Below, piece after piece: positions 1 through 39,851 of a DNA stretch of 39,851 bases; position 1 is the stretch's first letter, and each line of letters starts with the position of its first letter. The stretch is from a virus, in the IMG/VR virus record IMGVR_UViG_3300040856_001453, positions 1 to 39,851 of that record; one strand, 5' to 3'. The notes beneath the pieces are model-generated. The model had not been told where the DNA came from and did no database searches. It worked only from the letters and a program-made list of their open reading frames with translations. The position numbers and the translations under genes were made by a program.

Positions 1-2
1 AT

Positions 3-983
3 CCAGCCGGTGGATCGGAACACGCTGAGACTGTCCTTGCCTACTGCTTCTACGTTCTTGCGCAACGTACTGGACAGGGAGTAGAGCAAGCGGTCTACCA
101 CATGCGAGACCGGCTAACTGCCTCGATTGTTATCGACCGTGCATCGGCAAAGCCAACTACCGATGGAGTTTGGATAGACGATGACGGACGGTTTAATGCT
201 GCATACTTGTCTCGAATGGTGGGTCGGCATATTGGTGCTGGCCCTAATCCTGCTGCTTGGAGTCACGGACAAGAACAAATGATTGCGGAAGCTTTACGCA
301 GGGCGAAGCGTAAAGTGTACAACCCACCATTAGTTATGGGTGAAAGGTATCCGCATGACTGGTCATTCCTGCGACCAATCGGAACTATACAAACTGTTGC
401 AGGTCAGCACGCATACGATCTTCCTGCAGACTTCGCTCAGATGTATGGTCAGCTTACCCATGCAACACAGGGAAGCACTTTATATCCTGCTATCAACTTC
501 ATTGGGGAGCATATAATCAGACAGCTCCTGCAGAGGCAGGAAACAACTGCTAGGCCTGATAGGGCTGCTGTGCGTGTCAAGCCGAAAGGTGACAGCACTC
601 CAACAAAATACGAGCTACTGCTTTGGCCTGTACCAGATGACTCCTACACAATTGATTTCAGGTATAGAGTCAATCCAGATACCTCCGAGGCAGACTCGTT
701 ACCTGCTCTAGTGGATAGCATGGATTTGCATGGAGGTGACAGGTACTCCGAGATGTTCTTGGAAGCAGCATTTCTTGCAGCGGATGAGATCATGGGAGTC
801 AAAAGGAGTGTCCATGAAGAGCGTTTCTTAAGAGCGGTCATGAATGCTGTTGGCAGTGATCGACTAACATCTGCCCCTGATTCAATGGGGTACAACGGAG
901 ATCCATCGAGTCGTCGCCAGTGGACTGGTGATTGGCACGAGTATGACGAAAATGTTGTCACTTACAACGGAAGCATGTACTAA
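3..983 (+). CDS. Head-tail adaptor / tail tubular A-like protein, 5' end cut by window edge
   Basis: The frame is open from the window's left edge to the TAA at 981-983, so the ATG at 102 is probably internal and the true start lies outside. The residues before it look normally coding. The visible part (about 326 residues) has the layout of phage head-to-tail adaptors (T7 gp11 / gp6-like group): a helical N-terminal part, a segment reading W-S-F-L-R-P followed by Y-D-L-P about 20 residues on, then a beta hairpin near L-L-L-W-P-V-P and F-R-Y-R-V, and a helical C-terminus. In that family the protein forms a ring between portal and tail. Position at the head of the tail genes agrees. The family is inferred from motif layout only. 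The stop overlaps the next start as TAATG, suggesting coupled translation. Confidence 0.65.
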   Translation, partial: PAGGSEHAETVLAYCFYVLAQRTGQGVEQAVYHMRDRLTASIVIDRASAKPTTDGVWIDDDGRFNAAYLSRMVGRHIGAGPNPAAWSHGQEQMIAEALRRAKRKVYNPPLVMGERYPHDWSFLRPIGTIQTVAGQHAYDLPADFAQMYGQLTHATQGSTLYPAINFIGEHIIRQLLQRQETTARPDRAAVRVKPKGDSTPTKYELLLWPVPDDSYTIDFRYRVNPDTSEADSLPALVDSMDLHGGDRYSEMFLEAAFLAADEIMGVKRSVHEERFLRAVMNAVGSDRLTSAPDSMGYNGDPSSRRQWTGDWHEYDENVVTYNGSMY

Positions 984-1354
984 TGGCTAACGAACTAGAG
1001 CTAACAAGCATTGTTAAATATAACAAAGCTGGAATTAAAGCAGATCTTTCATTGTCTAGTCGCGTTGATATCGCAGGTAATAAGATCTATGAAGGCGTTC
1101 AAGAAATTGGAACATCAGTAACCGACATAGAAGTAGGCTCCGTTACCCTTAATGGAGCATACATAGTCATCGAAAACCTTGATGACTCGATGACTATTTC
1201 TGTCGAGTCTTCCGCTGCCGTGGTGTTCTGCACAATACCACCGAGAGGGTCTGCTGGGCCGATAAAAGCTGCTGCTGGTATTGCGAAGCTAAAGTCTACT
1301 CATGCCACAGACCCAGTATCAGCTAACGTACGAGTTATCGCAATAGCACCATAA
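983..1354 (+). CDS. Small beta-rich structural protein of unknown function
   Basis: A 123-residue protein begins at an ATG sharing one base with the stop of the adaptor gene (TAATG), so it is probably translated by coupling. It has alternating hydrophobic and polar residues typical of beta strands, many Val, Ile, Ala and Ser, and no membrane segment or signal peptide. I do not recognise the family. Its place between the adaptor and the tail hub gene suggests a small neck, decoration or tail-tube-associated virion component. That function is inferred from order alone. Confidence 0.7.
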   Translation: MANELELTSIVKYNKAGIKADLSLSSRVDIAGNKIYEGVQEIGTSVTDIEVGSVTLNGAYIVIENLDDSMTISVESSAAVVFCTIPPRGSAGPIKAAAGIAKLKSTHATDPVSANVRVIAIAP

Positions 1355-1368
1355 TCTTAAGATGAGAC

Positions 1369-3279
1369 ATGCCGTCAACTCCGATACGAATACCGTTCCC
1401 TCTTGGTGGACTAGCAAAAAACTCTGGCTATGAGTCTGGAGATATTCAGACCACCAGAGGATGCTTGAATGTAGTTCCAGATTCATCAGAAGAATCTAGG
1501 ACAAGAGGTGGTTCGCGTGTCGGGCTGACGAAGCGTTACACTTCTAGCGTTGGAGGTACTCCGACATTTGCCATACGTGTTAGTGGAGGTGATAACACTC
1601 GCGTCTATGAGTATCTTGTCATTGGAACTGTCGATGACATATTCGTGGGTCAAAGCCAAGCGTCTACTGGAGGGTATCCAATTACCTATGGTGAAGCACT
1701 TAGCACACTGACTGGTGATTTGATAACAGAGGCAGGCGACAACGTCATAGCTGAGAATGGAACAGACAAGATTATCTTGTTTGAGTTCAACACTGAAGGC
1801 TCTGGTGGTGGTTTGGTTACGACCTACAGGGACAAGGTTATCATCAATAGTGACGACCAAGTTATTAGTGCAACGTCATTTAGTGGTGGCTACGAAGACC
1901 GCGCTGGCACTGTCCAGTATCAGTCTGGTGAGCTTCGTCTAGATGACGCAGCTGCTGTTACATGGACTAACGAGGGACTAGATGAAGCCGTACACTATGT
2001 AGAGATAACCAACAACGCAGTTAATCCCACTTTGGTTAAGTCAGGAACGTACAGGATTGGGTCAATATCCTCGGGATACATTGTTATATCTGGTGCTTCG
2101 CCAGTCGGATCACCAACCAATGGCGATACGGAATCAACCCTAACGTACAGCATAAAGAATGGGGTTCGAGAGCTAGACCCCAACTCTCCAACAATAGGTG
2201 TACTGTCTCCTGTTGCTGGGTACGTTCCAATGGGAGCGGACTATGTCATATCGTACAGAGACCGATTGGTATGGGCCAAGAACAGAACATGGTACATGTC
2301 TCGTCAGGGTGTAGCCGGTGACTACGACTACGCAGCAGATCCAGAAGATCCATCAAGGGCTGTAGCTGGAACGAATTCCGAAGCAGGTGTTCCGGCAGAC
2401 CCTATAGTGAGCATGGCTACAGCTGGCTATGACTACCTGATCATGTTCTCTGAGGCTGCTGTGTGGGTTATGCGTGGTGATCCGGCTTATGGCGGTCAGC
2501 TATACAGGGCTAGCGGCGTAGCAGGCTGCGTCACTAGGGATGCTTGGTGCAACGGTGATTCTACAGAGATATACTTCTTGGGCAAAGACGGACTCTACAT
2601 GATGGAGCCGAACGCTGGGCCGATCCGCCAGCTGTCTCAGGGAAAACTACCCAGAAGTTTGCGTGGGATAGACCGAGACAACTATGACGTAAGCTTGGTG
2701 TATGACCCAGAGGACAATGGAGTACTGATCTTTATTGTTCCAAGAGTGGCTGGGACAAATGGAGAACACTATTGGTTTGACATAGAAACACAGTCGTTCT
2801 GGCCTATACAGCTTACTTCTTCAGGATATCAGCCGGTTTATGCAGCCACTTTTGGTGGAGCCCCAACTAGATCAAGGCGTGCTGTTCTAGCATGTAAGGA
2901 TGGATACATCCGAGAATGGACAGGAACAAGCGACGATGGTACTGCTGTACCTAGTTATGTTGTATTCGGCCCATATCCGATATCATCCGCTGACAGCATT
3001 GATGGGATCTTGGCCGAGCTGAACACTGTTACAGACAAAGACTCGGTTCCTGTGACCGTCGAAGTGTACGCTAGATCGACAGGTGAGAAAGCTTCTCAGG
3101 ATGCTATAGCAGGTACATCACCGTCATACACGTTCACATCCAAGGCAGGTCGATCACAAACAAAGCGTCCGAGAATCCGTGGGGCTGCGTTTTGCATACG
3201 CATTTCTGCTACTGGAGCTTGGGCTTTTGAGTCCATGTCTGGTATGATTGCAGCTGGCGGCAAGAACAGGAGGATCTAA
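1369..3279 (+). CDS. Tail hub/tube protein, tail tubular B-like beta-propeller
   Basis: This 636-residue protein is rich in beta strands and has features shared by podovirus tail-hub proteins (T7 gp12 / P22-like stabilisation proteins): an early P-F-P-L-G-G-L segment followed by a conserved stretch listing a start and a gene-like R-G-G-S-R, and a central part (about residues 290-330) with Y-R-D-R-L-V-W and W-Y-M-S-R-Q-G, then G-D-Y-D-Y. That last signature recurs in proteins that form the tail nozzle below the adaptor ring. The C-terminal third is beta-rich with W-F-D-I and F-W-P motifs. It starts 15 bases after the previous gene and its stop overlaps the next start as TAATG. Exact family assignment needs a profile search. 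Confidence 0.65.
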   Translation: MPSTPIRIPFPLGGLAKNSGYESGDIQTTRGCLNVVPDSSEESRTRGGSRVGLTKRYTSSVGGTPTFAIRVSGGDNTRVYEYLVIGTVDDIFVGQSQASTGGYPITYGEALSTLTGDLITEAGDNVIAENGTDKIILFEFNTEGSGGGLVTTYRDKVIINSDDQVISATSFSGGYEDRAGTVQYQSGELRLDDAAAVTWTNEGLDEAVHYVEITNNAVNPTLVKSGTYRIGSISSGYIVISGASPVGSPTNGDTESTLTYSIKNGVRELDPNSPTIGVLSPVAGYVPMGADYVISYRDRLVWAKNRTWYMSRQGVAGDYDYAADPEDPSRAVAGTNSEAGVPADPIVSMATAGYDYLIMFSEAAVWVMRGDPAYGGQLYRASGVAGCVTRDAWCNGDSTEIYFLGKDGLYMMEPNAGPIRQLSQGKLPRSLRGIDRDNYDVSLVYDPEDNGVLIFIVPRVAGTNGEHYWFDIETQSFWPIQLTSSGYQPVYAATFGGAPTRSRRAVLACKDGYIREWTGTSDDGTAVPSYVVFGPYPISSADSIDGILAELNTVTDKDSVPVTVEVYARSTGEKASQDAIAGTSPSYTFTSKAGRSQTKRPRIRGAAFCIRISATGAWAFESMSGMIAAGGKNRRI

Positions 3280-3500
3280 TGGGCATCTCTAAGGCTGCTG
3301 GAAGGATAGACCGTCCTTACAGGGCTCCTCCAGAACGTGGTTCGATAGAGGATTTACGGCGTTCACTCGACAGAACTAACGAACGAATAGACGCATTGGT
3401 TAGGAGATTGGATCACATCGAGGAAAACATTCTGAATGTTGACTCGGTATGGTCTGATTTGATAGGTGGCACTACATCGAACCCTTGGGTAGATCCATAG
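3279..3500 (+). CDS. Small coiled-coil protein
   Basis: A 73-residue protein starts at an ATG overlapping the stop of the tail hub gene (TAATG). The basic N-terminus is rich in Arg and Pro. Residues about 22-52 form a clear heptad pattern of leucine and isoleucine with Glu and Arg, expected to make an amphipathic or coiled-coil helix. The C-terminus is short and polar with a Gly-Gly-Thr-Thr stretch. No family is recognised. Its size, coiled coil and location suggest a tail assembly or trimerisation accessory, by inference only. Confidence 0.65.
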   Translation: MGISKAAGRIDRPYRAPPERGSIEDLRRSLDRTNERIDALVRRLDHIEENILNVDSVWSDLIGGTTSNPWVDP

Positions 3501-3510
3501 GTATACGGAA

Positions 3511-4317
3511 ATGGCAAATAAAAAGATAACCGACCTGACTTCTGCTACTACGCTGAATGACGACGATTTATTTCCGTGTGTCTCTGGCGTTGGTGTTTCT
3601 CCTGTAACTGAGAAGATAACGGTTGCTGACTTACGCACTGTTGTAGGAACAGGTAACACTATCATCTCGTCTGGCAGTGGAGACTACAATGTTAATCCAG
3701 CTGCAGCAACGGGTGACAACCAGATTGTTTTTTCCAACACAACAAATTCTGGCATACAGGCTGGTGATATATGCAGTTTTGTGCAGAACAGCATTACAAG
3801 CTATTACCTAGTCAAGGAAGTAAGCAGTGGAAGCTATGTCGAGTTTGCTGGGCCTGCGATATCAACTGCTCACAACATCGGTGACATCACGATCTATTCT
3901 AAATCGAGATCTGTCACGACAGACATTGTGTTCTCTGGTGCATATGCTATCAATGGAGCCACCACTACACTGATAAACAGCGAGACGAAAAGCAAGTTCA
4001 GGTGGAATGGGGCAAAGGCTTATCTTCTGTTTGTTGCTGCACGTAACAATCAAGCTGACGGAAGTGGAACTCCCGCTGAGATAAACGTGACAGTTGCGCG
4101 GTCAGGATCTCTGGGTACATACAACGACATAACTAATTACTCAACTGGTGGATTATCTATCACCGGAACCGGATGGAACACTACGCTAGACCAAATAGAT
4201 TCAGGTCAGTACGCAATCAACTTCGGAGATGAGATTGAAATTGACTTGGTCAATTCCGGTGGAGATGGTGACGCACGCGACTTAACTGTGTCATTAGTGT
4301 TTGGCTTGGAGTTCTAA
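3511..4317 (+). CDS. Tail fibre or virion surface protein, beta-rich
   Basis: A 268-residue protein whose N-terminus reads K-K-I-T-D-L-T-S-A-T and then D-D-D-L-F-P, a signature seen at the start of many phage fibre and capsid-surface proteins, where it mediates attachment to the particle. The rest is almost entirely beta strand with Ser, Thr, Gly and Asn turns and no membrane helix. The C-terminal half (about 150-268) looks like a single compact beta-sandwich. It stands 10 bases after the coiled-coil gene. Its role as a fibre or receptor-binding subunit is inferred from the N-terminal signature and neighbours; no catalytic site is visible. Confidence 0.6.
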   Translation: MANKKITDLTSATTLNDDDLFPCVSGVGVSPVTEKITVADLRTVVGTGNTIISSGSGDYNVNPAAATGDNQIVFSNTTNSGIQAGDICSFVQNSITSYYLVKEVSSGSYVEFAGPAISTAHNIGDITIYSKSRSVTTDIVFSGAYAINGATTTLINSETKSKFRWNGAKAYLLFVAARNNQADGSGTPAEINVTVARSGSLGTYNDITNYSTGGLSITGTGWNTTLDQIDSGQYAINFGDEIEIDLVNSGGDGDARDLTVSLVFGLEF

Positions 4318-4318
4318 G

Positions 4319-5524
4319 ATGCGTATCGGCGGCACTCGCGCGAGTTACAAGAAAGGATGCGTTGGCATTGTGTATGCCACCGAGTCATCGCCATATATCG
4401 GTGGTTACCGATTCGATGCTACCGATGCGTCTTCTCCTTGGAAAGCCAAGTACACATCGCCAACAGCACCGCTCGTGTCTGGGATGGATGATCGCAGTGC
4501 AGCTATAGCAGTTGCTCCAACGAATCAACACATCATCTATGGTGGCAGTGGGCTAACCACTCTTAATATCTATGGGTTTGATATAGTTGATGGTTTCGGA
4601 AGTGCAAACTTTAAGGCTGCAGATGCAGCACGTCCTGATGAATTTACTGATGTTGAAGGTATTTGCTTCTCGCAGGACGAATCTAAGATAGTAGTGTCAG
4701 CAACTAATAGCTTGTCATGCTATGACTGGGACAGTGGGTCTAGCGGGACTTCTGTAGTTGGCGCAAACCTATGGTCTGTTGCAACACAGAGGGATACAGT
4801 ACTTGCTAGTAGTCCGCAGGCTATTGGTTCAGCAGTAACATTGCTACCTTATAACTCATTGCAGCTTGGAGAAGACGAGGTAGTTCTGCAGTCTGAGTAT
4901 TTCCCCGACTCTGCCTTTTCTAACCCAGAAATGCGTCTTCGTTCTCTGTCTACAGGAAGCAACTTAGGAGTCGCACTATACTCCAGAAACTCTGGTCGAT
5001 TGCGTACACCAGTAGCATTTTCTAGACAGCCATCACTAGTCTCTGGATCTACTGAAAACACCTTGATGCTGGTTCAGGACGTTTCAGGTTCTTCTGGCGG
5101 CAACCTTGTTAAAGCTCTGGGTCTATTGGATTTAACTTGGAATTCAGACCGATCTAGTTTGATACCGTCCATCACTGCTGGTGACCAAAGGTACTGTATG
5201 TTCGACCCATACGGTCGATTGATCATAGCAAGCACGCAGGAATTGAGGCTGTACAGCCAAGACTTCGGTACTGGTGCATTCAGTCTTATTGATTCGGTAA
5301 CAGCGTGGACACACGGAGACATCAACAGCTTGGCGTACGACATAGACCAAGATGTACTATTTGTTTCTTCTCAGGCAGCTCCATACATAAACGCCTTCAG
5401 GATGTCTAGGTCAGGATTCGACCTCAAGTACCCAGCCATGACACCGTCACTTAACGATGCAGGATCTTCCGTTATAAGGATGTCGCTCGTTTATGACGAA
5501 GAGTGGAAATCATACAACGCATAG
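4319..5524 (+). CDS. Beta-propeller-like tail protein
   Basis: The ATG at 4319 is chosen rather than the upstream TTG at 4301, because GGAG at 4308-4311 lies 7 bases before it and it directly follows the previous stop codon. The 401-residue product consists of repeating beta segments of about 40-60 residues. Several resemble WD40 or NHL blades, for example C-F-S-Q-D-E-S-K-I-V-V-S-A near residue 120, and later blades with Y-C-M-F-D-P-Y-G-R-L-I-I and S-L-A-Y-D-I-D-Q-D-V-L-F-V. A multi-blade propeller is likely. In phage tails such domains serve as structural collars or receptor-binding heads. I see no catalytic residues. Confidence 0.6.
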   Translation: MRIGGTRASYKKGCVGIVYATESSPYIGGYRFDATDASSPWKAKYTSPTAPLVSGMDDRSAAIAVAPTNQHIIYGGSGLTTLNIYGFDIVDGFGSANFKAADAARPDEFTDVEGICFSQDESKIVVSATNSLSCYDWDSGSSGTSVVGANLWSVATQRDTVLASSPQAIGSAVTLLPYNSLQLGEDEVVLQSEYFPDSAFSNPEMRLRSLSTGSNLGVALYSRNSGRLRTPVAFSRQPSLVSGSTENTLMLVQDVSGSSGGNLVKALGLLDLTWNSDRSSLIPSITAGDQRYCMFDPYGRLIIASTQELRLYSQDFGTGAFSLIDSVTAWTHGDINSLAYDIDQDVLFVSSQAAPYINAFRMSRSGFDLKYPAMTPSLNDAGSSVIRMSLVYDEEWKSYNA

Positions 5525-5532
5525 GTGATGAA

Positions 5533-6249
5533 ATGGTTAGTTCAGAAAATTATTTCCCAATGCCCAACACTCCCCAGTACACCCAAAGGTTTGGTGAAGG
5601 AGGTTTCTCTCTAGGCCAAACAGGAGATGGCGGGTCAGGGTTCTTGGGTTTCTTGGAGGCATCACAGCCTCTTGCTTCCCTCGGTGGGAGCTTTCTGCAA
5701 GCAGCTCTCACGCCAACTGGTCAGAGACAATTCACTAGATTCACAGCGCAAGACGATGCAGATTTCACTAGGGGCAGGGTAGCTAGCAAGCGTGCAGCTG
5801 ATGCTTACGCGAAAGATCTTCGCAAGATGGGTGCGCAAAGAATGAACGCACTCAGGAAAGATCTTGACATTCAGCTACAAGAAGCGAAGCAGGTTGGTCG
5901 TCAGATTGGCCGTGACATTTCAAGTGGTTTCGATGCTCAAGCCAACGCTGCTAACCAAAGAATGCTTTCGTCCGGTCTATCAAACACGACAGTTGCTTCA
6001 GGAATGAATGCACTTGTTAATAGAGAGCGTGGCAATGCTCTGTCTAGGTTTGCTGGTCAGCAAGCAAGTTATATCTCAGGCATACTTGGTCAGCGAGCTA
6101 GTGCGTTGGCAGCTGAAAGGAACTTCCTCGACTCGCAGTTAAGCCCTATTATGGGGTCTGACTTTTCGCTCCGAAACATGCGAGCCCAACGCATGGGCAT
6201 GTCTGGAACAACTTCTCAAGAAGGCTACGGCTCCGCTCTAGGACTTTAA
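5533..6249 (+). CDS. Alpha-helical internal-virion-type protein
   Basis: The ATG at 5533 is preferred over the ATG at 5503: an AGGTGA begins at 5523 with suitable spacing, while 5503 lies inside the previous gene. The 238-residue product has a glycine-rich N-terminal stretch, then a long helical region (about 85-190) rich in Ala, Gln and Arg with coiled-coil character, and a flexible Gly- and Ser-rich tail. This composition is typical of podovirus internal virion proteins that leave the capsid at infection (T7 gp14-like), but no sequence family is recognised. The stop is one base before the next ATG, so the two are probably co-translated. Confidence 0.6.
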   Translation: MVSSENYFPMPNTPQYTQRFGEGGFSLGQTGDGGSGFLGFLEASQPLASLGGSFLQAALTPTGQRQFTRFTAQDDADFTRGRVASKRAADAYAKDLRKMGAQRMNALRKDLDIQLQEAKQVGRQIGRDISSGFDAQANAANQRMLSSGLSNTTVASGMNALVNRERGNALSRFAGQQASYISGILGQRASALAAERNFLDSQLSPIMGSDFSLRNMRAQRMGMSGTTSQEGYGSALGL

Positions 6250-6250
6250 G

Positions 6251-9106
6251 ATGGCTAAGATAGTACGACCAACTCCCAACATCATTGACGTTCCACAAAT
6301 TTCAGAGCCGTCAACAGGTGAGCAGAAAGGGTTCGGGCAAAGATTGTCTGAGTTCTCCGGCAAGCTGTTTAGTGACGAAAACAACCAGCGTGTTGGTGAT
6401 TACAGCTCAGCTATAGCTGACCTCGCGTCTCCGTTTATTGAGGGTATCGTCGGCGCATACGGTGGCAACGTCTCTTCTCTTCCATCATACAGAGAACGTG
6501 CGTCTAGACAGGAGAGGGCTGCTGAAGCAGTCGAGCAAGCAAGCAAGGCTGAGATCGAGAGGGCTAAACAGAAGCGAGACGAAGAGCTAATCAAGCTTCG
6601 AGAGGAGTCAAGCAATCGTTCTTTCACTTTCCAAGAAGGTCTTCGTCAGGAGTACAAAGATAAAGATCGGGAATACGAAAACGAGAGAAACGATTTTGAA
6701 TACAATAGAGCCAAAGAAGACACTGCCAGCACCACGATGACCGGCAGACTTTTTGATGTTGCGAAGAAAGTTTTTGATACTGAGTTGGAGATTAGCAAAG
6801 AAGGTATCCGTACGGCAAACGAAAGCTCTGAAGAGATTCTAAACATGAGGCTGACCCCTCGTGGTCAGGAATTATGGAAGGATTTCGTAAAGGACACTGC
6901 CGGTAAAAATGAAAAGATAGAGGAAAGCAACAGAAGTAAAAGGAATACAGGCGTTCCAGAAAACGCACTTACCCAGCCACTTCCAATCTCCGAGCAAGGT
7001 TTTGCAAACTATCTGCAAAAGAACCTTGCGGTTAAGCTAGATGATCTTCGGGCTGGATCTAGAAACGGAACCCTTAATGTTTCTCCCACGTCCATAGGGA
7101 AGATATCACAGCTTGCTCAGGCAATGAAGGACGTGGAAAGCGGAGCAGTCCCTGCAAACGCACTTTTGAGTGTTCTGACGCAGATAGGCGAACAGGTCGG
7201 AGAGGTAGAGAAAGACGCTGTGCCTGTCCCAACTGCTCAAGAAAGGTTTAATTCAAGCTCGGTAGTGATTGGTGATGACGCAATCGTCCCGACTGGTGAC
7301 GGCAGCTACAAGTCTCTTCCATTAGGAAGAACTACAGCCATGAAAGCGCAGGGCGAAGGCACTGTCCTGATGGCACAAGCTCAACTTGATAGGCTGGAGT
7401 TTGAAAAACAGCAGAGAACGGAAGAGGTTCGGAGTAAGGATATTGAGCAAGAAGAAGAAAATAGAATAAAAGCAAAGGAACTTCTGCGGAAGATAGGAGG
7501 AGATAATAGAGTTCGTGCTGGTATGCCTGCTTGGTTAGCACGTCACCCTGACGTGGTAGCGCAAACGGAAAAGGAGCTTTCCGATGACAGGTCGTTAGGT
7601 TTTCAAGAGCTTTCTGCAGAAGATAGGGCCGCCACAGTTAAAGAACAACTGACAAGGAAGTTTTTGTCTTCGACAATACTCGACCTTACTCCAAAGGAAA
7701 GCTCAAATACTGTTAGAGAAAAGTATATCAATGGTACTTTAGATGTCAGAAAAGATGAGTACGACCAGATGGCTGAGGAATACGTACTCGGACAATTAGA
7801 AGCTCAGTGGAAGGCAGAGCATGAAGGTTACATGCCTCCTGAAGAATGGAAAGCCACAATGGGCGACGAGCCGTATCCTTTCCCACCCATGCCAAGTGGC
7901 AATGAGTTTTTGGATATGGCTGGCGGCATGAGTGGTGCAGTAAGCAAGTATCACAAGGTTTATGCAGAGAGGCAAAACGAGCAGATCGAAAACTCTCGTC
8001 AAGCTTACAGACAGGAGTTGATGGGTCTGAACATAAAGACCTTGAACAGCAACCCTGAAGTCGCTCGTAGTGCTGCGTCAATCCCTAATCCTTTTCTGTC
8101 AATGGGTAGCGACGAAAGAAGCATTGCTGCACGGATGCTAGGGTTAGGTGCATTGTATGGCAAGGAGATGAAGGACATAGGATTGGAAGGGCCAAGTGAA
8201 CTTGCGGATATCCTCTATGATCCAGCTAATAAACTATTGCCTGTATTGACTCCAAGCCTTGGATACACAGTTGCTAGTTCACGGAGTGCCGGTCTATCTG
8301 ACAACCCTGTGATAAGGAATCTGTTTGGAGCTAGGGGTGTTGTTCCATACAACGACATACCTATGCCAGCAGAAAGCAGAGGAATGCCACCGCTAATTGA
8401 TAGCAACATTAGTGACGCTGAGGCAGCTTCGGTCAATCAAAAGATGACAGAAGACTCTAGTGCTGAGATGTCTGCTGCCAAGGCTAACAGGTACGCAGGA
8501 TTCCCAGAGCCATTGTACGAGAACCAGTATGAGCGAATGGACGAAATCGCCACTTCGTTGCAGCAAACAATGGGAGATATGAATGCTACTGGAGGCAAAG
8601 CTAATCAAGAACGGGCATCGCAGTTCAAAAGATTGCAGGTTGCTCTTGCTAAGAAATCAGGAGGCTCCGCAGATCCTAGACTGGTTACTCCTTACATGAT
8701 GGCTATGTCTATCGACCCGATTCTTGTGCAGCTGGCTCAGTCAACTCAGAAGAACTTGCTGGGTATGGACATGCCAGACGGAATCCAAGACCCACTGACG
8801 TTCGTCATGAAGAACACTGCGAGTGCAATAGAAAAAAAGGCAGAGGGTAGGTTCTGGGGAACGATGCCAATAGAGCAGAAAAAAATGTTATTGGCTGACT
8901 CCGATAAGCGTATAATATTCGTTCCTCATCTCGCTAACACAGCTGGATCAGATAAGTTCCTTAAGCCGTACAGAATGGGTCAGGCTTACGTCGATCTTGC
9001 TGGTCGTGTTATGCAGAAGAAGAAGGGTGAAGTTCCGCAGGTCGTAAAGGAATACGGTATGGAAAGAAGCCCATACATATCTGATGCTTTGCCGCCTCTA
9101 CACTAG
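6251..9106 (+). CDS. Large helical internal virion protein
   Basis: This 951-residue protein has no recognised enzyme motif. Residues about 80-160 are very rich in Glu, Arg, Lys and Gln and should form a long coiled coil; a second charged helical stretch lies near 365-410. The C-terminal half is mixed helical with Gly, Pro and Met, including Q-E-L-M-G-L and S-I-A-A-R-M-L-G-L-G-A-L-Y-G. Size, helicity and position between a small internal-virion-type gene and the giant polyvalent gene suggest a second internal core or ejection protein. It lacks a signal peptide. A 49-base gap follows, in which I see no terminator. Confidence 0.6.
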   Translation: MAKIVRPTPNIIDVPQISEPSTGEQKGFGQRLSEFSGKLFSDENNQRVGDYSSAIADLASPFIEGIVGAYGGNVSSLPSYRERASRQERAAEAVEQASKAEIERAKQKRDEELIKLREESSNRSFTFQEGLRQEYKDKDREYENERNDFEYNRAKEDTASTTMTGRLFDVAKKVFDTELEISKEGIRTANESSEEILNMRLTPRGQELWKDFVKDTAGKNEKIEESNRSKRNTGVPENALTQPLPISEQGFANYLQKNLAVKLDDLRAGSRNGTLNVSPTSIGKISQLAQAMKDVESGAVPANALLSVLTQIGEQVGEVEKDAVPVPTAQERFNSSSVVIGDDAIVPTGDGSYKSLPLGRTTAMKAQGEGTVLMAQAQLDRLEFEKQQRTEEVRSKDIEQEEENRIKAKELLRKIGGDNRVRAGMPAWLARHPDVVAQTEKELSDDRSLGFQELSAEDRAATVKEQLTRKFLSSTILDLTPKESSNTVREKYINGTLDVRKDEYDQMAEEYVLGQLEAQWKAEHEGYMPPEEWKATMGDEPYPFPPMPSGNEFLDMAGGMSGAVSKYHKVYAERQNEQIENSRQAYRQELMGLNIKTLNSNPEVARSAASIPNPFLSMGSDERSIAARMLGLGALYGKEMKDIGLEGPSELADILYDPANKLLPVLTPSLGYTVASSRSAGLSDNPVIRNLFGARGVVPYNDIPMPAESRGMPPLIDSNISDAEAASVNQKMTEDSSAEMSAAKANRYAGFPEPLYENQYERMDEIATSLQQTMGDMNATGGKANQERASQFKRLQVALAKKSGGSADPRLVTPYMMAMSIDPILVQLAQSTQKNLLGMDMPDGIQDPLTFVMKNTASAIEKKAEGRFWGTMPIEQKKMLLADSDKRIIFVPHLANTAGSDKFLKPYRMGQAYVDLAGRVMQKKKGEVPQVVKEYGMERSPYISDALPPLH

Positions 9107-9155
9107 GCGTTAAACGAGAATCTGTTCCGAGTCTTCAATAAATCTAGAAAGCAAC

Positions 9156-12100
9156 ATGGCTAAAACCTTTAAGCGTTTGCAAAAGCCGGAAGAAAAAACA
9201 ATCTCCTTCGATTCGCCAGCAGTGATAAAGGAAGATAATGTTTTCTTTAAAGAAGACTCACCCCTTGGTATGGCTGAAAGCTTCGGTCAATCTCTCAAGA
9301 GAACACTGATTCCGCCCGGTTCGTTCGGCACTGCAGGTGTTGATAAGTTCGAGGAAACGATACCCGATGACTACCTCAGTGAAAAAGAGATAGACAACAT
9401 TGCTTATGACGCAAAGATCGCCGCCGCTATGCGAGCGCATGTTGCACAAGAAGATCAAGCTAATCGTGTATTCGGTACGAGTGTAGGAGGATTGGCTACC
9501 GAGGGTTATGGGCGTGAGTTGGCAGCTGGTATTGGATTTCCTGCTGGTGCATTTGCTTCTACAGCTACAGCATTAGGAGGCGGTTCTCTCATTGACCTTT
9601 TGTTCGGTGAGCTAACCGAAGGACGTGAAGACAAAGGGCGTGCTGTATCCGAACGCATACGTTCTTACATGGCTGAGTCGCAACGGTCTCAGGTTAGATA
9701 CCCAAGTGATTACAAAGGCAATCGTCCGTTCAAGAACACCATGTCGGATGAGGCCTTTAACACATGGAAGAGAAGCAGTATTCAAGCTCTCGCCCAAGCT
9801 CCACTGATGCTTTCTGCTCCACTGATTGGATGGGAAGGTGTTGTAGGTACGCACGTCTTTGGGCAGACGTACGACTCATATGAAGAGTACACTGCAGCTG
9901 GCGGATCGAAGCAACTTGGCATGCTCTACGGACTTGCAAATGGAGTAGTCGAGTATGGGGTAACCAAGGCTTTTCAGTTTGTTGGTTTGGCAGGTCTTGA
10001 GCAGGCATTTAAAGCTGGGAGAACGGCAATCCACCCAGCCAAACAAGCAATGATGCGCGAGGTTGCAGCGAAAGGCCTCCTTAGTAAGTTCGGTGTTACA
10101 GCAAAAGGCACACCCGCTGCATTGGCATCTTTCGCCTCCACTGCAACACCAGAGGCGATTGAGGAGACAATGATAGCAGTCATGCAAAATTCCTTGCGTG
10201 CTACATCTGGTCTAGACCCCAACGCTGCCGACTTTGAGAACCAATGGAAAGCTGCAGTTGACGCTAGCATTACGTCAATGCTGATGACTGGAGCAATGAA
10301 CACTGCTGCGTTATCACGAGGGACTTGGAACAAAGACACGCAGCAGTGGACTCCTGATGGAGATGTTCAGCTACGAGACGTTGACCTGTCTCCAATGCAG
10401 CTCGCGATGAACGACCCGACCGGAGGTATTCCAGTTGTCGAAGAACTCAATCTCGGTCTCGACTTAACGGAAGACCAGAGAGCGGAGCTAGAAGAAGACT
10501 ACAAGAAAAGCAAGCAGCAGGATGTAGAGCAGAGTGAAAAGCAGATGGAAAGGGAGAAGGCTCTCACTGAAGCCAAGTCCGTTTCCAGCTCATTAAACAA
10601 ATACACAGAAGAAGTCACCGATGTAAACGGTGATGTCGTTGAGGTTGAGACTCCTGCTGATGCACAGAATGTTCGCGTCACGTTAAACACCGATGTCGAT
10701 TCAATCGAGTATGACATCCTGTCATACATGATTGACGAAAACAAACTAAAGCTCATTGATGACGATGGTAACTTAAAGTTCTCTAAGCTAACTGATGTCT
10801 CACTGACAGATGAACAGGTAAAGAAGAACATAGAAGATAGTGACATACTGTCTCCTGTTCCAGAGGGTACTCGATCCGTTTTCGGTCGTGCAGAAACCGA
10901 GCCCGATCCGACAGTTGCTCCAGTGTTAAACGACAACACAGAGACTATCCAAGACAAGATTGATGCATCAACAAAGGAGAACATGACTGCCGAGGAGTAC
11001 CTCGACTACCTTACGCAAAGAAGACTTGATCAAGGTGAAGATCTAGAGCAGGAAAGCGTCTTTCTTCCTGATGACGCAGAAGCACAAGATAGGTCTGTGT
11101 TTGATGTAGCTGGCAGGGACAGCAGGCTCGACGCTCAAGAGGCTCAGGAGCAGTATGAATTATTAGCGGAGTTCGCAAGCAGAAACAACTTGCCGGAACA
11201 GTGGCTTCAGGAAAACGACCCGAGAAGAAAAGACTCTGTGTTCAATGAGTCTAATGAAGCTCCAGTGCAGCCAGAAGCTGACCCAATCCGTGATGTCATT
11301 CAGGTGCAGGAAGAAGCAAAAGATGTTAACTCACTCATAGAAAGAACCAAGACAAATGCGGAAGCTGCAATCCGGCAAGAGATTGAAGAGCGTTACCCAG
11401 TCGAAAGCTACACCCCAGTAAGCCAGCAGTTCCTTGAACGCATCATACGTGATCGCCTTGAACAGCAGTTCCTGATGTTCTCCCAAAGCGGAACGGACAT
11501 TAACTCACTGTCTCTAAAGCTACAGCTTGACTTAGGTGCTACTGATGCTGACGTTCAGGCTGCATTGGTTGGACTTCAGTCTCAGGGTCTAGCTCAGGTT
11601 GACTCCACTTCTAACAAAATCCTCCCGAGCAAGAAGTTCGTTGATTCAAACCGAAAGGAATTGCTGGAGGGAGAGGTAGGTGAAGTGTCGGAGGGTCGAT
11701 CATACTCAGAGTATGTGGTAGAGCAGAACCCTATAAACACAGACCTACTTGCGTTTGACCTTGACCAGACAGGTGACGCTACCCGTATGGCTAAAACCAA
11801 AGACGGGCCGATTGCTGTAAATATACAACGCAATCAAGACGGAAGTCATATGGTCACTCTCACTAAGCCAGAGAAGTTCAAGGGTCAGAGAGAAGTATTT
11901 GACGCAGACATTTCATCCAAGGATGTTGCTGAATCAGCTGTCGGAATGTTGCATGATGCTATTGAGTTCCACGGACTGCCGGATTCTAAGTCTCCTCAAG
12001 AGCAAGCAGAGCTTAACGACCCTAACGATGCCGGATGGGAATCATACTTCAACTACCTTGGAGTAGGCCTAGCAAGAAATGCTGGCAAAGCGTTGCTGGA

Positions 12101-15100
12101 AGCTGGTCAGGTTGCAGTTGGTGCTGCTCGTGGGGCTGCTTCAGGTTCTGCTCAGGATATTGCACTTAGTCGAATGGCAAGGAGAGGTGCTAGAGCGTTT
12201 AATGACGCATACAGAAACACCATCGAATACCTTACTGGCAAGAAGAAAAGACCTGACGGTACTGTCCGCTATAGAGATTTCTTGGAGGCAGTAAAGAAAG
12301 ACAAGGAGCGTGGGTTTCCCACCATACTAGATGACGAAGTGGATCTTGTCAGAAGAGATGCTGTAGTAAAAGGCTTGTTTGACCAACCTTGGTTTATAAC
12401 TCCTGATGAAGCAGGCGTAGTTGATCGCGGCCCACTCTATCAAATCGGAACTAAAGCAGAAGATACAGCTGACACAGAGGCACAAGAGAAGACCGCCGAA
12501 GAAGTAGAAGCAGAAAAGAAACGGCAGTTCACCATTGCAAAGCGTTTCATGGAAGCCATTGGGCAAGGGATGAGTTTTAATGATTTCATCCGCGCTCAAG
12601 AGTTTGGGTTTGAAGGAACCATAGAAGACATAGAGTCCGGTCTCCTTACTGAAGAACAGTTGCGGCAGCTATCCAAAGCAATCGGAGAGATCGTTGATTT
12701 AGATATCAAGCAGCAGAGGGAATCAGAGGAGGCAAAGAAAGCGGAAGCAGCAGAGCAGCAAGAAGAAACTTCTGAAACCACACAAGACACAGAGGTGGAA
12801 GATCAGAAGCCTGTGTCCGAGGTGAAGGTCGAGGACGAGGTTGAAGAAGAAGAAGAAGTGACTCCTCCATCTGGTGAGAATCATGACATCTTCGTGAAGC
12901 TATTTACTAACAATGAAGCCGGAGGATTCCTGAGTAGCACTGAGCCAGTCTACGTTGAATACGAAGGCGAAGGAACGTATGAGGTACTGAACTATCGCAC
13001 AACTGATGGACAGATGACGATAGTCGATGAGGATGGAGTGGAGTCAACTTGGAACATCATGGACGGAGAGTTCAGCATTGTCAAAACGGAACAGGCTAGC
13101 GACGAGCCTGTTCCTGAAGACATGCAGGATGATGAGCAAGTTGATACTGAAATTCAACAGGATCAACCGCAAGTAAAAAAGAAAAGAAGAGGAAGGTCAG
13201 AGGGTACAGCACCTCAACCGAAGAGCAAAGAGCAAGTTTCTGCCATCGTAGAGCAAGCAAAGAAAGCAGCTAGAGAAGCAAGAAAGTCTGGGAAGGCAGA
13301 GGAGTCTCCAGCAACAAAGTCGCCAGATGATGCCATGAAGAATGTACTAAATGCATTGATGGACGCTGGTGTAGATGTTGTATCTTCTGACGAAGTTCAA
13401 GGCCGAGACTTTTCTGCCGACATGCCGGATGAGCTTTATTCATTTGACGACAGTCAAACAGACTACGGTGGTGTATACAAAGAAACCGAGTCTGGTTTCG
13501 ACAGGGAGGATGTTGAAAGCCAGATATCTTCATTGCGAGAAAGCATCCAACGAACTGTAAACGAAGATGCTCCAGACTGGCTGTACGACCTAGAAGATAC
13601 TTCACGCGACATGCTGCTGTACAACACAGAACTAAAAGGTCTTTTGTCTATAGATCAAGACAGGAACACCGACCAGAACGAGCAGGGCGAAGACGGTCGC
13701 TACTTAAAAGATCAAGACGGGAACCTTATAGAGAGGTTTGCCGACTTAGAAGTAGAGAGAGCAGCTGAGGTTCTCGGAATAGACGACGATCAACTGAGTA
13801 ATCTTATCGAACTGCACAACAAGATAGTAGATATTCAAGATGAGATATCAGATCTTTACGACACCCTAGAAAGTCCACTGCGAAGTACTAGGGAGGCAAT
13901 GGAACAAGACCGGATAGCTTCTGTCGTTGCTTTCCAGACACAAGATTATTATTTCAGGAGTGATACAGGGAGAAGTTTGCAGGATCTTTTGGATGAATAC
14001 TACACACGTCCTCTCAAGGATCTTGATGAAGACACTGATGAATTCCCATATGCGTTTTTTGGCGAGAGTGCTACTGCTTTTCCAGATGCGGATTCATTGC
14101 CTGCATACGCTAGGGAGACAGTCAAAGAACTGTCTGCCCTGTATCAGATAACAGACAAATACGAAAGCTCTCAAGAGCAAGTTACAGATGAGGAAACCGG
14201 AGAGCAGTACACTGACACTGTTAATACGTATGTAAATCCACCACATGTGCCGAACGACGAAGTACGTTCTCGACAGAAACCAGAGCAGATAAAGACCCAG
14301 ACATCTATGTTTGGGGAGTTTGAATACAGTAAGCGTCTTGGTTCCTTCAGCATTCCTCTTTACGATTCTGCAGGTACTTCAATAGGAATATCGTCGGTTT
14401 ACAAAAAAGGCAATGGGCTAGATGAAGATCACGTTCTTCTTGTTCAGAAGGACAAGAAGACTGGAGAGATGCTGAACGCTTTGGTTCCTGTGTCTAGGAT
14501 AAAAGATGTCCCCAAAGGAAGTCGTCTTGAATTGAATATCACACAGCCAGCAAGGGATCAAGCTGAGTTTGAAAACAAAAAGATTTACTTTAATGACACT
14601 AATGTAAGCAGGGATCAACTTGTAGATCACATAGAAGACAGTTACACAGAACCAACGGACGAAGACAGCAGGTTCTATACTGTTGATTACGCTCGCGATG
14701 TAGCTGCTCAAGTAAAGAGGATAGAAGACGCAGAGGCTGCTGAAGATCGAGGCGAGCCAACTCCTGAATGGCTTGAGAAGGCAAGAAGGAACAGCGAACT
14801 TACTGGAGGTGAGTACTTAGACGATAGCCTTAACTCTGAAGAAACAGCTGGAAGGGCGGTGTTCTACAGGAAGAGAAAGCCCGACGAACTGTTTAGTGAT
14901 GCCGAGCTTTTCCCTTGGCAGCGAGTCGGCTTAAGGACGCAAGACGGAGAAGAAGCTTGGGTCGCATCATACAGTCCTGCCGATGGAGGTGTGTTCAGGG
15001 TACAGTCTAGGTCGCAGAATGGGAACATTGTCGAGAAAGACATCAAGGCATCAGACATTCTTCCTCAGTCTAGCACTAAAAAACAAAAGGGAATTGTGCG

Positions 15101-18100
15101 CCGTGAAACTGATGGAAGGGATTTCTCCGACGAGCCAGCTCCGAAAAGAAAGCCAGCTGCAAAGGACTTGCTGAGTGACACAGTCGTAGATGCCTTAGTT
15201 GATCTAATGGCATTAAGACTTCAAGAGGGTGTTTCGTTGAAGGACATTGTGACAGAGACTATGTCTCATGTTGCTCCTGACGCGAGGCCTGAAGTAGTCA
15301 AGCCTCTCAAGGCTGCTTATGGTTTTGTTAAGGCTCTTTCTAATGAAGACTTGAGCCAATCGCAAATTGAAGAAGTTTTTCACCCATACATAAGAACTGC
15401 AAATGTACAACAGAATGCCGATGGACTGGAAGGTGGACAAGGCGGGGCTGGCGTGGGCTCCCAAGGGAGGACTGGCGATAGCAGTACCGAAGGGTCTAGA
15501 CGAGATACAGTGGGAGGAGTTCCTGAGTCAGCTGGGGATCAAGCTGGAGCTGGTAGTGGAGAACGAGGACTACGGAGAAGGAAGGTACAGGAGGATGTGG
15601 CAACAGCTGACAGCACAGCCGATAGCACTCGACGAAGACGACTCGGTGACAGATCACCCGATGACGCAACAGTTTCAGGACTACCTGATGGAGATGCGGG
15701 ACTTGAGGGAGGAAGACTTTCCGATGAAGATCGAGCCGACCGAAGAAGCGAAAGAAGAGCTAAGTTCGACGCTGAGTTGCGAAGCGTTTCTCGACAGGAC
15801 TTTTCGGGAGATGTAGCTTCCGTTCCTTACCAGAACGTAAGTGGTCAGATAGTAGATAAGATACTTGTGCCGACAAACCATGCCGATGCAGTTGCATCGA
15901 ACATGCGTAAGATCCAAGACAGGTATTACTACCTGCCTAACTTCGTGGCAAAGGAGACAGGTCTAGATCAGACCTCACTTGAAGACTTCTCTGCTATGTA
16001 CGACTATCAGCTTGAGGGTGTAGCTGCTGCTATTGCTGCCCATAAGCGAGGCGAGTCATACATTCTTGGTTGGCAGACTGGTATCGGTAAGGGTCGAGTC
16101 GTTGCTTCTGTTATGCAGTACGCTAGGAAGCAGGGGCTTCTCCCTGTGTTTGTAACCGACCGCCCAGACTTATTCTCATCAATGATGGAGGACACGTACA
16201 ACATCGGAGCAATCAAGGAAGACGGAGACTTCATCCCTTTCATAACGAACAATGAGAGCGAGTCTACTGCGATTAACCTAAACGCAAACATCGAAGGTTT
16301 CGGAGAAAGAAAGCAGGTTCAAAACAAGTCTGAGTCAGAGGCTTCCATGGAGAGGATGTCTGTACGGAAGGGCAGGCTTGTTGATGGAGACAAGAAGTAC
16401 GATGCTATCTTCACTACGTATGATCAGATGCGTCCTAGCAAAGGCCTGACGTACAGGAACAACTTCATAAACAATATCGCAGAGAGAGCGTTCTTTATAC
16501 TTGACGAGTCTCACAAGATAGGTGAAGGCAAGGGTCGCAACGCTGACGGAACAGAGAAGTTAAGCACAGGTTCATTCTTGCGTGATGCGATTGCTGCATC
16601 GCAAGGTGCTTTGTTCTCCTCTGCGACATTCTCCAAGACCTCAGACCAGATCAAGACGTACGTCACAGCCGGTCTAGAGAAATCATTGGACGACCCAACC
16701 CAACTTGGCGATCTATTGTCTTCGATGGGTGATGCTGGACTGCAGATCTTTAGTCAAGGACTTGCCGACAACGGCACGTACAGTCGTCTTGAAAGAGACA
16801 TGGCTGACGTTGAGGTCACAACAAAACAGGTGACCACTGTACCAGAGCAAGTCGATGCAATATCTCAATCTCTTGCGAGTCTTCAAGATGCTCAAGTTGC
16901 GATCAAGTCCTCACTTAAAAGCAGTATAGAAAAAGTTGAAGGAGGTTTGTTCGGGACTGATGCTTCTTCATTTATTGATGGTCTGCCGGAAGGAAAGAAT
17001 AAAGGCAGGCTCAATGAGTACACTAAGCCAAAGTCAACAAGCGGTATTCCATTCTTACCAACCAAATTAAAATTCGCCGGTCAGCCTCAACATCAGAATG
17101 TCATCACTACTGCCATAACTGCTATGAAAGTAGAAGCTGCAGCCGATGACATAATAACTCAGGTCAAGGCTGGCAAGAAGGTCGTTGCTGTATTCGACTC
17201 GACAATGGAGTCAGCTCTTAACAAGTTCGTTCGGATTCAAGACATTGGAGTAGGAGGCGAAGTCAACTTTAACCTGAAGTCAGTTCTGCTTCAGCAGGTA
17301 GAAGAAGCCAGAAGAGTAGAGGTGCTATTCGAGAGAAAGACATCCGATGAAAACGGCGACAGGATCATAAACCCAAAGAGCAAGCTGCCTCTTGAAGAAA
17401 AGAAAAGAGTAAGAGTTCGACTGGAAGACAGTGAACTAAGTAAAGAGGCGTTGGCTGCAATAGATAAAGCTCGAAGTCTTATTAACTCATTGCCGGATGA
17501 TATAGCTGGATCTCCAATTGATGGCGTTGCAAAGAGACTAACTGAGGCAGGCATCCAGTTCGCGGAGCTTACAGGAAGGAAGCGTGTCATAGACTACAGC
17601 AGTGGAAAGCCTATCTATGCAGCAAGAGATGACTCGGAAGCATCAAGTACTGGCAAGAAGGCTGTGCAGGACAGGTTTAATAATGACCCACAGCTTAAGG
17701 TAATCCTCGCCAACAGATCCATTGCTACAGGAATGAACCTGCAAGCATCATTCGGGTTCGCAGATCAGTCGCAACGTCACATGACACTTATCGAGATTGC
17801 GAAAGACATCAATGCCTTGATGCAGCTGCTTGGCAGGATCAACAGAGCCAACCAGAGTTCAGTTCCTACGTACTCGTTCATGCTTACTGATTCTCCTACG
17901 GAGATCCGTGTAGCATCTATGTTCTCCAAGAAGCTGCGATCACTGAGTGCTAGTGTCAGTGCTGACGGAGAGTCCTCTATCAATCCAGATATGCCTGACT
18001 ACATGAACTTCGTTGGAGAGTACGTTCTCAATGACGTTCTTTTGCAGATGAAGCATGAAGGCATCGACCTGCTGGAGCAGATGGGAAGGAAGAAAGGTCT

Positions 18101-21100
18101 CGTCCTGAATGGAGAGGAAGCTGTACTAAAGCAAAGAGAAGGGGATCTAAGCTTCTTCAACGAGATTACATCAAAGCTCAACTTCTTCCCGATTGCAGCA
18201 CAGAACGAAGTGTGGTCTCGAATGGAAAGAGCCTATCAGTCCGAGTTGGAAAGCTTGGCTATGGCAGGTGACAGTCCTCTTAAGGCAAAGCTGTATGACT
18301 TCAAGGCAAAGACACTGGACTTTGAAGTTGTCAAAGCACCAAGAAATGCAGCAGCTAAAGAAGGCGTGTTTGGTTCTGGCGTAAGGCTACAAAGAGTTTC
18401 TGCTAAGAACGATGGTGGAATACTGACGGAGTTCGCTATTGAGAAAAGAATAGCGGACACTCTTAAAGGCAAGGAACCTGCTCAGTTCACTGCCGAACTT
18501 ATGGATACTGTCATCAGTGAACATGAGTCTTACATGGAGGACAGGAAAGCACGTATAGCAGAGATAGGAATTGATGCGGAAGCAAGGACTAGGGAACTGA
18601 ACACCAGTGCATCTAGCCGGATAAATATCATTCAGTCTGTATTGGATACTCCTGTCGGGTCTCACGTTGTCCTTACAACAAAGACACGCAACGCATCGAA
18701 CGGTCAGCTGGAAGACTACAATGTCCCTGCTGTAATCCTCGAACACGTTCGCCGTGGTCAGTCGGAAGACCCAGCAAACCTCAGTGACTTCTACGTCAGA
18801 GTCGCAGTGCCAGACGAGCGTGGTGTAGCACAGATATCTTACGAACAGATATCGCAGGGCAGGTTCGCTATCAGTGATCCGTCATTGACACGCAAAGACA
18901 CGCTGAAGGTATTCACTGACAAGACTAAGGGTGGACGAATTGAGCGTTACATTGCTACTGGCGATGCTGTTGCTGCACTGGAACAGTTCAAAGGGTACGG
19001 CGTTCCCGGCTTCTATACAAATGACAGGGGCGAACAGCGAGCTGGAGTCATACTTCACAGGGACTTCGACCCAGAGATCTGGCGTGAGAATAGGCCTGCC
19101 TCCATATCGAATCCCAACTCTGCAGCAATGGCATTGGTCGAAGGCATACCACTTCGGTTCTTAGATGGCAAGGCGCAGATAACTGGGAGATCCGATGGGC
19201 TTCATATCCAGATGCCATTTGAAGCAAAAGGCAATGGAGTTTCCAAGATTAAAAAATCATTGGAAGATGCAGGCCTAAAGTTTGGCAAGAGTGAAGATGG
19301 ACTCACTGCATTCATCAACAAGCCGTATAGTAAAGACCGGCTATGGGAAAGTGTTGTAAAGAGAATCATAGACAACGCTGGCGGGAGTGTGGTAGCAGCA
19401 CGCAATCACTCTCTTGCTAGGCAAATCATCCGTGATGTCGAAGGTCTCGATGACCCAAGGGTAATGGAAGGACGAGACCTGTTCCGTTCTTCACGAAGAA
19501 GAAAGAAAGACCAGCCTCTCGCATCAGAGGAACTCAACCCGCACACTGAAGCGCGGCGTGAGATTAACTTCTGGAATGAGGTCACAACCGGCGGACAGAT
19601 CCACGTCAACAACAAAGATGCGGAGAACATTATTGTCCAGAGCAAGTCTCTAGTTAACTCACTTGCCACCATCTTTGATCTCAAGAACTGGGAAGGCGGG
19701 GTAGCTGGCCGTGATGTTCATGCTTGGTATCAGGGTGCAAAGAAGCACCAGAAGTATGGCACTGGAGAAATCGTAACAGCCAAGCATGCATCTGCACGCA
19801 TAGGTGTTCGGTTGCATGAGATAGCTCACGCATTAGATGACAGGTACTCAATCACAAAAGATCAGCTAACTGATGAGCAGCTAGAAAAGATTAAGTACCT
19901 TGACCCATCTATAGCTAGGGTCGAGGAAGGCAAGGGCAGAGTCAGGGAAGGATGGGCTGAGTTCGTAAGGAGAATGTTCACGCAGTCTTCTGTTAACCCA
20001 GAAGATTCGAGGGTCGAGTTTGCTGAGAGGATCGGGAACTTTGATCTGCAGGAATTCATGGATGAGATGACGAACTGGATGGCAGACTTTGCCAACAAGA
20101 AAGAGAACTCTGCACTCAAGAAGCAGCTGAAGAAGGCACGCAAGTTAATGAATGCGTACCGCGACCAGCCTCTTGCCAACAAGCTAGATTCGATGGTCAA
20201 CGTGCAGCCAGTTGATGACCTTGCACTTAGCCCAATGGAGCGTGCATCTCGATGGGCTGCTGGACTTGGTCGAAAGGTCATGTTCCATTTCGATGACGAC
20301 CTTAACGAGGTCATGAGATTTGACCGTGCATCAGTCAACAGTGTGAATGCAAATCGAATGGCACTAGAGGATCTCGTTGCATCAAAGCGTCACCAAGCAA
20401 ATGAACAGGGAAGGCTTGCCCAAATCCTTGGCGTGTTTGATCCTAACACCAACGAGATGATTAGCAGTAGCGGTGTGATCTCTGACTTCCATGGAGGGAT
20501 TCAATCCTTCTTTGACATGAGGTCTCAGATTGCTGTAGGCCAGAACAAGAGGCAGCAGATACAGTACAAAAACAGGGCTAAGGTTTTCGCTTGGGCTAGG
20601 CACGCAGCTTGGCTTGCCGACCAAGAATGGGCTCAGGACTACGAAGCAGGCATGGGGGTTGAAGAAGCAGTCGCCTTCATGAATGAGATTAAGAAAGATC
20701 CTGAGATGTACAACGATTACATCAAGATGTCAGAGGAGATATCTGACCAAGGTCTTAAGTACCTCAAGGTCGCATTAAGAACTGGAGGTCTTGACCCGAA
20801 CATGTACAGGTTCTTGTACGAGAGATATCACAGGAGCAAGAACTACTTCCCGATGTACCGCATCAGGAATCAAGAGAATAGTCTTGCAATGGATCTTTCA
20901 GCGAGTGGTATTAACTTCACAAAGAATCCACTGAAAGGTAGGTCTCGGTATGGCAACGGTGATCCAGTAGAAGATCCGTTGGTTTCCCTTGAGAGCATGG
21001 CTGTTGATGTGTATCACAAGTCTGCACAGACAACGATAACCAAAGAAATATACCAACGCCTAGACAGTGGACGCGATGCAAGTCTAGGGCAGTTCGCTAG

Positions 21101-23945
21101 GGTTCGCGACAAGTCAACCAAGATTACCCAGCAGAGAATGGAAGACATTGTCAAACAGCTTGTTGAACGTGGGATCGTTAGTGATCGTGACGCTTCTTTG
21201 TTCAGGGCTGCTCATCGCATGAGGCAAGGTCTGGAAAAGATTGGTTACAAGTTGGGGGATCAGGTCACTGCTCCTGTCGTTTCCAAAGTAGACATGAACA
21301 ATCTAGCATCAGGTCTAGGCTTCAGCAAAAACGATCCAGATCTACCAACCAAGCTAGCTCGTGTTGGGTTTGTTCCTTCGTCTAAGCTGCCTAGCTTGGA
21401 AGGTTTCGTTTCTACATTCACTCAGGTGTACGACAAGCCAAGGACTGGAGAGGAGCTTCGAGTTGTTTGGGTTCCAGTTGGCGTTGATCCCAATACTAAG
21501 GAGCCAATACTTAAGGAAGTTCAGATAGAACTGATACCGGAGTTTGCTGAGTCTTTGAGTAGCCTGAAGCCTATCGAAAAAAACGTGTTCTTTATGTTCA
21601 TGAGTCTTGGCTACCAGTCAATCAGAACTTCTGCCACGGGAACCTTTAGTTTCTTCGTCAAGGATTTGCCGAGAAATATATCGAGTGCTTTAGCTCGTAC
21701 AGACATAGAGGAAAGTCCTTATCTTCCATTCTACAACACGCTGAAAGGAACTATCAAAGAGTTCCACAATCGGTATGGAGTAGAGCTTGTGAGAAGGGCG
21801 GCATCTAAGGTTCCGATACTCAACCAGACTGGATGGATAAATCCACCAACAGAACTTCAGGACATGGACTCTCTGTACGTCTTAATGGAAAAGCAGGGAG
21901 GTTCTGCGTTCACTAAGCTAGGTTCATTCGTGAAGGGTTCTAGGTCTAGAAAGAGGGTAGAGCGTTCGCTCATGAGTGTTCCTCTTGACTCGCGAAGCAC
22001 AGCCCTTGACATGATATTCAATGGTGGTGCTAGAGCTGGCCTGTTGCAATCACTCAAGTCACCAGAGGGTGACGCAATAAACCTAAAGGGCGTTACTCTG
22101 GAGAGAGTTCTGTCTGGATTAGAGAGAGTAAAGGATGCAACCACTGACAAGATGGCGAATTACTTCGATGCAATGCAAAGGTTTGCTAACGCAAGTGACA
22201 AGCCGACCCGCCTGATTAATGCTAGGAACAAACTCAACGAGTTAGGGTACACCGCACTGACTGGGAATAGCTTCATAAACCCAGATGGTGACAAGGTCTC
22301 GGGTCTTCCTCAAGAAGTCTTGGTAGCTGTAATAGCAGCGTATCAGAGCGGAGGGTTAAATCACGTCAGAGGTGGAAGGTTCAACAGACATACATCTAGG
22401 TACGTCAACTTCCTTAATACTAACTGGCACTCAGTAATTACTGATGCAGTTTTAATGAAGCGAGGTGCTTTAGATCCTATTGCTGAGAAGCTACTGCCTG
22501 AAAAAGTTTCTCGCCGTATCGTAGGTAGAAGAAAGGAAGGATTGTCTGACGCAAAGGCAAGGCACATGACAATCCTTGCAGCTAAATACCTGCCGCTCAT
22601 GGCGTACTCTGTTGCTTTATCTGCCATGTACCGATTGTTCAACGATGAGGAAGAGCATTATGAAAACGCACCAGAGAAAAGAAAGGATGGTGCGTGGTTG
22701 CTAGGAAGCCAAGGCAAAACACTGCTTGAGATAAGGAGGTCATCTCAGTTCCGTCCTGCACAAGACCTCGGAATATACCTAGCGGAAAGCTTCCTCGAAT
22801 CAGAGCGTTCTAAAGGAAGGGGTTCGCTCGGTGAGATCATGTTGGAAAACACCAAGGCTCCAGTCAATCAGTTGCAGTCTTCTTTCTATGGTGGGCCATT
22901 AGGGATAATGCTTCAAGTAGCTAGCAATAAGACGTACTTTGAAACGCCGATCACACCTTCGTTCATGCAGTCAAACTTTTCACCAACTCAACAGTTCTTG
23001 CCGAACACTACATGGTTAGCTAGGAAAGGTAGTGAGATCGGTTATGGCATGACAGGTTTGAAGTTTATGACTCCCCTCAACATCGACCATGTCATGGAGG
23101 GAATGACTGCCAGACTGTGGGGATGGGGTCATGATGTCGTAGGTGGTACATTCGATCAGACGATGAAGATGTACGATGTTGCCACTGGTGAAAAGAGAAT
23201 GGCAGACTACGTTTCTCAGTTCCCAGCAGAAGAAATACTGCAAGGCATGCCTATGCTCGGCACAGCCTTTCCTTACAGGACTGAAGTGGAGCCTATCTAT
23301 TCCCTCCAAGCAGCTCTCGATGAGCAGCAGACAGTTGTCAACGACCACCAGCAGATGGGCATGTCTGGTTCCGAGTCTGCACGAATAGCAAGAAGGGAAT
23401 CTGCCTTCCTTGATAAGTTCAATGATCTTGTAAAAGGTCTGAACCAGCTTCAGCATCAGATGGAAGACGGCAAGGAAGACATTAAGCGACTGGCTGTTGG
23501 CACTGCACGTCAGGCATTAGGGTTGCGTACTCAGGACAACTTCCAGAGTGTACTAACTAGAGACAGGGACAGTCTTCCGAAGGAAGTGGTTGATGTTGTT
23601 GACCAGTTCCTCGACCTGACTATTGACAGGACGTTGCGTGTTTCAGCTAGAGGAAAGATCGAATCGTCAGACGTTCCGCTGCTCCAACAGAAGCTTGAGT
23701 ACTTGGAGCATGTCGATAACGTAGCTGCGTTTGTCAGAGAAATATCTGACATGCCTTACGTTGCCGGATACTTGAGATCAAAGTACACAGGGTCTCGCAT
23801 GTCTTCGCTAAGTAGAAGTCTGTATTCTAAACCAGAGAAGGATGGCGATCTTAATCCACACCAGCAAAGGAAGTACGATGCTGCTTACGATGAGACTACC
23901 TTCCGAGTTCGCAGGCTCCTCAAAGACCTCAAAGCAATAAGATGA
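9156..23945 (+). CDS. Giant polyvalent virion protein with strawberry-notch helicase, zincin motif and LPD38-like region
   Basis: One frame of 4929 codons with no stop. Visible order: residues 1-400, glycine- and alanine-rich hydrophobic helices (about 115-150, 205-235, 255-285) as in proteins that breach the host envelope; 440-760 acidic, disordered, with four S-V-F motifs at 574, 634, 647 and 694; a winged-helix-like stretch near 783-822; a long acidic and basic linker region to about 2220; an SF2 helicase at about 2230-2970 with Walker A G-W-Q-T-G-I-G-K-G (2304-2312), D-E-S-H (2450), S-S-A-T (about 2489), A-T-G-M-N and L-G-R-I-N-R (2892-2897), as in strawberry-notch proteins; H-E-I-A-H (3554-3558) with E-G-W-A-E at 3598-3602 as candidate third zinc ligand; and an LPD38-like region at about 4150-4560. 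In this class such proteins are packaged and injected to protect incoming DNA. That role is inferred. Confidence 0.85.
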   Translation: MAKTFKRLQKPEEKTISFDSPAVIKEDNVFFKEDSPLGMAESFGQSLKRTLIPPGSFGTAGVDKFEETIPDDYLSEKEIDNIAYDAKIAAAMRAHVAQEDQANRVFGTSVGGLATEGYGRELAAGIGFPAGAFASTATALGGGSLIDLLFGELTEGREDKGRAVSERIRSYMAESQRSQVRYPSDYKGNRPFKNTMSDEAFNTWKRSSIQALAQAPLMLSAPLIGWEGVVGTHVFGQTYDSYEEYTAAGGSKQLGMLYGLANGVVEYGVTKAFQFVGLAGLEQAFKAGRTAIHPAKQAMMREVAAKGLLSKFGVTAKGTPAALASFASTATPEAIEETMIAVMQNSLRATSGLDPNAADFENQWKAAVDASITSMLMTGAMNTAALSRGTWNKDTQQWTPDGDVQLRDVDLSPMQLAMNDPTGGIPVVEELNLGLDLTEDQRAELEEDYKKSKQQDVEQSEKQMEREKALTEAKSVSSSLNKYTEEVTDVNGDVVEVETPADAQNVRVTLNTDVDSIEYDILSYMIDENKLKLIDDDGNLKFSKLTDVSLTDEQVKKNIEDSDILSPVPEGTRSVFGRAETEPDPTVAPVLNDNTETIQDKIDASTKENMTAEEYLDYLTQRRLDQGEDLEQESVFLPDDAEAQDRSVFDVAGRDSRLDAQEAQEQYELLAEFASRNNLPEQWLQENDPRRKDSVFNESNEAPVQPEADPIRDVIQVQEEAKDVNSLIERTKTNAEAAIRQEIEERYPVESYTPVSQQFLERIIRDRLEQQFLMFSQSGTDINSLSLKLQLDLGATDADVQAALVGLQSQGLAQVDSTSNKILPSKKFVDSNRKELLEGEVGEVSEGRSYSEYVVEQNPINTDLLAFDLDQTGDATRMAKTKDGPIAVNIQRNQDGSHMVTLTKPEKFKGQREVFDADISSKDVAESAVGMLHDAIEFHGLPDSKSPQEQAELNDPNDAGWESYFNYLGVGLARNAGKALLEAGQVAVGAARGAASGSAQDIALSRMARRGARAFNDAYRNTIEYLTGKKKRPDGTVRYRDFLEAVKKDKERGFPTILDDEVDLVRRDAVVKGLFDQPWFITPDEAGVVDRGPLYQIGTKAEDTADTEAQEKTAEEVEAEKKRQFTIAKRFMEAIGQGMSFNDFIRAQEFGFEGTIEDIESGLLTEEQLRQLSKAIGEIVDLDIKQQRESEEAKKAEAAEQQEETSETTQDTEVEDQKPVSEVKVEDEVEEEEEVTPPSGENHDIFVKLFTNNEAGGFLSSTEPVYVEYEGEGTYEVLNYRTTDGQMTIVDEDGVESTWNIMDGEFSIVKTEQASDEPVPEDMQDDEQVDTEIQQDQPQVKKKRRGRSEGTAPQPKSKEQVSAIVEQAKKAAREARKSGKAEESPATKSPDDAMKNVLNALMDAGVDVVSSDEVQGRDFSADMPDELYSFDDSQTDYGGVYKETESGFDREDVESQISSLRESIQRTVNEDAPDWLYDLEDTSRDMLLYNTELKGLLSIDQDRNTDQNEQGEDGRYLKDQDGNLIERFADLEVERAAEVLGIDDDQLSNLIELHNKIVDIQDEISDLYDTLESPLRSTREAMEQDRIASVVAFQTQDYYFRSDTGRSLQDLLDEYYTRPLKDLDEDTDEFPYAFFGESATAFPDADSLPAYARETVKELSALYQITDKYESSQEQVTDEETGEQYTDTVNTYVNPPHVPNDEVRSRQKPEQIKTQTSMFGEFEYSKRLGSFSIPLYDSAGTSIGISSVYKKGNGLDEDHVLLVQKDKKTGEMLNALVPVSRIKDVPKGSRLELNITQPARDQAEFENKKIYFNDTNVSRDQLVDHIEDSYTEPTDEDSRFYTVDYARDVAAQVKRIEDAEAAEDRGEPTPEWLEKARRNSELTGGEYLDDSLNSEETAGRAVFYRKRKPDELFSDAELFPWQRVGLRTQDGEEAWVASYSPADGGVFRVQSRSQNGNIVEKDIKASDILPQSSTKKQKGIVRRETDGRDFSDEPAPKRKPAAKDLLSDTVVDALVDLMALRLQEGVSLKDIVTETMSHVAPDARPEVVKPLKAAYGFVKALSNEDLSQSQIEEVFHPYIRTANVQQNADGLEGGQGGAGVGSQGRTGDSSTEGSRRDTVGGVPESAGDQAGAGSGERGLRRRKVQEDVATADSTADSTRRRRLGDRSPDDATVSGLPDGDAGLEGGRLSDEDRADRRSERRAKFDAELRSVSRQDFSGDVASVPYQNVSGQIVDKILVPTNHADAVASNMRKIQDRYYYLPNFVAKETGLDQTSLEDFSAMYDYQLEGVAAAIAAHKRGESYILGWQTGIGKGRVVASVMQYARKQGLLPVFVTDRPDLFSSMMEDTYNIGAIKEDGDFIPFITNNESESTAINLNANIEGFGERKQVQNKSESEASMERMSVRKGRLVDGDKKYDAIFTTYDQMRPSKGLTYRNNFINNIAERAFFILDESHKIGEGKGRNADGTEKLSTGSFLRDAIAASQGALFSSATFSKTSDQIKTYVTAGLEKSLDDPTQLGDLLSSMGDAGLQIFSQGLADNGTYSRLERDMADVEVTTKQVTTVPEQVDAISQSLASLQDAQVAIKSSLKSSIEKVEGGLFGTDASSFIDGLPEGKNKGRLNEYTKPKSTSGIPFLPTKLKFAGQPQHQNVITTAITAMKVEAAADDIITQVKAGKKVVAVFDSTMESALNKFVRIQDIGVGGEVNFNLKSVLLQQVEEARRVEVLFERKTSDENGDRIINPKSKLPLEEKKRVRVRLEDSELSKEALAAIDKARSLINSLPDDIAGSPIDGVAKRLTEAGIQFAELTGRKRVIDYSSGKPIYAARDDSEASSTGKKAVQDRFNNDPQLKVILANRSIATGMNLQASFGFADQSQRHMTLIEIAKDINALMQLLGRINRANQSSVPTYSFMLTDSPTEIRVASMFSKKLRSLSASVSADGESSINPDMPDYMNFVGEYVLNDVLLQMKHEGIDLLEQMGRKKGLVLNGEEAVLKQREGDLSFFNEITSKLNFFPIAAQNEVWSRMERAYQSELESLAMAGDSPLKAKLYDFKAKTLDFEVVKAPRNAAAKEGVFGSGVRLQRVSAKNDGGILTEFAIEKRIADTLKGKEPAQFTAELMDTVISEHESYMEDRKARIAEIGIDAEARTRELNTSASSRINIIQSVLDTPVGSHVVLTTKTRNASNGQLEDYNVPAVILEHVRRGQSEDPANLSDFYVRVAVPDERGVAQISYEQISQGRFAISDPSLTRKDTLKVFTDKTKGGRIERYIATGDAVAALEQFKGYGVPGFYTNDRGEQRAGVILHRDFDPEIWRENRPASISNPNSAAMALVEGIPLRFLDGKAQITGRSDGLHIQMPFEAKGNGVSKIKKSLEDAGLKFGKSEDGLTAFINKPYSKDRLWESVVKRIIDNAGGSVVAARNHSLARQIIRDVEGLDDPRVMEGRDLFRSSRRRKKDQPLASEELNPHTEARREINFWNEVTTGGQIHVNNKDAENIIVQSKSLVNSLATIFDLKNWEGGVAGRDVHAWYQGAKKHQKYGTGEIVTAKHASARIGVRLHEIAHALDDRYSITKDQLTDEQLEKIKYLDPSIARVEEGKGRVREGWAEFVRRMFTQSSVNPEDSRVEFAERIGNFDLQEFMDEMTNWMADFANKKENSALKKQLKKARKLMNAYRDQPLANKLDSMVNVQPVDDLALSPMERASRWAAGLGRKVMFHFDDDLNEVMRFDRASVNSVNANRMALEDLVASKRHQANEQGRLAQILGVFDPNTNEMISSSGVISDFHGGIQSFFDMRSQIAVGQNKRQQIQYKNRAKVFAWARHAAWLADQEWAQDYEAGMGVEEAVAFMNEIKKDPEMYNDYIKMSEEISDQGLKYLKVALRTGGLDPNMYRFLYERYHRSKNYFPMYRIRNQENSLAMDLSASGINFTKNPLKGRSRYGNGDPVEDPLVSLESMAVDVYHKSAQTTITKEIYQRLDSGRDASLGQFARVRDKSTKITQQRMEDIVKQLVERGIVSDRDASLFRAAHRMRQGLEKIGYKLGDQVTAPVVSKVDMNNLASGLGFSKNDPDLPTKLARVGFVPSSKLPSLEGFVSTFTQVYDKPRTGEELRVVWVPVGVDPNTKEPILKEVQIELIPEFAESLSSLKPIEKNVFFMFMSLGYQSIRTSATGTFSFFVKDLPRNISSALARTDIEESPYLPFYNTLKGTIKEFHNRYGVELVRRAASKVPILNQTGWINPPTELQDMDSLYVLMEKQGGSAFTKLGSFVKGSRSRKRVERSLMSVPLDSRSTALDMIFNGGARAGLLQSLKSPEGDAINLKGVTLERVLSGLERVKDATTDKMANYFDAMQRFANASDKPTRLINARNKLNELGYTALTGNSFINPDGDKVSGLPQEVLVAVIAAYQSGGLNHVRGGRFNRHTSRYVNFLNTNWHSVITDAVLMKRGALDPIAEKLLPEKVSRRIVGRRKEGLSDAKARHMTILAAKYLPLMAYSVALSAMYRLFNDEEEHYENAPEKRKDGAWLLGSQGKTLLEIRRSSQFRPAQDLGIYLAESFLESERSKGRGSLGEIMLENTKAPVNQLQSSFYGGPLGIMLQVASNKTYFETPITPSFMQSNFSPTQQFLPNTTWLARKGSEIGYGMTGLKFMTPLNIDHVMEGMTARLWGWGHDVVGGTFDQTMKMYDVATGEKRMADYVSQFPAEEILQGMPMLGTAFPYRTEVEPIYSLQAALDEQQTVVNDHQQMGMSGSESARIARRESAFLDKFNDLVKGLNQLQHQMEDGKEDIKRLAVGTARQALGLRTQDNFQSVLTRDRDSLPKEVVDVVDQFLDLTIDRTLRVSARGKIESSDVPLLQQKLEYLEHVDNVAAFVREISDMPYVAGYLRSKYTGSRMSSLSRSLYSKPEKDGDLNPHQQRKYDAAYDETTFRVRRLLKDLKAIR
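15403..15816 (+). CDS. Candidate overprinted ORF nested in the giant gene
   Basis: In the +1 frame relative to the giant gene, a 137-codon ORF runs from ATG 15403 to TAG 15814-15816, preceded by TAA at 15391. Its translation has ordinary protein composition: five Trp, regular hydrophobics, and segments such as L-D-E-I-Q-W-E-E-F-L and R-R-M-W-Q-Q-L. Its codons favour G or C at the third position (AAG, GAG, CTG, GAC). The main frame over the same bases (residues about 2083-2220) is low-complexity Gly, Arg, Asp and Ser. That asymmetry is what an overprinted gene shows. No good Shine-Dalgarno is visible, so translation is unproven. A pair of ancient compensating frameshifts in the giant gene could leave the same trace. 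Confidence 0.35.
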   Translation: MYNRMPMDWKVDKAGLAWAPKGGLAIAVPKGLDEIQWEEFLSQLGIKLELVVENEDYGEGRYRRMWQQLTAQPIALDEDDSVTDHPMTQQFQDYLMEMRDLREEDFPMKIEPTEEAKEELSSTLSCEAFLDRTFREM

Positions 23946-24031
23946 TAATACTACTCCTGTTCCTGATGGTGTGCCTCATGTATCCAGACTTCGCTCGTGG
24001 AGTCTGGGAAGGATTTTGGGGAGACGAGTAG
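23942..24031 (+). CDS. 29-residue membrane miniprotein coupled to the giant gene
   Basis: An ATG at 23942 overlaps the TGA of the giant gene (ATGA), the usual geometry for translational re-initiation, and is followed by 28 further codons to TAG at 24029-24031. The first 14 residues are nearly all Ile, Leu, Val, Met and Phe and should form one short membrane helix. The last 15 are polar, with two Trp, and end in Gly-Asp-Glu. No family is recognised. Small one-helix peptides beside lysis genes can be holin-like, but no endolysin adjoins it. An accessory to the giant protein's membrane role is equally possible. Confidence 0.45.
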   Translation: MIILLLFLMVCLMYPDFARGVWEGFWGDE

Positions 24032-24124
24032 GGCTAGTACGCACCGCCTCCATTGACTCCTTCAGGCATAGCCTATCGTTGTCGTAATGCTTCCGTGATG
24101 ACTGTGCCTTAACAGCTAACGCTA

Positions 24125-24236
24125 GAAGTCCATGCCTGTTGTTGATGATCGCAATGGTAACAGATCATCTAAGACTTCATCCCGTTGACAACACTGGCGA
24201 GGTGTTGCAGTACAACTGAACGCTGATCCTTCAGCG
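24125..24236 (+). ncRNA. Candidate structured RNA in the 3' region of the giant gene
   Basis: The 382 bases between 24032 and 24413 hold no convincing gene but contain three successive inverted repeats. Arms GAAGTC (24125-24130) and GACTTC (24173-24178) enclose arms GATGATC (24144-24150) and GATCATC (24163-24169). CAACAC (24189-24194) pairs with GTGTTG (24202-24207). CGCTGA (24221-24226) pairs with TCAGCG (24231-24236). A run of seven T follows at about 24286-24292, without a clear stem directly before it. This could be a structured 3' UTR, a processed small RNA or coincidence. The strand is assigned from the giant transcript. Confidence 0.25.
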
Positions 24237-24320
24237 GGGCAGGGTGATGGCGGACGTTTCGTGTGTTGCCAACCGCAGTGCCGTGTTTTTTTCTCACCCA
24301 AAGTCTTGGTGCTATCCACC

Positions 24321-24380
24321 AAATAAAAAACCTCCCGCTCCCCACACACCGAAGTGTGTCCAACAGGGAGAAGCAGGAGG
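24321..24380 (-). terminator. Intrinsic terminator of the reverse-strand gene at 24414-24767
   Basis: Read on the reverse strand, an outer stem joins the pieces CCTCC with GGAGG and CTCCC with GGGAG. It surrounds an inner six-pair stem ACACAC / GTGTGT closed by a C-UUCG-G tetraloop, and a run of six T and an AT-rich tail follow. The T run exists only in the reverse direction, so it ends transcription coming from the reverse-strand gene. The forward-strand text of the right arm contains CCAACAGGGAGAA, identical to the leader used in the 36-39 kb array. Confidence 0.8.
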
Positions 24381-24413
24381 CATTGTGTTCTGTAGTGTCT
24401 GTTGGTGCGTAGA

Positions 24414-24767
24414 TTATGCACTCTGAGAAGTTACAGAACAAGGGGCAATAGCTGGAACTTTACGAAGTTCCCTGACCTCAGTCAGGTGACCTTGGATTGC
24501 TGCTCGGTGTGAGGAATACACACGCTCGTTGTTAGTTCCACCACTGGCGATGGTGATCCATAGCTGTGGCTTGCGACCGAAGAATCCGATAGGTGTACTG
24601 ACGAAGTAGGTAACGACACTGGTGTTGCCAACGGTATCAACACGCAGCTTCTTGCCGAGGACTGAGCGTTCTTCACGCTTGATGCGTGCTTCCCACTCGT
24701 CATACTTTCCCCAGCTTACGGGGATAGCCTGATTGTCATCGTCTAGGATATACAGCTGCTGGCTCAT
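24414..24767 (-). CDS. Small conserved-looking protein of unknown function
   Basis: A 117-residue soluble protein read from the reverse strand, isolated between forward-strand blocks. The start has AAAGGAA about 7 bases upstream. It opens with L-Y-I-L-D-D-D-N and W-G-K-Y-D-E-W, has a charged helical stretch, then beta segments with V-V-T-Y-F-V-S-T-P-I-G-F-F-G and L-W-I-T-I-A. There is no membrane segment. No family is recognised. Having its own terminator and a promoter region shared with the divergent downstream operon suggests separate timing from both flanking operons. Confidence 0.75.
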   Translation of the reverse strand: MSQQLYILDDDNQAIPVSWGKYDEWEARIKREERSVLGKKLRVDTVGNTSVVTYFVSTPIGFFGRKPQLWITIASGGTNNERVYSSHRAAIQGHLTEVRELRKVPAIAPCSVTSQSA

Positions 24768-24827
24768 GGTATTTCCTTTGAGTTAGGGTGATGATGATGT
24801 ACACTACAGATTAACTATTCGTCATAA

Positions 24828-24841
24828 ATTGCGTACGCAAT
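24828..24841. promoter_or_regulatory. Perfect 14-bp palindrome between divergent units, candidate operator
   Basis: ATTGCGTACGCAAT is a perfect dyad lying 61 bases upstream of the reverse gene's start and about 50 bases before a TATACT box facing the other way. A dimeric regulator or nuclease/methylase site would have this symmetry. No regulator gene of obvious helix-turn-helix type is in the window. Confidence 0.35.
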
Positions 24842-24866
24842 AGAGCTTTTGTATGATTTCTCCACC

Positions 24867-24895
24867 TGCTAATCCAATGCTCGACCTACTATACT
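24867..24895 (+). promoter_or_regulatory. Candidate promoter of the 24.9-28.3 kb operon
   Basis: TATACT at 24890-24895 is a good -10 box. Seventeen bases upstream is TGCTAA, a poor -35, so recognition may need an activator or a phage factor. Expected transcription start near 24902 leaves a short leader before the ATG at 24935. Confidence 0.35.
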
Positions 24896-24934
24896 GGTTG
24901 TGTGGATTGTTCAGGACATCCCAACGGTGCAGAT

Positions 24935-25207
24935 ATGGCAAAGAAAAAAGCAACTGTTCGGAAGGCCATGAAGAAGGTAGTGACGAACCCGACGACAGGC
25001 CGGAAGAAGACAGTTAGATACGGGCAAGCAGGCAGAGCTAAGGATGGCGGGCCGAGGGTACGACCGGGTACATCTAAAGGTGACAGCTACTGCGCTCGGT
25101 CAGCAGGGCAGATGAAGGATCATCCCAGTGCAGCCAAAGATCCGAACAGTCCACTGCGTCTGTCTCGTAAGAGATGGAAGTGTGCAGGTAAAAAATCAAA
25201 GCGTTAG
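24935..25207 (+). CDS. Small basic phage protein with C-x-R-S-A-G and W-K-C motifs
   Basis: The ATG at 24935 is preferred over the in-frame GTG at 24902, because the latter sits where transcription would begin and GGTG precedes the ATG by 5 bases. The 90-residue product is extremely basic: a Lys- and Arg-rich N-terminal half, then G-D-S-Y-C-A-R-S-A-G and, near the end, L-S-R-K-R-W-K-C. The combination of the two Cys-containing motifs recalls a small family found widely in phages (possibly DUF6321), whose function is unknown. Charge suggests nucleic-acid binding. It is first in an operon with two more tiny basic proteins. Confidence 0.7.
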   Translation: MAKKKATVRKAMKKVVTNPTTGRKKTVRYGQAGRAKDGGPRVRPGTSKGDSYCARSAGQMKDHPSAAKDPNSPLRLSRKRWKCAGKKSKR

Positions 25208-25229
25208 TTACTTCCTATAGGAGATTGAT

Positions 25230-25346
25230 ATGTACGGCATGGGCAAGGGAAAGATGGGCAAGGGAATGAAGAAGCCAATGAAGAAGCCAATGAAGAAGGC
25301 AGCGAAGAAAGGGTTTGTGAAAAAGGTCATCAAGAAAAAGAAGTGA
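25230..25346 (+). CDS. 38-residue Lys/Met/Gly-rich miniprotein
   Basis: ATG 25230 is preceded by TAGGAG at good spacing, and the frame runs 38 codons to TGA at 25344-25346. Nearly half the residues are Lys. The first part alternates Gly, Lys and Met, then repeats M-K-K-P twice before a helical basic tail. No family is recognised. Such composition suits binding to DNA or RNA, or neutralising packaged DNA. The clear ribosome-binding site and tight operon spacing support a real gene. Confidence 0.6.
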   Translation: MYGMGKGKMGKGMKKPMKKPMKKAAKKGFVKKVIKKKK

Positions 25347-25370
25347 CGCAACAAAAGGTAGGTCATAGTT

Positions 25371-25523
25371 ATGGCTAAGAAGAAAGGACTCTACGCTAAC
25401 ATCAACGCAAAGCGGAAGCGTATTGCAGCTGGTAGCGGAGAGAAAATGCGAAAGGTCGGAGCCAAGGGCGCACCAACGGCCAAAGCTTTCAAGAAAGCAG
25501 CAAGGACGGCTAAGAAAAAATGA
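25371..25523 (+). CDS. 50-residue basic phage miniprotein (G-L-Y-A-N-I motif)
   Basis: A 50-residue protein opening M-A-K-K-K-G-L-Y-A-N-I and continuing with K-R-K-R-I and G-S-G-E-K-M-R-K-V-G, then G-A-P-T-A-K-A-F. I recognise this as a very conserved tiny protein found beside structural or lysis genes in many phages, but its function is not established to my knowledge. It is strongly basic. Its TGA overlaps the ATG of the exported-protein gene (ATGA), so the two are translationally coupled. Confidence 0.75.
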   Translation: MAKKKGLYANINAKRKRIAAGSGEKMRKVGAKGAPTAKAFKKAARTAKKK

Positions 25524-26251
25524 AAGCAATCATGAAGCTGGCGGCAGCATGTGTGTTGTCCGCCAGCCTTTTCTCTACATGCCTTGCTGAGAACCTAGAG
25601 CTTCGGTCGAGGCTCGTGTCTCAGGTGGTGGGCATTGAATCTGCCGAAGAGATAGGCGGATATCTATTCGTTGACAGGGGTAGATCTGTCGGCAGGAAAG
25701 ATGTAGTGCTAGTCTTTGCTGACACAGAGGCAGCGAACATTACGTTCGAGTGTACTGATATCAACAGGTTGCCGGTTGAGTATTCACTGGTCAGCCCGAG
25801 TGCCATCTCTGTATCGCAGGCAGGAAAGGTATGGGTCGAGGTAGTAGCTCTCGACTTTGATAAGAACATATACAGTAAGAGGACTCTTGTCATAGAGTCA
25901 GGTGCGAAGCCAGACACGGACGACACTCACCCAGATGTGAGCAATGAGTACGGTGTTGGCTCGGTAGCATACAAGTTCGCACCAGAAGAAGATGTGGAGG
26001 AAGTCGCTAGCATCTACGCTAGTGGCTCGGACTTTCTCTACGGAAGGCCGGAAGCTAAGACGGTCAACGGCACGCTCCAGTGGATCAAGGAACAGACAGA
26101 CAAAGTCGCAGGCAAAGACTGGGATAAGTGGCGAGAGGAAATCTCGGACGCACTGGTAGAATCTCAGCAGTCCCGTGTTGGTGGCTTCAGTCGAGAGGAT
26201 TGGTATCGGTGTCTCAATGAGATAGCAGATGGACTAAGGGCAGCAGAATGA
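25520..26251 (+). CDS. Exported protein of unknown function with signal peptide
   Basis: The 243-residue product begins with a typical Sec signal: K-A-I-M-K, a hydrophobic core, and a likely cut after S-T-C-L-A (about residue 23). The Cys four residues from that cut is not in a lipobox. Residues about 25-130 are beta-rich and could form immunoglobulin-like strands. The C-terminal 90 residues are helical with conserved-looking Trp (W-I-K-E-Q, W-D-K-W-R-E-E). No catalytic motif is visible. It is coupled on both sides (ATGA overlaps) to the basic miniprotein and to the C1A peptidase, suggesting it may act with the peptidase in the periplasm. Confidence 0.75.
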   Translation: MKAIMKLAAACVLSASLFSTCLAENLELRSRLVSQVVGIESAEEIGGYLFVDRGRSVGRKDVVLVFADTEAANITFECTDINRLPVEYSLVSPSAISVSQAGKVWVEVVALDFDKNIYSKRTLVIESGAKPDTDDTHPDVSNEYGVGSVAYKFAPEEDVEEVASIYASGSDFLYGRPEAKTVNGTLQWIKEQTDKVAGKDWDKWREEISDALVESQQSRVGGFSREDWYRCLNEIADGLRAAE

Positions 26252-27024
26252 GTGAGCTAAGACAAGGTCAGCTTGGGTACAATATCGAAGACGAGAACCA
26301 TGACGAACTGAAGAAGGGCGACGAGCCCATGGTTCTGATGAATGCTTTCGTCGATAAGATCCCTGACTTCAACGAGCAGATAGATCCAACTGAGATTGCT
26401 ATCGTGCTTAACCAAGGTAGCCTTGGTAGTTGTCAAGGTCATGCACTTTCCATGGTGTTTCAGATCTGCTACTTCCTAGCATCCGGCAGGTCAGCAATCT
26501 TCAGCCGTGCAGCAGGATACTATCTGAGCCAGAGGAAGGATGGTATCTCAGGTGACCGTGGATCTACCTTGTCAGGTGGCAGGTGGGTAGCCACTGAGCA
26601 TGGCATGTGCCTCGAAGAACACTGGCCTTACGTCGAGAAGTACAACCCAAGAGAACCTGAGAATGTACCGTACCAGTACAAGCTTAAGGTCAGCCGTCCT
26701 TTCAAGACGGTCGAGGAGATTGTCGAGTGGATCAAGCTTGGGCTCCCCGTCCAGACGGGCGTAAAGTGGGGCAGGGAGATGAACACCGAGGTCGTAGAGA
26801 AAGCTAGCAAGAGAGGCGGTGGTCACAGCACCTGTCTCTGGACGATGCGAGGTGAGTACGTCAACAACATTAACTCGTGGGGTCAGTCATGGAATGGTGA
26901 CGGCGTACACTGTTGGTCACTTGCGGCCATCGAGGAGATGCTAGATCATGGAGGGATCTTCGTTGGGTATTCACCAGATGGATTCGACTACCCAGAACCA
27001 GAACCAATTACCATAGAGGTGTAG
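26248..27024 (+). CDS. Papain-type (C1A) cysteine peptidase
   Basis: A 258-residue protein with the three hallmark sites of papain-family enzymes in order: N-Q-G-S-L-G-S-C-Q-G-H-A (oxyanion Gln and catalytic Cys, near residue 62), G-G-G-H-S (catalytic His, near 192) and N-S-W-G-Q-S-W-N-G-D-G (Asn site, near 211). It has no signal peptide or obvious propeptide. Family members cut peptide bonds; the target here could be virion or host proteins. No classical phage endolysin is seen in the window, so a lysis role should be considered, though C1A enzymes are not standard muralytic enzymes. It overlaps the exported-protein gene by ATGA. Confidence 0.8.
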   Translation: MSELRQGQLGYNIEDENHDELKKGDEPMVLMNAFVDKIPDFNEQIDPTEIAIVLNQGSLGSCQGHALSMVFQICYFLASGRSAIFSRAAGYYLSQRKDGISGDRGSTLSGGRWVATEHGMCLEEHWPYVEKYNPREPENVPYQYKLKVSRPFKTVEEIVEWIKLGLPVQTGVKWGREMNTEVVEKASKRGGGHSTCLWTMRGEYVNNINSWGQSWNGDGVHCWSLAAIEEMLDHGGIFVGYSPDGFDYPEPEPITIEV

Positions 27025-27025
27025 C

Positions 27026-27367
27026 ATGTGTCAGTTCGGTGAGAGCTTTCCGCTTGAGTCAATCAAGAACGTAATCGAGATCGTCCGCAGTGGAGAGATC
27101 GAAGCCAAGAAGTGGAAGCTCGTGAAAGAGATCTGCTGTGGCATCGGTACGGCTGCGAACATGATGGACGATGACATCCCTGATGATTTGATGGGTTCGT
27201 CTGGCTTGCAGGTGGATGAAGAAACCCTGCAAAAGCTTGATGATTTCGTCGCTAGCCAAGAGAATAAGGAGTTGATGCAGGCCATCCCTTGGCTGATGAT
27301 CATCAGAATCCTCCTGCCTATTCTGATCCAGACCTTCGGTGACGAAGAGGTTCCCCGCGAAGCATAA
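27026..27367 (+). CDS. Small protein with one C-terminal membrane helix
   Basis: A 113-residue protein whose first 85 residues are soluble and helical with acidic patches. It ends with a hydrophobic stretch of about 20 residues (P-W-L-M-I-I-R-I-L-L-P-I-L-I) and a short acidic tail, giving a tail-anchored topology. Two adjacent Cys lie in C-C-G-I-G near residue 38. No family is recognised. It sits one base after the C1A peptidase stop, so holin-like or peptidase-anchoring roles are both possible inferences. Confidence 0.65.
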   Translation: MCQFGESFPLESIKNVIEIVRSGEIEAKKWKLVKEICCGIGTAANMMDDDIPDDLMGSSGLQVDEETLQKLDDFVASQENKELMQAIPWLMIIRILLPILIQTFGDEEVPREA

Positions 27368-27376
27368 GAGGCCAGC

Positions 27377-28051
27377 ATGGATATCGTCCTTGTCATCGGA
27401 GACACGCATTGTCCATGCTTAAATCCTAAATACGTCGATCACTGCCTGAGCGCAGCAAACTTCTGGGGTGCTACTCGGGTCGTGATGATCGGTGACTTGG
27501 TAGATAATCACTGCCTCAGTTTCCACTTGCGGGAACCGAGGCTCAAGTCCGTTGACGTAGAGTATAGAAAGGCACTGAGGCAGGTGAAGCAGATCACCGA
27601 TGCATTCAGTCACTTGCCTGTAGACATGATGCTTGGGAACCATGACGTTCTCAACTATAGGTGGGCAAAGGAGGTTGGTCTCGACTCTGAGATCCACATG
27701 CGAAGCTTCTCTGCGATCTGGGATCTTCCAGATAACTGGACAGTGCATCCTCGCTATGCCATGCACAAGATTGGATCTGTCCTCTATCAACATGGAGACA
27801 GAGGTAGAGGCAATGCTCTGCTCAATGCACAGCAAGAATGGTCAAGCTTAGTCCAAGGCCACCATCACCAGCTTGCATCTGTTTCGTTTGTGCAGAATGC
27901 AAACAAAAGATTCTTCGCCGTCCAGTCAGGGTGTGGTGTCTCGCACAAAGCACTAGCCCAATCATACGGAAGGAAGTATGCGTCTCGTCCAGTGTTGTCT
28001 TGTGCTGTTGTCATCGGAAGCGAGACAGCAGTGGTGGAGCCCATGAGATGA
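27377..28051 (+). CDS. Calcineurin-like metallophosphoesterase
   Basis: The 224-residue product shows the full metal-binding motif set of the calcineurin-like phosphoesterase fold: G-D-T-H (residues 8-11), G-D-L-V-D (about 39-43), G-N-H-D (about 91-94), H-G-D (about 138-140) and G-H-H-H (about 155-158). Such enzymes hydrolyse phosphodiesters or phosphomonoesters with two metal ions; phage examples act on nucleic acids or small phosphoesters. The actual substrate cannot be read from sequence. GAGG precedes the start, and the stop overlaps the next gene as ATGA. Confidence 0.85.
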   Translation: MDIVLVIGDTHCPCLNPKYVDHCLSAANFWGATRVVMIGDLVDNHCLSFHLREPRLKSVDVEYRKALRQVKQITDAFSHLPVDMMLGNHDVLNYRWAKEVGLDSEIHMRSFSAIWDLPDNWTVHPRYAMHKIGSVLYQHGDRGRGNALLNAQQEWSSLVQGHHHQLASVSFVQNANKRFFAVQSGCGVSHKALAQSYGRKYASRPVLSCAVVIGSETAVVEPMR

Positions 28052-28335
28052 AAGATGTTTCCGGCATTAAGTTAAACGAGAAAGAATGGGAACTGACATT
28101 TGTTAAACGAGGCGAGATACCCAAGGACAGGTGGGGTGACTGCAACGTGAACACGAAGGTCATGCGTGTACGCAAGGACTTGTCTGACTACAACGTGCTA
28201 GCTACAGCCATCCATGAAATGCTCCATGCTTCTAGCTTCCACCTTCTCGATGAAGGCTGGGTAGACATTACTAGCACAGAGATAGCTAGAGTTCTTTTGA
28301 AGTCTGGTCTTGTGTCAGTGAACAAGTCTAGCTAA
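28048..28335 (+). CDS. Small HExxH metallopeptidase-like protein
   Basis: The start at 28048 overlaps the phosphoesterase stop (ATGA); an in-frame extension back to 27838 is rejected because it lies inside that gene. The 95-residue product contains A-I-H-E-M-L-H-A (zinc-binding HExxH) near residue 53 and a downstream acidic D-E-G-W-V-D-I-T that could supply the third ligand. The arrangement matches small zincin-like proteins common in phages, for which no substrate is established. It is the last gene of this operon, 32 bases before the next candidate promoter. Confidence 0.75.
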   Translation: MKDVSGIKLNEKEWELTFVKRGEIPKDRWGDCNVNTKVMRVRKDLSDYNVLATAIHEMLHASSFHLLDEGWVDITSTEIARVLLKSGLVSVNKSS

Positions 28336-28367
28336 CCAGAAAAATTTACCAATTGGATGAAGACCCC

Positions 28368-28395
28368 TTGCTGCCTGATCCTGTCTCCCTATATT
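28368..28395 (+). promoter_or_regulatory. Candidate sigma-70-like promoter of the recombination operon
   Basis: TTGCTG (28368-28373), a 16-base spacer and TATATT (28390-28395) form a reasonable promoter in the 91-base gap before the exonuclease gene. The expected transcript begins near 28402 and would start just before the CCAACAGGAGACA leader. Confidence 0.5.
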
Positions 28396-28410
28396 CAGGT
28401 CTTCCAATAA

Positions 28411-28423
28411 CCAACAGGAGACA
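28411..28423 (+). promoter_or_regulatory. CCAACAGGAGA leader / ribosome-binding site, candidate CsrA target
   Basis: CCAACAGGAGACA lies with its GGAG six bases before the exonuclease ATG. The same leader sequence precedes genes on the opposite strand at 36.5-39.4 kb, so it is shared between distant operons of opposite direction. The core A-C-A-G-G-A resembles a CsrA-binding site. Confidence 0.6.
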
Positions 28424-28426
28424 GAG

Positions 28427-29092
28427 ATGGATAAGCACAAGTGTGTATTCCATAAGGGTGAACAGGGTTCACCTGAATGGTTTCTTGCCCGACTCGGTAA
28501 GGTCACAGCCAGCAGGTTTGCTGATGTCATGACCAAGGGCAGAGGGTCAGCTACCAGTAAGACAAGTGAGTCTTACATGATGGAGCTTCTAGGTGAGAGG
28601 CTGACCGGAGAGTTCAAGCAGATCGTTAATGCTGCTGTGTCTTGGGGATCAGACAATGAAGACAGAGCAAGGCAGCTTTACCAGTGGCGCACCACTAATC
28701 ATGTTCAAGAGGTCGGCCTCGCTACCATGGATACGAATCCAATGGTGGGTGCTTCGACCGATGGCATGGTAGAGGATGACGGTGTCCTTGAGATCAAGTG
28801 TCCTTTCAATTCTGCCAATCACCTGCAAACAATTGCGGAGCGTCAGGTTCCCAAGGCATACGAGTGGCAGGTGCAGGGGCAGATGTGGGTTCTCAACAAA
28901 GAGTGGTGTGACTTCGTGTCGTTTGATCCACGCATGCCGGAGACACATCGCATGGCAATTATTAGGGTTGCCAGAGATGAAGAGAAGATCGAGTCTCTTG
29001 CTGAGAGAGTCGGAATCTTCTGTGAAAGACTACAAGAGATGCTTGGGTCTATTGACAAGAACGCATGTGAACTAAGCTTCAGGGTAGTGTAA
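28427..29092 (+). CDS. YqaJ / lambda-exonuclease-type recombination nuclease
   Basis: A 221-residue PD-(D/E)XK nuclease. Visible are the N-terminal S-P-E-W-F-L-A-R-L-G-K-V-T-A-S-R-F signature (residues about 12-28), a W-G-S-D-N-E-D-R-A-R helix near 80, and the active site G-A-S-T-D-G-M-V-E followed by V-L-E-I-K-C-P (Asp, Glu-x-Lys, about 107-125), with Q-V-Q-G-Q downstream. The family degrades one strand of duplex ends to prepare single strands for annealing. The neighbouring Rad52-like gene, coupled through TAATG, is its expected partner. Confidence 0.88.
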   Translation: MDKHKCVFHKGEQGSPEWFLARLGKVTASRFADVMTKGRGSATSKTSESYMMELLGERLTGEFKQIVNAAVSWGSDNEDRARQLYQWRTTNHVQEVGLATMDTNPMVGASTDGMVEDDGVLEIKCPFNSANHLQTIAERQVPKAYEWQVQGQMWVLNKEWCDFVSFDPRMPETHRMAIIRVARDEEKIESLAERVGIFCERLQEMLGSIDKNACELSFRVV

Positions 29093-29685
29093 TGGATATA
29101 TGGAATAAGGTATGCGTAACAAGTCCTGAGCATACAAAGACAGCGAACAACGGACGGTATAAGTTTACTTGCGTTGACCCGCAGTGGCAGACAATGCAAG
29201 CAACACAGGTGTTCGGAGCCTACGGTTCTGGGTGGGGCATCAAGGATTGCAAGTTTACAATACTAGAGGAAGCAGGGTTCATCATGCTTGAGGCTGTGTT
29301 CTTCTACAAGGAGAAGCAGAAGACGCACGAGTTCCCTTACGCAGTGGACATGCGGTTCAAGACAGGCGATGACGTTTGCAAGAAGCTGCTGACCAGTTTG
29401 CAAAGCAAGGCTCTATCCAAGTTAGGCTTTAGTGCTGACGTGTACATGGGTTTGTATGATGACGTGCAGTACGTCAAAGATGCAGGCATCAAGCACAGCA
29501 GCAAGAGCAGGCAGGCTCAGTGGGTGACTGAAGTTATCGGTAGCATCGAGAGATGCAAGACCGTTGAGGATCTTGAGAAGTGCAAGGCACGCATCGAGGC
29601 TATGACGGATAAGTCTACTGTTCCAGAAGATTATGTGGATGCAATCAATCAGGCAATGCACGACAAGCAGAAGGAGCTTGGATAA
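29092..29685 (+). CDS. Rad52-like single-strand annealing protein
   Basis: This 197-residue protein directly follows the exonuclease (TAATG overlap). Residues about 30-45 read V-F-G-A-Y-G-S-G-W-G, matching the T-x-x-F-G-x-x-G-x-G-W signature of Rad52/Sak-type annealing proteins. Near 95-125 there is L-L-T-S-L-Q-S-K-A-L-S-K-L-G-F-S-A-D-V, like the helix and strand in that fold. The C-terminal 50 residues are charged and helical. Family members coat single strands and anneal complementary DNA. ERF or RecT families are less fitting. Confidence 0.75.
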   Translation: MDIWNKVCVTSPEHTKTANNGRYKFTCVDPQWQTMQATQVFGAYGSGWGIKDCKFTILEEAGFIMLEAVFFYKEKQKTHEFPYAVDMRFKTGDDVCKKLLTSLQSKALSKLGFSADVYMGLYDDVQYVKDAGIKHSSKSRQAQWVTEVIGSIERCKTVEDLEKCKARIEAMTDKSTVPEDYVDAINQAMHDKQKELG

Positions 29686-29687
29686 GA

Positions 29688-31265
29688 ATGGTCGGAAGCA
29701 GGGCGTACCAACAGCGACTTGTGGACGGAGCCAGACAGAAGATTGCAGAAGGACACAGACGGATCTGCATGGTGTTGCCAACCGGAGGAGGCAAAGGATT
29801 CTGTTCAGGCGACATTATCAGGATGAGTGCAGAGAAGAACAAGGAGTCTATCTTCTTTGCAGACCAGAGGGAGTTGGTGTTCCAGTTGTCGAAGCAGCTA
29901 GACAGGATGTCTGTGCCGCACAGGAAGTTGATGGCTGGTACTATCAATGAGTTCCAAAGCTACGAAGAGGCAGTGGCTAGCAGCTATAGCTTTATCGCAG
30001 CGAAGGATACTTTGTGGGCAAGGGCATTCAGGAAGAGCAAGATTGAGCCACCGAGGGCTGACCTTGTCCAGATCGACGAGTGCCATAGGATCATGAGCCG
30101 CAGCTATCGCAAGATCATGGAGCATTACTGCGATAGCATACAGCTAGGATGGACTGCTACTCCTTGCAGGGCTGACAACCAATCACTTGGAAATCATTTC
30201 GATGCGATGGTTGTTGGTGCTACATACAAGGAGCTTCAGGATCTCGGGTTCCTCGTTCCGGTCAGGGTGCTAGCACCAGACAGGCCAGACCTGAAGGGAA
30301 TGAATGGCAAAGAGTACAGCCTTAAGGAGCTTGACTCACGGATGAACAAGGCTCCTCTGGTTGGCTCGATTGTCAGCGAGTGGAGGAAGCACGCTGATGG
30401 TCGGTCTACCGTTGTGTTCGCAAGCAGCGTAGATCACAGCATCCATATCCGAGACGAGTTCAGAAAGATACTAGGCACTAACTCAGATGGCAGTGAGCGA
30501 GCCGAGCATATAGACGGTAAGATGGATCAGGCAGAAAGAGATCGCATGATGGAGCGGGTGCGTGATGGACATGTTCTGGTTCTTTGCAATTATGGTGTGG
30601 CTCACACTGGTGTGGATATACCAAGATGGAAGTACATGATCTGCGCCAGACCAACTAAGAGCTTCGGCTTGTGGCGGCAGATGGGTGGCCGGATACAGCG
30701 TCCGTTCGAGAGTCACGATGAGTGTGTGATACAGGATCACAGTGACAACGCACATCGGTTCGGTTACCCAGACGAGGATGTAAGCTGGACGCTAGACGAT
30801 GGCACGAAAGCTCAGGACTTAGACAGGACACAAAGGAACAAGCCACCGCACACAAGCAAAGAGTCGGAGCCTTACAGTTGTCCTAACTGCGGAACTCCGT
30901 ATCGTGGCATGCGTTGCCCTATGTGTGGTCGCGTGTCAGCAAAGGCAGGCAAAGCCAAGGAGATGGAGAAGGGTCAGCTGAAAGAACTCGAACGTAGGAA
31001 GGTCAACCGTGCGGCAACACGCAATGACAAGCAGGCTTTCTGGGATGAGGTCTTGGGATGGGCTATCGGAAACAATAAGAAAGTTGGTGCGGCAGCATAC
31101 AGATACAAAGATAGGTTCGGGGTGTTCCCGCCTAGCTTTATACAGAATACTCCGCGAAGTTCGCAGTGGAGAATGAGTGCCAAGGAATTCTATCGTTCGG
31201 TTATTAAACCAGAGACAGAAAGATTAAGGAAAGAACTCGAAGATGAAAGTAAATCCGACGATTAA
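29688..31265 (+). CDS. SF2 DNA helicase with C-terminal zinc ribbon
   Basis: A 525-residue helicase of the UvsW / RAD25-like type. Motif I is P-T-G-G-G-K (about 31-36), motif II D-E-C-H (about 130-133), motif III T-A-T-P (about 155-158), motif V H-T-G-V-D (about 310-314) and motif VI M-G-G-R-I-Q-R (about 336-342). After about residue 395 come C-P-N-C-G and C-P-M-C-G, a four-cysteine zinc ribbon, and then a Lys-rich helical tail. Likely roles are branch migration or fork remodelling within the recombination operon. The 3' end overlaps the next gene by 23 bases. Confidence 0.85.
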   Translation: MVGSRAYQQRLVDGARQKIAEGHRRICMVLPTGGGKGFCSGDIIRMSAEKNKESIFFADQRELVFQLSKQLDRMSVPHRKLMAGTINEFQSYEEAVASSYSFIAAKDTLWARAFRKSKIEPPRADLVQIDECHRIMSRSYRKIMEHYCDSIQLGWTATPCRADNQSLGNHFDAMVVGATYKELQDLGFLVPVRVLAPDRPDLKGMNGKEYSLKELDSRMNKAPLVGSIVSEWRKHADGRSTVVFASSVDHSIHIRDEFRKILGTNSDGSERAEHIDGKMDQAERDRMMERVRDGHVLVLCNYGVAHTGVDIPRWKYMICARPTKSFGLWRQMGGRIQRPFESHDECVIQDHSDNAHRFGYPDEDVSWTLDDGTKAQDLDRTQRNKPPHTSKESEPYSCPNCGTPYRGMRCPMCGRVSAKAGKAKEMEKGQLKELERRKVNRAATRNDKQAFWDEVLGWAIGNNKKVGAAAYRYKDRFGVFPPSFIQNTPRSSQWRMSAKEFYRSVIKPETERLRKELEDESKSDD

Positions 31266-31674
31266 CGAAGACGTATCAGGGGCAGGTGTTTCTGCAAAGA
31301 CATTGAATGTATTGGAATGCATGCTATGGGGTGCGGTTTGCATGCCGGATTCCAGAGAGAAGATACTATCAATGAATCATGAACTGTTCAGTAAAGAGCT
31401 TGGGCTCAGAATGAACGGGCTAAGAGAAAGCTTGGATGAGAGGAAGGTAGATCAGCGTGTTGATGAATGGTTCATGAGCCATCGTGTCAACATCAAAGAA
31501 GCCAACAATGTGCTACAGGCTATCGAGACAACTCTGAATAGAGAGCATGAGCGTAAGACAATAGCAGACTTCAGTAATTTGATGAGGTCTTGCGCGCAGG
31601 TCGGTGACAGGAGGACGCTGGTTAAGTTGATGAAAGAGTGCCTCCAATCCCTTGGTGAGCCATGTCACAAGTGA
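31243..31674 (+). CDS. Helical protein, possibly replicative-helicase-associated
   Basis: The 143-residue product is wholly alpha-helical and starts inside the helicase gene. The stretch K-T-L-N-V-L-E-C-M-L-W-G-A-V-C followed by N-H-E-L-F-S vaguely recalls the N-terminal domain of DnaB-type helicases, but no ATPase domain is present, so a helicase loader or accessory is conceivable. This resemblance is weak and should be treated as inference. It overlaps the next gene by 13 bases. Confidence 0.6.
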   Translation: MKVNPTINEDVSGAGVSAKTLNVLECMLWGAVCMPDSREKILSMNHELFSKELGLRMNGLRESLDERKVDQRVDEWFMSHRVNIKEANNVLQAIETTLNREHERKTIADFSNLMRSCAQVGDRRTLVKLMKECLQSLGEPCHK

Positions 31675-32282
31675 TGGTTTGCTACCGCAAGGATTCAGTT
31701 GACGCTTGGTGTGGAGCGTGGATCTTCGACCGCTGCTTTGGTGGTACACAGATGCTAGCTCTAGACCATGAGCAGATGCCTGTCGTTGACAGCAGGACAG
31801 TGTTCTTTGTTGGGCTTAGGTACACATCGAGCCAGATAAATGAGATACAATTGTATTCGCACCGGGCAATGATGTTCGACAACAACACACGCAGTAAAAA
31901 AGACTACGCTAGGTTTCCATCTAACTGCGTGTTCGATGACTCTAGGGGTGTAGGTCTGCTTGCTTACGAGTGGTGTAAGTACAATGGGTATGTTGATAAC
32001 TTTGCGGGAGGTGGCTGGCAAAACAACAGGGACATAGCGAAGGGCATGTCGTCTCTTGCTAAGTATGTAAGCGACATCGAGACTGGATTGTTCAAGCTTC
32101 CGAATAGCGGATACATTAACCTTTGTGTTGATAGCTACGAATTAGAATCAAAGCAGTGGGATATGCTTGCACGAAGGGTAAGCGTTACGCCCGAGGCACT
32201 TACTACAGATGGCATGGCAATCGACAGGTATATCAGTAGAATGGAGGAGCGAGATGCCGCACCCAAGCAAGACAAAGGGTAA
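31662..32282 (+). CDS. DHH-phosphoesterase-like protein lacking the catalytic motif
   Basis: A 206-residue protein whose N-terminus, V-C-Y-R-K-D-S-V-D-A-W-C-G-A-W-I-F, resembles the first metal-binding motif of phage DHH phosphoesterases (H-x-D-x-D-G-x-x-A-A-W). It is followed by V-F-F-V-G-L-R-Y where those proteins have a strand and Asp, and by M-M-F-D-N-N-T-R where DHH-type proteins carry Asp-His-His. The key His pair is therefore missing. If related, it is likely inactive and may bind nucleotides or single strands. Without a profile search this remains a hypothesis. Confidence 0.5.
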   Translation: MSQVMVCYRKDSVDAWCGAWIFDRCFGGTQMLALDHEQMPVVDSRTVFFVGLRYTSSQINEIQLYSHRAMMFDNNTRSKKDYARFPSNCVFDDSRGVGLLAYEWCKYNGYVDNFAGGGWQNNRDIAKGMSSLAKYVSDIETGLFKLPNSGYINLCVDSYELESKQWDMLARRVSVTPEALTTDGMAIDRYISRMEERDAAPKQDKG

Positions 32283-32568
32283 TACATACGAGCGAGAGTT
32301 AGTCAACGCTGCGAAAGAAGCAGGCCTTGAGAGCAAGCGAGCGTATGCCAGTGACGGGAGATCCCTCGGTCTGCATGAGACGGTAGACCTGCTGATACAA
32401 GACAAGAAGATACAAGCAAAGAGAAGGAAGTCTATTGCTGCATTCATGCAGCCTACAGAACATGTCGATGCTGTTGCTATCCGGCAAGACAGAGGAAGTA
32501 CTTTGATAGTAGTCACGTTGGAAGAGTATCTTAACTTAATCAAGAGAGACGAAGATGGAATACGATAA
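32254..32568 (+). CDS. Holliday-junction-resolvase-like PD-(D/E)XK nuclease
   Basis: The ATG at 32254 is chosen over 32209 because GGAGGAG lies just upstream. The 104-residue product has the layout of Hjc-type resolvases: K-G-N-T-Y-E-R-E-L-V (Glu, about 7-16), then S-L-G-L-H-E-T-V-D-L-L-I (Asp, about 36-47) and I-Q-A-K-R-R-K (about 52-58), where Gln-x-Lys stands in for Glu-x-Lys. Resolvases of this fold cut four-way junctions after recombination or before packaging. It overlaps both neighbours by 14 or more bases. Confidence 0.7.
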   Translation: MPHPSKTKGNTYERELVNAAKEAGLESKRAYASDGRSLGLHETVDLLIQDKKIQAKRRKSIAAFMQPTEHVDAVAIRQDRGSTLIVVTLEEYLNLIKRDEDGIR

Positions 32569-32935
32569 TACAAATCGTGGAGTGTTGTTCGCTAACTACC
32601 AGAGACAGGATGAGGCAGACCCTGACTACTCTGGCAAGATCAACATCGAAGGACAGGAGCAGCCGCTGTACGCAAGGGTGCAGTCAGACACCAAGGTCGA
32701 GGTGTACTCTGCTGACGGGCTATGGAAAGGAGCCATCTCTAAGACAGACAAAGAAGGCAAGAGCGAGAAGTATCCAGACTGGAAAGGCGGTACGGCTACG
32801 CACTGGATTGCTGGGTGGAAGAAGACATCCAAGAAGGGTGCGAACTTCCTAAGCTTGAGCATCGAGAAGAAGCAAGATGCTGTCGATGCACCAGCACCTG
32901 CTTCAAAGCAAACTGACGAGCCGCTTCCGTTCTAG
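32555..32935 (+). CDS. SSB-like single-stranded-DNA-binding protein
   Basis: The 126-residue product begins N-R-G-V-L-F-A-N-Y, has a middle beta region, then W-I-A-G-W-K-K-T-S-K-K-G-A-N-F-L-S-L-S (about 83-101), a pattern shared by small phage OB-fold-like proteins. Its C-terminus is flexible and ends D-E-P-L-P-F, closely resembling the acidic, Phe-terminated tail through which bacterial SSB recruits partners. Protecting single strands in the recombination operon is the likely role. Fold assignment is inferred. Confidence 0.65.
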   Translation: MEYDNTNRGVLFANYQRQDEADPDYSGKINIEGQEQPLYARVQSDTKVEVYSADGLWKGAISKTDKEGKSEKYPDWKGGTATHWIAGWKKTSKKGANFLSLSIEKKQDAVDAPAPASKQTDEPLPF

Positions 32936-33351
32936 TGAAGCGAACAAGGATAAGGCAAGTCTCATCGAAGAGACGCAAGAGAATGAACGAGGTCAGGCCA
33001 TTGCGTCAGGCTCTCGTTCAGGCAGCGGGTCAATGCATGGCTTGCCATGTGTCAGCGAGAGATGCACGACTCGACTGTCATGAGATACTTAACGGTGCGT
33101 TGAGAGACAAGACTCTCGATGAGCCATGTTCGCTGCTTGTTCTGTGCTGGAACTGTAATTCAAATGAGATGACAGACAAGAAGCTATGGCCTGTAGCAAG
33201 GCAGCTAGCACTGTTACAGGAGCGGTCTCCTGATGCTTATGATTTAGTTCGTTTCAACTGGTTGAGAAATCCTGACGCACCAAATTATGTGGTGCAGGAG
33301 GAGGTAGATGTATATCGAAATGAATTCAAGAAGCGACGACCCAAGACATAG
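32935..33351 (+). CDS. HNH-like zinc-binding protein
   Basis: Starts with GTG at 32935, overlapping the previous TAG. The 138-residue product has C-M-A-C-H (about 34-38), L-D-C-H-E-I (about 46-51) and L-C-W-N-C-N (about 70-75), the Cys, Asp-His and Cys pattern of HNH-type nucleases, within a very basic N-terminus. The final catalytic His or Asn is uncertain. A junction or DNA nuclease role fits the operon, but some relatives may only bind zinc. Confidence 0.6.
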   Translation: MKRTRIRQVSSKRRKRMNEVRPLRQALVQAAGQCMACHVSARDARLDCHEILNGALRDKTLDEPCSLLVLCWNCNSNEMTDKKLWPVARQLALLQERSPDAYDLVRFNWLRNPDAPNYVVQEEVDVYRNEFKKRRPKT

Positions 33352-33622
33352 CTGGTTGGTACACAAGCTTGTTCATGATTACGATACGTTCGACTCGTTA
33401 ACTGCTGACGGACTTGATTCAGCAATCATTGGTGTCGCAGATATTAACGGCCAGCATGTCGCAGTTTACAGCACCAGCAAAGTGATCAAGTGTTTGATGG
33501 ATGATGGAATGAGCAGGGAAGATGCTGTCGAGTACTACCTGTTCAACATAGAACAGTGCCACATGGGTGATGGTACTCCACTCTTTATAGACGATGAAGG
33601 ATTAGATGATGCTTGTTCTTGA
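33308..33622 (+). CDS. Small acidic protein of unknown function
   Basis: A 104-residue protein starting at 33308 with GGAGG directly upstream and overlapping the HNH-like gene by 44 bases; the ATG at 33320 is a possible alternative start. It has a mixed alpha/beta pattern with strands A-I-I-G-V-A-D and V-A-V-Y-S-T, a helix S-R-E-D-A-V-E-Y-Y-L-F-N-I-E, and an acidic C-terminus. The segment around Y-L-F-N-I-E-Q-C-H-M-G-D looks like a conserved small-phage-protein motif, but no function is known to me. Confidence 0.65.
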   Translation: MYIEMNSRSDDPRHSWLVHKLVHDYDTFDSLTADGLDSAIIGVADINGQHVAVYSTSKVIKCLMDDGMSREDAVEYYLFNIEQCHMGDGTPLFIDDEGLDDACS

Positions 33623-33797
33623 GCGGAACTGGGGTGAGAAGATACTGATCGGAGATGACATTGTGATTGTGCTGTCGCATCCGATAGGTAAGAGGGGAGC
33701 GAAGATATCAATCGGTGCGCCGAAGGACACACCAATCCTGCGAGCAGAGATAGCACACCGCTATAAAAAAACGCCACCCGAGGAAGACCAAGGGTAG
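33609..33797 (+). CDS. csrA: CsrA-like RNA-binding translational regulator
   Basis: A 62-residue homologue of CsrA/RsmA. The start reads M-L-V-L-E-R-N-W-G-E-K-I-L-I-G-D-D-I, matching the first beta strand region of CsrA, with Leu4 and Arg6 kept. The second conserved block K-I-S-I-G-A-P-K-D-T-P-I-L-R-A-E-I contains the Arg equivalent to the RNA-contacting residue near position 44. A second ATG immediately upstream (33606) is also possible. CsrA dimers bind GGA-containing sites near ribosome-binding sites and block or stabilise mRNAs. The gene closes the recombination operon, and its last codons overlap a terminator stem. Many leaders in this genome resemble its binding consensus. Confidence 0.88.
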   Translation: MLVLERNWGEKILIGDDIVIVLSHPIGKRGAKISIGAPKDTPILRAEIAHRYKKTPPEEDQG

Positions 33798-33804
33798 CGT
33801 TTTC
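33764..33804 (-). terminator. Intrinsic terminator at the convergence of csrA and the reverse operon
   Basis: Arms ACGCCACCC (33771-33779) and GGGTAGCGT (33792-33800) flank a 12-base loop. Read as reverse-strand RNA the arms pair fully with one U-G wobble and are followed by seven T; read forward there is one C-A mismatch and only four T. It should stop reverse transcription best and may act weakly on csrA, whose stop codon lies within the right arm. Confidence 0.7.
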
Positions 33805-33827
33805 ATTGCATGTGGATAAGGCTTGTT

Positions 33828-34169
33828 TTAAAGTGCCTTGTATTGATAGTAAGTGTTATTGCCATCTACTTTTTCAACGCTGACAAGATCAATAATGTCA
33901 TGTGAATTGAGAGTGATGGTCGTTGCTTCAGTGTTGTTGGTGTTGCTGGTGTAGAATTTCCTGCTGTTGGCGGCAGTCAGTGTCACTCCACCCACAGTCA
34001 TAACGGTCAGTCTCAATCCGGCAGCTTGCGGCTCTGAGATAACGCAGTTTGTGTCTGCCTGCAGGAATGCAGGACTTCGGTCAACTGCTACTGTTTTGCC
34101 AGCCGAGGCTGGTGGGACAAGTGTATGGTCAGCAACAAGCTGATTCTCTAATACATTATGTGCGGACAT
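33828..34169 (-). CDS. Small beta-rich protein, possible virion surface component
   Basis: The ATG at 34169 is chosen (AGGA six bases upstream) because an extension to a GTG at 34289 would read through a terminator. The 113-residue product is beta-rich with repeated Thr, Val and Asn: R-L-T-V-M-T-V-G-G-V-T-L-T and T-T-I-T-L-N-S-H-D-I-I-D-L-V. Such a profile suits a capsid decoration or spike-tip domain. No family is recognised. It lies alone after a terminator and has its own candidate promoter, unlike the polycistronic genes upstream. Confidence 0.65.
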   Translation of the reverse strand: MSAHNVLENQLVADHTLVPPASAGKTVAVDRSPAFLQADTNCVISEPQAAGLRLTVMTVGGVTLTAANSRKFYTSNTNNTEATTITLNSHDIIDLVSVEKVDGNNTYYQYKAL

Positions 34170-34208
34170 GTCTAATCCTATCAAAGAGGGGTCGGAATTC
34201 CGCTGCAT

Positions 34209-34237
34209 ATTTTGATAAGTCTTCACCAGTCGGTCAA
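34209..34237 (-). promoter_or_regulatory. Candidate promoter of the 33.8-34.2 kb gene
   Basis: On the reverse strand TTGACC is followed by 17 bases and CAAAAT, lying between an upstream terminator and the gene start. The -35 box is strong and the -10 is fair, consistent with a sigma-70-like promoter. Confidence 0.4.
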
Positions 34238-34246
34238 CAATAGCTA

Positions 34247-34274
34247 CAAAAAAACCCAGCCCCGAAGGGCTGGG
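34247..34274 (-). terminator. Strong intrinsic terminator with UUCG loop
   Basis: Reverse-strand RNA gives CCCAGCCC paired with GGGCTGGG around a UUCG tetraloop closed by C-G, followed by seven T. It begins eight bases after the last miniprotein stop of the operon running from 35390, and so ends that transcript. Confidence 0.9.
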
Positions 34275-34281
34275 CTGCGTG

Positions 34282-34356
34282 TCAGCCACCGGAGATTAGC
34301 AGGCCAGCAAACCAGCCTGCGAAAATCAACAGTGATGCTTTGCACTGATCATTCAT
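34282..34356 (-). CDS. 24-residue membrane miniprotein
   Basis: An ATG at 34356 overlaps the TGA of the preceding 43-codon gene, and GAGG lies 8 bases upstream. The product has a polar start and then one membrane helix (L-L-I-F-A-G-W-F-A-G-L-L-I), and it ends in Ser-Gly-Gly just before the terminator. It may be a regulatory or lysis-type peptide; no family is known. Confidence 0.45.
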   Translation of the reverse strand: MNDQCKASLLIFAGWFAGLLISGG

Positions 34357-34484
34357 ATGTACATCCTCATTTCAAATACGTTATAGCTCCAGTACTTTCC
34401 GTCACGCCGTGCATCTAGGTACTCATCGAGAGTCCCTTTCCACACAAGCGTGTTGTCTCTACGTCTGGTGATCTCAACTGTCAC
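34353..34484 (-). CDS. 43-residue small soluble protein, GTG start
   Basis: The GTG at 34484 has GGAGG nine bases upstream and lies inside the end of the preceding gene. The 43-residue product is charged, with V-E-I-T-R-R-R-D and Y-L-D-A-R-R-D-G-K-Y-W-S-Y, suggesting a compact beta/alpha mini-domain. Overlap on both sides supports translation as part of the operon. Function unknown. Confidence 0.5.
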   Translation of the reverse strand: MTVEITRRRDNTLVWKGTLDEYLDARRDGKYWSYNVFEMRMYI

Positions 34485-34725
34485 GGTCTTCTGCCTCCAT
34501 TAGTCTGATGGCCTTAGCTGTGACGGGCGGATCGTCTTTCTTGAATCTCTTCCACACTACGAACCTGATCTGATGCATGAACAGTGCTGCTGCTATGGCA
34601 TCGTCCTCGGTATTGGCGGTGTCGAATCTGTATCGCGCCTCCCTGTGCATGTCACGCAGTTGTCCAAGGCTTGCGTCCTTCAAGCCAGCATATACTCTGT
34701 TCATGGTCTCAGACTTATACATCAT
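34474..34725 (-). CDS. Small helical protein of unknown function
   Basis: The ATG at 34725, overlapping the stop of the preceding 38-codon gene, is used; ATGs at 34746 and 34704 are alternatives. The 83-residue product has a helix L-G-Q-L-R-D-M-H-R-E-A-R-Y-R-F and a second amphipathic helix A-A-A-L-F-M-H-Q-I-R-F-V-V-W-K-R-F, then a short acidic tail. No family is recognised. It belongs to the operon of overlapping mini genes. Confidence 0.55.
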   Translation of the reverse strand: MMYKSETMNRVYAGLKDASLGQLRDMHREARYRFDTANTEDDAIAAALFMHQIRFVVWKRFKKDDPPVTAKAIRLMEAEDRDS

Positions 34726-34831
34726 CGTCATCCAGTAGCGGGGCATTGGAAACTGTCCACACAAACCAAGTAGCTGACAGCAGCATGACAAAGCCTGCTA
34801 CTGCTAGCATTTTCAGTGAGATAAAAATCAT
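34715..34831 (-). CDS. 38-residue membrane miniprotein
   Basis: The ATG at 34831 is preceded by TGGAGG at nine bases. The 38-residue product is a signal-anchor-like peptide: M-I-F-I-S-L-K then a hydrophobic helix of about 18 residues (M-L-A-V-A-G-F-V-M-L-L-S-A-T-W), then a polar tail ending in four Asp and Val. It overlaps the next gene. A holin, antiholin or regulatory membrane peptide are all possible. Confidence 0.5.
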   Translation of the reverse strand: MIFISLKMLAVAGFVMLLSATWFVWTVSNAPLLDDDDV

Positions 34832-34833
34832 CT

Positions 34834-34968
34834 TTAGTATCCTCCAGTTAGAGTAATGGTTAGTGAGTTGGCATCGGCCTCGAAGATACATCCTTCGCGA
34901 ACCATTGCAGCACACACTGCTGTGAACTGCGACATGTCCTCGCATCTAATCACACCTGCATTGATCAT
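34834..34968 (-). CDS. 44-residue small protein
   Basis: ATG 34968 follows AAGGA at suitable spacing, 11 bases after the upstream gene's stop. The 44-residue product contains three Cys and a strand-rich C-terminus (S-L-T-I-T-L-T-G-G-Y). Its stop lies two bases before the following miniprotein's ATG. No family is recognised. Confidence 0.5.
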   Translation of the reverse strand: MINAGVIRCEDMSQFTAVCAAMVREGCIFEADANSLTITLTGGY

Positions 34969-34979
34969 TGCGTTGTCCT

Positions 34980-35390
34980 TTATACTATGAGTAAAGCGAA
35001 CTTAACTAAGCACACATCGAAGGTGATCGGTGCGGCATCTCTTGCGTCATCGGGAAGCTCTTGTCGTGCTGCGATCAAGACGTTCGTCCACCCAGACTGT
35101 ACGGCCAAGCGAGCAGCCTTGCGGATGACAGCGGGCGTTATCTTCTTCGTCTTGATGTGTCTTGATCCTGTGATCCTGTTGTCCTTCAAGCCTATGACTG
35201 CGATGTCGCATGTCTCAAGGCAAGCTGTCGCGAAGTCCTTGACCTCTTGGTCAACGCCTTCGCTGTCGTCGAATAGCTCGGAAGCATCGACGCTCTTTGG
35301 TATACCGTGGAACTCACCGTCAGGTGCTAGCACGAAGTGTATGCCTCGCTTCGCTTTGCCGATGTGTAGTCCGTCATTGTCTTGTATCAT
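34980..35390 (-). CDS. Phage protein of unknown function, alpha/beta
   Basis: The ATG at 35390 has AAGGAG at six bases; the longer frame to 35435 is rejected for lack of such a site. The 136-residue product has strands G-I-H-F-V-L-A-P-D and I-A-V-I-G-L-K-D-N, a helix V-I-R-K-A-A-R-L-A-V-Q-S-G-W-T and N-V-L-I-A-A-R-Q, an alternating pattern with the look of a small Rossmann-like domain. No catalytic motif is evident. It leads the six-gene operon of small genes ending at the 34.25 kb terminator. Confidence 0.65.
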   Translation of the reverse strand: MIQDNDGLHIGKAKRGIHFVLAPDGEFHGIPKSVDASELFDDSEGVDQEVKDFATACLETCDIAVIGLKDNRITGSRHIKTKKITPAVIRKAARLAVQSGWTNVLIAARQELPDDARDAAPITFDVCLVKFALLIV

Positions 35391-35406
35391 GTTGTTCTCC
35401 TTGCCA

Positions 35407-35435
35407 AAGGTTTGCACGGTGCGTGCGAATGTCAA
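35407..35435 (-). promoter_or_regulatory. Candidate promoter with an internal dyad
   Basis: On the reverse strand a perfect TTGACA (35430-35435) is followed 17 bases on by AACCTT, a poor -10. The spacer and -10 edge contain an inverted repeat with arms TTTGCAC and GTGCGAA (one mismatch, 35411-35429). The geometry suits a repressed or activator-dependent promoter of the 34.3-35.4 kb operon. Confidence 0.35.
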
Positions 35436-35446
35436 ACATTAGTGAA

Positions 35447-35478
35447 TAAAAAAACCTCGACCGTTAAGCCGAGGTTGT
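35447..35478 (-). terminator. Intrinsic terminator after the ASCH-type gene
   Basis: Reverse-strand RNA forms arms AACCTCGGC and GGTCGAGGTT (nine to ten pairs including G-U), followed by seven T. It separates the ASCH-type gene from the small-gene operon promoter. Confidence 0.8.
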
Positions 35479-35502
35479 TAGCTGTTACAGTTGTGATGGT
35501 TG

Positions 35503-35901
35503 TTACGAGACCTGATACTGTTCGCGAACGAGGTGCGGTCTACCGCATCCTGTTGTCCAGACTATGCCGCGATCATGTGGGGCAGCGACATGTTCTGTGA
35601 ACAAGGTAGGTTCACTCATCATCCATCCGCACTTACGCTTGCCATCCTTCCATGCGAATGGACTGTTCTCAGGGACGCGATGGTTCTCATAGTCGTTAGT
35701 GAACATCTTTTTGTTGTCGTACTCAATCCATCCTTGGATCACAGCAGTCCCCACGATGGAAGCCTTCTGCTTTCCCGTTGCGATAAGTGCAATACGCTTG
35801 CCTATCACATCTGGAGGTGGCGGGTACGACCGAGTCTCAGTTTTCTTCAGCCCCATTGCGATCAGTGTCGCAAACGGTTCTTGGATATTCAGTCCGTGCA
35901 T
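35503..35901 (-). CDS. ASCH/PUA-like domain protein
   Basis: The 132-residue product begins with I-Q-E-P-F-A-T-L-I-A-M-G-L-K-K-T-E-T-R-S, the signature of ASCH-type beta-barrel domains (P-W-A-x-L-I-x-x-G-x-K-x-x-E-x-R), followed by G-K-R-I-A-L-I-A-T-G and V-G-T-A-V-I-Q-G strands. These domains bind RNA or modified nucleotides; some have nuclease or hydrolase activity on modified bases. A C-terminal C-G-W-M-M and H-D-R-G-I-V-W pattern follows. AGGA precedes the start. It may bind RNA, which is notable near CsrA-related leaders, but that link is only inferred. Confidence 0.75.
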   Translation of the reverse strand: MHGLNIQEPFATLIAMGLKKTETRSYPPPPDVIGKRIALIATGKQKASIVGTAVIQGWIEYDNKKMFTNDYENHRVPENSPFAWKDGKRKCGWMMSEPTLFTEHVAAPHDRGIVWTTGCGRPHLVREQYQVS

Positions 35902-35954
35902 ATCTTCTATCCTTTTTTACGCCGAGTCTAACGGTTATGACGGTGAGCATGAGT

Positions 35955-35981
35955 CCGACCTGCACTCCAAGTGCAGGCCGG
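35955..35981 (-). promoter_or_regulatory. Long intergenic stem-loop before the ASCH-type gene
   Basis: In the reverse-strand RNA, arms CCGGCCTGCACT and AGTGCAGGTCGG pair over 12 positions with a three-base loop and one G-U wobble that would be a mismatch on the forward strand. No T run follows, so it is not a simple terminator. It lies 53 bases upstream of the start and lacks the CCAACAGG leader seen further right. Confidence 0.6.
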
Positions 35982-36013
35982 TTTCACACTCACTACCAAC
36001 AGTGATCGGTCAG

Positions 36014-36469
36014 TCACGCACAGGGGAGGGTTTCGTGGCTGATGTAACTGCTTAGGCTTGGGACAATCACCTCGCTGCCGATGAACAGAAGGCTACTTGA
36101 ATAGTTGATCTTGCGATCACAACTAGCTGACACCTTGATGACAAAGTGGTTGTGTTTGTACGGGTTGTACGACACGGGATGCCAAGCGTAGAGCAGGTAG
36201 TCTACCATCAGGTCAGGCTTGACGATCAGTCCTGTCACATAAGCGTGGACGTTCTTGCGTTGCTCTTCGATGACACGCTTTCGCCCTGCTTGCTGCACTC
36301 TGAACTCAGCAGATCGAAGCTCAAGCCTGTCGGAGTGAGCGTAAACTTTTCCGCCTTGCCGGATGCTCCACAACCCAGTGTGCAGGTTGCGGTAAACGTC
36401 CACGTTCTTGTGCAGGTCGATACCTGCCTGCTTCATATCGTCGATGTTGCTTACGATAGGCTTAGTCAT
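36014..36469 (-). CDS. Conserved-type phage protein of unknown function
   Basis: The ATG at 36469 is chosen, overlapping the end of a 34-codon gene and with AAGG just upstream. The 151-residue product begins with a helical part, then V-D-V-Y-R-N-L-H-T-G-L-W-S-I-R, V-Y-A-H-S-D-R, G-R-K-R-V-I-E-E-Q-R-K-N-V-H-A-Y-V-T-G, and a beta-rich end. I recall these motifs from a family common in phages with no known function. There is no membrane segment. Confidence 0.7.
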   Translation of the reverse strand: MTKPIVSNIDDMKQAGIDLHKNVDVYRNLHTGLWSIRQGGKVYAHSDRLELRSAEFRVQQAGRKRVIEEQRKNVHAYVTGLIVKPDLMVDYLLYAWHPVSYNPYKHNHFVIKVSASCDRKINYSSSLLFIGSEVIVPSLSSYISHETLPCA

Positions 36470-36566
36470 TGTCCTTGATCCTCCCGATGGGGTCGAGTCT
36501 TTCCAGTGCATCGTACACTAGTATGAATACTGTCAAGCCAACGAAAGGTGCGTACCAGTGAATCAT
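36462..36566 (-). CDS. 34-residue membrane miniprotein
   Basis: ATG 36566 is preceded by the CCAACAGGAGACAAAAC leader. The 34-residue product has an N-terminal aromatic stretch, one hydrophobic helix (F-V-G-L-T-V-F-I-L-V-Y) and a charged tail that overlaps the next gene by eight bases. No family is recognised. It is the first gene of the transcript from the promoter at 36619-36648. Confidence 0.5.
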   Translation of the reverse strand: MIHWYAPFVGLTVFILVYDALERLDPIGRIKDND

Positions 36567-36572
36567 GTTTTG

Positions 36573-36611
36573 TCTCCTGTTGGTAAGAGCGGCGGGTCGA
36601 AGTGACCCGCC
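36573..36611 (-). promoter_or_regulatory. Stem-loop plus CCAACAGGAGA leader cassette A
   Basis: Reverse-strand order is stem-loop then leader. Arms GGCGGGTC and GACCCGCC (36591-36611, 8 pairs, 5-base loop), a short CGCTCTTA linker, then CCAACAGGAGA (36573-36584) ahead of the 36566 start. The linker, loop size and spacing match cassette B, and two base pairs in the stem have changed compensatorily between them. Confidence 0.75.
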
Positions 36612-36618
36612 TATAATT

Positions 36619-36648
36619 AGTATCGACACTTTGAATCTAAGACTTTAA
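36619..36648 (-). promoter_or_regulatory. Promoter-like module A
   Basis: TTAAAG, 18 bases, GATACT, then seven bases and the GGCGGG stem. The same layout occurs at 37250-37279 with the same spacer length and near-identical start region. If used, the mRNA would start at or just before the stem-loop, placing the hairpin at its 5' end. Confidence 0.5.
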
Positions 36649-36665
36649 TAAATCTCAGAATTTTT

Positions 36666-36923
36666 TTAGAGGATGCATGAGCATAGGTGCTTACCCTTTG
36701 GGTAAACGTGGAACCGTAAGCCCTTCCTCGTCGTCGAGTCACGGGTCAGCGTGTACTCGTCACCATCTACAACCTCAAGCGTGTAACGCTGAGACTTACT
36801 GTACAGCTTGAGCCACTCTGACAACTGGATCTCAGTGAAGTATCCGAGTGTCATCTTGCTTCCTGCTTTGCTCTCGATCACATGCGTATAGTCACTGTGA
36901 TCAAACCTATCTACTGCTGACAT
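36666..36923 (-). CDS. Small protein of unknown function
   Basis: The ATG at 36923 is chosen with ACAGGAGAAG 7 bases upstream; the frame extends to 36974 inside the neighbouring gene. The 85-residue product has mixed strands (Y-T-L-E-V-V-D-G-D-E-Y-T-L-T-R) and a helix (T-E-I-Q-L-S-E-W-L-K-L-Y), with a Cys pair at the very end. No family is recognised. It shares a transcript with the gene upstream. Confidence 0.65.
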   Translation of the reverse strand: MSAVDRFDHSDYTHVIESKAGSKMTLGYFTEIQLSEWLKLYSKSQRYTLEVVDGDEYTLTRDSTTRKGLRFHVYPKGKHLCSCIL

Positions 36924-36924
36924 G

Positions 36925-37197
36925 CTACTTCTCCTGTATGAAAATGTTCCAACCATAGAGTCCTGTATGCTCAATCAAGCAGCTCGCCTCCATGCCTCCG
37001 CTGACACGAAAAAAGAAGTGACCCACGGGATCGTCCCTAAGCTCGGCGCGAGCCAAGGCTTCGTCACCTCCCTGCAAATCTATTTCTTTTTCTATCTTGC
37101 TAGCCGGTGCGTCCGTCAGCCAGACAGATCCGCTAGGGAATGTAACCATGAACATACGCACTTGGCACAGCAAGTTTTTGCTATAAACGGTACTCAT
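36925..37197 (-). CDS. Small protein of unknown function
   Basis: The start at 37197 follows the CCAACAGGAGATACAAA leader; a longer frame to 37260 lies in the stem-loop and is rejected. The 90-residue product has strands M-F-M-V-T-F-P-S-G-S-V-W-L-T and an acidic helix, then G-H-F-F-F-R-V-S and G-W-N-I-F-I. There is no membrane helix. Its stop overlaps the ribosome-binding site of the next gene. Confidence 0.7.
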   Translation of the reverse strand: MSTVYSKNLLCQVRMFMVTFPSGSVWLTDAPASKIEKEIDLQGGDEALARAELRDDPVGHFFFRVSGGMEASCLIEHTGLYGWNIFIQEK

Positions 37198-37203
37198 TTT
37201 GTA

Positions 37204-37242
37204 TCTCCTGTTGGTAAGAGTGGCAGGCCACAACGGCCTGCC
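37204..37242 (-). promoter_or_regulatory. Stem-loop plus CCAACAGGAGA leader cassette B
   Basis: Arms GGCAGGCC and GGCCTGCC (37222-37242, 8 pairs, 5-base loop), an ACTCTTA linker, then CCAACAGGAGA (37204-37214). Compared with cassette A, G-C became A-U and U-A became C-G at matched stem positions, so pairing has been preserved while sequence changed. Confidence 0.8.
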
Positions 37243-37249
37243 TATAAAT

Positions 37250-37279
37250 AGTATCGGCATTCCATCCGCAAAACTTTAA
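37250..37279 (-). promoter_or_regulatory. Promoter-like module B
   Basis: TTAAAG, 18 bases, GATACT, then seven bases before the stem. It matches module A in box sequence, spacer length and distance to the stem, though the spacer bases differ. A TATAAATA on the forward strand here is part of the same element. Confidence 0.5.
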
Positions 37280-37293
37280 TCTTTTTGCAAAGA

Positions 37294-37524
37294 TTATTTT
37301 CCGTCTGCTTCTAGTCCGTGCTTCAAAGCAGCTGAGGCATAGTCGAGCGCATCGGTCATGGAGTCGATCTTTTTAATCAAGGCACGAATCACCTCGCTAA
37401 GGTGATGCTCAGTCAGGTGATCGAGTGCTGCTTGTGGGTAAGCATCTATCTGGCTCGTCATGTGATCAAGCTCTTCAGCGTGTTGCTGAGCCTCAAGATC
37501 TTGCGTGTTGCATAATTCGCACAT
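37294..37524 (-). CDS. Small acidic helical protein
   Basis: The 76-residue product opens M-C-E-L-C-N and is almost entirely helical with many Glu, Asp, His and Leu (E-E-L-D-H-M-T-S-Q-I and L-S-E-V-I-R-A-L-I-K-K-I), suggesting a coiled-coil dimer. The C-x-x-C at the N-terminus could bind metal. The leader is a variant, CCAACAACAAAGGGA, without a stem-loop. No family is recognised. Confidence 0.65.
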   Translation of the reverse strand: MCELCNTQDLEAQQHAEELDHMTSQIDAYPQAALDHLTEHHLSEVIRALIKKIDSMTDALDYASAALKHGLEADGK

Positions 37525-37567
37525 GAAAATTCCCTTTGTTGTTGGTGAAAGTGAAGACGTAATGCAA

Positions 37568-37762
37568 TCAGTCTTTGCTGGTTTCCACTAGGTCTTCTGG
37601 ATCAACTCCCTCAGGCCAAGTGGATACGTCAATCTTTCCGTTGTCAGAAAAGACCCTTACGTTTCCATGCTCGTCAACAATGTCGTCACCGTTCTCGTCA
37701 ACTAAATAGTAGCTGACTTCCCAGATCCGTACTTCGCATCCGCTGTAGTCACTATTGCTCAT
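37568..37762 (-). CDS. Small acidic beta protein
   Basis: The start at 37762 is preceded by CCAACAAGGAGATTTCAG; the longer frame reads into the stem-loop. The 64-residue product is acidic with strands (V-R-I-W-E-V-S-Y-Y-L-V and V-R-V-F-S-D-N-G-K-I-D-V-S-T-W) and D-E-N-G-D-D / D-E-H-G-N turns. Acidic beta mini-proteins in phages are sometimes DNA mimics or inhibitors of host enzymes; nothing here proves that. Confidence 0.65.
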   Translation of the reverse strand: MSNSDYSGCEVRIWEVSYYLVDENGDDIVDEHGNVRVFSDNGKIDVSTWPEGVDPEDLVETSKD

Positions 37763-37768
37763 CTGAAA

Positions 37769-37825
37769 TCTCCTTGTTGGTGTAATAAATGAGACATGCG
37801 TTGACACACGCTGGAACCGTGTGCC
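37769..37825 (-). promoter_or_regulatory. Stem-loop plus CCAACAAGGAGA leader cassette C
   Basis: The stem has arms GGCACACG and CGTGTGTC around a GTTCCAG loop (37803-37825). One pair is a G-U wobble in the reverse-strand RNA but an A-C mismatch on the forward strand. The leader CACCAACAAGGAGA (37769-37782) contains A-C-A-A-G-G-A, an exact match to the CsrA core consensus ACARGGA. Confidence 0.75.
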
Positions 37826-37838
37826 TCGGCGGTATCAC

Positions 37839-38192
37839 TTAGACATCCAAGCCGCCACGTTGTACGATCACGATGTACCGCTTGTTGCGGTAGCCTACAT
37901 AGGCATCGGAAGCCCATGATCTACCCGCTCCGCTGTCGTGTGGGCAGACGATCCACCTGCTGGCGTACCCGAAGACGCTAGTGCGTGGAATCCTGCGTTG
38001 CTTTCGCTGTGATTCCCTTCGTATTGCAGTGATGAAGTACTGCCTAGGTATGATCGTGTAGCGAGTCCAAGTCTCACCGTGGTACGACTTGGTCACAGTG
38101 CGGATGATGTGGTTTCCGAACAGCGACTTGGTCACTTCGATGTCATCGTCCGTACGATTGCAGTGGTACTCATGTGATTGGTAAAGTGCCAT
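37839..38192 (-). CDS. Basic protein of unknown function
   Basis: The start at 38192 has the CACCAACAGGGAGATTCGAT leader. The 117-residue product is beta-rich and basic, with T-R-Y-T-I-I-P-R-Q-Y-F, R-R-E-S-Q-R-K-Q-R-R-I-P-R and Y-R-N-K-R-Y-I-V-I-V strands. The basic middle suggests nucleic-acid binding. No family is recognised. Confidence 0.65.
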   Translation of the reverse strand: MALYQSHEYHCNRTDDDIEVTKSLFGNHIIRTVTKSYHGETWTRYTIIPRQYFITAIRRESQRKQRRIPRTSVFGYASRWIVCPHDSGAGRSWASDAYVGYRNKRYIVIVQRGGLDV

Positions 38193-38198
38193 ATCGAA

Positions 38199-38252
38199 TC
38201 TCCCTGTTGGTGTGAAGAGTAAACACAAGCCCAGCCTACCCAGTGGGTAGAC
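38199..38252 (-). promoter_or_regulatory. Stem-loop plus CCAACAGGGAGA leader cassette D
   Basis: Arms GTCTACCC and GGGTAGGC pair through eight positions, with a U-G wobble, around a three-base loop (38234-38252). The leader CACCAACAGGGAGA (38199-38212) follows 21 bases on. This stem is unlike those of cassettes A-C. Confidence 0.7.
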
Positions 38253-38266
38253 CGGAATACATCTAC

Positions 38267-38491
38267 TTAGAAATTAGGTTCGACAGTGAAGACCCATGAG
38301 GTGGTCTTGTTGCTGAGGATGTAGCCCCCATCGTCGTGACGATTGATGTGCCATCGCCCACTGTTGCGGCATGTCCGCAGCGTGTTAGCTAGCATCTTTC
38401 GCGTGATGATGGTAGTAGTTTTGATCGCATTCGGATTCACTGAGTTACTGCAAAAGTACTGCGTGAATGTCTGAGTCTTGATCAGTTGCAT
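38267..38491 (-). CDS. Small basic protein
   Basis: The start at 38491 has the CACCAACAGGGAGAAAAGTT leader. The 74-residue product contains T-F-T-Q-Y-F, many Thr, Arg and Asn, then R-W-H-I-N-R-H-D-D-G-G-Y-I-L-S-N and a hydrophobic strand at the end, resembling a small two-strand domain. Function unknown. Confidence 0.6.
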   Translation of the reverse strand: MQLIKTQTFTQYFCSNSVNPNAIKTTTIITRKMLANTLRTCRNSGRWHINRHDDGGYILSNKTTSWVFTVEPNF

Positions 38492-38497
38492 AACTTT

Positions 38498-38562
38498 TCT
38501 CCCTGTTGGTGGATAGATAGTGTCCACGCCTGACCATCACGACCCGTTGTCATGATGGGCAG
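38498..38562 (-). promoter_or_regulatory. Stem-loop plus CCAACAGGGAGA leader cassette E
   Basis: A 14-position stem (38530-38562) with arms CTGCCCATCATGAC and GTCGTGATGGTCAG, one C-U mismatch and one U-G wobble, around a five-base loop. The leader CACCAACAGGGAGA is at 38498-38511. The lower ten positions, including the mismatch, recur in cassette F. Confidence 0.8.
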
Positions 38563-38570
38563 ACATCGCA

Positions 38571-38954
38571 CTAGCTAGCTGACTTGATGTCAGCAATAGA
38601 ATTGCGAGCAGCACTTGCTATCTCGTTGCGATGCTTCCACATCGCAGCAGCAAGGACACACGCCTTGTCACGCAGCTTCGCTGCGTCACCGTAGAGCATC
38701 ATCAAACCTGTGATGGTGTGATGACGGCCTGATTCAAACTGCCACGCAACCCACAACGCCTCAGCCCCAGCACCTTTTGGTCTAGTCTTTCGGAAGCCAC
38801 CACCTCGCGTTGAGATGATACCTTCGATCCACTCGGTGGCCTCACCTACGGTAGGGCGTTCCGAGTAGTCCTCGTCGTTGAGCTTCGAGTCTAACCACAA
38901 TGCGATGGCGCGAGCGGCGTACTTGTTGCGTAGTTTGTTTGTCAACTTAGGCAT
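38571..38954 (-). CDS. Helical protein of unknown function
   Basis: The start at 38954 has the CTAACCAACAGGGAGAATTATT leader. The 127-residue product is helical: N-K-L-R-N-K-Y-A-A-R-A-I-A-L-W-L, then G-E-A-T-E-W-I-E-G-I-I, a glycine-rich loop (S-T-R-G-G-G-F-R-K-T-R), and A-L-W-V-A-W-Q-F-E-S-G-R-H-H-T near residue 68. No family is recognised. Confidence 0.65.
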   Translation of the reverse strand: MPKLTNKLRNKYAARAIALWLDSKLNDEDYSERPTVGEATEWIEGIISTRGGGFRKTRPKGAGAEALWVAWQFESGRHHTITGLMMLYGDAAKLRDKACVLAAAMWKHRNEIASAARNSIADIKSAS

Positions 38955-38960
38955 AATAAT

Positions 38961-39018
38961 TCTCCCTGTTGGTTAGTTAGGTAGCCAAGCCTGACCATCA
39001 CCTTGCGATGATGGGCAG
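38961..39018 (-). promoter_or_regulatory. Stem-loop plus CCAACAGGGAGA leader cassette F
   Basis: A 12-position stem with arms CTGCCCATCATC and GGTGATGGTCAG closed by a GCAA tetraloop (38991-39018), a GNRA loop only in the reverse-strand RNA. The leader CCAACAGGGAGA is at 38961-38974. The stem base equals that of cassette E but the tip differs. Confidence 0.8.
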
Positions 39019-39028
39019 ACGTAGTACC

Positions 39029-39235
39029 TCACCTTGACTCTGGAATCTGATCGTTGATTTCTTCAATGATCGTGTAGAGTAGATCCCACATTTCTCCGGT
39101 GTCGGTATACTGTTCGACTCCATCCTCATCGAACTCGAATTCGCGAATGCGATTGCGAATGCTGATGAGGGCTTCACGCATCAACTTACCTTTCATTGCG
39201 GTGTGTTGGTACGGTTTTTTGGTGTCGCCTAGCAT
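39029..39235 (-). CDS. Small helical acidic protein
   Basis: The start at 39235 has the CACCAACAACAGGGAGATTTATT leader. The 68-residue product begins M-L-G-D-T-K-K-P-Y-Q-H-T-A-M-K-G-K-L-M, followed by two helices (A-L-I-S-I-R-N-R-I-R-E-F and D-L-L-Y-T-I-I-E-E-I-N-D-Q-I) with an acidic turn. It is likely a small helical-hairpin protein. Function unknown. Confidence 0.65.
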   Translation of the reverse strand: MLGDTKKPYQHTAMKGKLMREALISIRNRIREFEFDEDGVEQYTDTGEMWDLLYTIIEEINDQIPESR

Positions 39236-39241
39236 AATAAA

Positions 39242-39296
39242 TCTCCCTGTTGTTGGTGAAATTGAGCCATGCGTTGGCACTGCTGGAACCAGTGCC
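39242..39296 (-). promoter_or_regulatory. Stem-loop plus CCAACAGGGAGA leader cassette G
   Basis: Arms GGCACTG and CAGTGCC around the same GTTCCAG loop as cassette C (39276-39296), with the same flanks (CCGA before, AACGCATG after). The leader CACCAACAACAGGGAGA is at 39242-39258. The stem tip differs from C but still pairs. Confidence 0.8.
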
Positions 39297-39310
39297 TCGG
39301 CGGGATCAAC

Positions 39311-39394
39311 TTACAGCATCCACATGGTGCAGATCACAGCCATGATGAAGTGAACTAGCACGAATGCGATGGTATCTTGTACGTCTTCTGGCAT
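39311..39394 (-). CDS. 27-residue membrane miniprotein
   Basis: ATG 39394 is preceded by CTAACCAACAGGTTTTACG, and the 27-codon frame ends at TAA 39311-39313. The product starts with an acidic stretch then one hydrophobic helix with M-A-V-I-C-T-M-W-M-L at the end. Location between two cassettes and a matching leader support translation. No family is recognised. Confidence 0.5.
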   Translation of the reverse strand: MPEDVQDTIAFVLVHFIMAVICTMWML

Positions 39395-39401
39395 CGTAAA
39401 A

Positions 39402-39468
39402 CCTGTTGGTTAGAGTGGTGAAAATCCTACTAGTGGGCAGGTGGTCGGAGCTAGCTAGATGCTAGCTC
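39402..39468 (-). promoter_or_regulatory. Stem-loop plus CCAACAGG leader cassette H
   Basis: Arms GAGCTAGC and GCTAGCTC (39448-39468, 8 pairs, 5-base loop) precede CTAACCAACAGG (39402-39413). This leader lacks GGA, so it is the weakest CsrA match. A second small stem with arms CACGC and GCGTG sits at 39478-39491, just after the upstream gene's stop. Confidence 0.7.
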
Positions 39469-39493
39469 GTCCCGTCACACGCTGAAGCGTGCA

Positions 39494-39851
39494 TCATGCT
39501 GACATCTTTGCAGCCTTGCGTAATGCGTAGACTGCTTTACCTGCCTCACTTCCTTTTGGCTGCGTGCCATGGATGAGCAGTGCGAACGATTGCCCGCGAT
39601 ACTCTGGCAGTGCAGCGTGCGAGTCGTCGTTGTCGATCTCTAGCTGCATGGCATACGCTGCCTTGTGGCTGTAGACAACAACAGCTTCACGCAAGTTCCG
39701 AGCGTCGATCTCGTGATCTAAGCGACCACCACGACTGAACGTCACCGAGAAGTTGTAAGGTAGCTCTACGCCATCGAACAAGTTTATTGACTTGGTGTAG
39801 CAGTAGAACAAGATGTCAGGTCGTCGAGCAACGACAAGCAGCCATGCGTTG
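39494..39851 (-). CDS. Phage protein of unknown function, 5' end cut by window edge
   Basis: The frame is open to the right edge, so an apparent TTG start at 39811 is likely internal and the gene begins beyond the window. About 119 residues are visible, opening W-L-L-V-V-A-R-R-P-D and containing Y-T-K-S, S-R-G-G-R-L-D-H-E-I-D-A-R, and a C-terminal F-A-L-L-I-H-G-T-Q-P-K-G-S-E-A-G-K-A-V. I recall this last motif from a phage family of uncertain function. No membrane segment is seen. Confidence 0.7.
   Translation of the reverse strand, partial: NAWLLVVARRPDILFYCYTKSINLFDGVELPYNFSVTFSRGGRLDHEIDARNLREAVVVYSHKAAYAMQLEIDNDDSHAALPEYRGQSFALLIHGTQPKGSEAGKAVYALRKAAKMSA

Follow-up and report, generated by a model that had tools for sequence, protein, structure and literature searches.

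Which role do the stem-loops play that recur in the spacers of a leftward phage gene array, and do they act in the DNA or in the transcript? The window, i.e. the whole stretch of 39,851 bases analyzed here, is an IMG/VR virus record from environmental DNA representing a linear phage fragment with a G+C content of 48.5%. Its left 24 kb comprise rightward-reading genes, encoding a giant protein of 4,929 residues with strawberry-notch helicase and LPD38 domains, whereas exonuclease and helicase genes occupy the middle. The leftward array of small genes spans from the right contig end to a T-run terminator at 35453–35476. The function of its genes is mostly unassigned; its members include a GP88-family protein, which the contig end truncates, as well as a protein resembling gp82 of mycobacteriophage L5 and an ASCH-like gene (35503–35901; weak, sub-threshold ASCH match). 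The content and the layout of the array suggest that it is expressed early.

We defined ten gaps on the minus strand, numbered S1–S10 from the right end, and scored a hairpin where a contiguous stem reached a score of at least 7, with G-U pairs counted half. Such a stem was present in nine of the ten gaps (S1–S6, S8, S9 and S10), in eight of them together with a leader. The S10 gap (35902–36013) contains the stem-loop only, and S7 (37525–37567), where no stem reached the score of 7, the leader only. Spacer extraction and folding thus confirmed the arrangement proposed in a first-pass annotation, namely hairpin plus leader in eight spacers and a leaderless hairpin at 35955–35981. Among the listed leftward starts, those without a gap (36923 and an overlapping start near 36469) exhibited neither element. 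Compared with dinucleotide shuffles, the gaps folded with a mean z of −2.67 as leftward RNA and of −1.42 for the other strand. Folding energies of S6 (z −0.74) and S2 (z −1.69) were individually not significant against the shuffles, so that the case for these two rests on their mutual comparison. Up to an E value of 1, no Rfam covariance model matched anywhere in the whole window.

Table 1 Elements of the spacer cassettes and the closing terminator (positions in the window).
Feature	Position	Strand	Sequence and remarks	Basis
S1 hairpin	39448..39468	-	GAGCTAGC-ATCTA-GCTAGCTC	spacer folding
S1 second small hairpin	about 39477-39492	-		
S1 leader	39402..39410	-	ACCAACAGG; precedes 27-aa ORF starting at 39394	
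S2 hairpin	39276..39296	-	GGCACTG-GTTCCAG-CAGTGCC; S6 paralogue	
S2 leader	39242..39258	-	CACCAACAACAGGGAGA	
S3 hairpin	38989..39020	-	GTCTG-c-CCATCATC-GCAA-GGTGATGG-t-CAGGC; ~20 bp with outer pairs; S4 paralogue	
S3 leader	38961..38973	-	ACCAACAGGGAGA	
S4 hairpin	38528..38564	-	CCATCATGAC/GTCGTGATGG in upper stem; total ~20 bp	
S4 leader	38498..38510	-	ACCAACAGGGAGA	
S5 hairpin	38230..38256	-	TCCGGTCTACCC-ACT-GGGTAGGCTGGG; ~21 bp with outer stem	
S5 leader	38199..38211	-	ACCAACAGGGAGA	
S6 hairpin	37803..37825	-	GGCACACG-GTTCCAG-CGTGTGTC	
S6 leader	37769..37781	-	ACCAACAAGGAGA	
S7 leader	37530..37546	-	ACCAACAACAAAGGGAA; without hairpin	
S8 promoter-like block	37241..37259	-	TGCCGATACTATTTATAGG; ends within first hairpin bases	
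S8 hairpin	37222..37242	-	GGCAGGCC-GTTGT-GGCCTGCC; S9 paralogue	
S8 leader	37204..37215	-	ACCAACAGGAGA	
S9 promoter-like block	36610..36628	-	TGTCGATACTAATTATAGG	
S9 hairpin	36591..36611	-	GGCGGGTC-ACTTC-GACCCGCC	
S9 leader	36573..36584	-	ACCAACAGGAGA	
S10 hairpin	35955..35981	-	12 bp + outer 10 bp; no leader; precedes the ASCH-like gene	
Ordinary T-run terminator	35453..35476	-	closes this array stretch	

The stems are heterogeneous, ranging from 7 to 22 bp. Those of S3, S4, S5 and S10 extend to about 20–22 bp with internal loops or mismatches, and the main stems of S1, S2, S6, S8 and S9 comprise 7–8 bp. Hairpin loops are not conserved across the cassettes, and no arm sequence is common to all classes. 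The distance from the hairpin end to the start codon varies likewise, amounting to 24–25 nt for S8 and S9, about 37–42 nt for S2–S6 and about 53 nt for S1 and S10. With the main hairpins ending about 24–53 nt upstream of the start codon, the spacing gives no support for direct occlusion of the ribosome site as a form of translational control, one of three roles suggested at first pass.

The leader has the form (A)CCAACA-(A)GGGAGA or -GGAGA and includes an ordinary Shine–Dalgarno stretch. In an alignment of the nine leader-bearing spacers A-CAACA was invariant, with CAACA present in all nine leaders. Its CCAACA core lies within 30 nt of nine of the 17 leftward starts, where about 0.013 would be expected per start, and of one of the 21 listed rightward starts, that of the RecE-like exonuclease gene at 28427. 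The spacer upstream of this gene (28336–28426) folded with a z of 0.07 against shuffles, and hence we claim no hairpin there. A scan of viral_contigs returned 64 contigs with one exact leader match each and no run of leaders; the occurrence of single copies in unrelated viral contigs indicates that the leader alone is not diagnostic. The exact S8/S9 leader CTCTTACCAACAGGAGA was found in two contigs within what, read by eye, seems to be RNA-phage polymerase-like coding sequence, and these matches were taken as chance.

Three pairs of spacers are recognizable copies of each other, S2/S6 with 81% identity over 89 bp, S8/S9 with 79% identity over 66 bp and S3/S4, which have flanks and outer stem in common. 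The S2/S6 stems differ by two double changes, one inserted base pair and one G-C to G-U change, the S3/S4 stems by one double change and two inserted base pairs. For S8/S9 the stem is altered solely in pairs (two double changes), and the 5-nt loop differs at four positions. Together, these comparisons amount to five two-sided changes, three inserted base pairs and one one-sided change to G-U, with none of the pairs broken, bearing out the proposal that the stems vary while pairing is kept and that changes between copies are compensatory. As no close relative was found, this covariation rests on three comparisons within one genome and is not a phylogenetic test. The array proteins are mutually dissimilar, with chance matches of 12–13 residues only, and those encoded behind paired cassettes are unrelated, although their spacers are recognizable copies. 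The spacers thus behave as modules, in line with the layout of hairpin plus leader suggested before, and either the cassette moved or it was kept while the genes changed.

The wobbles report on the strand in which pairing matters. In a strand-neutral stem search we counted 17 G.U against 3 A.C wobbles in eight hairpin gaps, a count that omits S7 (no hairpin) and S2 (over-extended by the scorer), an omission made after seeing the result; over all ten gaps the numbers were 20 and 10. Both counts, together with the folding energies, favor the leftward RNA as the probable acting strand, as had been proposed from the wobbles at first pass. The hairpins and leaders are thus genuine features, and selection acts on pairing in the RNA rather than on sequence.

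We dropped the assignment of the array hairpins as intrinsic terminators because no T run directly follows them, the tails reading CGACC, AACGC, TCAGG, CTTGT, ACTCT, GCTCT and the like, in agreement with the earlier view that they are not ordinary terminators. The exception is a T-rich tail after S5, flagged by a simple scan. In contrast, the ordinary same-strand terminators at 35453–35476 and 34253–34276 possess T runs of six or more. Regarding transcript starts, S8 and S9 have TGYCGATACTAWTTATAGG in common, located directly before the hairpin and ending in its first GG, and no further copies of this block were found with up to three mismatches. The block resembles a promoter, and transcription starting at or near the GG would place the hairpin at the 5' end of the transcript. 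However, sigma-70-like promoter matches in the region do not exceed chance, so that promoter activity of the block is putative. In seven of the nine hairpin gaps no promoter was recognizable.

We give an even chance to the reading that the spacers are reusable gene-boundary cassettes, combining a hairpin that serves as decay or processing barrier and insulator with a strong ribosome site. The array would be read as a leftward multi-gene transcript in which the cassettes mark the gene boundaries. In the mRNA the hairpin would form just past the stop codon of the preceding gene, most likely acting as a barrier that delays exonucleolytic degradation of the message upstream or defines the end of a processed RNA. 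It would also prevent upstream bases from pairing with the next ribosome site. The ACCAACA-GGGAGA leader would provide a strong, independently used Shine–Dalgarno site plus a fixed extra motif. At S8 and S9, where the promoter-like block directly precedes it, the hairpin may form the extreme 5' end of new transcripts, and it is here that 5' mRNA protection, another role considered at first pass, putatively fits best. A decay barrier or insulation, promoter activity and early expression are thus all put forward as putative rather than observed properties. Against boundary cassettes stands the lack of a single stem geometry, with stems of 7–22 bp located 24–53 nt from the start. Decay barrier, processing, insulation and regulator binding are all candidates for the biochemical role, and a boundary cassette is the best-supported description; overall, the initial interpretation was partly supported.

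Arrays like this one, with small phage genes of unknown function, supply many anti-host proteins, and how their expression is set gene by gene is poorly understood. Cassettes of a covarying hairpin and a fixed leader would offer a handle for finding such genes and a way to test if message lifetime and translation are set independently by modules in the spacers. In addition, they illustrate how array genes can be added or swapped without redesign of their control.

Comparing the region with 50,697 phage records by megablast and distant blastn revealed no close relative; the outcome was either no match or weak matches of 80–82% over 44–47 nt in mycobacteriophages. A search for the S3/S4 hairpin pattern gave no match, and relatives of the giant protein (~30% identity; viral and genome contigs) carried no leader array. 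For the array proteins 38571–38954 and 37839–38192 tblastn gave no match in phage records, and the protein queries 29688–31265, 38571–38954 and 39494–39850 no useful relative in viral_contigs.

Similar gene-boundary cassettes have already been described in other phages, and those of the window resemble several of them in layout, namely the PeSLs (promoter-early stem-loops), the SAS/ESAS elements and the T4 gene 43 operator, without matching the full definition of any. SAS in cluster K mycobacteriophages is a 13 bp motif, GGGATAGGAGCCC, that accompanies the ribosome site of some of the non-structural genes, and about half of the SAS have an upstream inverted repeat (ESAS; 17 bp, imperfect, with consensus arms). 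The authors saw little evidence that these repeats form RNA hairpins, and the repeats are thought to be DNA-binding sites (PMC3203893). The window likewise has a motif near the ribosome site of a gene subset, often with an inverted repeat upstream. In the window, however, the motif beside the start codons is ACCAACAGGGAGA or a close variant instead of the SAS 13-mer, and the arms differ between classes and covary within pairs; departures from the ESAS consensus do not support RNA pairing, whereas the window keeps pairing and not sequence. That the inverted repeats preceding the genes act in DNA, as palindromic protein-binding sites like ESAS or as promoters in hairpin form such as the N4 virion RNA polymerase uses, is highly improbable, given the wobbles favoring leftward RNA and the lack of a common arm sequence; furthermore, no N4-type polymerase was recognized, and the giant protein carries strawberry-notch helicase and LPD38 domains instead. 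In phage T7, RNase III cuts the early polycistronic mRNA between genes. Such processing, also among the initial suggestions, could apply to S3, S4, S5 and S10 at most, as these reach the helix of about 20 bp, and the main stems of 7–8 bp elsewhere are too short for typical RNase III substrates. As an explanation of the array, RNase III cutting is thus very doubtful. In T4, gp43 binds both the ribosome site and a hairpin located about 40 nt ahead of the start of its own gene (PMC3014915). An analogous RNA-binding regulator controlling many early genes, or a shared start-associated motif, would be consistent with the spacing in S2–S6, the invariant CAACA and the leader at the RecE-like exonuclease gene. 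Yet the loops are not conserved, S1, S8, S9 and S10 deviate in spacing and no candidate regulator protein was identified, making regulator sites improbable. Quite improbable as well is a new class of boundary modules acting at the RNA level only, in which mostly promoterless units of covarying hairpin and conserved translation leader, duplicated before unrelated genes, would allow a phage factor to coordinate decay or translation of the entire array.

PeSL-type arrays, absent from the first-pass annotation, are the closest precedent. PeSL cassettes, mobile regulatory units of stem-loop and promoter, are proposed mediators of gene shuffling in T4-like phages, as summarized in PMC4503421 (citing Arbiol 2010, Comeau 2014), and PeSLs of T4-type phages are also covered by PMC3950731. 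As far as these summaries describe them, the likeness lies in intergenic stem-loop cassettes before small, poorly conserved genes (here in nine of ten gaps), in cassette copies common to unrelated genes (here within one genome) and in the promoter-like block adjoining the hairpin at S8 and S9. Unlike PeSLs as outlined there, seven of the nine window hairpin gaps lack a recognizable promoter, the cassette includes a conserved ribosome-site leader, and the phage is not recognizably T4-type, its cassettes being known from one genome. A PeSL-type unit, i.e. a transcription boundary with a hairpin ending the previous gene and a promoter for the next, shared for recombinational gene shuffling, remains rather unlikely in view of hairpins without T runs, a promoter-like block in two copies only and promoter-like matches no more frequent than chance. 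In the haloarchaeal virus HGTV-1 most ORFs of the left half are preceded by a TATA-like box and an inverted repeat (PMC3950731), a similarly recurrent combination of promoter and inverted repeat before many genes of one genome half; its promoter is archaeal, and a bacterial ribosome leader does not feature in the description given there.

A further comparison, which also lends the PeSL-type unit some support, is provided by L005 (IMGVR_UViG_3300003857_000041), the closest contig by its 47%-identical relative of the L5 gp82-like protein. The lead came from an automatic all-loci spacer scan, the counts of which were left unused owing to crude gene calls and alternative starts swallowing spacers. 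As in the window, hairpin cassettes extend across the gaps of a small-gene array, being present in eight of ten gaps without a T run. Unlike in the window, the hairpin is nearly identical each time (core GTTGACTTTWAATCAAC), contains a TTGACT −35-like element and is itself followed closely by a TATAAT-like −10, the two amounting to a sigma-70-like promoter, and is not accompanied by an ACCAACA leader. In three cyanophages, selected for their GP88 relative rather than at random, equally scoring stems occurred, mostly without T runs, in 6 of 11 (S-SRM01), 4 of 8 (Sf-FR1) and 2 of 7 gaps (S-EIVl), so that part of the window pattern may be generic spacer structure. Together with L005, these counts indicate that gap hairpins are common in small-gene arrays, with the window at the high end.

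The GP88-family protein that runs into the contig end has its best phage matches in Synechococcus phages, with 47% identity to its relative in S-SRM01, and the leftward array of small genes probably extends past this end. In S-SRM01 and a second cyanophage carrying a GP88 relative, Sf-FR1, several gaps contain GC-rich hairpins without T runs, e.g. AGGGGAGG..CCTCCCCT, and a TATACTGA..TCAGTT stretch is common to some gaps of both phages.

A recurring hairpin was observed in 8 of the 10 gaps of a small-gene array (97–4907) on the 5 kb contig IMGVR_UViG_3300003857_000041. This hairpin exhibits a −35-like TTGACT within the stem-loop and a −10-like TATAAT directly after it, a composite resembling PeSL (promoter-early stem-loop), the intergenic regulatory cassette of T4-type phages.

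Features located in the window
Feature	Position	Strand	Remark
4,929-aa protein	9156–23945	+	strawberry-notch helicase and LPD38 domains
Strong terminator-like structure	24330–24390	−	TTTTTT tail; read by eye
Leftward gene	24414–24767	−	
Leader and possible pairing	28345–28426	+	
GP88-family protein	39494–39850	−	incomplete at contig end

The leader of the array, as ACCAACAGGAGA, also precedes the RecE-like exonuclease gene. Here, upstream CTGTCTCC might pair with GGAGACAG, covering the ribosome site of this gene; compared with shuffled sequence, the fold of this region was no better. The terminator-like structure lies downstream of the leftward gene, and its complement includes CCAACAGGGAGA, a match to the leader read by eye that we took as chance.

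Relatives of the 4,929-aa protein, at ~30% identity, occur on 39 viral contigs as well as on many contigs from bacterial genomes, and cyanobacteria are prominent among the best matches.
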